Below are positions 1 to 64,000 of a DNA stretch of 64,000 bases, piece by piece (positions within the stretch are counted from its first letter, which is position 1; each line of letters starts with the position of its first letter). A program made the position numbers and the translations under genes. The DNA is from Cymodocea nodosa (taxonomy: Eukaryota > Streptophyta > Magnoliopsida > Alismatales > Cymodoceaceae). The stretch spans positions 5,158,501 through 5,222,500 of the forward strand of contig CM072341.1 in NCBI GenBank assembly GCA_036874045.1, read 5' to 3'. The notes below the pieces were generated by a model. The model was given only the letters and a program-made list of their open reading frames with translations. It was not told the DNA's origin and ran no database searches.

Positions 1-1980
1 AAAATATATTTTTAGAGATCAAACACCTCTCTAGGGAAAAGCTCTCAAATAGAAGAAAATTCGATGAAGAAGAGAAAGTCACATATATGTCACTAAAAAT
101 TTGAAGAATCAGAAAAAAGCAAATTAAGTGAAGCAAAGAAAATCAGATATTTGTCACTGAAGATTTATAAAAGAAGAAAAAAAAATCTCAAACAAGGAGA
201 AATATTGTTGAGTATTTTGTTTTGATGATGTTTGTTGAATGAAAATAATCATATTTGCTCAATTACTATTGCTTGTGAAAAGAAATTAAAATCATCAATT
301 AATACAAAAAACGCTTACTGATATAAATACTTGTCTGTATTAGATCTAAAATTATACTAAGTTAATAACTAGTCGTTTCGTTGCATTAATTTCTCATTTA
401 ACTAAACGTTAAGTTAACGTGTGTTTTTATTGAAACGCATGATATGTTTTAAAATTATATCTTCTGTAAAATAGGTCACGTGAGAACTCATTAAGTTAGT
501 GAGTAAAAGAAGAGACGAACTCGTTAAGTTAGTGTTGTACACATTGCGAAATTATAAGTTATGAATGTTATATTGTATCACGTGAGGTGCACATGTTTAA
601 CTCGTTAAGTTAACATAACTAAATGTGTTGAGTTGCCATATTAAGCACTAAGGCAACACGTTAGGTTAGCGTTATAAACTTAAGTTGTTATTTTTACACG
701 TGGTAAAATTCTTATTATAAAAACATTTGTTTATTACTAGTTCGTTGAGTTATCTGTAACACAACGTAGATGGTTCGTTGAGTTATCCGTAACACCACGG
801 AGATGGTTCGTTGAGTTAGCGTAATACCACAGACTTAGTTCGTTGAGTTAGCTACAGTACTTATCACGTGAGTTGGCACATGAGGAACTCGTTAAGTTAT
901 ATATATACTTGTGTTACTCATTTAGTTAACATTAAAGTAACGACTTCTTATTATACTTGATGAAAAATTTTGGAAGAGAAAGTTTATTTTGCAGGAAATT
1001 TTTCAGAGATCCAGGATTAATGATTAAAGAAAATTCGAAATGTAAGCGTGGGTCAGAATGTGTGTATTTCAATGAAGGAAAAAGAAAATACATGAAGAAG
1101 TGGAAAACTAGTAGTGATTAAGTGTGGAGGATATGCATGAAATGAAGATACAGTATAAAAGGCATAGAATTCTCGTTGATCAGTTATCCCTACACACCAA
1201 AAGAAAAATCTTTTCAAAGATCAAAAACACCTCTTCCAAGAAAACCTCTCAAGTGAAAAAATTCAGTGAAGCAGAAAAAGGTAAGATATATGTCACTGAA
1301 GATTTGAAGTATTAGATGGAAGAAAATTCAATGAAGTAGAAAAAGGTAAGATTTATGTTATTGAAGATTTGAAGTATCAGAAGAAAGCAAATTCGATGAA
1401 GTAGAGAAAAACAAAATATTCGTCACTGAAGAAGAAAAAGAAGAAGAAGAAGAAAGATCTCAAACAGGGAGAAATGTTTTAAATTCTGTAAATTAGTTTT
1501 CTCTATTTGTAGTTATGAAATTGTATAGATGAAACATGGTATCAATATATAATTGCATCTACAATTTGAGGAGAATTGAATTGTATATTGTAATTGAAAC
1601 TTTGAATAAAAATGATTTTATGAAAATAGTATCTCGACTTATTTTTGAGTTTTAAAGTTTCAATTATATTCGAAAATGTTGAAAAACACAATTCACCCCC
1701 TTCTTGTGTAGCCATACGATCCTACAAATATTTTAAATTTCATAAATTAGTTTTCTCTATTTGTAGTTATGAAATTGATTAGATGAAACATAGTATCGCT
1801 ATATAATTGCTTCTATAATTTTTGAGGAGAATTGAATTATATATTGTAATTGAAACCTTGAATAAAATGATTTAATTAAAATAGTATCTTGACTTGTTTT
1901 TAATTTTAAAGTTTCAATTATAACTGAAAATGTTGAAAAACACAATTCATCCCCCTCTTGTGTAGTTATTCGATCCTACA
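1..1980 (+). repeat. 5' LTR of the SIRE-like element, split by a solo LTR
   Basis: 1-205 matches the part of the 3' LTR near 20640-20845 (shared text around caaacacctctctaggg). After the interruption, 1732-1980 carries on with the LTR's last 250 bases and ends in CCTACA, directly followed by the primer-binding site. The LTR's own start is left of the window. Confidence 0.85.
206..1726 (+). mobile_element. Solo LTR of the SIRE-like family inside an LTR of the same family
   Basis: A complete 1521-bp LTR begins TGTTGAGTATT and ends GATCCTACA. It is flanked by the 5-bp direct repeat AATAT at 201-205 and 1727-1731, the target duplication expected of Copia integration. The host LTR text resumes exactly after the second copy. 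No internal region is present, so an intact insertion was reduced to one LTR by LTR-LTR recombination. The LTR carries repeated AACTCGTTAAGTTA-type words and several CACGTG G-boxes. Confidence 0.9.
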
Positions 1981-1981
1981 A

Positions 1982-1997
1982 GTGGTATCAGAACTTG
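1982..1997 (+). other. Primer-binding site (initiator-Met tRNA type)
   Basis: gtggtatcagaacttg follows one base after the LTR end and matches the usual plant Copia site TGGTATCAGAGC with small changes. It fixes the LTR border and the plus orientation. Confidence 0.85.
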
Positions 1998-2179
1998 TTT
2001 TACCTTCCTTTTTTTGAATAGAAATTAATATCTGAACATAAGTTTAACTTTGTTGATTCTAGGCTCAAGTTGTTTTTGAAAGTTTTAAACTGTTTAAAAA
2101 TCTTATAGGTTGAAAAATCTAAGATTAGATAGCTACTAGAAATGGTAATTTTTCTTTGTATGAATGCTAGAAACTTAAC

Positions 2180-3060
2180 CATCCTCCTTTATTTGACGGA
2201 ATACATTTTGAATATTGGAAATATAGGATTATAGTCTTTTTTCAAAGTATAGATCATAAGTTATGATTCATGATTTCTAAACCACATAATTCGTTAACTA
2301 CTCCTTATGATACTTGGATAGTTACTAAAAAAGAAAATGAAACTCTAAATGCAAAAGGCTTAAATATCTTATTTTATGCATTTAGTTATGAATAATTCAG
2401 TAAAGTGTCGACATATAAATCTACTTATAAGGTATGGCATGTATTAGAAGTTTCATATGAATGTACTTCTCAAATTAAAGAGACTAATATTAATATGTTA
2501 ATTCATAAGTATGAACTTTTAAGATGCATAAAGACGAAAATATTTCTGAGATGTTTTCCAAATTCCTATATATCATAAATTCTTTAAAATGCTTAGGAAA
2601 TAATTTTGAACAGATTGATTTGGTGAGAAAAATTCTTAGATCCCTAAGTTCTAAATGGTCTCAGAAAGTGACATCAATTGAGGAATCATAAAACTTAAAT
2701 GTTTATACTATAAATGAACTTATAGGAAATTTAACTACTTATGAAGTTCAATTAAATGATTTACTAAGTCATAACAAATTAAAAATGAAGAAAGAAATAG
2801 CATTCAAAATCAATTCAGATTTTGAAATATCAAATGATTCTGATGAGGATTTAATTTTGCTAACTAGGAAATTCAAGAAAGTATGGAAAGCTAGGAGACA
2901 CCAAAGAAATAGAAATAACAAACCCTTAACATCAAAGTCTCTAAATGAAAAAAAATTCTTCATCCAAAAAGTATGTATGTTATAATTGCAAGAAACCTAG
3001 ACATCTTTTTCTAAATTATCCCATAAGGAAAAATGAAAAATAAAGTAAGATAAATCAGAA
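2180..3060 (+). pseudogene. SIRE-like gag relic
   Basis: The stretch starts with peptide text PPLFDGIHFEYWK, typical of the N-terminal part of plant Copia Gag, and ends near 2970-3015 with a CCHC-like zinc knuckle (CYNCKKPRHLF). Gag packages element RNA into particles. A lysine- and asparagine-rich stretch precedes the knuckle. The frame is broken; this is a fossil. Confidence 0.7.
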
Positions 3061-4380
3061 GAACAAGGCTTAAAAAACTCAAAAAAAGTTTTACAAGAAA
3101 AAGGTTTTAAAAGTCACTTGGGATGACACATCAAAAGAGTCTGAATTTGAGAAATCGTCATCAAAATCTTCACATTCAGAAAAAAAACAAGAGTCAGAAG
3201 ACGTTGCTCATGTGTGTTTCATGGTGATGAGTTTGAGATAATATCTGATCCTAAAAGTCATTCAGATTTTAACTTTAATGAATTATTATGTGTTTATCAT
3301 GCATTATTACAAAAACTTAAAAATTCTAAACTAGAAAATAAGAAATTAGAAATTCTTTGTCCATTATGGAAGAAGAAATGTGTTTCTTGTTTACTAATTA
3401 GAAAATTTTAAAAGAGAATGAAAATCATGTTGTAGATTTGCATAAATTTAGATTTAATGAATGTGTCTTGCAAGAATAAATACAAAATATAAATGTTGAA
3501 AAATTAAAGATAGAATCTGAAAATGAAAATTGAGAATTAACATAAATGATCGTGAGTTAGAAATTGGCAAATTAAAAATGAGAAAGCTAGAGTTAAATTC
3601 CACCATTGAAAAATGAAATTCAAGTCAAACTAAGTTAGACAAGCTAACTAGTACCCTTGCGGTGTCATATAAATTTGGTTTAAGATGTAATTATCTTGGA
3701 TATCCTGAATCTCAAGCCAACAAAGGATTTATTAGTTACAGTTCAAGTAAATCTAAGACTAAAATTCCTTTTATTATGAAACAAGGTAATAAATATGTAA
3801 AAGTAAGTACTTCAAGGGATGAATCATGTAGTAATAATATAAATTAAAGTAATTTATCTAAATGTACTTCTAACATAACTATCAATGTTTCTAAAAATCT
3901 TATTTCTTGTTCTAGAAATTCAGTTACTAATATTACTAAAATTTCAAATACTTGTAGTAAAGTGGATATTCAGAAACCTGAGCATGAAATTCAAAATACT
4001 AGTATTAGACCTATTACTGGTTCTACATATTCTTTATCTGAAAATTCATGTGTAGAAAAAGATTTTGTATGTATTAAAAATTTAAATACAATTACAAAAT
4101 CTTGGTACAATCTTACTGAAATGCATGAGTATGACCAAAATAAATTAACATCTAATAAAAATCAATTTAGTCTTGGTTATACTACATCTGAAAATAAAAA
4201 GAATGTTAATAAGAGCAATAATTCTATAAGTGAGTATGAAGCTAATAATAAATCAGTAGTACTTATAACTACTAAAAGTATAAATGATAATGTTAGACTA
4301 TTTTTAAACAAAAAGAAGAAATATGCTTTTAATGAACTTGGTCATCAAAGACATTGGGTACCAAGAAACAATTCTTAATT
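3060..4380 (+). pseudogene. Gag-pol linker region of the SIRE-like element
   Basis: Rich in Lys, Ser, Asn and Glu codons, with long coiled-coil-like text near 3290-3650 and a low-complexity open stretch at 3962-4378 that runs into the protease region. SIRE elements usually have such a long spacer between the zinc knuckle and the protease. No separate domain is recognised. Confidence 0.5.
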
Positions 4381-4384
4381 TATT

Positions 4385-7046
4385 TTGCAGGAGAAAACAA
4401 CATCAAAATGGATTTTGAATAGTGGAGCATTAAGTCACATGACCAGATAGAAAAGCCTACTAAAAAATTTTACAAATACCAAGAAAGGAAGTGTAACATT
4501 TGAAAATAAAAGCAAAGATAAAATCAAAGGTATGGATAATGTTCAAATAACTCCTACTTGTGTTATTTTGAATGTACTGTACTCCTACTTGCTAAGTATT
4601 ATTAAACTAATTGATAATGGATACTATATACTGTTTGAAGATAATGTATGCAAAATTATTGATAAAATTACAGATGTACTTAAGTTTATTACTAAAAGAA
4701 AAGATTCTGCGTGTATTTTATCTTACCTTCTAGTGTAGTTGATTTAAATTCATGTTGCTAGCTGAAACTAGTGATGCATATCTTTGACATAGAAGGATCA
4801 AGCATATAAATATGAAACTGTTGCATAAATTTAGTGAGAGGTTTACCAAAGATTAAATACACAAAGAATTTCATGTGTGATATATGTGAGTTAGGTAAAC
4901 TTCATAAAAACTCTTTTAAATCTAAAAATGATATATCAAGCAAGGGAGTCTTAGAATTTATACGTATGGATTTATTTGGACCAACAAAAATCATGAATCT
5001 TAGTGGTAAATGATATGTATTTGTTTTAGTAGATGACTTCTTTAGATACACTTGAGTATATTTTCTAGCATCTAAGACAGAAGTTTTTGAAAAGTTTGAA
5101 ATGTTTTGCAACTTTGTTCAAAATGAACAAAGTGTTTCTGTTCAAAAACTTAGGAGTGATCACAGTACTGAATTTGAAAATGATCAAATAGATAACTACT
5201 GTAAAGATCATGGCATTGATCACAGATATTCTTTTCCTAGAGTACCTTCACAAAATGGTGTTGTTGAGATAAAGAATCGATCACTTCAGGAAATGGTTAG
5301 AACTATATTAAATGAACAAAAATATGAACTTAAATGATCAAACTAATGATCAAAGTGATGTACTTTCAGATGTTGATGAGAATATTGAGAAAAATCATAG
5401 AAATTGGCGTTATTCTTCATCACATCCCATCACTTAAGTCATTGGTGATATTAATGAGGAAGTTAAAACTAGAGCTTCAGTAAATTTGAATATTATATGT
5501 ATATTTGTTTCTGTGGTGTAACCTAAGAATATAGAGGAAGCTTTATCTAATGAAAATTGGATATTAACAATGTAAGATGAACTAAATCAACTCATAAGAA
5601 ATGATGTTTGGGAATTAGTTTCTCCACCAAAAAATCAATCCATAATAGGTACAAAATGGATCTTCAAAAACAAAACTAATGAGACTGATCAAGTTATCAA
5701 AAATAAAGTTAGATTAGTTGCACAAGGGTATACACAGGAAGGACTTGATTAGGATGAAACTTTTGCTTCTATGGCTAGGTTAGAAAGTATTAGAATATTA
5801 TTGGTCTATGCTTGCTATATGGATTTTAAATTATATCAAATGGATGTAAAGAGTGCATTTCAAAATGGCTTAATTAATGAAGAAGTTTATGTAAAACAAC
5901 CACTTGGATTTAAAGACATTAAAAATTCTTATTATGTGTTTAAACTGAAAAAAGCCTTATATAGTTTGAAGCAAACACCTAGTTCGTGGTATGAAAGATT
6001 ATCTACTTTTCTTGTAAAATAAAGATATATCATGGGAAAATAGACCATACTCTTTTTATCAAGAAAGATGATAAAGATCAGATTGTTGTTCAAATATATG
6101 TAGACGATATTATCTTTGAAGCAACTTCTAATAAATTGATAAAAATATTTTTTGAAGAAATGACTAACCAATTTGAAATGAGTATGATAGAAGAACTTTC
6201 ATATTTTCTAAGACTTCATATTAAGCAAATGGATAAAGGTATATTTTTAAATCAGGAAAAATATGTGGTTAAAATACTTAAGAAATTTAATTTTAATAAT
6301 ACAAGGATTCAAGGAACTTCTATAAGTACTTCTTTAAAGTTAGATATTGATGACATAAGAAAATCAATAGATCAAAGAAAATACAGAAGTATGATTGGTT
6401 ATTTACTTTATTTAATAGCCAGTAGACTTGATATTATGTTTGCTATGTGTGCTTGTGCTAGATTTCAATCTAATCCTAAAGAATCACACTCAATTGTTGT
6501 TAAAAGAATATTTAGATATATACAAGGAACTAAAAATTTTGGATTGTATTATTCTAAGGATAGTTCAATAGATCTTATAGGATATGCTGATGCTGATTAC
6601 GTAGAATCTAAATCTAAGAGAAAGAGTACTAGTGGCACATGTCAACTATTAGGAAATAATTTGGTGTTATAGTTTAGTAAAAAGCAAAATTGTGTAACAC
6701 TTTCAACCCCTAAGGCTGAATATGTTGATACTACATTATGTTGTACTCAGATTCTATGGATAAGGCAAACTTTAGAAGATTTTGGATTATCTTATGATAC
6801 AACTGAGATTTATTGTGATGGTAGTTCTACAATAAATCTTTTTAAAAATCCTGTATTACATTCTAGAGCAAAACATATAGAGATTAGACATCATTTTCTA
6901 AGAGATAATGTAATTAAGGGAAAAATTAAATTAGGATTTGTGTCTAGTGAAAATCAATTAGCTGATATATTTACAAAACCTCTAGATGAAAACACTTTCT
7001 ACAATATAAGATTAAATTCAGGTATTTATAGGCTATGTGATGTATA
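4385..7046 (+). pseudogene. SIRE-like Copia pol relic (PR-IN-RT-RH)
   Basis: Domains in Copia order: protease near 4395-4450 (WILNSGALSHMTR, like the family's WxxDSGxSxHMT); integrase zinc finger and core at 4790-5340 (MCDICELGKLHKNSF, LRSDHSTEFEN, NGVVEIKNRSLQEM); reverse transcriptase at 5570-6130 (LYQMDVKSAFQNGLI, YVDDI, LKKALYSLKQ); RNase H at 6550-7046 (GYADADYV, ADIFTKPLDENTF). The RT and RH text is closest to the SIRE lineage. Many breaks; fossil. Confidence 0.85.
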
Positions 7047-7059
7047 AAGTGCTTAATCT

Positions 7060-8416
7060 CCACAAAAGATAAATATTGTTGATGATGTTTACCTTATAGA
7101 TATTATATATACTTATCATAAATATCTAAGTAATATCTAAATTGCTGCATAAGATATTAGGTATTTACAATGAAATTATTGTAGTATCTTATTGATTTTA
7201 CTTATTTTTCTAAGTTTAATGGTTTTTAAAATTTTAAGTAGAAATGTCAATGAAAATCTTTAAAAACCTTTGAAATCCTGAAATTTTGATTTTTAGATCA
7301 ATGAGAGTGCATATGATCAAGAATGAGTTTGACTTGATTGATTAAACTTGTAGAATAATTTGTATGTAAATCATATTAAACTACTAGTCAAAAGTATGAG
7401 CTTATTGAAATTGATTCATATTTTCAATAAATCATAGAAGTAAAAATTGTATGAGATTTATGCTTTATTGCATCTATATTAATGAAATATATATATATTA
7501 TGCTTAAAATAAAAAGTATTTACAAAGTGAAAATCTTTAAGAGTTTATTGATCAATTTGATCACAAGTCATTTGTATTTGATCAAAAGTATTTAGAAGTA
7601 TGTAAGGATTGTTGTCTTAAGAAATGACTCTTTAAATCTGGCAACCTAAGGTCTTGATCAAACTTGAGATTGTTGATTAAAAGCTCATTACACGGATACA
7701 TTAGAAAGCTCTTGTATGATTCAAGCTTTTCAAACTAACTTTTAAAGAAAATTATTTATATTTAATGTTCTAAAAAAGATAAAAGTTGTTTCATTAAATA
7801 CAGATATCTTTGAATCAAATATAGTTTCGACCAATATGACTACTGACTTTTGAATATAAACCAGTACTTTTGAAAGTATTTATTTGAGATACATTTCTTT
7901 GTTCTCCTTGTGTTAATCATATTAAGGTTAAAGTTATGTTTTGATTCATATACAGTTGGAGTTGATTCTAGAAATCATTCTTGATAAATTCAAGATAACA
8001 AAAGTTTTTGAAAAATTTAAAGTTTAATTAAAATTAACACCTATCTTATACAAGTATATTTTGTATGTTATTAAATATATTTAAAGTATATTTGTAGGGG
8101 GAGGAATAACAATGTCTAAAACAGATTAATATAATTTAAAATATAAATCTTAGTTAATCTGTGTTTAGTCCTCTTAAAATATTGAATAAATAATTTAAAA
8201 GATAAACAAACTATTTTAGGTATATGGAAAGAATATTAGAATGGTTTATAGTGTTCTCAAGACAATATTTTCAAAATGTTTCAGATGAAACTTACCGATT
8301 GTAAGTTGTTTTCAGAAGGTTTCAATTGAAAACATTCGAAACTTTCTTTTTAGTTTAAGTATACTAATTAGATGTTATGTTATGTAAGGTAACGTATAAA
8401 ACTACCTCTAGACAGT
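7060..8416 (+). other. Athila 3' noncoding region
   Basis: It matches the reverse complement of about 60400-61500, where the same text lies just 5' of a minus-strand Athila LTR (for example ttagaaagctcttgtatgat at both sites). No coding potential is seen. A purine tract (gggggagg) lies at about 8096-8103. Confidence 0.65.
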
Positions 8417-10397
8417 TGTTTAGAATGAAAAAGTGCATAATATTAACGGTTAAATGATGGTTAATTGCATAATATTTAGCTTATCATATAAGAATTAAGC
8501 CATTATGTTATTATTGCAATGTTATAAGCATTAATGAAAGAATCTACATAATTTCAAGGAATTAATGTTAATTTAGTACATTTCTAAACTGTCGATGAAT
8601 TGTAGGTTGTGACATTCTTAAGTATCCGAATTTTCTGTTATTTCAAAGAGTTATATTTAAAGTACTGGACAGTTATGTTTTAAACACTAAAAGAATATTC
8701 AGGTACACAGTAACAACTCATTGAGTTGAAGGCTTAAAGATGTAAAAAGTATAGTAACAACTCATTGAGTTAGTGAGTAAAAATCGTAAGTTGTATATCT
8801 GAACTTGTTAAGTTAGAATTATGCACGTGTTGAATTTAAATGCTTTAGTATATCACGTGAGATGCACATGTTTAACTCGTTAAGTTAGTATAACTATACG
8901 CATTGAGTTACATGAATACACACTAAGGTAATGCATTATGTTAGCAGCTTATTTCTTTATTGCACGTGTTTTATAGTTAAATCAATGAAGTAAGTCCATT
9001 GAGTTATCTGTAACTCCACGGACCATTTATTTTCTAATATGCCATTATAGCGGTTACAAAAATAGGACAATCAAAGGAAAACCACGATTGCACGTATCAC
9101 GTAGGAAATTCACTCGTGGAAGGAAGAAGAAATCACCATCATTGATATGAATGAAGGAAATCCAACCGATCATCTAAGCAGAAGCAGTTACTACAGAAAA
9201 AATATAAAAGAAGAGGAGAAAAACGAAGAAAGGGTGGTTGGTAGTATGTGTAGAGGTGGAGGACCGTGCTAACTGCAGGCAGCGTCGGAAGTTCACTGAA
9301 GCTCCACACCATCACCAAAAATCACCAACATCACCATAATCACTAACCATCGAAGGTTTGTGAGGATACTTTCCTGATGTTAGGTCGATTCCGAGCCAAA
9401 CATGGTGCCTAACAACCACTATGAGAAGTGATTGCATCACGGGAAGGGAAGCCATTTTCACCAAGCACCGACTCATATCTCAAGAGATCGTAAAGCTTCT
9501 AGCCTTGATTTCGGGTTGATGCCAATATGCTGAAGAGGAGATCAACTTACAATTCTGGACTCGCAATTCTATAGGGAGAGGAGGTAGGATTGTAAGTGAT
9601 TAAGTTTTCAGTGGTGTAATCTCATCGCATGTAGTGACGGAAGTATTTACTATCGATAGAGATTTTTACATTTCACCTTTCGCCCATTTTCATGAATACA
9701 TCTAAACAAAAATACCAAAAATAACTTATCTATGTTTATATTTAGTATTTAAGTGTTGTATTGTTTGTTTTGTATCGTGAATAATGTTATCATTGTTAGT
9801 ATTGTGAATGTTTTATGTTGTTTGATTCAAAAAAAATAGAAAATAGTTTTACAGTTCACTGAAATTGATTCGTTCTAGATACTTAAAGATTTTAATGGTT
9901 ACTATTTGAAATATCTGAATGTTAGTGTTGCTTAGTGATAAATCTAATATTAACTAGCATTAAAGAGCTTAATTGATGTTATTTACAATTTGTGGAACCG
10001 CCCAATGGTTGGCCAAATTTCTTTGTAAATAGCAGTATTTAGTTGAAAAGATAGGCTCATGGAGTTAACTTAAGTCTATGAGGTTAGTCTGTTGAGTAGC
10101 CATAACTCCACAAACTTGGTCCGTTATGTTAACTGTAACTTAATGGAGTGCTTACTGAACACATAAATTCCATTATTAAAACTGAAACAGTACACAATTC
10201 TTACTTAATCTCTGTGGGATCGACCTATACTTGCACACAAATACAATATACACTGTGCACTTACAGTTAAAATACAAATTATAATTAATATCTAATTTGT
10301 GTGAAAGTTTATTAGATTACTTCTAAAAGTAATTATTGATATAAGCCTAAAGACAAATTAAACTAGTTGTCTGATCTAACCTTTCACAGCAATAACA
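8417..10397 (+). repeat. Athila-type LTR, copy 1
   Basis: 1981 bp, starting TGTTTAGAATGAAAAAGTGC and ending AATAACA before the primer-binding site. It shares start, middle (cgattccgagccaaac) and end (gggatcgacc...cttgcacac) with the copies at 47864, 52599, 54870 and 57005. It holds the G-box/GTTAAGTTA module at 8700-8960 and a cluster of inverted TAACTCAACG-type words at 10050-10150. Confidence 0.88.
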
Positions 10398-10425
10398 AGT
10401 TTTCTAGCGTCATTGTCAAGGATTG
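10398..10425 (+). other. Athila-type primer-binding site
   Basis: agttttctagcgtcattgtc resembles the Athila/Tat consensus TGGCGCCGTTGCCGGGGA. Its place right after the LTR end agrees with the plus orientation. Confidence 0.6.
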
Positions 10426-10429
10426 AGAA

Positions 10430-11130
10430 GCTAAGCAACTGTGAGTGCTGTTTTGTTTTCTTCTGTTTAGTTGGGTAAACCATAGGATTCTCATACTCAG
10501 ATCTATTATAGTGAAGATAATTCATTTGTTGTTCATGTGATCTAACTATCTGCAATCGTCTCAGTTTCAAACAATCAGAAATATCGTGACCTTCCAAATT
10601 ATAGAATTCACATATGCTAACTATAGGTTTCAAAAATCATTAAGTATAAGCATATGCCATATTCTCAATTATAGAAGAAAACACACAACACTTCTCTTGC
10701 TTAGCAAAAATGATATATAAGAACATCAAGAAAGTAACAAAAATCTGGAAGATGTATAACATTAAGATCTGGAACTAATATACCACTAAGAATTCAAAAC
10801 GAAAATAATATAAAGGTGGATAAGAGCAAAAATCAAAATGATAATGAAAATATAATATCTAAAAATATAGAAATCAATGAAGAAAGATCTGAATCTAAAA
10901 ATGAGACTACAAATAATCAAACAAATCAAATGAAAGAAAAAGAATCTTTTAAATCACAATCATTAGCACCCTATCCTAAAAGATTACAACAAACATTTCC
11001 TGAAAAATAAGAAAAAATTAGAGAAATTTTTGAAAAAGTACAAGTTAACATTCCTTTGTTAGATTTATTGCAGAAAATGCCACCTTGTGCTAAATTGCTT
11101 AAGGATTAGTGTACCAAGAAAAGAGAGTGA
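10430..11130 (+). pseudogene. Athila gag relic, rearranged
   Basis: Corresponds to the better-ordered gag at 50130-51190. The shared 3' part encodes a charged Asn/Glu/Lys-rich stretch ending SLAPYPKRLQQTFPEK, which the second copy also has. A zinc-knuckle-like peptide (CEFYNLEGHDISDCLKL) belongs to this gag. The region is shorter than, and rearranged relative to, the second copy. Fossil. Confidence 0.6.
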
Positions 11131-11199
11131 AAAATTTTAAGGAAAGTCTTTTTAACTAAGCAAAGTAGTTCCCTATTTCTGCCACAAATTCCTAAAAAG

Positions 11200-14100
11200 T
11201 TATCTGATCCTGGAATTCCCGTTATATCATGTACCATAGGAGATACCATTCTAGAAAGAACCTTAATAGACCTAGGTGAAGGTATAAATGTTATGCCAAG
11301 TGATATATTTGCATCCTTAATATTAGAAGACTTAATTCCTACTAGGACTGTTATTCAATTAGCTGACAGAAGTATAAGATACCCTAGAGGAAAAATAGAG
11401 GATGTCTTAATTAAAATCAAAAACTTCATATATCCTATTAATATTGTAATTTTGGATTCTCAACAAATTAAGCATAAAAATCATGATACATCTTTAATTT
11501 TGGGAAGACCATTCTTAGCAACATCAGGGGCTATTATTAATTGTAAAACTAGAGTAATAAAGTTAGCATATGGTAATGAGGATACTCAATTAAACATTTT
11601 CAAACTAGAAAAGTTTGAGGAGTTAGAAATTTCCTTACATACTATAGACTTTTTAGAGGATGAAGGAGATATGCTAGATGATGTGATTCAAGAAAAATTA
11701 AATGCGCAACTCAATTCTAAAACTTTAGAAGAAAGTGAAAGCATAAAAATAGGAGATTAGGAAGAAATTAATTTAGAAAATGATGATGTTCAATTAGGAG
11801 CTCTAACTTCTGATGGGCAACATTTAGAATTAAAACATTTACCTTCTGAATTAACCTATATATTTCTGGAAGAAAAATGAACATATCCAATCATTATTGC
11901 TTCAGATTTAAAAGAGGATCAAATTGCTAAATTAAAAGATGTAAAAACTTATAAAGAAGCAATAGGATGGACTATGAATGATATAAAAGGGTTAAGTGCA
12001 ACTTTATGCTGTCACCACATATATTTAGAAGAGAATGCTAAACCTGTTAGAATTCCTTAGAGGAGATTAAATCCAAACCTTAAAGAAGTAATTAGGAAGG
12101 AAATAGTGAAATGATTAGATAATGACAATTTATCCAATTTCTGATAGTTCATGGGTTAGTCCAATCCATGTAGTTCCAAGAAATCAGGATTAACAATTAT
12201 TAGGAATGAAAGTCAAGACTTGATACCTACTAAAATTCAATCAGGCTGAAGAGTGTGTATAGACTATAGAAAGCTAAATGCAGTGACTAGGAAAGATCAT
12301 TTTCCCTTACCTTTCATAGATCAAATGCTAGAAAAATTAGCAGGGCAAGAATATTTTTGTTTCCTAGATGGGTATTCAGGATATAACCAAGTCCCAATAG
12401 CATTAGAGGATCAAGAGAAAACAACTTTCACCTGTCCTAATGGAACTTATGCTTTTAAGAGAATGTCATTCGAATTATGCAATGTACTAGCCACCTTCAA
12501 AGGTGTATGCAGGGCATATTCACTAAAATGACCGAAGATTTTTTAGAAATATTTATGGATGATTTTACTGTTTATGGAACTTCATATAAAGTGTGTTTAA
12601 ACAATTTAGACCAAGTATTAAAACGCTGTGTGGAAAAAAGTCTGATTCTAAATTAGGAAAAATATCACTTCATGGTTAAACAAGGAATAGTCTTGGGACA
12701 TGTTGTTTCAAAGAAAGGGTTGGAAGTAGATAAAGCTAAAATAAAAGTAATTTCTAATCTACCAGAACCTAAATCATTAAAAGATATTAGATCATTTCTA
12801 GGATATGCTGGATTTTATAGAAGATTTATTAAAGATTTTAGCCAAATAGCTAAACCTTTAACTGATCTATTAAAAGATCTCATTCAACTTTAATAAAAAT
12901 TACAAAGAAGCAATTTTTAAGCTTAAAACGAGCTTAATTTCAACTCCTATAATTCAAGCACCTGATTAGAGCCATCCATTTGAATTAATGTGTAATACAT
13001 CTGATTTTGTTGTAGGAGCAGTGTTGGGACAGAAGATAAAAAAATCTCCTAAAGTGATTCATTATGCAAGCAAAACCTTAAATGATGCTCAAGTTAATTA
13101 CACAACTACTCAAAAAGAGTTGTTAGCTATTGTGTTTGCCTTAGAAAAGTTTAGATCATATTTGATTGGAGTTAAAGTAATAGTATACACGAATCATTCA
13201 ATTTTAAAACACCTAATAGCAAAGAAAGAGACCAAACCTAGATTGATCTGGTGGATATTATTATTACAAAAATTTGATCTAGAAATTAAAGATAAAAAAG
13301 GTTGTGAGAATGTAGCAACAAATCATTTATCAAGATTACAAATAAAAAAGTCAAATATTGAAATTAAGGATAATTTTCCTAATGAACAATTAATGACCAT
13401 CAACACAATGCCTTGGTATGCAGACATAGTTAATTACTTAGTTACTGGTTTAACACCAAAGGATTGGAATAGACAAGATAAGAAATTATTCTTTTCAAGA
13501 GTAAAATATTACTATTGAGAAGACCCATACTTATTTAAGAAATGTCCTGATCTAGTTTTAAGGAGGTGTGTTCCAAAAACTGAATATCAGAGCATATTGT
13601 CTTTTTGCCATGACCAAGCATGTGGAGGGCATTTTGGTTCAAGAAAAATTACTGCTAAAATTTTGCAATGTGGATTTTATTGGCCAACACTATTCAAAGA
13701 TACTCATAAATATTACTTAAGTTGTTTAAAATGTCAACAAATAGAAAGAATATCAAAGAGGAATATGATGCCTCTTAATCCTATTGTTGATGTTGAAATC
13801 TTTGATGTATGGGGAATAGATTTTATGGGTCAATTTCCTATGTCTAATCAATTTAATTATATATTGTTGGGGGTGGATTATGTATCTAAATGGATAGAAG
13901 CTATTCCTATAAAAGCTAATGACAACAAAGTGGTAATACATTTTATAAGAACTAATATAATTGTCAGATTTAGAATACCTAAAGCTATTATTAGTGATAG
14001 AGGAACTCATTTCTGTAATAGAAGTTTCGAAGCCTTAATGAAGAAATATGGAGTAAATCACAAAATTGCAGCATCATATCATCTGCAAATAAGTGGACAA

Positions 14101-14440
14101 GTAGAAAGTGCAAACAAACAAATTAAGTTAATCTTAGAAAAAGTAGTAAATCCTACTAGAACAGATTGGGCTAATAGATTGATAGATGCACTTTGGGCTT
14201 ATAGAACTGCTTATAAGACAAACTTAGGTATGTCACCTTTTAGGCTAATATATGGAAAAAGTTGTCATTTATTAGTTGAAATTGAACATAAAGCTTATTA
14301 GGCATTAAAAACTCTGAACATTAATTTAAATCAAGCTACTAAGAATAGAAAAATACAATTGATTGAATTAAAAGAATTTAAGAACGAAGCTTATTCGAAA
14401 ACTATAAGAGAAAAAGAAAAAATGAAGTTCTAACATGATA
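11200..14440 (+). pseudogene. Athila-type Gypsy pol relic (PR-RT-RH-IN)
   Basis: Protease-like region at 11250-11600 (LGRPFLATSGAIINC). RT at 12200-12900, with VCIDYRKLNAVTRKDHFPLP, EIFMDDFTVYG and the connection motif DIRSFLGYAGFYRRFIKDFS. RNase H at 12960-13330 ([30 protein letters not shown]). Integrase zinc finger at 13597-13745 (H, H, then CLKCQQ) and core at 13790-14300 ([41 protein letters not shown]). Domain order and wording are those of the Athila/Tat branch of Gypsy. Broken; fossil. Confidence 0.9.
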
Positions 14441-14775
14441 GGAAAATTATTCTAAAAACCTTTGAAATAGGACAAGAAGTATATCTTTACATGACTAGAC
14501 TCCATAACCATCTAGGAAAATTAAGATCTAGATGAGCAGTACATTACATAGTTTGAAATATTTATCCCTATGGAGCTATTGAAATTGAAAATCCTAAAAA
14601 TCAAAATATATTTAAAGTAAATGGACAAAGACTTAGACCTATTTTGAAAATACCAAAAAGTTCTTTCGGAATTATAGAAGAAGTAAGAGTAGATGAATAC
14701 TCAAGCTTTATTTAGTAAGAAAATTTCTAAATATATGTATTATTAAAAAAAAAAACTTATTTAAATATAGTCAAG

Positions 14776-15069
14776 GTTCAATCGAAAGGAATTATCGATT
14801 TTACCGAAACATATTTTAAAGGAAAAAAATTGTTGTAGTTCAACCGATAGGATCCATCGGTCTAACCGAAACACAAAAACATAAAAAAATCTATATATTA
14901 TATTTAGGAAAAATGTCGGTGTTACCGAAGTATAGTATCGGTTCAATCGATAGAAAAAAAAAGAAAATATTTAATTTCAATTCAACCGAGGAATATAACG
15001 GTTCGACCAAAATTTTAAAATATTGGAAAATTAAGAGTCGGTTAGACCGAAAATTCTTTGGTCTTGACT
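14776..15069. repeat. Diverged array of GGTTGAACCG-type inverted repeats in Athila
   Basis: Five hairpin-like units, at about 14776, 14838, 14914, 14980 and 15037. Each pairs a ttcaaccgat-like arm with an atcggttnaacc-like arm across a short spacer, separated by A/T-rich linkers. The arms match those of the much better preserved palindromes at 35164-35771 in the Harbinger. Confidence 0.7.
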
Positions 15070-15117
15070 GAAGTAAAAATTGTTATTATAAGTATTTTTA
15101 TTAGATATAACTTTACG

Positions 15118-15290
15118 AAAAGTTCGTTGAGTTACACTTAACTCAATGTTGAGTTACACTTAACTTAACGAACTTACTCTGTTGAGTCTAAGATAAGTTA
15201 ATGAACTTACTCTGTTGAGTTAACTATAACTCAACGGAGTATTGTAGTTAAGTCCACGGACTAAGTCCGTAGAGTTAACCGTAATTCCAT
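15118..15290. repeat. Cluster of inverted GTTGAGTTA / TAACTCAAC words
   Basis: About ten copies of the word in both orientations, with paired forms such as ctgttgagttaactataact followed by caacggag. The same words form a cluster near the 3' end of the Athila LTR, but here they lie in the internal region ahead of the third frame. Confidence 0.65.
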
Positions 15291-15329
15291 GAATGAGAGA
15301 GTGAGAGTTTTGCATGGGAAATGACCCGA

Positions 15330-16160
15330 TTACCTATTTAAACTTAGGGCTTATTTATACTAAACTTAGGGTTTGGGGGCATTATCTACAGAATCATTTA
15401 GAACTTAGAACAGTAGAGATCAGAGCGATTTTGTTCCATTTGGTAACTCCACGATGAGAAAGATGACACTAGAATTCTGGGAGGACGTTGTTGACATGTC
15501 AGAATTTCTTAAAAATACGGAAGATTGGCACATAAGGTAGAAAATCAGAAATACGACGAAGGAAAAAAACTACAAAAGGTAGAATCTGACCTTTTCTATT
15601 GGAGGAAAGTGTTAGCAGATTTAGGTATACAAATACCTCAAATTATGGAAACAAGAATCAAAGTGGCTACGGAAGTTGTTGTAAACAGAGAAAGACAAAT
15701 CATGCTAAATAACGAAGTTGCCCTAGAATTGATCCAACGTAAGTCTCGGCTCTGATTCAAAAGACGCATAGGTAGACGGGCTCAACGGGCAATCTGGGAA
15801 CAACAAAGGAAAGAAAATGAAGAATAGGTAACTGAAAAACAAGAGGAACCGACTACTGAAAGACCTGTCCCTGAGGAACAACAGCTTGGACCTTTAGTTC
15901 CACCACCAAGGCTGTTAAAAAGAGAAGCAATTTTGGGGCCTTCTATAGAGAAAGAATTAAGAGAATTTCAAGAACTGGTTCAAATTGGAAAAAACCAAGG
16001 AGAACCAGAAGAGTTGGTAGTAGCTATAGCACATCTGGTGTTTGATGCATAGTGCGAAAAGAGGGCAGTAGAAAAGTTTAAAGTCCAATACAAAATTAAA
16101 GTTGAACAGCATCAAGAAGCCATACCTACTATAAAAGGAGCTAAAGCTGGTCCTTGAATA
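15330..16160 (+). pseudogene. Third frame of the Athila block, downstream of pol
   Basis: After a spacer holding cctatttaaactt and ttatttatac, coding-like text begins near 15453 (MRKMTLEFWEDVVDMSEFL) and runs on as a hydrophilic, Glu/Gln-rich protein. The best open part is 15525-15755; a PEEQQLGPLVPPP-type proline patch lies near 15870-15920. Athila elements often carry a frame after pol that has been called env-like, but no membrane segment or signal peptide is seen, so its role is unknown. Broken; fossil. Confidence 0.5.
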
Positions 16161-16599
16161 GTATGTTTTAGTTCTAAATGAACTTGATCAAGAATTTCTT
16201 CTAAAAAGTAGTATTCACTATATATTTTTGCTAACCTTTTGTCAACTTGAAGTATCTTTTTAAACCATGTATGTGAAACTTCATCTTCATCTATCTATTT
16301 TTCTCTTACATTTCCTCTACCTCTTCCTTTACCTTTGCCATGCCCTTTCTAGAACTTTGAATATATTGTCGTAGGTGGTTACAAGAACAAACAAGCAGGA
16401 AAGATTTTTAGAAAGATGTTACAAGATAACCTAAGCTCACGTGTAATAAGTGTTTAAATAGGGTTTATGTAGTTATAACTTAATGAGTCTTTTAGTCGGG
16501 TTTGGGTTTTAAATCCATATTGAATAAACTTTATTCAATCAAGGTATCCGTATATTTAAGCATAACTCATTGAGTTAACTAACCTAATAAGTAAAATAC
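16160..16599 (-). other. Unassigned stretch with minus-strand coding-like text
   Basis: Read on the minus strand, 16370-16140 gives a basic Gly/Lys/Arg stretch (GKGKGRGRGNV) followed by WFKKILQVDKRLAKIYSEYY. No family is recognised. The remainder to 16599 is A/T-rich and contains further GAGTTA words. Confidence 0.3.
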
Positions 16600-17320
16600 T
16601 ATTGTATTGATGTGAAAGGTTAGATTAGACAATTGGTTTAATTTATCTTTAGGCTTATATCAATAATTACTTTTAGAAGTAATCTAACAAACTTTCATAC
16701 AAATTAGATATTAATTTCAATTTATATTTTAACTGTAAGTGCATAGTGTATATTGTATTTGTGTGCAAGTACAAGTCGATCCAACAGAGATTGAGTAAGA
16801 ATTATGTACTGTTCCAGTTTTAATAATGGAATTTATGTGTTCAATAAGCACTCCGTTGAGTTACAGTTAACATAATGGACCAAGTTCGTGGAATTATGGC
16901 TAACTCAACGGACTAACCTCGTGGACTTAAGTTAACTCCATGAGCCTATCTTTTCAACTAAATACTACTATTTACAGAGGAATTCGGTCAACCATTGGGC
17001 AGTTCCATAGATTGTAAATAACATCAATTAAGCTCTTTAATGCTAGTTAATATTAGATTTATCATTAAGCAACACTAACATTCAGATATTTCAAACAGTA
17101 ACCATTAAAATCTTTAAGTATCTGGAACGAATCAATTTCAATGAACTATAAAACTATTTTCTATTTTTTTTGAATCAAACAACATAAAACATTCACAATA
17201 CTAACAATGATAACATTACTCACGATACAAAACAAACAATACAACACTTAAATACTAAATATAAACATAGATAAGTTGTTTTTGGTATTTTTGTTTTGAT
17301 GTGTTTATGAAAATGGGCTA
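16600..17320 (-). repeat. Inverted 3' portion of an Athila LTR
   Basis: Reverse complement of the last 730 bases of the LTR at 8417-10397, including the TAACTCAACG word cluster at 16850-16950. It marks the right edge of the Athila block inside the SIRE-like element. Confidence 0.75.
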
Positions 17321-17389
17321 AAACTTTTTGGGAACAAATTCATAAGAAAACGGTAATAATATAAGCAGAAGAACAGCTGACTTGTTATA

Positions 17390-19046
17390 AAAGAAAAAGA
17401 GTGAGAAAAATGAAACAAAAGGAAATTATTTCTGAGGAAACAAATTTAGTTGAAAAAGAAAAATCAAATGAGGATTTAATTCCAAATGACAATGTATGTC
17501 TAAACATTATGCCTTATATTACATCTAACAAGGTAAAACTAACAATGATAATGAAACATTATTATCATTTGCTAGAAAACTTGAAAAAGAGACCAAAGCA
17601 ATAGATTAGTTCAAGTTTTTCTATAGAATCAAGCCTTGATGATAAAGAAATTGAACAATTAAAGCATCAGGCAGACAACATTGAACAAGTTATTGCAAAA
17701 GTGCTTGAAAATATTGAGGCAGTAACTAGTTCAGAGGCTGGATTGTCTAGTGTAGTAGTTATTGAATAAGATAAGACTCTAAAAGAGCTTAAAGTTGATT
17801 AGCCTATTTCAGAATCTATAGAAATAAAGTTTGAGAATTCACAACATGTAGAGATAGACATATCTATTGAAGAAAATGAAGATTTACAAATAGATACAAG
17901 AGCTATTGAATTTGTGAAAAATTTGAACTCTGAACATTCTATAGAAATTGAATTTATAGATATTGCAGTTATTGAAAATATTCCTTACACTGTTGAAGTT
18001 GAAGAATCAAGCTTACCTAATCAGCTTCAAGACAATATTTTGACAAAAGAACAAAATGACATTCATTTTGAAGAAGAGATTCCTAAAGATGACTTAAATT
18101 CAAAATCAAAACTTTAAGTATCACCTTCTAAATATAGGACCCTACACATTCAAGGTTCAATTCATTTTCGATCTGAGAAAGCATTACAAAAATACAATAG
18201 TTTGTTTACATATCAAATTCTACATGCTAGACCAATAAAGTTTAGAAGTTTAATGGAAATTAAAGATTTGTTTGAGTTTCAAGACTTATTACAATTCTTA
18301 CCAATTGGAACGAAATGGAAACAATATAAAGAGCTTATAGCAGCTTTTTACAGTAATCTAGTACAAAATGAGAATCTTTTGAAAACTCAAATAACTCAAC
18401 AAGAGTTTACTTTGTCTCTTGAATTGATTTTTGAAGTTTTAGGATTACAAAATGAATGTGTTATTGTTACCAACATATTTGACATAGTTAAACAATTAGA
18501 ATGGAACATTCAGTCTTTATCACAAATTCCAAATGTATATTTAGAAATGAGATTAATGGAAAATCTAAATGCGGAAGCTAGGTTTATTACAAATATTCTG
18601 CATGCAAATTTATTTCAAAGAGTTGGACATAATTTAGAAGTAAGCATAAGTTGTTTATATGCAACTTATGGCATACTGAACAAAATACAAATAAATTAGT
18701 TTGACAGTTTCACATATCAACTATAGCATATGAGTTCAAAATTATTTTATGGTGATGCTATATATCGAATTATCGCAAGCCAATTGAATTTATCCAACTA
18801 GCCCTCTAAAATTAAAGGCATAAGAACATTTAATATAAAAGATTTGTAAAAACATCAGTAACAACAACAATCTAATTTTCAACAACAACAACAACAACAA
18901 CAGTAAAATCATCTAGATCAAGTACAACAGCAACCCAAGCTACCTCTTGACTTAGATGCAATACTGAATGACATTAGAAATGATATTAGGCATTTAAGAG
19001 ATAAGATTTGTAATGTCATAGGCAATATTATTAGGGGGAATAGATA
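17390..19046 (+). pseudogene. SIRE-like env-like region
   Basis: Coding-like text downstream of pol. It begins with an acidic Glu/Asn/Ile-rich section (17400-18120), then a folded-looking domain at 18202-18700 (FLPIGTKWKQYKELIAAFYS, LSLELIFEVLGLQNE) that resembles the putative plant transposon protein region found after pol in several LTR lineages. A glutamine-rich run follows (about 18850-18960), and then a short coiled-coil-like end (LDAILNDIRNDIRHLRDKI). The function is not known. The call as SIRE env-like rests on place and order. Broken; fossil. Confidence 0.6.
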
Positions 19047-19199
19047 AATGTACTATCATTTGTTTGTTTACTTGGTATTCTGATTACAAAATGTAATGTT
19101 TGTATTTATTGATTGAATGTTGGAACAATACATTTACTATAAATGTGTTTCAATTCTTATTAAAGTTTACAAAAAATTTAGCTGTACATATTTGTCTCT

Positions 19200-19495
19200 C
19201 ATTTTTTTTACTTTATAATCATCTTTTTGATTAATGATAAAAAGGGGGAGATGATTATGATTTTAAATGTATATTTTTAAAAGGAGAAGATGATTATGTG
19301 TTTGTTGAAATTTTTTACTAAAAGTTTTTTCTAAGAGATGATTTTTACACAAACAACAAAAATAAGCTTAAGTAAACTTAAGTCAACAAACTTGTTTGTT
19401 GAATTACAGCTTAACCCAACAAAGGTGCTTCATTGAGTTAAACATATTTCATGATTGATTTAATATGATTTTATCATCATTAAAAAGGGAGAGAT
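19200..19495 (+). other. Purine tracts before the SIRE-like 3' LTR
   Basis: aaaaagggggagatgatt near 19240 and taaaaagggagagat ending at 19495, immediately before the LTR's TGTTGAG. The second tract is the likely primer for plus-strand synthesis. Confidence 0.7.
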
Positions 19496-21090
19496 TGTTG
19501 AGTATTATGTTTTGATGATGTATGCTAAACAAATGTAATCATATTTAATCAATTACTGTTGTTTATGAAAGTAAATTAAGAACATCAATTAATATAGAAA
19601 AAGTTTACTAATATAAATACTTGTCTGTAATGAATCTAAAATTATGCTAAGTTAAATAACTAGTCGTTAAGTTATACTAATTTTTTATTTAACTAAGCGT
19701 TAAGTTAACATGTGTTTTTATTATAAAGTATGATATGTTTTAAAGTTATATTTTTGTATCATGTACAATACACATTAAGATAACTCATTGAGTTAGTGCT
19801 TTGTTTGTAAAAAGGTCACGTGAGAACTTGTTAAGTTATAAGCTTAAAGGTTAAAATAGGTCACATGAGAATTCATTAAGTTAGTGAACAAAACGTTAAA
19901 TTGAAATAATGAATTTGTTAAGTTAGTATTATGCACGTGGTGAATTTAAAATTTATGAATGTTATATTGTATCACGTGAGTTACACATGTTTAACTTGTT
20001 AAGTTAACATAACTGCACACGTTGAGTTGCTATATTGAATACTAAGGCAACATGTTAGGTTAGCGTTATAAACTTAAAGTTATTATTCTTGCATGTGGTA
20101 AATACATTATTGTATAAAACATTTATTTATTACTGATTTATTAAGTTATTAGTAACACAACAAAGTTAATTCGTTGAGTTAGCATAACACCACGAAGTTA
20201 GTTCATTGAGTTATCGTAATACCACAGACTTGGTTTATTGAGTTAACGTAATACCACAAACTTAATTCATTGAGTTAGTTACAATACATGTCACGTGAAT
20301 TGGCACATGATGAACTCCTTAAGTTAGATACGTTAAGTTATAAGTCTACTTGTTTTACTCGTTTAGTTAACATTAACACAACTTGTTATTACACTTGATG
20401 AAAAATTTTGGACGAGAAAGTTTATTTTACAAGAAATTTTTCAAAGATCCAAGATTGATGATTAAAGAAAATTCAAGAGGAAAACGTGGATCAAAACGTA
20501 TGTATTTTGATGAAGGAAAAAGAGAATACATGAAGAGTAAAAAACTAATTGTAGATAAACGTGGAAGATATGCATGGAATGAAAATAGACTATAAAAGAC
20601 ATAGTTTTCTTGTTAATCAATTATCCCTACACACCAAACAAAATATATTTTCAGGGGTCAAACACCTCTCTAGGGAAAAGCTCTCAGATAGAAGAAAATT
20701 CAATGAAGAGAAAGTCACATATATGTCATTAAAGATTTAAAGAATCAGAAGAAAGTAAATTCAGTGAAGTAGAGAAAATCAGATATTTGTCACTAAAGAT
20801 TTGCAATAGAAGAAGAAGAAAAATCTCAAACAAGGAGAAATATTTTAAATTCCGTAAATTAGTTTTCTCTATTTGTAGTTATGAAATTGATTAAATGAAA
20901 CATAATATCGTTATATAATTGCATTTACAATTTCTGAGGAGAATTGAATTATATATTGTAATTGAAATCTTGAATAAAATGATTTAATTAAAATAGTATC
21001 TCAACTTATTTTTAATTTTGAAGTTTTAATTATAACTGAAAATGTTGAAAAACACAATTCACCCCTCTTGTGTAGTCATTCAATCCTACA
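19496..21090 (+). repeat. 3' LTR of the SIRE-like element
   Basis: 1595 bp, TGTTGAGTATTATG to CAATCCTACA. It aligns along its length with the solo LTR at 206-1726 and with the pieces at 1-205 and 1732-1980. Module 19795-20100 carries the same run of G-box and GTTAAGTTA words as the Athila LTRs. Confidence 0.88.
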
Positions 21091-22486
21091 ATTAGTTTAT
21101 ACTATATTTTTCATTAATTAGCACTAACATTTAAATATTTCAAATAATAACCATATTAATCAGGATTTTAGAATTGAATATGAACTAGTTTCAGTAATCT
21201 GTAATACGATTTGTTATTTTCTAGAATGAAATAAATATAAAACATTCAACAATACTAACATTACTAACAATACAAAATAAACGATACAACACAGATTTAA
21301 TAAACATAAAAACAAATAATGAGTTTTTGTTTTATTTTTGTTGATATATGTTCTTGAAGATGAACGAAAGGTGAAAGGTAAAATTCTCTATTGACAGTAA
21401 GAACTCTCGTCACTACATGCAACATAGTTACACCATTGAAAATTTAATCACTTACTGTCACACATTCCTCTCTCTATAGAATCGTGAACCAAGACTTTGG
21501 TAAATTGATCTCCTCTTTAGTATAGTGGTATCAACCCAAAACCAATGCTAGAAGCTTTACTGTATCTTGAGAGATGGTTCGGTGTTTGGTGAAAATGGCT
21601 TCCCTTCTTGTGACATGATCACTCCTCACAATGGTTATTAATCATCGTATTTGGCTCGAAATCGACTCAACATCCGAAAAGTATCCTCATAAACCTCCGA
21701 TGGATGATGGATGGTGGTGTTGGTAAGAGCTCAGGAATGACCAACACTTCTATAGTTAGCGTAGTTCTCCCCCCACACTTTTCTTCATTATTTCTCTTTT
21801 CCTTTCATACTTCTTTCAATAATAACTACTTCCACCTAAATGACTAGTTGGATCTCCTTCCTTCGTATTAATGGTAGTGATTACTTTTTCTGTCCACAAT
21901 TTAAATCATAGCGTGGTTTATGTGACATGATTTCCTTTGAATTTCCTTTTCCTACAACTACTCACAGTTGAATATTAGAAAATAACTAATCTGTGGAATT
22001 AGTGTAACTCAACAAACTTACTTTATTGACTTAATTATAACTCAATGAACTAACCTCGTTGAGTTAACCTTAACTCAACGAACTCGTTTAGCTCTACAGT
22101 TTAATAAAACAAATATTTTTATAACATTTAACATTTAATATGTAAAAAAAATAATTCTTAATCATTCAATAATTGACATGTGAAATAATTCCTAACTTTA
22201 CAAGGTTCCGTAAACTTACCTTAATAACTTTACGAGAATCCGTAAACTTACTTTAGTAACTTTACGATCTTCTATAAACTTCTATAAAACCACATATACT
22301 AAGCTTTCAATCTTTCAAAAATGATATTTAATTAACGCTAATTCCTTAAAATTATGCATATTTTATAATTAAGACATGTAATCGTATATTTATGTTATAA
22401 TGACTTAATTCTTATATGATAAATTAAATATTATACAATTAATCATTCATTAACTACTAATATTATGTATTTTTTTATTCTAAACA
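21091..22486 (-). repeat. Athila LTR on the minus strand, host of the SIRE-like insertion
   Basis: Ends at 22486 with the complement of TGTTTAGAA, the family's LTR start. It begins abruptly at 21091 where the SIRE-like LTR stops, inside text matching the Athila LTR near 9930, so the Copia element inserted into this older LTR. TAACTTTACG-type words lie at 22190-22310 and a TAACTCAACG cluster at 22000-22085. Confidence 0.8.
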
Positions 22487-22599
22487 ATTCTCATATTAGA
22501 GTAATTGAAATGACTCTTAGGACTAAACATTAACCTATTAAACCAAGAAAAAAATCTTCCAAAATTCTAACCTCAATTTTGTTTTTGTAACACCACTAG

Positions 22600-23798
22600 C
22601 CAGTTGGGTAGATATGAAAATAACAATAGGTACAAAAAAGAATCAAGCCAGATGGAAACAATTTTAGAGAAGTTGGGGAGAAGGTGAGCAATCATCTAAG
22701 TGGGGTTAGACGTATCAATAACATTAGTTTCTAGAATGATGGTAGCCCTTGTGTGGAACACTTGCTGTGCAATCCAACCTGAATAGATGCAAAATGATGA
22801 GATCACAGTGGCAGATGCCAATAGCAATAAAGCAATCTTGAATGAGTTCAACTTGCCTAATTAGTTAAAAGTGAAGATCCTCTGAACCTTAGATAATGTT
22901 CATTGTATAGATGACACCATTGCATGGCAATGGACAAGCAATGGCAAAGTTAAATTAGCTTTTGGGGTGGTTCGATAAGAACAAGAAGTTAAAGGATGGC
23001 GTAAAGGTATTTGGAACAGATATATATCCATTAAAATATTCTTCTTTCTTTAGAAACATTTCCGCAACTATCTCCTTACCAAGGAAAACGTGAGAAGAGC
23101 GGTATTTAGCTTGCATCCTAGTACACTTGTTATGGAGCCAATAAAAGGATAGAAACAGGAGATCATACGTTTTTTGATAGCCACTAGGCTGTGCTTTGTA
23201 GGATATAGTTTAATAAAATGTTTGATTCTGATATCAATGTTAATAAGTCTTGAAGGATGATGACCATTAAAAAATTATACAGGCAAACAAGGAGATTATT
23301 TAAATATGCTAAAGAAAAACCTATTTGTTCTTTCATGTTGTGGGAATGTGGAAGGAACGTTGTATTGTTAAGCATAGCAATGCCAATGGTTCCTTTGTCA
23401 AACATCATAAGGAGAGTAGAGATGAATATTCAGGATTTTGTAAAATGGGCTGGTGACTTGTTTTGCAAAATTAAAGCAGACGAGAGAATCCAAAACTAGA
23501 ATAATAGTCAAGGTGTCTCTTACCAAAGGCTCAAGAGGCGTTGGGGAAGCCGAACAACAATTTTCTCAAACTCAACATGGATGGAGTTAGGATGAAAGAT
23601 AAAGCACGAGGTAGAGGTATGATCAGAAATAGTAAAGGGGAGATGATTGTAGACTTCTCTAAAGCTTATGATGACACGGCTATGGCCTTGTCAGAATTAA
23701 AGGCCCTTTTTGATGGGCTAATGTTATGTATTACAATCTAAGTGCCTTTAGAGACGATAGACGTGGAAATGGATGAAAAGTGTGGCGTGGACGTGTGT

Positions 23799-23829
<31 letters not shown>

Positions 23830-24130
23830 GGGGGGTGATGGGGGGAAGCTGTTGCTCTTAGGAAGCTCAAGCTTTTGGGACTAGCTTATCCACTTTGTTC
23901 GAAGAGTGCGTACTTTCGATCCTGTCTATCAAGAGAGTAATTCGATAGCTACTTGTCTAGCCAAGGTTGGAGCAATCAGGAGGAAAAGTTCCACTTATCA
24001 CAAGGTACAAGACCTTTCTCTGAAAGTTTAGGGGAGCCTGGATGTTGGACGCTTGGGGGACTTCCAAGCTGTAGGGCGATTTATGCTAGTTGTAGTCATC
24101 TAGTCTCCCCACCATGCACCCTTGGTTTTT
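22600..24130 (+). mobile_element. LINE relic (end of ORF2: zf-RVT and RNase H)
   Basis: The plus strand shows the typical tail of plant non-LTR ORF2. Near 22880-23110 is zf-RVT-like text (DDTIAWQWTSNGKVKLAF, GIWNRYISIKIFF). At 23541-23741 is an RVT_3-type RNase H (FLKLNMDGVRMKDKARGRGM with the catalytic Asp, then ALSELKALFDGL with the Glu). Near 23907-23965 is its end (YQESNSIATCLAKVGA). Several stops and frameshifts separate these pieces, and a GT/G microsatellite sits inside the RNase H. The 5' part (endonuclease and most of RT) is absent. No poly-A tail or target duplication was identified. Confidence 0.7.
23796..23837 (+). repeat. (GT)n followed by a long G run
   Basis: About nine GT units pass directly into an uninterrupted run of more than 20 G, inside the RNase H region of the LINE relic. 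The G run could form a quadruplex and is also a likely site of sequencing-length error. Confidence 0.9.
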
Positions 24131-24397
24131 TGGGCCCTCTCATTATACATAGATCAGAAAACTTTCATTAAAACAAAGATACGAAAATAACAAAAAAAAG
24201 GAAAACTAAGCATTGTAGAAGCAAGTGTTAGCCCGATTTACAAGTGCTCTAGCAAATAGATTCAAATATGTAGATGTGATATTTGATTGGCACATTGAGA
24301 CATTAGCTGATACAAATCATTTCCTTAGTGGAACGAACCTATAAAACAGATCCTATTTAAATACGATCGTATTATTTCCTAACTATTATGGTTTGCA
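24131..24397. other. 3' flank of the A/B-barrel gene
   Basis: A/T-rich sequence between the LINE relic and the stop codon of the minus-strand gene; probably holds its 3' UTR. No further gene is seen. Confidence 0.5.
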
Positions 24398-27300
24398 TCA
24401 CATAAGTTCAGTACCGACTGGATCCACAAAGAAATGTATTGCAAGATATTTCTTGGTGATGGGTTGGAATTTCCACCTCCACATCTGCAATCAATGCAGA
24501 TAAAAGGTTCGTGTAAGTACCAACCAGAAGCATCATTTTTCTTTAAAAGGAAGAAGCGTCATATATATTACTTGTATTTAAAGTTTCGGATAATGCAATA
24601 GATTTATGTATGCATCTAAATGTTTTAGAAGATCAAAACCCATTCTGTTCCATATAAAAAGAGCGAATATGACGTATACCAAAATTTAAGCAAGTCTATG
24701 AAAATTCAAAGTCCTTACATCCTTGAATTCAGAACAACTGTGAAACATTTCAAAAGCCTCAACTGCATCGAACATAGTGGAGGAATCAACAAATTGAAGA
24801 TATGATTAAGATTGCATAGAAATATATTGATAACATGCTTACATGATGGAAACCGTATGACTGCACAATGTGTGTACTCATTGTCGGAGACGTTAAAATT
24901 TAAACCTGGGAAATGCAAGTGAAATCAAGAAATTTCTGCAGCAATGATAAATATGGGTTTGAAATATGAAAAAGGGACTCTATACTCACTCATTAGAAAT
25001 AAAGGATCTTCCAAGCACAGCATTTTTCAGGGTATAAATAAATGATGCTTCCATTATATATTAAGAGAAGCCAACTCCTCCATAGGCATACATTTTGTTA
25101 GCTCCAAATTATCCTTTGAGGTAAGAATTAAATTTTAAAAAAGGTTTCATAAGTACTAATGATGGAAGTTTAATATACAACTCCACAGCTTTAAAAAATT
25201 CACTAATCAAGTTATACATCTTTATTATTAAAAATTGTATATCTTTTATATAGTCCTTATACTCTACAACCTCACCTGCCTCATCTCCTAACCTCAATTT
25301 CCTCAATCACATGCAATTTGCACATGAGCCATGTTATTCAATATACCAAGAAAATGTTGTTAAACCAATCAAAAATTAACTTTAATATTATAGAGTAAAA
25401 AGTTACCACATGTTGCCTGCACAATCAGGGGCTCAAACTTCACAATCAATTGATGGAAGGTAGTCAATGCATCAGTGATTGCATCTTCAAGTGTGCTTTC
25501 AAGCATGGACATTAGAAGAACAAACTCCACGCCACGGTTAAATTCCTACATAAACATCAAACACATGTGCTTTGATCAGGTATATTTAAATATATGTGTT
25601 ATATTGAGAAGTGAAAGAAAGATAAAAAGGAATGTAATATTTTAATAGAATGTGTTATTAACAATCTAGATGGTACATCTAGCATAATGCTGCTCAAACA
25701 TTATGATTTATCAATCAACTACAAAGCTTTAAAGCCACACAAAAGCTAGTGCTTACAACAGAGACATAAAAATCAATTGTGAGTTTTCATGTTCTGTTTC
25801 AAATTTGCAATAAGTGAACCACTTGCATGACTCCTAGTTGATAAACTTATATGGATGAAGGTATTCTTGAAAATGCTATTTCACTTGCCTCTCCTCTACG
25901 GAATATGGGTAGAATATCATCCTCAACTTCAGATTCATAATCCACAGAAATAGAGCCCTGTGGGAACAACAAATGCATGGGAAATTTTATCTAGGTTCAA
26001 GGGAAAAACTATTTGGCTTGCTGGGATGATGTATAAAATAAAAGATTAAAACTGAGTGTTGGCAATTACATGTTAGGTATTTGGATCATACATAGCAGTG
26101 TGGTGTCACATGATCCCTCAAAATTCTCAAGTAGTTGGCATTATTGTAGAACTTTAAAAGATCATCTTTTTTCTGAAAACGCATATAAACAGCATGTGTG
26201 AAACCATCAGTGTTTGAATTAGCAATGCGACCTGCAATGCAGCATACAACATATAAAGTGAAACTCAAATTAGATTACAATATGTGATGCCTAGATGCAA
26301 GTCATAGGGAAAGAAGTTTATGCTTTGAAGTTCATTGGCCAAACTTCACAATGCTTGCTTTCATCTAAAAATCATGATACATGAAAGTTATGTTCATGGT
26401 AAAAAACTAGAGACTGGATCTTACCCAAGGATATTGCAAGAATTCCTCTCATCTGATACTGAGAAGTGTACAAAAAATCAAGCATGTCTTTCTCTTCTTC
26501 TTCAGAGAGATCAGCCTTCATTCTCAAAAGGAAAATATGTTCCACAATTTTTCTACAAAAAGCGATCAGTTGACCTCAGGTTTGAACTGGATTTTATCTT
26601 CCACAAAATATGATTAATATTTAACAGAGGACACACTTGTTACAAAATGGATCTCATGCTTTTGTTCCAGATCCCATAACTGATTTGATTTATCCAACTA
26701 GGGAGTGGAGAGAACATTGACTCAAAAGTCATTGATTCATGTTAGTCTCGAATAAGGGCGTGGTGCTTTTGGTTCTTTTTAGCATTTCATACAGCAGCTC
26801 TCATAGTTGAAGTTTAGGAAAATTTTTAAAGAATTTTACCATGGTAATCCATGGTAGATCCCATGTCATAATATGGTCAAACCAAAACCGTTAAGATAAC
26901 ATATGACTTCTTACTTTGAAATATTTAACTAAATTCTGGATGGTTTATATACATGAGACTATATTGAACTCATACTTCAGAGTCCCTGCACAGGCTTAAT
27001 TTTATATCCAGTTTGAAGTTTGAGTATATATAGAGAAATGGATGATTTGTTGGGCAGATGATGTCATTTACTATGTGATTAGCATGGCAAAATCCCTCTA
27101 AATATCACATTCAGAAGGGAAGCATCGCAAACTTCAGTGACATTTTTTACTGCTAAAAAAATAAACACCATCAATTTTGAAAAACCCTTAATCCAAGTCA
27201 TCGACGGTAATCTTAATACATGAAAAATTTCTCAAAAAGTTAAAAACGTTGGCATACCAAGAGTTAATTTAGAGCATCAACGATGATGATATGCTTTCTT

Positions 27301-27816
27301 TCTCCATTAATTTTGATCACTTCCAACAATCGTCTGGTAGTAAATTTTTCTAAAAAAGGTGTAACAGCTAAAACTAGAATTTCAGTTGCCCAGTGAATGG
27401 ACATAGGCAGTAAACCATCAGTCTATGGATGATATACAAAAGCAATAATTTCCTTTCATTTACCTTCTCCTCGGTTCAGCAGAGCAATCGATGTCGAACT
27501 CGGAAGCTTTCGGAACTTTCACGTCCCTTATTCCGCAATTCAACGCGCTTCGCCTCCACTCCCTTATTGTGCTCGATGTCAGAACTTAAACAAACAAACG
27601 CACATCAACTAAACAGACTTCAACAACAAAAACATCAATGCATCAAAGAAACAAGTAAAAAAAGAGAAAATGTATCTATTTGTTACCTCGAAAGTGTCTA
27701 CTGGAGAAGAATATTCGAATTCTTGAAGTGGTTGATAGATCATTCCAGCAAGGGCAGAGAGAAGGTGGCAGAGCTTGTTGGGTTGGGTAGTGGACGAATT
27801 TCCCAGAAATAGGCAT
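24398..27816 (-). CDS. Stress-response A/B-barrel (Dabb) domain protein, nine exons
   Basis: Coding exons on the minus strand, in transcript order: 27816-27687, 27584-27464, 26552-26425, 26231-26092, 25957-25889, 25545-25407, 24905-24843, 24762-24719, 24484-24398. They sum to 921 bases and join in frame into 306 residues ending VDPVGTELM. Two Dabb (A/B-barrel) domains are seen: about residues 85-180 (KIVEHIFLLRMKADLSEEEE, GFTHAVYMRF) and 199-302 (GVEFVLLMSMLESTL, EYTHCAVIRFPSFEAFEMF). These ferredoxin-like folds occur in plant proteins linked to stress and in dimeric bacterial relatives; the exact reaction is unknown. The first 60 residues are rich in Ser, Thr and Arg with few acids, so plastid or mitochondrial import is plausible. 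The start chosen is the ATG at 27816, which gives an open first exon and a good donor. Eight introns run from 80 to 911 bases. The fourth-from-last has a GC donor, required to keep frame. No break was found, so it looks functional. Confidence 0.88.
25546..25888 (-). other. GC-AG intron of the A/B-barrel gene
   Basis: The donor reads GAGAG|GCAAGTG and the acceptor TTATGTAG|GAATTT. The nearby GT four bases later would shift the frame, while the GC site joins RRGE to EFNRGVEF, which fits the family. The strong AG|GCAAGT context is typical of accepted GC donors. Confidence 0.75.
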
Positions 27817-28200
27817 TGTTAGGGAAGGAAACATGTACCAGTGCCACTACCTCAATCGTGGACGCCCTACGTTTGTGCGCGCGCGTACGCTTGCCTCTTG
27901 TCCTCCGATGTTCGTGTTCTGGTGGCTTTCCACTGGCGACGACAGCTGATGATTCGCGGGCAATGGGTAGAAGATGACGCGGGTGAGGAAGGGCGGGAAC
28001 GGGTGGTGCAGGGAAGGGAAGGCGTCTATTCTCTGGATCGCACCATTTTTCCCTTTATTTTTATATTTATATTTCACGCCTGTGGACTGACTAAAAAGGG
28101 CATTGGAATTATCTTGGCTTTGTTTGGTTTTAACGGAAATTTTCTATTGCGCTCCGGGCGAATTTGTCTTTTCAAAGCTCCTGATCTCAGCCTTTGATTT
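27817..28200 (-). promoter_or_regulatory. 5' region and possible core promoter of the A/B-barrel gene
   Basis: More G/C-rich than its surroundings. On the minus strand a TATA-like stretch (AATATAAATATAAAAATAAA) lies at about 28055-28075, roughly 240 bases before the start codon. That would leave a 5' UTR of about 200 bases. Two overlapping open stretches here, one per strand, show no family features. Confidence 0.4.
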
Positions 28201-28844
28201 TGTCCATTGATTGATCGATGTTCTAAAATTCATTTTGCTGTGTCTTTTTATCTAGATCGTATTTCTGTATTCTGTTTTTCTCAGAAAAGTTAAAAGGTGG
28301 AAATAAAATATAAAAAACTTTTTATGAACTAAGAACTAAAGTAAGAGAATATAAAAAGTTTAATACAAGGATAAGTTCAAAGACAACACATCAAAACAGC
28401 TTACAAACGCGGGCATAACTAAAGAAAAGAAGAGAACCAAGCAAGAACGATTGCATGTTAGTTTTCAACAATAGCATCAACATCAACAATATGAGTTTAT
28501 TCGGGATTGGAATTTAAACCAGTAGAATTTTCATTGGTAATGACAGGCATTGCATATCAATCTTTGTTACAGATCACCTCGCTAGCCACATCCACTCCTA
28601 GTCCTAAGTAAAAAATAGCGGCATTATAAATGTTGTCGAATATCGAGATGATAATCCAAGTAGAACTTTTAAAAATGATATTAGTCAAATAATCTACAAG
28701 AAAGCTAAAACAAAAGAGTTCTAAATATGTTCAGCTAATTTGCAATTTAACATACAACGAAGATTAAAGATAGAATTTAAAAAATTATTGTGAAGAAGAA
28801 ACCTTCTATCTTCAAGGAAGAATTACCAAAATACAAAGGAAATG
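28201..28844. other. Intergenic stretch without recognised features
   Basis: A/T-rich sequence with no long open frame. Its right end merges into the minus-strand Copia relic. No LTR matching 31821-33591 was found here, although the 3' LTR of that element would be expected. Confidence 0.4.
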
Positions 28845-30831
28845 TCAAAAAGATATTTGTAGGAAAAGTTTAGTAAATAGGTCTACTAATGGTTTAGTTG
28901 TAGGGATAAAATTTAATTTAATCTTTTCTTTAAGAACATTATCCCTCAAAAAATAATGTCTAACTTCAATATGTTTTGACCTAAAGTATAATACAGGATT
29001 TTTAAAAAGACTGATAACAGAGCTACTACCACAATTAAACAAAATTACACAATTTTGTTTATTGCTGAACTAAGAAATTAAAGAATTTCTTAACAATTGA
29101 CAAGTTCCACTCATGCTCTTTCTATCTGATTTGCTACTAGCATAATCAGCATCACTATACCTTATAAGATCTATAGAACTACCTTTAAAATAGAATAGAC
29201 CATAATTAGGAGCTCCCTATAGATATTTAAATATTCTCTTAACAACATTTAAATGAGATATTTTAGGATGTACTTGAAATCTTGCACAAGCACAAATACT
29301 AAACATAATATTTGGTCTACTAGCTATTAAGTATAATAATGACTTAATCATACTCTTATATTTCTTTTAGTCTACTGATTTTCCTATAACATCTTCATCT
29401 AGCTTTAGAGATGTACTCATAGGTGTAGTTTTAATTTTGGTATCAGTAAATTCAAACTTTTTAAACAACTCTCTCGTATATTTTTCTTGATTTATAAAAA
29501 TTCCATTAACAATTTGTTTAATTTGCAAGCCAAGAAAAAAATTTAACTCTTTCATTATACTCATTTCAAACTCATCAGACATATCTTTAGCAAAAGTTTT
29601 GCACATGTTTTCATTTCTTGATCAGAATATGATGTCATCAACATAGATTTATACAATTAAAATACCATTCCTAAATTTGTTAATAAATAAAGTAGTATCT
29701 ACTTTACCCATATCAAAATTTTTTTTAATGAGAAATTTTTTTAATCTTTTATTCCAACAAGATCTAGGGGCTTGCTTTAATCTGTAGAGAGCATTTTTCA
29801 ATTTAAATACATAATTAGGATATTTTTCATCTTCGAACCTTGGTGGTTGTTTAACATATACTTTTTTTTTAATATAACCATTAAGAAATGCACTTTTAAC
29901 ATCCATCTAATATAGTATGAAGTTCATATAACAAGCAAAGACTAACAATATTCTAATAGCTTCTAATATAACAATAGTAGCAAATGTTTCATCATAATCT
30001 ATACCTTCCTCCTAATTATATCCTTGAGTTATTAGTCTAGCCTTATTTCTAATAATATGCCCTATTTCATCATATTTATTCCTAAATATCTATTTAGTTC
30101 CTATAACTTGATGATCTAGAGGTGATGGTGCTAATTCCTAGACATTGTTTCTGACAAATTGCTGCAATTCTTCTTATATTGCCATTATCTAGTATTCATC
30201 ATCTAATACATCAGAAATGTTTTTAGGTTCAATATGAGAAATAGACACTTAAGAAACAACAATATTTATCCTAGACCTAATCATAATACCTTGATTAGAG
30301 TCACCTATAATTAATTTTGGTGGATGACTAGATGAGTACCTCCAATTTTTATTTTTGTGAACTTCTTCACCTTGCACATTTTCTTTTTTAGGAGCAATCT
30401 TAGGTAGTAATCCATCATCTAAGATATTTTTATCAACCTAATCTAAATTTTCAGCATGTGTTTCATCAAACACCACATGAAGAGTTTTCTCTATGGTTTT
30501 AGTGTTCATATGAAATACTCTATACGCTTTAGTCCTATGTGAATATTCAATAAAGATGCCTTCATTTGATTTTGCATGAAACTTATCTTTGTTTGCCTTA
30601 GTATCTAAAATAAAGCATCTACATCCAAAAGGTTTCATATAAGAAATATTAGTTAGGAACTCTTTCATGCTAGATTTCAAATGGTGTTTTATTCAAAAAT
30701 TCTCTTAAATGTACTTTATTAATCACATAACATGCTGTATTTATTACTTCTGCCCATAAAAAATGAGGTAGATTATTCTCATTAATCATAGTCCTAGCCA
30801 TCTCTTGAAGTGATCTATTCTTTCTTTCAAT
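28845..30831 (-). pseudogene. Copia pol relic (IN end, RT, RNase H), minus strand
   Basis: On the minus strand: integrase end (ERKNRSLQEM near 30825-30785; YMKPFGCRCFILDTKANKDK at about 30640-30580), RT at 30100-29600 (MDVKSAFLNGYIKKKVYVKQ), the post-RT motif DEFEMSIMKELNFFLGLQIK at 29580-29520, and the RNase H end (FYFRSKHIEV-type text) at 29000-28900. Many breaks; fossil. Confidence 0.8.
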
Positions 30832-31734
30832 AACACCACGGACTTAGTTCGTTGAGTTAGCTACAGTACTTGTCACGCGAAATGGCACATGAGGAAATCG
30901 TTAAGTTAGAAATGTTAAGTTATATATATATACTTGTGTTACTCATTTAGTTAACATTAAAGTAACGACTTTTTATTACACTGATGAAAAATTTTTGGAT
31001 GAGAAAGTTTATTTTGCAATAAATTTTTAGAGATCCAGGACTGATGATTAAAGAAAATTCGAAATATAAACGTGGGTTAGAACATGTGTGTTTCGATGAA
31101 GGAAAAAGAAAAGATGTGGAGAAGTGTAAAACTGGTAGTGGTTAAACGTGAATGATATGCATAAAATGAAGATACAATATAAAAGGCATAGAATTCTCGT
31201 TGATCAAACCATCCTTGCACACTAAACGAAAATCTTTTCAAGGATCAAACTATCCCTGCACACCAAAAGAAAAATCTTTTTCAGGGATCAAAAACACCTC
31301 TTCGGGCAAAATCTCTCAAGTGAAAGAAAATTCAGTGAAGCAGAAAAAGGTATTATTTATGTCACTGAAGATTTGAAGTATCAGAAGAAAGCAAATTCGG
31401 TGAAGCATAAAAAGACAAGATATTTGTCACTGAAGAATTGCTAAAGAAGAAGAAGAAAGATCTCAAACAGGGAGAAATGTTTTAAATTCCGCAAATTAGT
31501 TTTCTCTATTTGTAGTTATGAAATTGTTTAGATGATACATAGTATCGAGTTATAATTGCATCTACAATTTCTGAGGAGAATTGAATTGTATATTGTAATT
31601 GAAATCTTGAATAAAAATGATTTTATGAAAACAATGTCTCGACTTGTTTTTGAGTTTTAAAGTTTCAATTATATTTTAGAAAATATTAAAAATACACAAT
31701 TCACCCCCCTCTTGTGTAGCCATACGATCCTACA
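30832..31734 (+). repeat. 3' part of a SIRE-like LTR inside the Copia relic
   Basis: Matches 831-1726 of the solo LTR, from CACGGACTTAGTTCGTTGAG to ACGATCCTACA. It joins the integrase region of the minus-strand Copia relic at its left end and the leader at its right end. The 5' part of the LTR is missing. Confidence 0.85.
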
Positions 31735-31805
31735 AAAAATCTAGATTTAAAATACCTTTCCTAGAAGAAAAGTGATCTACCAATATGGTTGATTTTCCAA
31801 CCAAG

Positions 31806-31820
31806 GCTCTGATACCAAAT
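31806..31820 (-). other. Primer-binding site of the minus-strand Copia relic
   Basis: Reverse complement reads TTGGTATCAGAGC, a good match to initiator-Met tRNA, immediately next to the LTR end CTTTCATACA. Confidence 0.88.
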
Positions 31821-33591
31821 TGTATGAAAGATTTATACTAAAGAGGAAGGGTGAATTAAGTATGCTGCAAATTTTCTAATATTTTTAGTCCCTTTTTAAA
31901 TCTAGTTAATGTGGAAATAAAATAGAGATTAAATCACATAGACAATTTATAGTGGTTCCCCTCAACCAAGGTACATCCACTCCTTAAGTCCCTACTTAAG
32001 AATTTACTATTCTCAAGAGTTTTTAGTTCACTCAAAACTCGATGTACTACAACTTTACTCAAAGCAAAATCAACTTGACAATACATCAATTCTTCGTCAA
32101 GTTCTCCCTCTAACTATACAAATCCTCGTATAGTTTCCATACTAACTATACGAACCCTCATATAGTTATCTACATAACTTTATAGACTCTCATAAAGTTT
32201 ACCTGAAACTCTTTTGAAAAAACACCTTTCAGAGTTTCCCCTACAACACCCATTATGGATAGGTTCTCTTTTTCAATTTACAATGTAATGTAAAGAGGAA
32301 TTAATCATGATAGCATAAACATAATAAAAACTTTCCTCTTGTAGATATGACAATCCTTGAATCTTCAAAAAATGAATTTGTTGTCACTAAGTTCCTTCAG
32401 ATGACTTTTAACTCTCATTCTCCAAGTATCTTTAAGACTTTCTCTCTAGAGTTACTACCTAAAGGGAACTCACTTCTAACTTTGATTTTACTCAATTTAT
32501 ATTACATAAGAAACTCTAACTGATTACACATGATCTTGCATATACGTTCTTTCTCTTTCAAATTTTGTGCAACTACTTACTACGTAAATAGTAGAACAAT
32601 AACTAGCTTGTGAAGTTAGTGTAACTCAATGAACTTACTTCGTTGTCTTAACTGTAACTCAACAAACCTACCTTGTGGACTTAACTGTAATTTAACAAAC
32701 CTACTCCATGGACTTAACTGTAACTCAACGGAGTTACTTCATTAAGTTAAGCTTTACTCAACGAAGTTACTTCATTGAGTTAAGCTTTACTCAACGAATT
32801 CATTCAGTTTTAGACCTTTTCAAACTACGATCTTTAATCTTGACTTTATCAAATTTATCTTTGATTGCCATTTGTAAATATTTGACTGAGTCTTTAGAAA
32901 TATGGTAGAACATGTGTGAGTACATGTGTGCCACATGTCATCTACAAAATAAATAATCATACAACAAACTTTGATTAAATATAACAATTACATAAACTCA
33001 TCAAAGTGATAACATTACAATCCTTTGTAAAGTTATGGGCATAACTTTACGAGCTTATGCATAGTAGAACATTACGAACATTCATAAACTTATCCCTATA
33101 ACTTTACAGACTCTTACATGTTAATATGTGTAAAGCACAATTGTTTATCTTTGACAAATTATGTGTACTAGACTTCTTTATGAACCCTTTAATAGATAAC
33201 CTTATGGAGGTCTGTCAAGTTATCCTTATAACTTTACGGATTCTATATATCATAAGTTTATGAAGATTCATAACGTTAAAGTCATAACTTATATATATAT
33301 GTATATATACAGTTTCATAAATTTACAAATATCCGTAAAGTTATAAGGATAACTTTACGAGTCTCTGTAAATTTATATACTTAGATAAATTTTAGAGTTT
33401 TAAACTAGTATTATGAATTAGATAAATTTACGATTGTATGTAAAGTTAACTATATAACTTTTATGACAGTCTATAAACTTATAAACTTGATATTATTTTA
33501 AAGTTTATTATTTTACATAATTAAAATATAAATTATTTTGTCAATCATCAAAATATAAACATATTAATAGATAAGAATATTATCCCTAACA
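31821..33591 (-). repeat. 5' LTR of the minus-strand Copia relic
   Basis: On the minus strand it runs TGTTAGGGATAATATT to CTTTCATACA, 1771 bp, with TG/CA ends. It carries two word clusters: TAACTCAACG-type at 32600-32810 and TAACTTTACG-type (for example ccgtaaagttataaggataa) at 33030-33480. Confidence 0.75.
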
Positions 33592-34246
33592 ATATTAAGT
33601 ATTTTTGATACTTGGCAAGTAGAACAAATAAGTTCACCTACATAGTCTCTTTTGAAAGGGTTTCCTTTCGCAAGAATTTTATAATTCACAGCTAGTCCAG
33701 CAAAAATTTTAACTTGAACTGGCTTTCCAAATATGATTGTAAAGTTGAAATCTAATACTCTCATATATAAGGAAAAAAAAACCAAGATTTAGTGGGGTAA
33801 AGACAATTAGAGTATATATTGTGAGAAATATTGTCCAAACTATTAGAAATATGAATCGAGTTAATTATTTGGGTAAAATCTACTAGAGAATCTTACACAT
33901 TTGCGTTTAAAATGCCAGAGAGAAATCTATAGTTATTAAAAATATTTGTAGCTTCAGTCATAGAAATTTTTTTGGTATTTGCAATAGGACTAAATCTCAG
34001 GGAAGCAAAATTTAAACAATTAATTTAAGATCCAACGATTCTTCGAAAAACAGGTGAAATTTCCATCAGAAATGGTGAAGTAGAAGTCAGAGATCGCAAG
34101 GTAAGCATTACGAATAATTTTCCAAATAGGAGAATGGCTGGTAAGAGTTTCTTGTTCAACGGGTGACGAAAATCGTCTTGCCTAGAAACTTGGCTTTAAC
34201 AATCTCACATCAAAGACTACTAAAAAGTTTCTACACTAATTTACCT
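33592..34246 (-). mobile_element. LINE relic, zf-RVT part
   Basis: Minus-strand text includes SPIWKIIRNAYLAISDFYFT followed by ISDGNFTCFSKNRW, and further on PVQVKIFAGLAVNYKILAKG with a CxxC (ICSTCQ). This is the usual pattern of the plant LINE zf-RVT region. Stops and frameshifts are frequent. It is cut on its left by the Copia LTR and on its right by the Harbinger. Confidence 0.6.
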
Positions 34247-34249
34247 TTA

Positions 34250-34276
34250 GGGGCTGTTAGTGCACGTCGGAAAGTT
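34250..34276 (+). repeat. Harbinger left terminal inverted repeat
   Basis: GGGGCTGTTAGTGCACGTCG pairs with the right end. GTTAGTGCAC is identical in both. Confidence 0.85.
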
Positions 34277-34976
34277 CAGACGGAAAGGAAATGGAAAGTT
34301 CAGAAGGAAAGGAAATAGAATGTCTAGAGTGTAAGAATTTCCATAGGGGTTTAGTACATCCATCGGAAAGTTCAGAAAGTTAGAATTCCTATGGGGTTTT
34401 AGTGCACGCCAGAATGTTTGGAAATTGAAAAAATAATGAAATAAATTCTAATACACTACTCAAAATTGTGTAATTGATACATTAATTTGTAATTTTATAT
34501 TTACACCTAAAAATAATATTAATTTATTTGATATTCAAATATAATTATGTACATTAAATGTTTTTAATTATACATTAGGAAATATAGAATAATAATCATC
34601 AAAATGCAAAAGGTCCCTAAAAGATAAGCATACTTAAGACCATTAAAAATCTACATCTTCATTTTTTCTTTGTAAATTAAATTTTATTATTATTTTTATT
34701 ATTAATTCTTAGATATATATGTCTAATATTATTCTCTCTTTTTCTTAAATTTTTTATATTATTTTAATTATTATATTATATTTTATGTGTATTTATAATT
34801 TTTTTAAAAATAATATAAAGATGTTATATCATTATTAATCCATTGTTTACCATTATTATTTTAATATATATGTATGTATATTTACTTAACTTGGGAAAAC
34901 TGATAATGTATTTGTTGAGCAGAAGAATAAAATATTTAATGATATATTATTATTATTTACATATTTACTTATTGGA

Positions 34977-35842
34977 AAACGGTTGAACCGTAAATATATT
35001 GGTTCAACCGATAGATTATAAACTATTAATATTTATTAATATTGAAAACGGTTGAATCGATGATCTTTCGGTTCAACCGATAATTTATGTTATATATATA
35101 TATATATATTAATCGGTTGAGTAGAGGGCTTTGCATATTTGTAATTTTTTATGATATTTTTGAATTGGTTGAACCGAACATGTTCGGTTCAACCGATACT
35201 TTTTATATATATAAAGATATATATATATGTATAACATAAATTAGTATCGGTTGAACCGAACATGTTCGGTTCAACCGATACTTTTTATATATATAAATAT
35301 ATATATATACATATATAAGCATCGGTTGAACCGATAATGTTCGGTTCAACCGATACTTCTTATATATATAAATATATATATTTGTATCGGTTGAACCGAA
35401 CATGTTCGGTTCAACCGATACTTTTTATATATATAAAGATATATATATACATATATATATTTGTATCGGTTGAACCGAACATGTTCGGTTCAACCGATAC
35501 TTTTTATATATATAAAGATATATATATACATATATATAAGCATCGGTTGAACCGATAATGTTCGGTTCAACCGATACTTCTTATATATATAAATATATAT
35601 ATTTGTATCGGTTGAACCGAACATGTTCGGTTCAACCGATACTTCTTATATATATAAATATATATATTTGTATCGGTTGAACCGAACATGTTCGGTTCAA
35701 CCGATACTTCTTATATATATAAATATTAATATTTGTATCGGTTGAACCGAACATGTTCGGTTCAATCGATACTTTTTATATATATAAATATATATATATG
35801 TATATATATTTTTTCAATTGGTTGTTCGGGAAAACCGATACT
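34977..35842. repeat. Array of 36-bp palindromes in A/T spacers
   Basis: Nine near-identical units start at 35164, 35245, 35321, 35385, 35464, 35542, 35606, 35671 and 35736. Each is TATCGGTTGAACCGAACA followed by its own complement. Diverged units lie at 34977, 35045, 35110 and 35817. Spacers are (TA)n-rich and bring the period to about 64-65 or 76-81 bases. The units at 35321 and 35542 share the same variant, so a block of about 221 bases was duplicated. Each unit can form a cruciform, or a hairpin in RNA. The array lies in the 3' noncoding part of the Harbinger. Confidence 0.95.
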
Positions 35843-36262
35843 TTATATATATATAAATAAATATATATATATGTATATGTATTTTAAACTAAATTGTATT
35901 TAAAGATTAAAATAATAAGAATAATTTATAATCTATGGTTTGAACTAATAGATTTAAGATTTCAACCAAAATATATTATAAAACACTACCTAAAATTATG
36001 TAATTAATACATCAATCTGTAATTTTTTGAATTGAAAATGAAAATAATATTAATGACTTGAAAAAGTATACATGCTCTAATTATTACAACATAAATTTAA
36101 AAAGTAGTCTAAAAGTACAAAGCATCCAAAGTTTTACGACATCAATCTACACAATAGTCCAAAGATACAAAGCATTCTACTTATTACTTAAATAGTCCTT
36201 CCATCCCACATTGCCATCATCATATCCTCACGCATCTTATCAACTAATTCTTTTCGTTGTTC

Positions 36263-37594
36263 TTAACTCCTTTCAACCTGTGAATGACCATCCATATGCA
36301 CTTCTCCTGTTGGTTGTATATCATCAGTAATATTTAATTCTTCTAACTCATCTTGCAAATCTTCAAGTAAATCTTCTTTATCAGCCAATCGAATGAAATT
36401 GTGAAGTAAAAAACATGCGATCACAATCTTCACTTGTGTTTCATATGGATATGGCATCTGACCTCGTAAGATTGAAAAACGATGTTTCACAACTCCAAAT
36501 GTACGCTCAATGACTGTTCTTAGTTGTGAATGCCTGTAGTTAAAGTTTTCTACAGCATTACTAGGAAGTCTATCATTAACATAATCAGATAAATGATAGC
36601 GTACACCTCGAAATGGGCAAATATACTCTGGTCGATTGGGATATCCAGCATCTACCAAGTAAAACTTACCTATAGAAGAATAGAAATTAGTATTATAATG
36701 TGCATATTACTTGAAAATATACTAATTGCATTTACCTGGAGGAACTTTGAAACCATTAGGTCTACTAATTGCATCTTGAAGGATACGAGCATCAGCTGCT
36801 GATCCTTCCCAACCAGCTAAAATATATGTAAATCTCATATCAAAATTACATGCTGCCATCACATTTTGAGACAATTCACCTTTCCTATTTCTAAATCTAG
36901 CTGTTTCTTGTCCAAAAATAGTTGCTTTGATATGAGTACCATCAATAGTTCCAATGCAATCCTATACACATTAAACATCATTTAATTCCTTAAATAAGAT
37001 AAAAACTGCAATATATATACAAAAGTGAATACATACCTTAAAATATGGATAAACATTTACATCATCTATAATTCGACTTGGTGTTGAAGATAAAGGTCTT
37101 GCTATAAGCACATGATGTAGACGTATTATAGCATTTAATACTTCATTAAAGTATTTGCTAACACTCTAACTTGAACGACTAAATCGCTCAACTGTTACTC
37201 CATACCTTTGATTTTGCCCTACTGTGACAAGGAACATGGCAAATTTCTCTTCTACACTAATGTTGGCGGTATCAGCAATAACTCCTTCATTTCTCATTAA
37301 AGAACAAAAACTTTTAAACACACTTTGACTCATTCTGTAAATCTTTCGACAATTGTAAGCTTGATGAGGTTGACAAGGATCTAGTAATCTCTTAATGTAA
37401 TCTGCACCTTCTTTACTATATATACGACTTGTGTTATTGTATAGTAATAGTGACGTACTTGACATTTTCGCTAAAATTGTCCATGACATTAATAGACGTA
37501 GTCGCCTTCTTCTAGCCACTTCTTCTTCATCCAGTATGAATGAAATTGCATTATCAACTGTAGTAGTAAACATGTCACTGGGATTCATCCTCAC
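36263..37594 (-). pseudogene. Harbinger DDE transposase gene, one in-frame stop
   Basis: Three exons on the minus strand: 37594-37037, 36961-36736, 36669-36263, joined by GT-AG introns in matching phase. The catalytic residues of the DDE_4 family are visible: first Asp in CIGTIDGTHIKA, second Asp in LVDAGYPNRPEY after FYLVDAGY, Glu in QLRTVIERTFGVVKHRF. The N-terminal part (YRMSQSVFKSFCSLMRNEGV, FLVTVGQNQRYGVTVERFSR) is the usual helix-rich lead-in. A TAG at 37168-37166 interrupts it in RFSRSS-stop-SVSKYF, where relatives have a Glu or Gly-Glu. The rest is open to the acidic C-terminus. The first exon has an AG acceptor-like site at its start (TTTTGTAG|GTGAGG), so an upstream exon is possible; otherwise the ATG at 37588 would begin it. 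Confidence 0.85.
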
Positions 37595-37942
37595 CTACAA
37601 AATAACAAGAATATTACGAATTTACCATTTCACATTTCAATATATAAAAGACATTTCACATTTTTAAGAAAATAAAAGACATTTCACATTTTTAAGCAAA
37701 AAAAAAAAACATTCGATGTTTCAACTAATAAAAAGCATTTTACATTTCATAATGATAAGTCATTTCACATTTCAATATATAATATCCATTTTACATTTCA
37801 TCCATATATGACCTTCCACAAAAAGATTTCATCCATAAAAGATTACATTCACAAAAACACTTCATAAACACAAGAAGTTCAAGATTGGAAAGAAAGTGAA
37901 TTCATGCACAAAACAAACATTCCATCCATTGTAACCATATGC

Positions 37943-38980
37943 TCACTTCCTAAACCTCAACCATCCATAACGCATTTCTGCTGGTAAACTTAAGAACATT
38001 TTACAAAATTCTGGCTTTTGGAATAACTCCATAGCTTCATATTGTTCTTCTGTAGAAAGACCTTCAATCTGAAGTAACGCTGCAACAGCATGATCTAAAT
38101 AGTTTTTAGTCTTTTCTTTAATATCAACCAACCTTTCCTGTACTTCAACTAATTTTTTTTGTGTATCAACCAACTCTTTAAATTGCTCGTTCCGTGTAGT
38201 TTGATTTTGTTGATCTATTTCACACATATGCATAATGGCTTTTGATGCATCTTTAAATGAATCTGATATGATTTGATGGGACACTGCATGAGGTCTTGCT
38301 CGTCTCTTCTTCTTCTCAATTGCCACCCTTGAACTTCCTCCTGATGAAGGAGGTAAATCAGAATCCATGTCCATTGTTTCCTGAGTGGTATTGAAAGTGT
38401 TCATTTCCACATCATCCTGCGTGTTTGGTACAAACTCTACCTCATCACCTTGTTTAGCCATATTCCCAGTGGCCATACTACCTTCAAATATTTGTTGCAA
38501 TTGCTCAAATATCAAGCATGGTTTGCCTTTGTAGCTTTCACACTCTAGATGTGCCTATAAAAAGAAAATTGTAGTCAAATGGAAAAAGATAAAGATTACA
38601 ATATTTTATAAGTCATAAGTGATTAAAAAATTAACCTTAACGAACTCTTTCCAAATCTCATCATTAATGTCAGTGTAACCTTGGATGAAATTCCAACCCC
38701 ATCCACTCTGGTTGGCAATTTTGGAGTAATTTCGATACATTAGTCGCCAAGTTTTTAAGCGACTTTCTACATTCTTCCTTGTGATACCTGTGTTTCTTCT
38801 AGTATTGTATTTTTCAATTACTTCATCCCAAGTGCTACCTTTGATTTTTCCATCATGAGTTTTCTTATTTCCTTCATTCAATACTTCTGCTAAAATATCT
38901 AAGAAATACGCATCTGCTTCAGCATTCCAACTAATGTAACTTCTACCTCCACCTGTCCTTCCCTTATCAGGAGTACTCAT
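37943..38980 (-). CDS. Harbinger Myb/SANT-like DNA-binding protein (ORF1)
   Basis: Two exons on the minus strand, 38980-38636 and 38554-37943, with an 81-base GT-AG intron. Together they give 318 residues without a break. Residues about 15-110 form a Myb/SANT-like domain (SYISWNAEADAYFLDILAEV, GSTWDEVIEKYN, VESRLKTWRLMYRNYSK, GWGWN), the DNA-binding partner that Harbinger transposases need for nuclear import and end recognition. Downstream lie a basic patch (EKKKRRARPH) that could be a nuclear signal, and a coiled coil (FKELVDTQKKLVEVQERLVD). The start is the ATG of MSTPDKGRTGGG. It precedes the transposase on the same strand by about 350 bases. It looks intact. Confidence 0.85.
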
Positions 38981-39659
38981 TTTCTACACAAGCACAGTTT
39001 CAACAACTACAATAAAACATATGGAATAACAACAATAATAAAAATATTCGATGGAGTTAAAAGGTCGACTTCATGCTACGGTAATTAGTGAAGATGCACT
39101 GTGATATGAGAAAAACAAAAAAAGTCTTCATGGATGTATGATTGACTTTCAAGGAATCAAGAACTATGTCAAATTTCAAATCGAAGAATTGCATAATGAG
39201 AGAAAGGCATGAAGTTTTTATATATCCTCTAAATAATAATCCTTGGTTCATTATTTGACATCTACTGACATTCTTTAACAAATATAAGCACGAATAAGCA
39301 CCGTAAACTGGAACGATGACATTAGAATTTCCATCTGGCATGATTGTCATAAATCAGTAGATCAGCAACCACTTTATGGCATAAGCCCTAAGAGCTTCCC
39401 CCATCACATTAGTTGGTATCCTTCCTTTGGCTTAACTTCTAAAATTGGAAGGTTGCATTTATCTTGAAGGATCAACATTGCAACAACAGAAAATAGAAAG
39501 AGAATAATCACAATGGCTCTGCTTTTTGAATAATGGGAGTTATTGAACAAGAGCTCTCTGTTAAGCTTGCTTTATGAGTTGATCATCTTTTATTATAATA
39601 AATATGTTTGATTAGTGCAAGATTTGTATCTTTAGGCCAAACCTATTGGGTGGGCAATG

Positions 39660-40080
39660 ACAGGTGACAACAGCTTCGAGCGACAGCGGCAGCTTCAGGC
39701 GACAGCGAGGGCTTCAGGTGACAGCGGTGGCTTCAGGCGACAGCGAGGGCTTCAGGTGACAGCGGTGGCTTCAGGCGACAGCGAGGGCTTCAGGTGACAG
39801 CGGTGGCTTCAAGCGAGAGCGAGGGCAGGGGTGGTTTCCGTGTGAGGAGGTTTCGACGGTGCTATGCGTAGGAGGCTTCCGTCAAGGCGAGCAGTGAGGG
39901 CGAGTAGTGAGCGCGACTGCCAGTGCGAGTACGACGACGACTGTGAGGGTGAGTGCGAGCGGCAAGCGTGACGACGAGCACAACTGCGAGTGCGACGGCA
40001 ACGGCGAGCGTGAGGGAGGGTGAGTGCGTGCGTGAGAGGGTGAAAATCGGGTGCCCTTGGGTGAAAATCGCGTGCGCGAG
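39660..40080. repeat. G/C-rich minisatellite and low-complexity region in the Harbinger
   Basis: At 39670-39830 units of about 19 bases alternate between gcttcaggcgacagcgagg and gcttcaggtgacagcggtg, about eight copies. Then follows irregular GCGAG/GTGAG-rich sequence to about 40080. It contrasts sharply with the A/T-rich surroundings and lies 5' of the Myb-like gene, where a promoter or leader is expected. Confidence 0.85.
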
Positions 40081-40220
40081 GGTGGGAAAATTTCCGCCGG
40101 AAATGGAAATTGAATCTTATATATGGACGGAAATGTGTAGAATTCCTTTCCGTCAATTCACATGCACACTAACGACTTACAAAAGGAAAGTGCAAACTTT
40201 ACTTTCCTTTCCATGAATTC

Positions 40221-40247
40221 CGGTGTGCACTAACCCCCCCCCCCCCC
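40221..40247 (-). repeat. Harbinger right terminal inverted repeat with G14/C14 tract
   Basis: On the minus strand: fourteen G, then TTAGTGCACACCGGAATTC. The left end has only GGGGCTG at the same place, so the terminal G run has expanded here. Confidence 0.85.
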
Positions 40248-40250
40248 TTA

Positions 40251-40600
40251 GGAGTGGAAAAAAAGTTGTAATATTCAAGATACCAAATCCACCGAACCTT
40301 TTAAGTCCACGAGTCCTATCCTAGCCCACTAAATGGAATCTAGAATTTCCAAAGGGATTATCTCCCAAAAGAATATTTTTCTGGGATTTTATTGGTAGCA
40401 AGCACAATATTAACAAGAAGATGGAGCATTGAAAGATAGTAGAAAAAGTAATTTACCTTCTCACCCATAATAGTTTATCAATAACATGCAACCAGTAACC
40501 AAGAGAAACTCTTTTGTAACGGAAGGGTAAGCTTAAATGGTAGATAAGAAACTTCTGAAATTTTCAAGGATATTATCATTAAGGTTAACACTTGTGAGAG
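40251..40600 (-). mobile_element. LINE relic, RT tail part
   Basis: Minus-strand text in broken frames includes YLSMLHLLVNIVLATNKIPE, then GLKRFGGFGILNI, matching the plant LINE pattern of a GGLGI-type motif at the end of RT. Together with 33592-34246 it forms one relic split by the Harbinger, as both sides are in the same orientation and in the right order. Decayed by stops and frameshifts. Confidence 0.55.
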
Positions 40601-41080
40601 AGTATTTGCAGAATTTGATTTTTAGTCTGGACATGAATTGAAAAAGACAATGATTCTCTTTGCATTTATAATGTGAAAAAGAAAAAGTATTTCCGTAGTC
40701 CGTCAAACTTGTATTCAATAGATATTATTTATTTTATTTTACTCATGTGTTGACTTTTGAGATAATTAGATGTATACCTTAGCGTGAAGGTTCTCTTCTA
40801 CTATATTGTTGGTGTAGGCTTAAATCTCTAATTTAACATTTATGATTAAATTTCCTATCTCATTACCTTTGACAGTGCCCTATGGCATCATCACAATTTT
40901 CTATTTTTCTCTAACTTGCTACCCTCGCGTAAATGATCTGTACGTATTTTAATTTCTAATACTTTGAAATGATGAATGTGATCGACATGAATCTTGAAAA
41001 TAGGTGTCCACTTCCTTTCTTGAGAGTGCGTTCGCTGCAGTATTCATCTTCCCAAGCCTATATTCATTTTTGTAGCCTAA
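40601..41080. other. Unassigned A/T-rich stretch
   Basis: No gene, repeat end or known element border is recognised here. The right part runs into a chromovirus relic. Confidence 0.35.
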
Positions 41081-41084
41081 ACCT

Positions 41085-42388
41085 TAGCAATTTCACCAAC
41101 CATTTCTCCTACACATATCTTTATTTGATAATCCAACCAATATTTCGAACAGATTTGATCAGTTTGAATGCTGAATTGTTTGCCTACTAACAATGGTTTT
41201 CATTTTTTAATTGCCGAGAGCACCACTAATGTTTCTTTCTCATAGATGGGTTGGTACTCTTTTCCCTTTGTACACCTTACTCACGTAAGCAATTGGATGA
41301 TCCTCTGCTAGCTAGTCTTTTGTAACCTTTATCAATCCCCACACATAGTTGGATAGATACAAGTATGAATTTTACTAAAGGACTTCCCTTTCCAAAGGAA
41401 AATCTACTATTATGGTTATTGATAATAGATTTACCAAGTATGCCAATTTCAGCCCTTTAAAACATCTATATATAGCTAATAGATGCGGCTCAAGTTTTTG
41501 TTAAAGTAGTTGTTTGGCCCAAGACAAATGTTTGTGACAAATTCCATTTTCACCGATTCATTTTGGCAAGAACTCATGCACCACCAAGGATCTCAGCTAT
41601 GTATGTCTTTAACATAACATCCTTAAATAGATCTACCTCAAGGGTTCCATGTTTAGGCAACTCAATCAGTGCTTGTGTTGACTCCTCTAAGTAGAATTTT
41701 GGTACAACTCCACTACACATTCTACCATCGGCATGACCCCCTTTGAAGCTTTATGTGGGTATCCACCCCAACACCATTATCATATATACTGGATACCACC
41801 AAGATTACAACTGTTGATGAGGAATTAGGAAATAGAGAAGAGACTTTTTAGTAGTTGCAAACTAATATCATGAGAGCTCAACAACACATGAATTGTACAA
41901 CAAACACCACCATGATGATGAATTTTAGGTAAGCAATTCGGATTTTCTAAAGCTCCAGCCTATCACTAGCAATGGAACTTCAAGTGGGTCCACCATTAGT
42001 TGAAGTGAGTTGAAGTTGGCACTTAGATTTCAGGGCCCCTTTTAGATGATAGTTAGGATCGATCCATCACCATACTAGCTTGAATTACCACTAGACTCTT
42101 GAATTTATCTTGTTTTCAACATTTCTCGATTACGTCAAAAACTTGGTCCCCTCTATGAAATTATAGCCCCAGAATTTCCAATTGATTATCTAGTACACTA
42201 CAAAGAACCTGGTAATAATTTGGCTTGACAAATGGTATGACGAGATAGCATTGTAGGCACAGAAGTCTTGGTCCAATGGAAGGATAAAGATGAATTATTC
42301 ACTACATGATGGTATTACCACAATCTTTTGACCTAATTCCTTGACCTTGAGGACAAGGTCTCTTTATTAACTAGGAGTATTTAGTATT
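41085..42388. mobile_element. Chromovirus (Gypsy) relic in mixed orientation
   Basis: Minus strand at about 41310-41090 gives RNase H text (IAYVSKVYKGKEYQPIYEKE). Plus strand at 41380-42370 gives integrase pieces (FTKYANFSPLKH, IGMTPFEALYGYPP-like) and a chromodomain-like end (TEVLVQWKDKDELFTT, FLDLEDKVSLL). The pieces face opposite ways, so the copy was rearranged. Old, with many breaks. Confidence 0.6.
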
Positions 42389-42393
42389 AAAAC

Positions 42394-43624
42394 TGTTAGG
42401 AATTTTGTTTGATGATGAATGCTTTATTAAAGTCTTTAAATAAGTCTAAATAATATTTTCTAAGTATAATGGTCAAGTAATTAAATGTTGACAAGTTATC
42501 GGAAAGTTTCATTTAAAATTTCGAATAGTTAAAATTTTCGAATAGTTAAAGTTTTCAGATAGTTAGCATTTTAGACAGTTAAAACTTTCGGATAGTTAAC
42601 GTTTCGATTTAGTCGAAGAGTTATTTTAAAAAACTCGTATAGTTAAGTTATCTGCACGTGTGTTTTTAATGTTTTAAGTTGTCACGTGGTTTCCATATGC
42701 GTTCAGTAATGAAAATCGAAGAGTTAGATAACTGTTTGAGTTTTTATACGCATAGATAGATAACTGTTCAAATTTTATAAAATGACTAACGAACAGATAA
42801 GTTTTTTATATTCAGTCACGTGTTTTGCAAGTGCAAAAACTTGAAGAGTTACAAATAAGTGTTCGAGTTTTTACAGGACTTAAAGGATAAGTGTTCGACT
42901 AAAATGAAGACTTAGAATATATTCTACAAGTCTCTAGGAAGATAAAGTTTCAGTGAATCTACGAGTAGAGATCGTGGAAATTCAAAATGATAGTGGAGAA
43001 AGTGGAAACTCAAAAAGATAGTAATTTGGATTAAAGAAAAAATTAGTACGATGATTATGGATTGTGGATTAAGTGGATAAACATGCTGAATGTGAAGACA
43101 TAGTTCGATTACAAATAGAGAGTATGAACTACATTACAAAAAAGATCCCAATCTCAAAAACTAAGTCTAAATATTCAATCTGGATCCCAAACTGAAAAAT
43201 CAAGTATGAATATTCATATCTAGAAAAATTCTCTAACATCAAAAGAAGTTCGAAATTCCAAGTAATTTCAGAAAAGGAGCTGTAAATGCAAGAAGTCTGG
43301 AAATTCGACAACTAGAGAAGAAAAGATACAAAAGTTGAGCAAAAAAAAGGAAAGGAGCTACGTGCATAAAGATCAGGTTTTATACAATTCAAAATTAGTT
43401 TTGAATAATGACTTCATCTTTTATTTGAATTGTATATTAGACATTACTGTATCAAAACCGTCAAGAAGGGAATTGAGCTGAAAAGATATTGTAAATTCTT
43501 TCTTTAAAGTTTATAAAGAACATAATTTTATTTACAAGTGTTTTATACTCTTGTTTTATCTGCTGGTATTTTTAATTACTAAAGACACAATTCACCCCCC
43601 CTCTTGTGATACGATGATCCTACA
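42394..43624 (+). mobile_element. Solo Copia LTR with AAAAC target duplication
   Basis: 1231 bp, TGTTAGGAATTTTGTTTGATGATG to GATGATCCTACA, flanked by AAAAC at 42389-42393 and 43625-43629. Its ends resemble the SIRE-like LTR ends (gatgatg near the start; cacccccctcttgtg near the end), but the body differs. It carries TAACTATCCGA/TCGGATAGTTA-type words at 42480-42650. It sits at the end of the chromovirus relic. Confidence 0.88.
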
Positions 43625-43629
43625 AAAAC

Positions 43630-44440
43630 TCTATGGTTATGTTATTAAAGTATTAGTTGTATTGACGGTATTGCATAAGAGTAGTGTAGTTAGTAAAATA
43701 AAGTTAGTATGAGTGTATTACAGTTATCTAAAAAAGATCTATTGTCAAGACATTGAAAAGAAGGGTTCCTCTTGAATAGCATCAAACCCTAATTCCATCT
43801 ATTGTCATCATATATAGCATTCCAATTCAACAGTACAACCTCTCTACTTGTGATTGGCAAGGTCATCATAATTTCTTTTCACCAATGGCCTTCAATGATA
43901 AAGGAAGCCCAATGACCCCCATTTTAGGGCACCTCCAACCTTCAACCAACCACCCAATCTTCCATTAACTGAGAGCAGCTCAAGCACACCCCACTCTACA
44001 CCCACAATCAACTAGCTTTGAAGTAGCCAATTGAAGAACTCATTGCTTAAGACTGAGTTGCAAAGATCGCATCTGTTTTTGATATTTAACAAACAAAGTC
44101 AATTATTATTATTATTTAAAATTAGAGTAAACAAACATATATTTGTAAGCCCCTTTCCCATTTTCACTATTTATTTATTAAATTGTTAGCTAGTTCATAA
44201 ACCCCCCATTTTCTTTGGTGGAGCTCATCCAAAATACTTCAACCACTCATGGTAGATTTCTCCAAGTATCATGCACTTTGTCCCATAGAGATTCTCAACT
44301 AGTTGGGGATATCCTAAGTGGCCTTATCCACCAACTTAGTTGAGATTACTGACTGAGGCAAGGCCTACAATGTTAGCACGTGAGTTGGATAAGTGGTGCA
44401 CACACCTACGGTTTGCCAATGCTTGAGCAAAGCCAACACT
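43630..44440. other. Probable LTR remnant after the chromovirus relic
   Basis: Follows the integrase end of the chromovirus once the solo LTR is set aside, so it may be that element's 3' LTR. It has no open frame of note, and no second copy in the window to confirm this. Confidence 0.3.
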
Positions 44441-44451
44441 ACTGCTCATAG

Positions 44452-44556
44452 GCACTGCACAAGAACTTCTTAAGTGATCACCCATCTTGGTTCTGCTCCC
44501 GCCTAAACACAATTAACTCTAGGAGTGAGTGCTTGGTAGTAGGTGTAAATGCACCT
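44452..44556 (-). repeat. 5S rRNA-like segment (Cassandra-like LTR remnant?)
   Basis: On the minus strand, GGTGCATTTACACC...AGTTAATTGTGTTTAGGCGGGAGC...AAGATGGGTGATCAC...AGAAGTTCTTGTG follows the plant 5S rRNA gene: the same order of the start, the box A region (AGTTAAGCGTGCTTGGGCGAGAG) and the box C region (GGATGGGTGACC). It is too diverged to be a working 5S gene. Plant Cassandra TRIM elements carry 5S sequence in their LTRs, which is the likeliest source. A 5S-derived SINE is the alternative. Confidence 0.65.
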
Positions 44557-44578
44557 ATTTGAGAAAAGGTTGACTTAT

Positions 44579-44646
44579 CATCTTAGCATCCAACTAATAA
44601 GTCAACCTTTTTTTAAAGGTTGACTTATTAGTTGGATGCTAAGATG
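44579..44646. repeat. Perfect 32-bp inverted repeat with 4-base loop
   Basis: Left arm 44579-44610 (catcttagcatccaactaat...), loop TTTT, right arm 44615-44646, with no mismatch. A further aaggttgacttat at 44565-44577 can pair with the inner part of the left arm, giving an alternative stem. The 5S-like segment starts 22 bases to the left. Confidence 0.95.
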
Positions 44647-44804
44647 AGATCGTGCAGTGAAGATGGTTGATGGCAAAATCTAGTATGGTCAGATGTCAAG
44701 GAAGAATGACTATGTGCCCTATCTATTCAAAACCTTATTCCTTTTCATATATCTAAAGAAACAAATTCATACATATGAGGGCTTATATATGCCTCGTCGA
44801 TGCT

Positions 44805-45540
44805 TTACAATCCTTGATTGAATAGATAGATCTTTAGACGGTTTTGAGTCCAAGACTCCCCCTCAAGTTGGCACCCCATAGATGTTATTAAGGCCAACTT
44901 TCCTACAAGAAAATTAAACCTACTACAATGTAAAGGCTTAGTAAAAATATCAATAATTTGTTCACCTAAACGAACATATTTTGTTTTGACGACTCTTTTG
45001 GATATTTTCCCTAACAAAATGATAATCAATACTAAAATGTTTAGTTCATTCATGAAAAATTGGGTTTTTAGTAACATGCTTTGCAACTTTGTTGTCTCCA
45101 TATAGACTTGTTGGTACTTGCAAATTAGTATTGATATCATTTAAAATATTCCTCAACCACACTACCTTACTAGTGCATTCTAACATTGCATGGAATTTAG
45201 ACTCGACCAAGGTTTTAGAAACTATTCCTTATTTCTTTGCTTTCCATGAAATGGGTGACCTATCAAGAAAAACTATATAACTAATGATCAACTTTGTAGT
45301 GAAAGAATAATTTCCAAAATCAACATCACAAAAGGCCTTAAGATAAAAGTTAGCATTACAATAAAAAGTCAAACCCCTTTCGGGATTATTTTTCAAGTAT
45401 TTGAAGACTTGTATGGCAGTATTAGAGTGTTGTTGGTATAGCTTGGATAGAAAATAGCTAAGATGATTCACCACATAAGCTATATTAGGTCTGGTAATAA
45501 TAATATAATTCAATTTTCCTATAAGGCATCTATATCTAGT
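44805..45540 (-). pseudogene. Copia RNase H relic, minus strand
   Basis: Minus-strand text YRCLIGKLNYIIITRPNIAY, AFCDVDFGNY and SPISWKAKK, then IDIFTKPLHCSRFNFLVGKL, is the Copia RNase H end of a lineage different from the SIRE-like copies. A purine tract (TTGAGGGGGAGT) follows near 44865, and a TATA-like catatataagccc lies near 44775 on the same strand. Fossil, cut on its right by the LTR at 45541. Confidence 0.7.
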
Positions 45541-47204
45541 TGTTAAGTATCAATTTGTGTATTTTATATATGTTAATTCATGCATGTTAAGAATTATAAG
45601 TTGTAAATATATATGTTCTAATGTGGAATTACATGTAAATCATATTTTTAGATATATGTATGAATTAGGAATTAAATCGTTGATAATGCACAAAGTTATC
45701 CTTTATTAAATTAACACCTAGTCAATTAACCCATGTGTAGATATAAGTAAATTTATATATTGATTTCATGTATGTCTTAAAAGAAATATCATTAAGATAT
45801 GAAATCAAATAATCTTCAATTGAGCAAGCAATATATTATGCACATTTTATTTTTGCTTTATAATTTGATAGGAATTTATGTGTAATGTGCATATACATTA
45901 ATGTTATTTTTTTGAGTTGTTGATAAAGGTGAAGGATGTGGATCCTTAGATTAAATCATGGAAAATCAACAACCCATGGTCATCCATCTCATATTCCCAA
46001 ACTTTAAAGATCTCAATCAATCAATAATCAAAACTTGCTTAATTTAAGAGGTCTCAAATTGGAAGTAGTTTGAATTATTTCCATAGATGAATAACAAAGG
46101 AAGAGAAAAGTGGATGGTTGACCAAGGAAAGAGTCATCTCTCCCTTTCTCCTCCATGTAGCAAGGCTAAGGGAGAAACTACAATCTTCAATTTTCGACCT
46201 CCCTCTCCATCCAAGATTGTGAAGGAGTTATTTTACATTATAACTCATGGAATATGGTTGCTTCACATGAATGTGTGTGCATAAGCCTAACTCAAACCCT
46301 TGTGAATGCATGTATATATTGTTTTCTGTAAATTCTAGTGCAAGCTCTATATTGTTATATGTTGTACAATTTGATTCCTTTGAGTTTTATTTCGTGTTAT
46401 AGCTTGTTTTGTAAGTATTTCAAATGTACAATACATCTATAACATTTTTAGAAATTTTAAGCTTATATTTCATAAGGCTTTAGATTTATCTTTCAAAGGT
46501 AGCATTTGTTCCATTTTATTGGTTGCACAAAAGAAATTATGCTTGACGCCTTTGTATTGCTTCATTCCTATGCATTTCAAAATGGTTTTTTATAAATTTT
46601 TCTTCTTAGAAAAATGAGTTATTTTTCAAGGCATGTTGATTTCGTGGTGTTTTGTGAAGATTTGATTGAGTTCTGATTTTTACATCGATAGTGCATTTTG
46701 GAATGTTTTTAGAATCATTTTGCACACTATTTGTAAATCTGATTTGGCAGCATCCTAGTGTGAGTTAGTCTTGGAAATCACTACCATTTTAAAGATAACT
46801 CGATGACCTTTCCAACCAATATTTTCTCTAGATTTTTCAATGCCCAAGTTGGAAGGAAGAAGAGTTAGTATTCGAGCTTAATTTCTATGATTCCAAGGAT
46901 GTGAAATTTTCTTAAGTTTTCTAGCTTTAGCTCTAGAATTTAATATAATTTATGCTATCTTTGAATTCTTTAGTGTATTTATGTAATTTGTAAATTAATT
47001 ACACATGATTAGAATTTTATTTATGGACTTAATTGTGTGGATATTTTATCAGATAATCATTTCAATAAATTTATTTAATACAAACTCCTTGTGGATTCAA
47101 CCTGTACTTGCACAAGTTAATGCAATAGGCACCGTGTACTTGTGGTTATAAATGTAAAATTTATGCTTTAGTTGTTTAATTTAACAACACATAAAAGCGT
47201 TACA
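45541..47204 (+). repeat. LTR of a second Athila/Tat-type family
   Basis: 1664 bp, TGTTAAGTATCAATTTG to AAAGCGTTACA, followed by a classical primer-binding site. Its body is unrelated to the 8417-type LTR, but the 3' part shares the family pattern (cttgtggattcaacctgtac, cttgcacaagttaatgcaat). It interrupts the Copia relic on its left. Confidence 0.7.
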
Positions 47205-47206
47205 AG

Positions 47207-47863
47207 TTTTTGGCACTGTTGCTGGGGAGTTTTGGTGCTAAAATGATTCACTAGATGATTTGGAAGATTTAATACCTTTATATCATTCTAGTTATGTTTG
47301 TTTTCTTTATTTGAGTTTGGATTATTGTTTTTCTTTGCTTTACAAGGAATTAGGTGTATGGAGTGGCCACTCCATACATTCATCTTCTTTGATTTCTGAT
47401 TAGCTTGTCACATATTTATTTAAGTATATAAGTGGTGACAAGTAGCTTAAAGGAGTAATGACAATGTTTGTGTACAAAATTATTAGAGATAGAATCTTCC
47501 TGTCTAAAATTTGAATTTTTGATGTACATGAGATTAGAACTCATTTTTATATTATTTTTCCTGAAATATTTGGTTTTTGAGATTTTGTTTGAGTACTTAT
47601 GCATAAAATTCTAATTAATATGTTAAAAGATAAAAATCTTAGAAGACAAGGATGTTTTACAAATTTCTTAATAGTTTTCTTCTAATGATTTTAAAAAAAA
47701 TTTCTATTTCTTGAGTACTCAAAATTTAATTTAGTGATTTTTTTAAAAAACTAGATGAAATTATCTTTCCAATGAGTATTTATATGTTTCATTTGGAGTT
47801 ATATAAATTTTTGTGTGATTTTTCTAAATTGAGGTGGTAACTTGCCATTTTGGGCTGAATGAA
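47207..47863 (+). other. Primer-binding site and leader of the second Athila/Tat-type element
   Basis: ttttggcactgttgctggg at 47209 matches the Athila/Tat site TTTGGCGCCGTTGCCGGGG. The leader that follows has no coding text and holds a perfect 24-bp palindrome at 47355-47378. It is cut at 47864 by an Athila LTR of the first family. Confidence 0.65.
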
Positions 47864-50033
47864 TGTTTAGAATGAAAAAGTGCATAATATTAATGGTTAA
47901 ATAATGATTAATTGCATAATATTTAGCTTATCATATGAGAATTAATTCATTATGTTATAATTACATGATTATATGCCTTAATCACAAAATGTGCATAAAT
48001 TTAAGGAATTAACATTAATTAAATATCATTTCTGAAAAATTGAAAACTTGATTTAAGTGTGGTTTTATAGTATTAAGCATGATATTTTTTATTTATATAT
48101 ATATATTATGTACAGGTGTACGGTAACAACTCATTGAGTTAGTATTCTTTTTGTAAAAAAAGATCACGTGTAAACTCATTGAGTTATAGGTTTAAAGGTG
48201 TAAAAAGATCACATGAGAACTTGTTGAGTTTGCGAGTAAAACTGTAAGTTGTATACCTAAACTCATTAAGTTAAGAGTATGCACATGTCGAATTTAAATA
48301 TTTTATTATATCACGTGAATTGCATATGTTTAACTCATAAGTTAGCATAATTATATGCGTTGAGTTACTTGATTATATACTAAGGTAATACGTTGTGTTA
48401 ATGTTACAAGCTTATAAGTTATTTTTTTATTACATGTGATATTTGTTTCTAGTAGGACACATGTTGTGACCTTAAAACATGATTTAAGTTATCATTCAGA
48501 AGGTTAGATGCTAACTATCCAAAATGCATATAAGTTTTGGATACTTATAGTTGTAAGTATCTGAAAAATCCTTTTACCATCAAAAAGTTGTTTTAAATTA
48601 TAAGTTATTTCTTTATTGCATATGTTTTATATTATTGTTTTATATTAAGTCCATTGTGTTAAGCTTTACTCAACAAGGGAAGTCCGTTGAGTTAATAGTT
48701 AAGTCAACGGAGTAAGTCCATTAAGTTACACTAACTCTTCTAATATTTAAATATGAAGTAGTTGCAGGAACAAGAAATTCAAAGGAAAACCATGATTGCA
48801 CGTATCACGTAGGATTTAACTCGTGGAATGAAGAAGGAATCACCATCATTGACACGATTGAAGGAGATCCAACCAATCATTACGTCAGAGGTAGTTATTA
48901 TTGAAAGAAATATAAAAAGAAGAGAAGAAGAACGAAGAAAAGGTGTGGAGAACCACGCTAACTGCAGGAAGCATCGGAAGTTCCCTGAAGCTCCACAACA
49001 CCACCACAATCACCAACCATTGGAGGTTTGTGAGGATACTTTTTGGATGTCGGGTCAATTCTGAGCCAAACACGATGATTGCAACTATTATGAGGAGTGA
49101 TCACGTCATAGGAAGGGAAGCCATTTCCACCCAGCATTGAATCATATCTCAAGAGATCATAAAACTTCTAGCCTTGGTTTTAGGTTGATGTCAATATATT
49201 GAAGAGGAGATCAACTTACAAGTCTCGATTTGCAATTCTATAGGAAGAGGAGGTGTGACTATAAGTGATTAAGTTTTTAATGGTGTAATCGCGCTGTATG
49301 TAGTGACACAAGTTTTTGGTGTCAAAAGAGAATTTCTACATTTCATCTTTTGTTCATCTTCAGGAACATATCAAAACAAAAACAAAACTAGTTATCTATT
49401 TTTATAGTTAGAATTTATATATTGTATTGTGATTAATGTCATTATTGTTAGTATTGTGAATGTTTCGTGTTTATTTGATTCAAAAAAGAGAAAATAGTTT
49501 TTTATTGATTACTAAAAGTGATTCATATAAATTACCCAAAATCTTAATGGTTAATGTTTGAAATATTTGAATGTTAGTGTTGATTAATGATGAATACCAG
49601 ATAAACTAACATTAAAAAGTTTAATTGATGTTATTTACATTCTATGAAACTACCTAATGGATGGCTGAATTCCTTTGTGAATAGCAAAATCCAATTGGAA
49701 GTTACTAGTGAGGCTCGTGGAGTTAACTTAAGTCTACGAGGATGATCCATTGAGTTAACTATAACTCCACAAACTAAGTTCGTTGAGTTAGCAGTAAATC
49801 AATGGAGTTCTTCATTTAATACATATAAAACTCTAGTTGTAAAAATTAAAATAGTATGTAATTCTTACTTAGTCTCTGTGGGATCAACTTGTACTTGCAC
49901 ATAAATACAATAGACACTATGCACTTATAGTTAAAAATAAATTAGATTTAATATCTAATTTGTGAAAATTATTTTTTTACTCTAAAAAGAATACTATAGA
50001 CATACATATAAGTAAATGAAATTCACCCAAACA
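47864..50033 (+). repeat. Athila-type LTR, copy 2
   Basis: 2170 bp, TGTTTAGAATGAAAAAGTGC to CACCCAAACA. It carries the G-box/GTTAAGTTA module at 48115-48425 and the inverted word cluster at 49715-49810. Confidence 0.88.
48115..48425 (+). promoter_or_regulatory. G-box/GTTAAGTTA module in the Athila LTR (representative)
   Basis: Repeated order: cacgtg with GAGTTA word, aactc(g/a)ttaagtta, gcac(a/g)tg, tatcacgtga, ttgcatatgtttaactc, cactaaggtaa. Further copies lie at 8700-8960, 53100-53425 and 55395-55700, and, in the Copia LTRs, at about 470-700 and 19795-20100. CACGTG is the plant bZIP/bHLH G-box; TAACT-type cores are MYB-like. Regulatory action is inferred. Confidence 0.5.
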
Positions 50034-50129
50034 AGTTTTCTAGCACCATTGTTGAGGACTGAAAAGCTAAGCAACTATAGTGTTGTTTTGTTTTCATAGC
50101 ATAAGGAGTGTTGTGTGTTTTTATCATTG

Positions 50130-51190
50130 AGAATATGGCATATGCTTATGCTCAAAGATTTCTAAAACTTGTAGTTAGTATATGTGAATTTTGCAATTTG
50201 GAAGGTCATGACATTACTGATTGTTTGAAACTAAGATGACTGCAGATGTTTAGATCGAATGAATAACAAATGATTTATATCTAATGCAATAGAATTGAGT
50301 ATGAGAATCCTATAGTTTACTCAACCAATAGTTAGTTTAGAACAACTAATATGTCGAGAAACAAGAAAGTTTGGGATAAGTATGATAGACTTGAGCGTAG
50401 CTTAGAACAAAACCTAGATAAACTAGAACAATACATGTATTATTAACAAGAAGTCAACCAAATAAACTATAAGGAAAATTATTCAAAACCTAAAATCGAT
50501 ATCATCTATGAAACTGAGAAAACAATAATGAAAATTGATCAAAAATTGAATGCAATGAGATTAGATAATTGGAAAGAAAGCTAAAGGCACTAGATGAATT
50601 TACAATGAAAATACAACTTAGGAAACTTGAGAACACAAATGAAAATTTCAAAGTTGAAAATTTGCATAATTTACAAAACACAAAGATAAAAGAAAGTACC
50701 AATGAAATAGGAATTGACAAATGTAAATTAATGAAAGAAAAATTGGAGACAATTGAAAATCAAAATCATAAAAATGAAATGGTAATACAAGAACATCTTG
50801 AAAGTAATGAAAATCTAGAAGATGTGTGTATAACATTAAGATCTAGAACTTATGTGCCATTAAGAATTTAAAAAGAAAATAAAGTGGAGCTAAGTAAGAA
50901 AGAAATTCAAAATGAAAATGAACATGTAATACTTAAAAACTTAGAAATTAATGAAGAAAAATCTAAATCTGAAAATGAAACTAAAAATAATCAAAAGAAT
51001 GAAACAAAAGAAAAAGAATCTTTTAAATCACAATCATTAACGTCCTATCCTGAAAGATTAAAACAAACATTTCTTGAAAAATAAGAAATAATTAAAGAAA
51101 TTTTTGAAAAAGTATAAGTTAACATTCCTTTGTTAGATTTATTGTAGAAAATGCCACCTTGTGCTAAATTTCTTAAGGATTGGTATACTA
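50130..51190 (+). pseudogene. Athila gag relic, second copy
   Basis: Contains SICEFCNLEGHDITDCLKLR, a zinc-knuckle-like CxxC...H...C peptide, at about 50187-50247. A long Lys/Glu/Asn-rich coiled-coil-like part follows (50569-50871) and then SLTSYPERLKQTFLEK. It serves as the reference for the rearranged gag at 10430-11130. Broken; fossil. Confidence 0.65.
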
Positions 51191-51229
51191 AGAAAAGGGA
51201 GCAAAAAGTGTTAAGAAAAGTCTTTTTAG

Positions 51230-52598
51230 CTTAACATAGTAATTCTCTATTTCTATCACAAATTCCTAAAAAGTTATCTAATCTAGGAATCCCTATTATA
51301 TCATGCACTATAGGAAAGACCATGCTGGAAAAACTTTAATAGACCTATGTGCAAGTATAAATGTTATACCTAGTGATATATTTGCATCATTAGGATTAGA
51401 AGGCTTAATCCCTACTAAGACTGTCATTCAATTAGTAGATAGAAGTATAAGATACCTTAGAGGAAAAGTAGAAGATGTCCTAATTAAAATAAAGAATTTC
51501 ATCTATCCTATTGATATTGTTGTTTTAGATTCTCAACAAATTAAGCATTAGAAATATGATACATCTTTAATTTTGGGAAGACCATTTCTAACAACATCAA
51601 GGGCTATTATAGACTGTAAAAATGGAATGATGAAATTAGCATATAGTAACGAGGATACTCAATTGAATATTTTCAAACCAAAAGGGGATGAGGAGTTAGA
51701 AATGTCCTTATATACTGTAGACTTTCTAGAGAATGAAGGAGATATGCTAGAAGATGTGATTCAAGAAGAATTAAATAGGCAAATAGAAACTAAAAATTTA
51801 GAAGTAAGTGAAAATATAGATGGAGACTTAAACATAGACATAAAAGGAGACCAAGAAGAGTTTAATATCGAAGACGAAAATGTTAATTAGAAGCTCTAGC
51901 TTTTGATAGTCAACACTTAGATTTAAAACTTTTACCTCCTGAATTAACCTATATATTTCTAGAAGAAGAATAGACTTGTTCAATCATTATTGCATCAGAT
52001 TTAAAGGAAGATCACATATCTAAATTAAAAGATATAGTAAAGACATATAAAGAAGTAATAGGATAGACTATGGCTGACATAAAAGGGTTAAATTCTACTT
52101 TATGTTGTCATCATATATATTTGGAAGAGAATGCTAAACTAGTTAGAATTCTTAAATGAAGATTAAATCCAAACCTTAAAGAAGTAGTTAGGAAAGAAAT
52201 TGTGAAATGGTTAGATAATGACATAATATTTCTGATTTCTAACAACTCCTAGGTTAGTCCAATCCATGTAGTTCCTAAGAAATCAGGATTAACTATTATT
52301 AGGAATGAAAGTCAAGACTTGATATCTACTAGAATTCAATCAGGCTGGAGAGTGTGTATAGATTATAGAAAGTTGAATGCTGTGACTAGGAAAGATCATT
52401 TTCCCTTACCTTTTATAGATCAAATGTTAGAGAAACTAGTAGGGCAAGAATATTTTTGTTTCCTAGATGGATATTTAGGATATAACCAAGTTCTAATAGC
52501 ATTAGAGGATCAAGAAAAAACAACGTTCACATGTCCTAATGGAACTTATGCTTTTAAAAAGATGTCATTTGGATTATGCATCTATCTTTCAAAGGTGT
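51230..52598 (+). pseudogene. Athila PR and partial RT relic, second copy
   Basis: Protease region at 51300-51680 (LIDLCASINVIPSDIFASLG, with the D-L-C/G active-site type text; GRPFLTTSRAIIDC), an acidic spacer to 51890, then RT at 52300-52598 (GWRVCIDYRKLNAVTRKDHF, FPLPFIDQMLEKL). RT ends where the LTR at 52599 is inserted. Confidence 0.8.
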
Positions 52599-54830
52599 TG
52601 TTTAGAATGAAAAAGTGCATAATATTAATGGTTAATTACATTATATTTAACTTATCATGTGAGACTTAATCTATTATATTATAATTGCACGATTATATGC
52701 CTTAATTAAAGAATATGCATAATTCTAGTAAATTAATGTTAATGAAATATATTTTTGAACTGTTGGTGAGTTATCGGCTTTTTAATTCCATAATATCCAA
52801 AATGTATGTTATTTTAGAGAGTTACATTTTATGTACTAGACAGTTATGTTTTGAATGCTTAAAGAGTATTTTATTATTTCAAGGACACATGTTATAACAT
52901 GAATACGACTTAAGTTATTTTTTGGTAAGTTAGATGCTAACTATCCGAAATGCGTTTGAGCATCAGATAGTTAGGTTTGAAAGTATCTGAAATACCTTTT
53001 TATCATAAAAATTACTAAGGACATGTTTCGTGATCTGAAAACCTAATTTAAGTGTGGTTTTATAGTATTAAGCATGATCTATTTTATTTGCAAATATTTA
53101 TATCATATATAGGTGCATAGTAAGAACTCATTGAGTTAGTTTTCTTTTTGTTAAAAGATCACGTGCCAACTCGTTGAGTTACAGGTTTAAAGGTGTAAAA
53201 AGATCACGTGAGAATTCGTTGAGTTAGCGAGTAAAACTGTAAGTTGTATATCTGAACTCATTAAGTTAGAATTATGCACATGTTGAATTTAATAAATGTT
53301 TTATTATATCATGTGAGTTGCACATGTTTAAGTTGTTAAGTTAGCATAACTATACGTGTTGAGTTACTTGAATATACACTAAGGTAACGTGTTATGTTAG
53401 TATTATAAGCTTATAAGTTATTTCTTTATTTCACGTGATATATTATTTTATGTTAAATCCGTTGAGTTACACTAACTCCACAGACCAATTATTTTCGAAC
53501 ATGCCACTGTTAGCAATTGCAGAAATAGGAAATTTGAAGGAAACCACGATTGCATGTATCATGTAGGAATTAACTTGAGGAATGAAGAAGAAATCACCAT
53601 TGTTGATACGAATGAATGAAATCCAACTGATCATTAGGTAGAAGCAGTTACTACTAAAAGAAATATAAAAAGAAGAGAAAGATGAAGAAAGGTGTGTGAA
53701 GGTGGAGAATCGTGCTAACTGCAAGAAGCGTCAAAAGTTCCCTGAAGTTCCACAACACCACCACAATCACCAACCATTGGAGGTCTATGAGGATACTTTC
53801 TGGATGTCGAGTCGATTCCGAGCCAAACACGGTAATTGACAACCATTGTGAGAAGTGATCGCATCATAGGAAGGAAAACCATTTTCACCAAGCACTAACT
53901 CATATCTTAGGAGATTGTAAAGCTTTTAACTTTGATTTCAGGTTGATGCTAATATACTGAAGAGGAGATCAACTTACAAGTCTTGGTTCATGATTCTATA
54001 GGGAGAGGAGGCGTGATTGTAAGTACTTAAGTTTTCAATGGTGTAATTGCATCACATGTAATGACGAAAGTTTTTACTGTTGATAGAAAATTTTTGCATT
54101 TCACATTTTGTTCATCTTCAAGAACATATCAAAACAAAAATACCAAAAAATTAATTATCTGTGTTTATAATTAGTAGTATTTATGTGTTGTATTGTTTAT
54201 TTTGTATCATGATTAATGTTATTATTATTAGTATTGTGAATGTTTTATATTTATTTGATTCAAAAAATAGAAAATAGTTTTATTGATTACTGAAATTGAT
54301 TTATACAGAATACTTAAAAGTTACTGTTCAAAATATTTGAATGTTAGTGTTGATTAACAATAAATTTCAAATTAACTAATATTAAAAAGCTTAATTGATG
54401 TTATTTACATTTTGTGGAATTGCCTAATGAATGGCCAAATTCCTCTATGAATAGCAACATTTAATTGAAAGTTACAAGTTAGACTTGTGGAGTTAACTTA
54501 AGTCTAAGAGGATAGTCCTTTGAGTTAATTGTAACTCCACGAACTAAGTTCATTGAGTTAATTGTAAATCAACGGAGAGCTTAATTGAACACATATAAAC
54601 TCTAATTATAAAAATAAAAATAGTACATAATTCTTACTCAATTCTTGTGGTATCGACCTATACTTGCACACAAATATAATAGACATTGTGTACTTGCAGT
54701 TAAAAATACAAATTAGACTTAATAGCTAATTTGTGTGAAAAGTTGTTTGTTTACTCAAAAAGAATTTATTAATATAAGCATAAAAACAAATCAAACAAGT
54801 TTTCTGATTTGACTTTTCAAAATCAAGACA
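52599..54830 (+). repeat. Athila-type LTR, copy 3, inserted in RT
   Basis: 2232 bp, TGTTTAGAATG to AATCAAGACA, directly inside the RT text of the second Athila copy. It is followed by 39 bases of primer-binding-site sequence (aattttctagcatcgttact...) and then at once by another LTR. Confidence 0.85.
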
Positions 54831-54869
54831 AATTTTCTAGCATCGTTACTAGGGAATTGAGAAGCTAAG

Positions 54870-56244
54870 TGTTTAGAATGAAAAAGTGCATAATATTAAC
54901 GGTCAAATGATGGTTAATTGCATAATATTTAGCTTATCATATGAGAATTAAGTCATTATGTTATAATTGCACTATTATATGCCTTAATGAAAGAATCTGC
55001 ATAATTTTAGGAAATTAATGTTAATTAAGTACATTTCTGAACTATCGGTGAGTTACAGGCTTTGAAATTCTTAAGTATCCGAACTTTCTGTTATTTCAAA
55101 GAGTTACATTTCATGTACTGGACAGTTATGTTTTAAACGCTTAAAGAATATTTTATTATTTCCTAGAGTACACATGTTGTAACCTTAATACAAGACTTAA
55201 GTAGATTTTCAGTAAGTTATCTACTAACTATTTGAAATGTATCTGAACATCAGATAGTTAAGTTTGCAAGTATCCGAAATATCTTTTTATCATAAAACTT
55301 ATTGAGGACATGTGTCATGATCTGAAAACCTGATTTAAGTGTGATTTTATAGTATTAAGCATGATCTATTTTATTTGCTCATATTTATATCATGTATAGG
55401 TGCACAGTAACAACTCGTTGAGTTAGTGTTCTTTTTGTGGAAAGATCACATGCCAACTCGTTAAGTTACAAGTTTAAAGGAGTAAAAAGATCATGTGAGA
55501 ACACATTGAGTTAGCGAGTAAAAATTGTAAGTATTATATTTGAACTCATTAAGTTAGAATTATGCACGTGTTGAATTTAAATATTTTATTATGTCACATT
55601 AGTTGCACATGTATAACTCGTTAAGTTAATATAACTATATGCATTGAGTTGAATATACACTAAGGTAACACGTTGTGTTAGTATTATAAGCTTATAAGTT
55701 ATTTCTTTATTGCACATGTTTTATAGTTAAATCAATGAAGTAAGTCTGTTTGAGTTACACTAACTCCACAGACCATTTGTTTTCTAACATGCCACTATAG
55801 CAATTACAGAAATAGGAAATTCGAAGGAAAACCATGATTGCACGTATCACGCAGGAATTCACTCATGGAATGAAAAAGAAATCACCATCGTTGATATGAA
55901 TGAAGGAAATCCAACTAATCATTTAAGTAGAAATAGTTACTACTAAAAGAAATATAAAAGAAGAGGAGAAAAAACTGTGAGAGTAGGTGGAGAACCACGC
56001 TAACTACAAGAAGCATCGGAAGTTCTCTAAAACTCCACACCACCACCAAAATCACCAACCATCGGAGGTCTATGAGGATACTTTCCGGATGTCGGGTTGA
56101 TTCTGAGCCAAACACGGTGATTGACAACCACTATGAGGAGTGATCGCGTTGCAGGAAGGGAAGCTATTTTCACCAAGCACCGACTCACATCTTAGGAGAT
56201 CGTAAAGCTTCTAGCCTTAGTTTCAAGTTGATGCTAGTATGTTG
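54870..56244 (+). repeat. Athila-type LTR, copy 4, partial
   Basis: Starts TGTTTAGAATG right after the primer-binding-site fragment of copy 3 and stops at about 56244 in the family's gttgatgctagtatgttg text, where inverted LTR sequence begins. Module at 55395-55700. Confidence 0.8.
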
Positions 56245-56999
56245 TTTGGATTTTCCCAGCACGACACCAGAATATCTGATTAGATCTCCAACAACGTACT
56301 AGAAAAACTTGGATTTGTTACTTCTATTTTTACTTAATTAATTTATCTTTATGCCTATTCTTTTTCTTTTAGAAGTAAACAAACAACCTTTAATACAATT
56401 TAGATATTAATTCCAATTTGTACTTTAACTGCAAGTGCACAGTGTCTATTGTATCAGTGTGCAAGTACAGGTCGATCCCATAGGGAATTGCTTAAGAACT
56501 GAGAACTGTCCGTTTGTTAACAATCAAATTTATATATTCAATAAGCTCTCCGTTGAGTTATAGTTAACTCAATGGACAAAGTTCGTTGAGTTATGGCTAA
56601 CTCAATAGACTAACCTCGTGGACTTAAGTTAACTCCATGAGCCTGTCTTTTCTTTTTAATACTACTATTTACAGAGGAATTCGGCCAACTATTAGGTGAT
56701 TCCACAGACTGTAAATAACATCAATTAAGCTCGTTAATGTTAGTAGACATTGGATTTATCATTAAGCATACTAACATTTAGATAATTCACATAGTAACCA
56801 TTAAAATCTTTTAGTCTTTTGAACGAACCAATTTCAGTAAACTGTAATACTAAAACTAACATAAATCAATCACAACACTAACAAAGATAACATTAATCAC
56901 GATACAACACAAACAATACAACACTCAAATACAAAATACAAACAAAGTTAATTTTTTTTTGGTATTTTTGTTTTAATATGAACATGGAAATGGGCGAAA
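56245..56999 (-). repeat. Athila leader and LTR 3' part, inverted
   Basis: On the minus strand: the last part of the LTR (word cluster at 56550-56650, gggatcgacctgtacttgca), then primer-binding-site text (tctggtgtcgtgctgggaaa) at the left end. Confidence 0.75.
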
Positions 57000-57004
57000 A
57001 GTGA

Positions 57005-59187
57005 TGTTTAGAATGAAAAAATGCATATTATTAATGGTTAAATGATGGTTAATTGCATAATATTTAGCTTATCATATGAGAATTAAGTCATTATGTTATA
57101 ATTGCACTGTTATATGCTTTAATTGAAGAATCTGCTTAATTTTGGGGAATTAATGTTAATTTAGTACATTTCTGAACTGTCGGTAAGTTGTAGGCTATGA
57201 AATTCTTAAGTATCCGAATTTTCTGACATTTTGGACAATAATGTTTAACAGACCGAACATGTATCAGATAGTTATGTTTAAATTGCCGAATAGTTATGCT
57301 TTGAAAGAATAGTTTATTATTTCCTGAAGTACACATGTCGAAACCATAATGCATGACTTAAGTGAACTTTCGGTGAGTTATCTATAACTATCCGAAATTG
57401 CAGTTGGGCATCGAACAGTTATATGTGTAACTCTCCGAAATCTCTTTTTATTTATAAAATAGCTGAGGACACGTGTCATGTTCTAGGAAAGTAACTTAAG
57501 TGGATTTTTGGTGAGTTATCTCTAACTATCCGAAAGTGCAGTTGAGCATCGGATAGTTAGACCTGTAACTCTCCAAAATGTTTCTTTTATTATTAAACTG
57601 CTGCTGACACGTGTCAAGATCTGGTAGATTTACTTAAGTTATATATCAGTGAGTTATCTGTAACTATCTGAAATGCATCTGAGCATCGGATAGTTAAGTT
57701 TGTAACTATCCGAAATACATCTGAGCATCGGATAGTTAAGTTTATAAGTATCTGAAATGCACCTAAGCATCGGATAGTTAAATTTATGCACGTGTTTTAT
57801 AGTTAAATCAATGAAGAAAGTCCATTGAGCTATCTGTAACTCCACAGACTATTTATTTTCTAATATGCTACTGTAGCAATTGCAGGAACAAATAGTTGGA
57901 AGAGAAAAAACCACATTTGCATGTAGCGCGTAGGGAGAAGAAATCATCGCCGTTGATACGAATGAAGGAAATACAACCGACCATTCAAGTAGAAGCAGTT
58001 ACTACTGAAGAAATATAAAAGAAAAGAAGAAAAAAAGAAGAGGGTGTGATCGATGGACGACCAGTGTGTACAGAGGAGGAGCACCGAGCTTTCTGTAGGC
58101 AGTATCGACAATTCTCCAAAGTACCACACCAACTATCGTTACCACCACCACAATCACCAACCATTAGAGGTTTGTGAGAATACTTTCTTGATGTTGGGTC
58201 AATTCCGAGCCAAACACAGTGTCTGAAAACCACTGTGAGGAGTGATCGCGTCGCGGGAAGGGAAACCATTTTCACCAAGCGTCGACTCATATTTTAGGAG
58301 ATCGTAAAGCTTTTAGCCTTGGCTTCGGGTTGATGCCTGTATGTTGAAGAGGAGGTCATCTTGCAATTTTGGACTCGCGATTCTATAGGGAGAGGAGACA
58401 AAATTGTAAGTGGTTTAATTTTCAATGGTGTAATCGTGTTGCAAGTAGTGTCGGAAGTATTTACTGTCAAGTGAGATTACTTTACATTTCACCTTTCGCC
58501 CATTTCCATGTTCATATTAAAACAAAAATACCAAAAACAATTTATCTATGTTTGTATGTTGTATTTGAGTGTTGTATTGTTTGTGTTGTATCGTGATTAA
58601 TGTTATCTTTATTAGTGTTGTGATTGTTTTATGTTTGTTTTAGTTTTATAGTTTACTGAAATTGGTTCGTTCAAAAGACTTAAAGATTTTAATGGTTACT
58701 GTTTGAATTATCTAAATGTTAGTATTTCTTAATGATAAATCCAATGTTAACTAACATTAAAGAGTTTAATTGATGTTATTTACAATTTGTGGAATCGCCC
58801 AATGGTTGGCCAAATTCCTCTGTAAATAGTAGTATTAAAAAGAACAGACAGGCTCGTGGAGTTAACTTAAGTCCACGAGGTTAGTTCGTTGAGTTAGCCA
58901 TAACTCAACGAACTTTGTCCGTTGAGTTAACTGTAATTCAATGGAGAGCTTATTGAATATGTAAATTTGATTGTTAACAAACGAATAGTTCTCAAGTTCT
59001 TCAGCAATTTCCTATGGGATCGACCTATACTTGCACACTGATACAATAGACACTATGCACTTGCAGTTAAGTACAAATTGGAATTAATATCTAAATTGTA
59101 TTAAAGGTTGTTTGTTTACTTCTAAAAGAAAAGAATGGGCATAAAGATAAATTAACTAAGTAAAAAAAAATAGAAGTAACAAATCCA
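57005..59187 (+). repeat. Athila-type LTR, copy 5, complete
   Basis: 2183 bp, TGTTTAGAATGAAAAAATGC to AACAAATCCA, followed by primer-binding-site-like agtttttctagtgtagtgtt. It differs from the other copies in its 5' third. There TAACTATCCGA/TCGGATAGTTA pairs are repeated at 57360-57790, in place of the G-box/GTTAAGTTA module. Three hairpins of GTTGAGTTA words lie at 58853-58946. Confidence 0.85.
58853..58946. repeat. Three tandem hairpins near the end of the Athila LTR
   Basis: 58853-58879 pairs CTCGTGGAGTTAA with TTAAGTCCACGAG. 58884-58913 is a perfect stem GTTCGTTGAGTTA / TAACTCAACGAAC around GCCA. 58917-58946 is an imperfect pair. The set recurs in every Athila LTR end of this family (10050-10150, 49715-49810, 54480-54580; inverted at 16850-16950 and 56550-56650). 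Confidence 0.85.
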
Positions 59188-59215
59188 AGTTTTTCTAGTG
59201 TAGTGTTGGGAAAAC

Positions 59216-60385
59216 ATAGTGGTTAAAAGCTTTATGATCTCCTGAAATATGAGTCGGTGCTTGGTGAAAATGACTTCCCTTCCCGTGACGCAATCACTCC
59301 TCACAGTGGTTCTCAGGCACTGTGTTTGGCTCGAAATCGACCTGACATCAAGAAAGTATTCTCATAGACCTCCGATGGTTGGTGATTGTGGTGGTGGTAA
59401 CGATAGTTGGTGTGCTACTTTGGAGAATTGCCGATACTGCCTGTAGAAAGTTCGGTGCTCCTCCTCTGTACACACTAGCCGTCCATCGATCACACACCGT
59501 CTTCTTTTTTTCTTCTTTTCTTTTATATTTCTTCATTAGTAACTACTTCTGCTTGAATGGTCGGTTGTATTTCCTTCATTCTTATCAACGGCGATGATTT
59601 CTTCTCCCTGCGTGCTACGTGCAAACATGGTTTTTTTCTTCCAATTGTCTATTCCTGCAACCGCTATAGTAGCATATTAGAAAATTCATAGTCCGTGGAG
59701 TTACAGATAACTCGACGGACTTTCTTCATTGATTTAACTATAAAACACGTGCATAAATTTAACTATTTGATGCTCAGGTGTATTTCGGATACTTATAAAC
59801 TTAGCTATCCGATGCTTAGATGCATTTCGGATAGTTACAGATAACTCACCGATATATAACTTAAGTAAATCTACCAGATCTCGACACGTGTCAATAGTAG
59901 TTTAATCATAAAATAACATTTCGGAGAGTTATAGAGCTAACTATCCGATGCTTAGATGCAATTTCGGATAGTTATAGATAACTCACTGAAAGTTCACTTA
60001 AGTCATGCATTATGGTTTCGACATGTGTACTTCAGGAAATAATAAACTATTCTCTCATAAAATAACTGTTCGGCATTTTAAACATAATTATCAGACATGT
60101 TTGGTCTGTTAAACATAACTATCCGAAATATGTCTGGTATGTTAAACGTAACTGTCTGAAATATCAAAAAATTCGGAAACTTAAGAATTTCACCGCCTGC
60201 AACTTATCGATAGTTTAGAAATGTACTAAATTAACATTAAATCCCCAAAATTAAGCAAATTCTTCAATTAAAGCATATAATAGTGCAATTATAACATAAT
60301 AGCTTAATTCTCATATGATAAGCTAAATATTATGCAATTAACCATCATTTAACCGTTAATAATATGCACTTTTTCATTCTAAACA
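59216..60385 (-). repeat. Athila LTR 5' part, inverted (3' LTR of the F-box-bearing element)
   Basis: On the minus strand it starts TGTTTAGAATGAAAAAGTGC at 60385 and runs 1170 bp, with the same TAACTATCCGA pairs as copy 5 (59750-60130). A purine tract (GGTATGGGGGAAG) lies just before it at 60398-60386, as expected of a 3' LTR. Confidence 0.8.
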
Positions 60386-60398
60386 CTTCCCCCATACC

Positions 60399-62276
60399 TA
60401 AATTTTGCTAGTCCCTTAGCAAACTAAGATCTAATTAATTGGTCTTTCAAAAAGTGCTAGAATTAATTCTTCCCCTTTGTTTTTCTTCTGTTTAGCATAA
60501 AAATATATTCTGTATGTTTCAGTAATCAACCTGCAAATATACTTAGAATATATGTAAATTACATACAAAGTATATCATTATCACATAGGTGTTAATTATA
60601 TTATCGTTTGTTCTTCTTTTCATCATCTGTTATCCTGAATTTTCCAATAAGATTTCTAGAAGAAATTTCAACAACATACGAATCAAAGTACAATCCAATT
60701 CAATATGATTAAGACAAGTTGAATAAAGAATTGTATCTCCCTTAAACAACTTCAAAAGTCAATTCTAGATTCATATTACAACAATTCTAGATAACAGAAA
60801 ATATACTCGATTCATAAGATATCTGTATTTCACAAAACACTTGTATTTTTTTAGAACAGTATATGTTTTTTTTTTCTTTTCTTTTCTTTAAAAGCTAATT
60901 TGACAAGCTTGAATCATACAAGAGCTTTCTAATGTACCCATGTAACGAGCTTTCAGTCAACAATCCTTACATACCTATCTGCTTAAGTACAAAAGGCTCG
61001 TGATCAAATAAGTCAATAAACTCTCAAATTTTTCCCTTTTTTTTTTTTCAATCAAACTACAAACACAAAACAAAACATTAATCACATACTGTATATGTAT
61101 GTATTTCATTAATACAGATGCAGTAATCACCAATCTCATATAGTCCTGCTTCTATCATTTACTGAAAATATGAATCCATAACAATAAGCTCATACTTTTT
61201 CTGTAATTTAATTAGATCTACACATAAATCATTCTACAAGTTCAATCAGTGAAATTAAATGTATCTTTCATCATATGTTTCATTTAATCTAAAATTCACA
61301 TCTCAGCATTTTTAGGACTTCAGATAATTTATTGATTTTTCATTAAGCATTCTGATTTCATTTTAAAATCGTGAAACTATTAAACTCATGAAATTCAAAA
61401 AAAAACATAAGATACTATATTTAGATTTGCATAAATAGTAAATTCTATAGCATCTTATATAACCTTCTAAATATAACATTCAAGCAGTTACAGTTTATAT
61501 AAATTTTACAATCTCAATTATTGGATAATTACAGCAAGTTCATAAAAATTTTCAATTTCCACAAAACTTTGCTATACCATTTTAATTCCTTTAATTAACA
61601 AACTTACATGGCTGTTACTTTAATTACCTCCCCTCCATACCTACATTTTGCATTGTTCTCAATGTAAAAGATTTGACAATAAGTACAGTAATTGTAGCAG
61701 GCATGAATACAGTTTTGTTGATTTAAAATTCAGGATAAGTAATTGGTTACATACCTTGTTTCGTTTATATCTCCTTCTGTATATTCTGACTTTTGATTCT
61801 GAAAAACTTTTCATTCATAGATAAAAGAAAAATATAAAATAAAATAACACTTAACAGATATTAATAAATCAGTGTCTTGTATGGAACCCAGGCTCCTATG
61901 CCTCTGGTGGCTCACAAGCAAGTCAGTTGGTTTCCCAAAACAAATACCAACAAACTGGATTGATATTTTGTTTTTATAAAATAAACATAAAAAATTCAAA
62001 AAAAAGAAAAAAAAAAATTCTAAACATAAACGTAGAATACACATAACATTAAACACATAAAATTACAGCTTAAGAACATGATTGAAAAGTAGGAACAAAT
62101 GGAATAAATGTATTAGTCCAAGCAAACTTTTTAGGCATAGTTCTTCTTGCTATTAATTCTATTTTAATGCAGTTATTGCTCCTTGTTAATTTGTAAACCT
62201 ATACTATATTATAAATTCCAAATACAAGTGTATTACCATTAATGATATGAAATGCAGAAAGGGATGCTTTTTGATT
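60399..62276 (-). other. 3' noncoding region of the F-box-bearing element
   Basis: A/T-rich, without frames of note; homologous to 7060-8416. Coding-like text related to the F-box frame appears to continue a short way into its right end (62276-62070). At 61810-62060 there is a different-looking stretch beside an A-rich run, possibly a small insertion. Confidence 0.55.
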
Positions 62277-63200
62277 CTAGGGTAATGTAGCAGTTTCTAT
62301 TTCTACATCTATTTCAATATATTCCTCTTCCCACTTCCATTCATTAATGTCTTTTATAATCCATATTTGAAATTTCATCAATTCATCCCAACATCTTATT
62401 AGACATAAAGTAGGATCATCTTCGTCATTATACCACATTCCTATTTGAATTTTATTAGATTCTTCAGATGGTGGTTTAGCTATTTCTCTCGGTATAGGTA
62501 AAATTTCTATATATTCATCGTAACTGTCTATGCTCACTATGTATAAATCAGATCCAAATGCTATTGATATATCTGTGACTAGATATATATATCCATCAAG
62601 TATGACATGTGTTTGGTTAATTAATGATTTCCGTCCCAGATATATCATAATATTTTCATTCCAAGATTTATTCAGAAAGTTATACACACTTAAGTGTAAA
62701 TCTTCACCCGAATTTCCTATAGGTCTCCAATAATATAATTTTTCAGGAATTGCAGAATTTTTATTAGAAAAAATCAAAGCCGATCCACAATTTACAGTTG
62801 GTACTTCAAATCTATTAGGTCTTCCTATATTCCATTCTTCTCCTATTATAGGATTTCTTATCAAAATATCAGGTAATAATAAACTTGCATACCTTGGTCT
62901 CCTCGTGTATATGATTAATCCTTCATCTATCCCCATAATATGATCTATTCCTTCTAATGTATTAGGTGGAATTCCAGTAGTTTCTTCCATAGCTAGATAT
63001 TCATGGGTATTTGAACTACGATTAAATGACCTCCATATAAATCCAACTCTAATCTTAGTCATTTTTGCAGCTTGTAGTCCTTGAAAATATTTTTCTTCAA
63101 TATAGTCTTTAATTTCCTTTAATACACAATACAGCTTGCACAGATCTTTAGCTGATAAATTACTCAGTACTTCCTTTAGTGCATCCAACGATAATTGCAT
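62277..63200 (-). CDS. F-box-like protein frame inside an Athila derivative
   Basis: 307 codons open from the ATG at 63200. Residues 1-45 fit an F-box: MQLSLDALKEVLSNLSAKDL, then CKLYCVLKEIKDYIEEKYFQ, with the Leu/Val and late aromatic positions in place. F-box motifs bind Skp1 and place substrates on SCF ubiquitin ligases. The remainder resembles F-box-associated beta-propeller text (GIDEGLIIY, then ILIRNPIIGEEWNI, then EKLYYWRPIG and CLIRCWDELMKFQIWIIKD). It lacks any Gag or Pol feature, yet lies 220 bases after gag, on the same strand, ahead of the element's purine tract and LTR. It is probably a host gene captured as a processed copy, as no introns are seen. Family-like text seems to continue past its end, so it may be shorter than its source. 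An ordinary F-box gene caught between unrelated Athila fragments is the alternative. Confidence 0.65.
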   Translation of the reverse strand: MQLSLDALKEVLSNLSAKDLCKLYCVLKEIKDYIEEKYFQGLQAAKMTKIRVGFIWRSFNRSSNTHEYLAMEETTGIPPNTLEGIDHIMGIDEGLIIYTRRPRYASLLLPDILIRNPIIGEEWNIGRPNRFEVPTVNCGSALIFSNKNSAIPEKLYYWRPIGNSGEDLHLSVYNFLNKSWNENIMIYLGRKSLINQTHVILDGYIYLVTDISIAFGSDLYIVSIDSYDEYIEILPIPREIAKPPSEESNKIQIGMWYNDEDDPTLCLIRCWDELMKFQIWIIKDINEWKWEEEYIEIDVEIETATLP

Positions 63201-63264
63201 CAATTCTATTTGTCGATTCTATATGACACAAACAAAAATTTAGCAGAGACAAAAATTAACATAA

Positions 63265-63345
63265 CTACTGCACACCCTCGTAGAGTTAAGGCATAACTCA
63301 ATAGACTAAGTTCGTTGAGTTAAGGACTAACTCTACGATACTATT
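63265..63345. repeat. Inverted TAACTC/GAGTTA word pairs between gag and the F-box frame
   Basis: ctcgtagagttaaggcataa, then gttcgttgagttaaggacta and actctacga: the outer words pair with each other and the inner GTTGAGTTA pairs with ATAACTCAAT. These are the same words as in the LTRs, here placed just before a coding frame. Confidence 0.75.
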
Positions 63346-63419
63346 AACTAAAAATAAAAACATATATACATACAGATAGTTGCTTTAGTTATACTACTTC
63401 ATTCGGCTACCCTCCTAGA

Positions 63420-64000
63420 AGAGGTATCAATTTCATTAACAGATCTATTGACAGGCTTAGGTATTGCTTGTATTGGCAATCCTTTAGTAGGTCTACCATC
63501 CATTGGTTCCTTCTATCTAAGTGGTATATTTCTATTCTGATTTTGAATTGCAGCATTTCCAAATACAAAATCTAGACGATTGTTTAATTGTTGGATTATC
63601 TTTTCTAATTTCTCTATTCTAGATCCTTGTTCAATTAATGCTTCATAACTTATGTTCTTCTCATTTATATTTTCTCCTCCTTGGAAATTGTTGTTTCTCC
63701 AAGATAAATTCGGGTGATTTCTCCAATTGGGATGATAAGAATTTCCCAAGTTATCTCTCTGGTTTCTAGCATAAATAATATCTAAGTCATTTATGTTTGC
63801 ATTCTTTTCTGCTAGCTTTTAATTTAATGATAACTCTTCTATTTTCTTTGTTAATTCATTTAATTTCACTTCAAGCATAGTACTTGAATCTATTTCATGC
63901 ATTCCTCTTGGCAATATTTTTTTATCTACAATAGCTTCAGTCGAATTTTCCCATTGTGCAGTTCTTTTTGCAAAGTTTTCTAAATATGCCCATGCTTCTT
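63420..64000 (-). pseudogene. Athila gag end, minus strand
   Basis: Minus-strand text EAWAYLENFAKRTAQWENST, then a coiled-coil part (LEVKLNELTKKIEELS), NSYHPNWRNHPNLSWRNNNF (the hallmark YxPxWRNHPNxSW of Athila Gag), and a second coiled coil (SRIEKLEKIIQQLNNRLDFV). It continues beyond the window. Fossil, but comparatively well kept. Confidence 0.8.

Follow-up and report, generated by a model that had tools for sequence, protein, structure and literature searches.

A proposed pol-less Athila-type LTR retrotransposon derivative in Cymodocea nodosa that may carry a captured F-box/FBA-like gene

Arrangement of the locus

We studied 64,000 nt of the Cymodocea nodosa genome (assembly GCA_036874045.1, contig CM072341.1, positions 5,158,501-5,222,500, forward strand), called here the window, to which all coordinates refer. 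Read on the minus strand, the end of a gag gene is followed by a joint, a long open frame, approximately 1.9 kb of noncoding DNA, a purine tract and the start of an LTR at 60385. An initial annotation of this DNA had placed gag, a frame of 307 codons, noncoding region, purine tract and LTR in this order on one strand, and our analysis agrees. The annotation also regarded these features as a single element. Their order and common strand fit this view, but only one end of the F-box-bearing element lies inside the window; the 5′ end, with any 5′ LTR, is outside, beyond 64000, and the single element is a tentative reading.

The absence of pol from 60386-64000 was likewise confirmed. We ran tblastx of this stretch against six further parts of the window, including two with gypsy pol. 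Among the matches listed, none was to pol: the best E-values against the two gypsy-pol stretches were 0.16 (10380-16700) and 0.019 (49900-52700). The sole convincing match listed for the six stretches was to a copy of the noncoding region within 5900-8420. An Rfam scan of 57000-64000 at gathering thresholds gave no match.

The gag piece (63411-63998, minus strand) is the C-terminal part of the gene and comprises 196 codon positions, with premature in-frame stops at 63821-63819 and 63515-63513. It carries a motif that we take to be typical of Athila gag, and it ends near what is presumably the gag/protease border. Pfam and NCBIfam searches named no family for it, although it shares 81 of 91 positions with P0001, an unnamed 91-residue protein from a 511-nt contig. 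No relatives were found in IMG/VR, a collection that holds little plant DNA. The pol-bearing copies in the window also gave no match to this gag, either among the tblastx matches listed or in the comparison within the window, so that gag and LTR are not tied to one family.

In LTR alignments, the 3′ LTR (59221-60385, minus strand) is truncated after about 1090 of its family's some 1990 positions. It abuts an inverted LTR of the same family (57005-59195, plus strand). Thus, 57005-60385 holds an inverted pair in which the minus-strand LTR, cut at its own position ~1090, meets the end of the plus-strand LTR. Plus-strand LTRs of this family start at 8417, 47864, 52599, 54870 and 57005, and the LTR of the F-box copy starts with TGTTTAG at 60385, as these sister LTRs do. 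At 52599-54895, an LTR is followed by ~30 nt with a primer-site-like stretch, after which another LTR of this family starts at 54870.

Aligned to the LTR at 8417, the LTR of the F-box copy shows 86% identity in a stretch of 255 nt and 77% in one of 563 columns. Behind the LTR at 8417 lie a primer-site-like stretch, a frame that we take to encode a protease (weak Pfam match, E 0.056), RNase H and integrase. By this similarity, the F-box copy shares its LTR with a pol-bearing Athila-type element. The assignment to the Athila lineage within gypsy is our assumption from characteristic features, including a presumed tRNA-Asp primer site. This site agrees at 12, 12, 12 and 8 of 18 positions at four sister LTR ends, the 5′ LTR of the F-box copy being outside the window; among 300 random 60-mers, 95% reached 9 or less, with a maximum of 12. 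The initial annotation had assigned the copy to Athila, and the kinship of its LTR to an element with RNase H and integrase speaks for this. By contrast, the copy itself has no pol, and a kinship of its gag to match that of its LTR is not seen in the window. Given that no pol match was found in 60386-64000, the copy is an Athila-type derivative at most.

The 3′ noncoding region (60386-61517, minus strand, 1132 nt) is 66% identical to 7079-8098 over 1055 columns, and the likeness is carried by the alignment as far as a degenerate purine tract near 8232. Its end, GGTATGGGGGAAG, stands immediately ahead of the TGTTTAG at 60385 and includes the purine tract GGGGGAAG (60386-60393, minus strand) that adjoins the LTR. 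The only other copy in the window, from 7079 to ~8232, begins ~35 nt downstream of a copia-type pol frame, counted from its stop; this frame has a reverse transcriptase match, and its last piece, which had no match, is presumably RNase H. Because that copy follows a copia-type frame, the noncoding region is not tied to the Athila family alone, and its description in the initial annotation as the family's own 3′ noncoding region is not confirmed. A further 759 nt (61518-62276, minus strand) separate it from the open frame; they have only AT-rich matches in the window, and we assign them no origin.

The joint between the gag end and the open frame (63219-63404, minus strand) ends directly ahead of the frame with CATATAG, a possible splice acceptor site. 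It contains a palindromic unit (63278-63338) that matches its own reverse complement at 75% across 61 nt and the stretch 58882-58968 at 72.5% across 91 nt. Similar units lie in the LTRs and, in the sister element, in a block downstream of pol at ~15076-15293, which is followed by a different, broken frame. The resemblance weakly suggests that the F-box frame perhaps sits in an extra-ORF position in a copy that has lost pol, rather than having replaced pol; the placement is weak because palindromic blocks also occur in the LTRs. The initial annotation had placed the F-box where pol should be. The frame does lie downstream of gag and upstream of a 3′ end of Athila type, but judged by the palindromic block it may occupy the extra-ORF position instead.

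Short palindromic units with GTTGAGTTA / TAACTCAAC recur at 740-850, 15076-15293, 20152-20278, 22005-22084, 32620-32798, 56551-56639, 58850-58951 and 63278-63338, and occupy internal regions as well as the LTRs of several families. Three exact palindromes with a gap of 4-14 nt are present, compared with none in 100 shuffles. Also behind pol of an Athila-type element, 14750-15023 aligns across 291 columns, at 62.5% identity, with a portion of a tandem array of ~65-nt units at 35154-35866.

Identity and composition of the open frame

The open frame (62277-63200, minus strand) runs for 307 codons from an ATG at 63200 to a stop at 62279-62277. The stop-free run that contains it (63218-62280) has 313 codons and is the longest in 60386-64000; when 1000 sequences of the same length were simulated with a first-order Markov model, their longest runs had a median of 85 and a maximum of 177 codons. 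GC occurs at 124, 101 and 61 of 313 first, second and third codon positions (P 2e-7). No such signal is present in the 759-nt flank (P 0.13) or in the noncoding region (P 0.69).

Profile searches support the initial annotation's description of the frame as F-box-like, up to a point. The Pfam F-box family PF00646 matches residues 3-24 (E 0.0056, 17.0 bits), and the NCBIfam model TIGR01640 (F_box_assoc_1) matches residues 168-302 in the C-terminal half (E 1.1e-5, 24.9 bits). Both domains are thus matched, but both scores are below the curated cut-offs (20.5 and 37.9, respectively), and no Pfam FBA family was listed up to E 10. The two matches are independent and are arranged in the expected order. 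As a control, seven other proteins from the window gave nothing below E 1e-3 in NCBIfam. Taken from these profile matches, it is likely, though not proven, that the frame encodes an F-box/FBA-like protein.

A single-sequence AlphaFold2 model of the frame has a mean pLDDT of 36.3 and exceeds 50 only in an N-terminal helical part; given the low values elsewhere, it adds little to the identity. The best hit in a search of solved structures was unrelated (E 0.68). No relatives were found at E 10 or less in a protein collection (491 candidates), nor in IMG/VR or GTDB genomes, which says little because these collections hold little plant DNA.

That the frame stays open while surrounding copies decay had been read as a sign of recent capture or of selection. 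Scaled by single changes to stop from one or two gag stops, 1.8 or 3.6 stops would be expected in the F-box frame, and the chance of zero is 0.17 or 0.03, respectively. With these probabilities, openness is a weak argument for either reading.

Composition does not support a recent capture either. The frame has a GC3 of 19% and a C/(C+T) of 0.13 at two-fold sites. In tests on counts that were reconstructed from rounded fractions, this third-position composition is statistically indistinguishable from that of gag (P 0.21) and lower than that of a Myb/SANT-like DNA-transposon gene (P 0.015). Another DNA-transposon gene, with a GC3 of 23% and a C/(C+T) of 0.18, is near the retroelement genes, and composition therefore does not single the latter out. 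The GC3 of the frame is like that of retroelement genes in this comparison, which covered genes of retroelements and DNA transposons; a newly captured host gene might well differ from them. A DNA transposon at 36266-38983 (minus strand), presumably of the PIF/Harbinger type, has matches to DDE_Tnp_4 (E 5e-15, 36266-36706) and to a Myb/SANT-like domain (E 2.5e-13, 38609-38983).

Seventeen codons of the frame (7 CAA, 1 CGA and 9 TGG) are a single C-to-T or G-to-A change away from a stop, and none has become one. This suggests that the AT-rich third positions arose under selection in either the host or the element.

Origin of the frame

We propose, with a probability of about 0.5, that a pol-less, non-autonomous Athila-type LTR retrotransposon derivative carries a captured plant F-box/FBA gene. 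In favor of this reading are the order and strand of the features, the two domain matches, a coding signal that is absent from the flanks, the lack of a pol match and the sister LTR at 8417. Against it count the 5′ LTR outside the window, the single copy of the frame in the window, the noncoding copy adjoining a copia-type frame, the unmatched gag and the domain scores below cut-off.

Under this proposal, a host F-box mRNA would have been taken up through template switching during reverse transcription, as would fit a frame that has no intron, although many FBA genes lack introns in any case. The captured gene might then have settled in a sense extra-ORF position ahead of the 3′ noncoding region, as the palindromic block faintly hints, and pol, which is absent from this copy, would have been lost at the place where the gag end now meets the joint. 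Transcripts from the 5′ LTR could have been packaged using the enzymes of a full relative, and the frame could have been expressed by splicing or reinitiation. If translated, the protein may work as other F-box proteins do, by serving as the adaptor of an SCF ubiquitin ligase, to go by the names of its domains. A capture bounded by direct repeats was considered and rejected; we found only 9-nt AT-rich matches.

The copy is not otherwise sound. It has two stops in gag and a cut 3′ LTR, and is therefore probably no longer mobile.

A different origin, which we regard as unlikely but more probable than the other alternatives, is that the frame belongs to a host F-box gene or a retrocopy that never moved with an element, pieces of one or several retroelements having inserted or been rearranged around it. 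The surroundings are indeed nested and rearranged, with an inverted LTR pair and LTR beside LTR, and no origin could be assigned to the 759 nt downstream of the frame or to the greater part of the joint. Such a mosaic would also accommodate the noncoding region behind a copia-type frame and the 5′ end outside the window. However, gag reaches near its presumed end, the noncoding region continues unbroken into the purine tract and LTR, and the features are ordered and oriented as in an element. Moreover, LTR and repeat alignments revealed no foreign LTR in the interval from gag to the noncoding region.

The openness and composition of the frame bear on a further explanation, in which it would be a long-resident, selected extra ORF that is common to many Athila-type copies and helps the element, for example against silencing factors. 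The element would then encode a ubiquitin-ligase adaptor of its own. We consider this improbable. An open frame in a copy whose gag has two stops would be expected of such an ORF, and the chance of finding no stop is as low as 0.03, yet it rises to 0.17 if one gag stop is counted. Similarly, a GC3 that cannot be told from that of gag (P 0.21 from the rebuilt counts) would suit a long residence, as would the 17 stop-prone codons left unconverted, although a DNA-transposon gene has a similar GC3 (23%). A second copy of the F-box-like frame was not found within the 64-kb window, and the pol-bearing sister element has a different frame at the corresponding place.

Finally, it is very improbable that the frame encodes an element-specific protein whose F-box likeness is due to chance: this would agree with the sub-cut-off scores and with the failure to find a sequence relative in collections with little plant sequence, but not with two independent matches in the expected order, nor with the seven other window proteins that had no match below E 1e-3 in the same library.

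Related systems and significance

Among non-autonomous elements, TR-GAG elements keep gag and have no pol. The F-box copy is like them in having gag without pol, and differs from them in its extra frame and broken gag, and in that only one of its ends is in view.

The captured gene that we favor looks like the product of a known kind of event, as far as excerpts of the literature indicate. LTR retrotransposons with captured host genes are described in a survey of rice and sorghum (PMC3726574), and another is maize Bs1 (cited in PMC7264820). A flax copia element has an F-box gene between its LTRs (PMC5142383), and an LTR-gene of the F-box family is reported in Thlaspi arvense (PMC8764390). These gene-capturing elements, like the present copy, carry a host-like gene in sense orientation with retroelement sequence on either side, and in flax it is also an F-box gene. 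The flax element is copia, whereas the Cymodocea nodosa copy is of the gypsy/Athila type, has kept gag, has no pol and has one end in view.

Athila, other OTA and SIRE elements have heterogeneous extra ORFs (eORF/aORF) that are thought to have been acquired independently (PMC6317226, PMC7264820). These resemble the F-box frame in being sense frames of more than 250 codons ahead of a long 3′ noncoding region. Unlike the elements described there, the F-box copy has no pol, and the excerpts of these two papers name no F-box domain for an eORF or aORF. Also in the window, at 17320-18696 (plus strand), there is a frame with several stops before 18118, of which the open piece 18118-18696 has a weak Transposase_32 match (E 0.006); in sunflower, an extra ORF of Athila is reported to have this domain (PMC11728184).

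Orchid Ty3/gypsy elements carry an AlkB m6A demethylase, with many copies and tested activity (PMC9289625). They too are gypsy elements in which an added frame encodes an enzyme or adaptor domain of host type; the F-box case is one copy, known from its sequence alone. The same paper's screen of 121 angiosperm genomes names the plant mobile domain, G-patch, AIR1, AlkB-like and other domains, with no F-box in the portion of its text that we consulted. An F-box frame in an Athila element was not found in the excerpts searched, which does not prove its absence from the literature.

Only 21.4% of extra ORFs in plant LTR elements matched a known domain, most matching none (PMC6317226). An F-box/FBA extra frame would therefore offer a testable biochemical handle. 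If the frame is a single passive capture, it is one more case of a known process. If copies share it, the existence of an element with its own ubiquitin-ligase adaptor would be relevant to how elements of this kind cope with host control.
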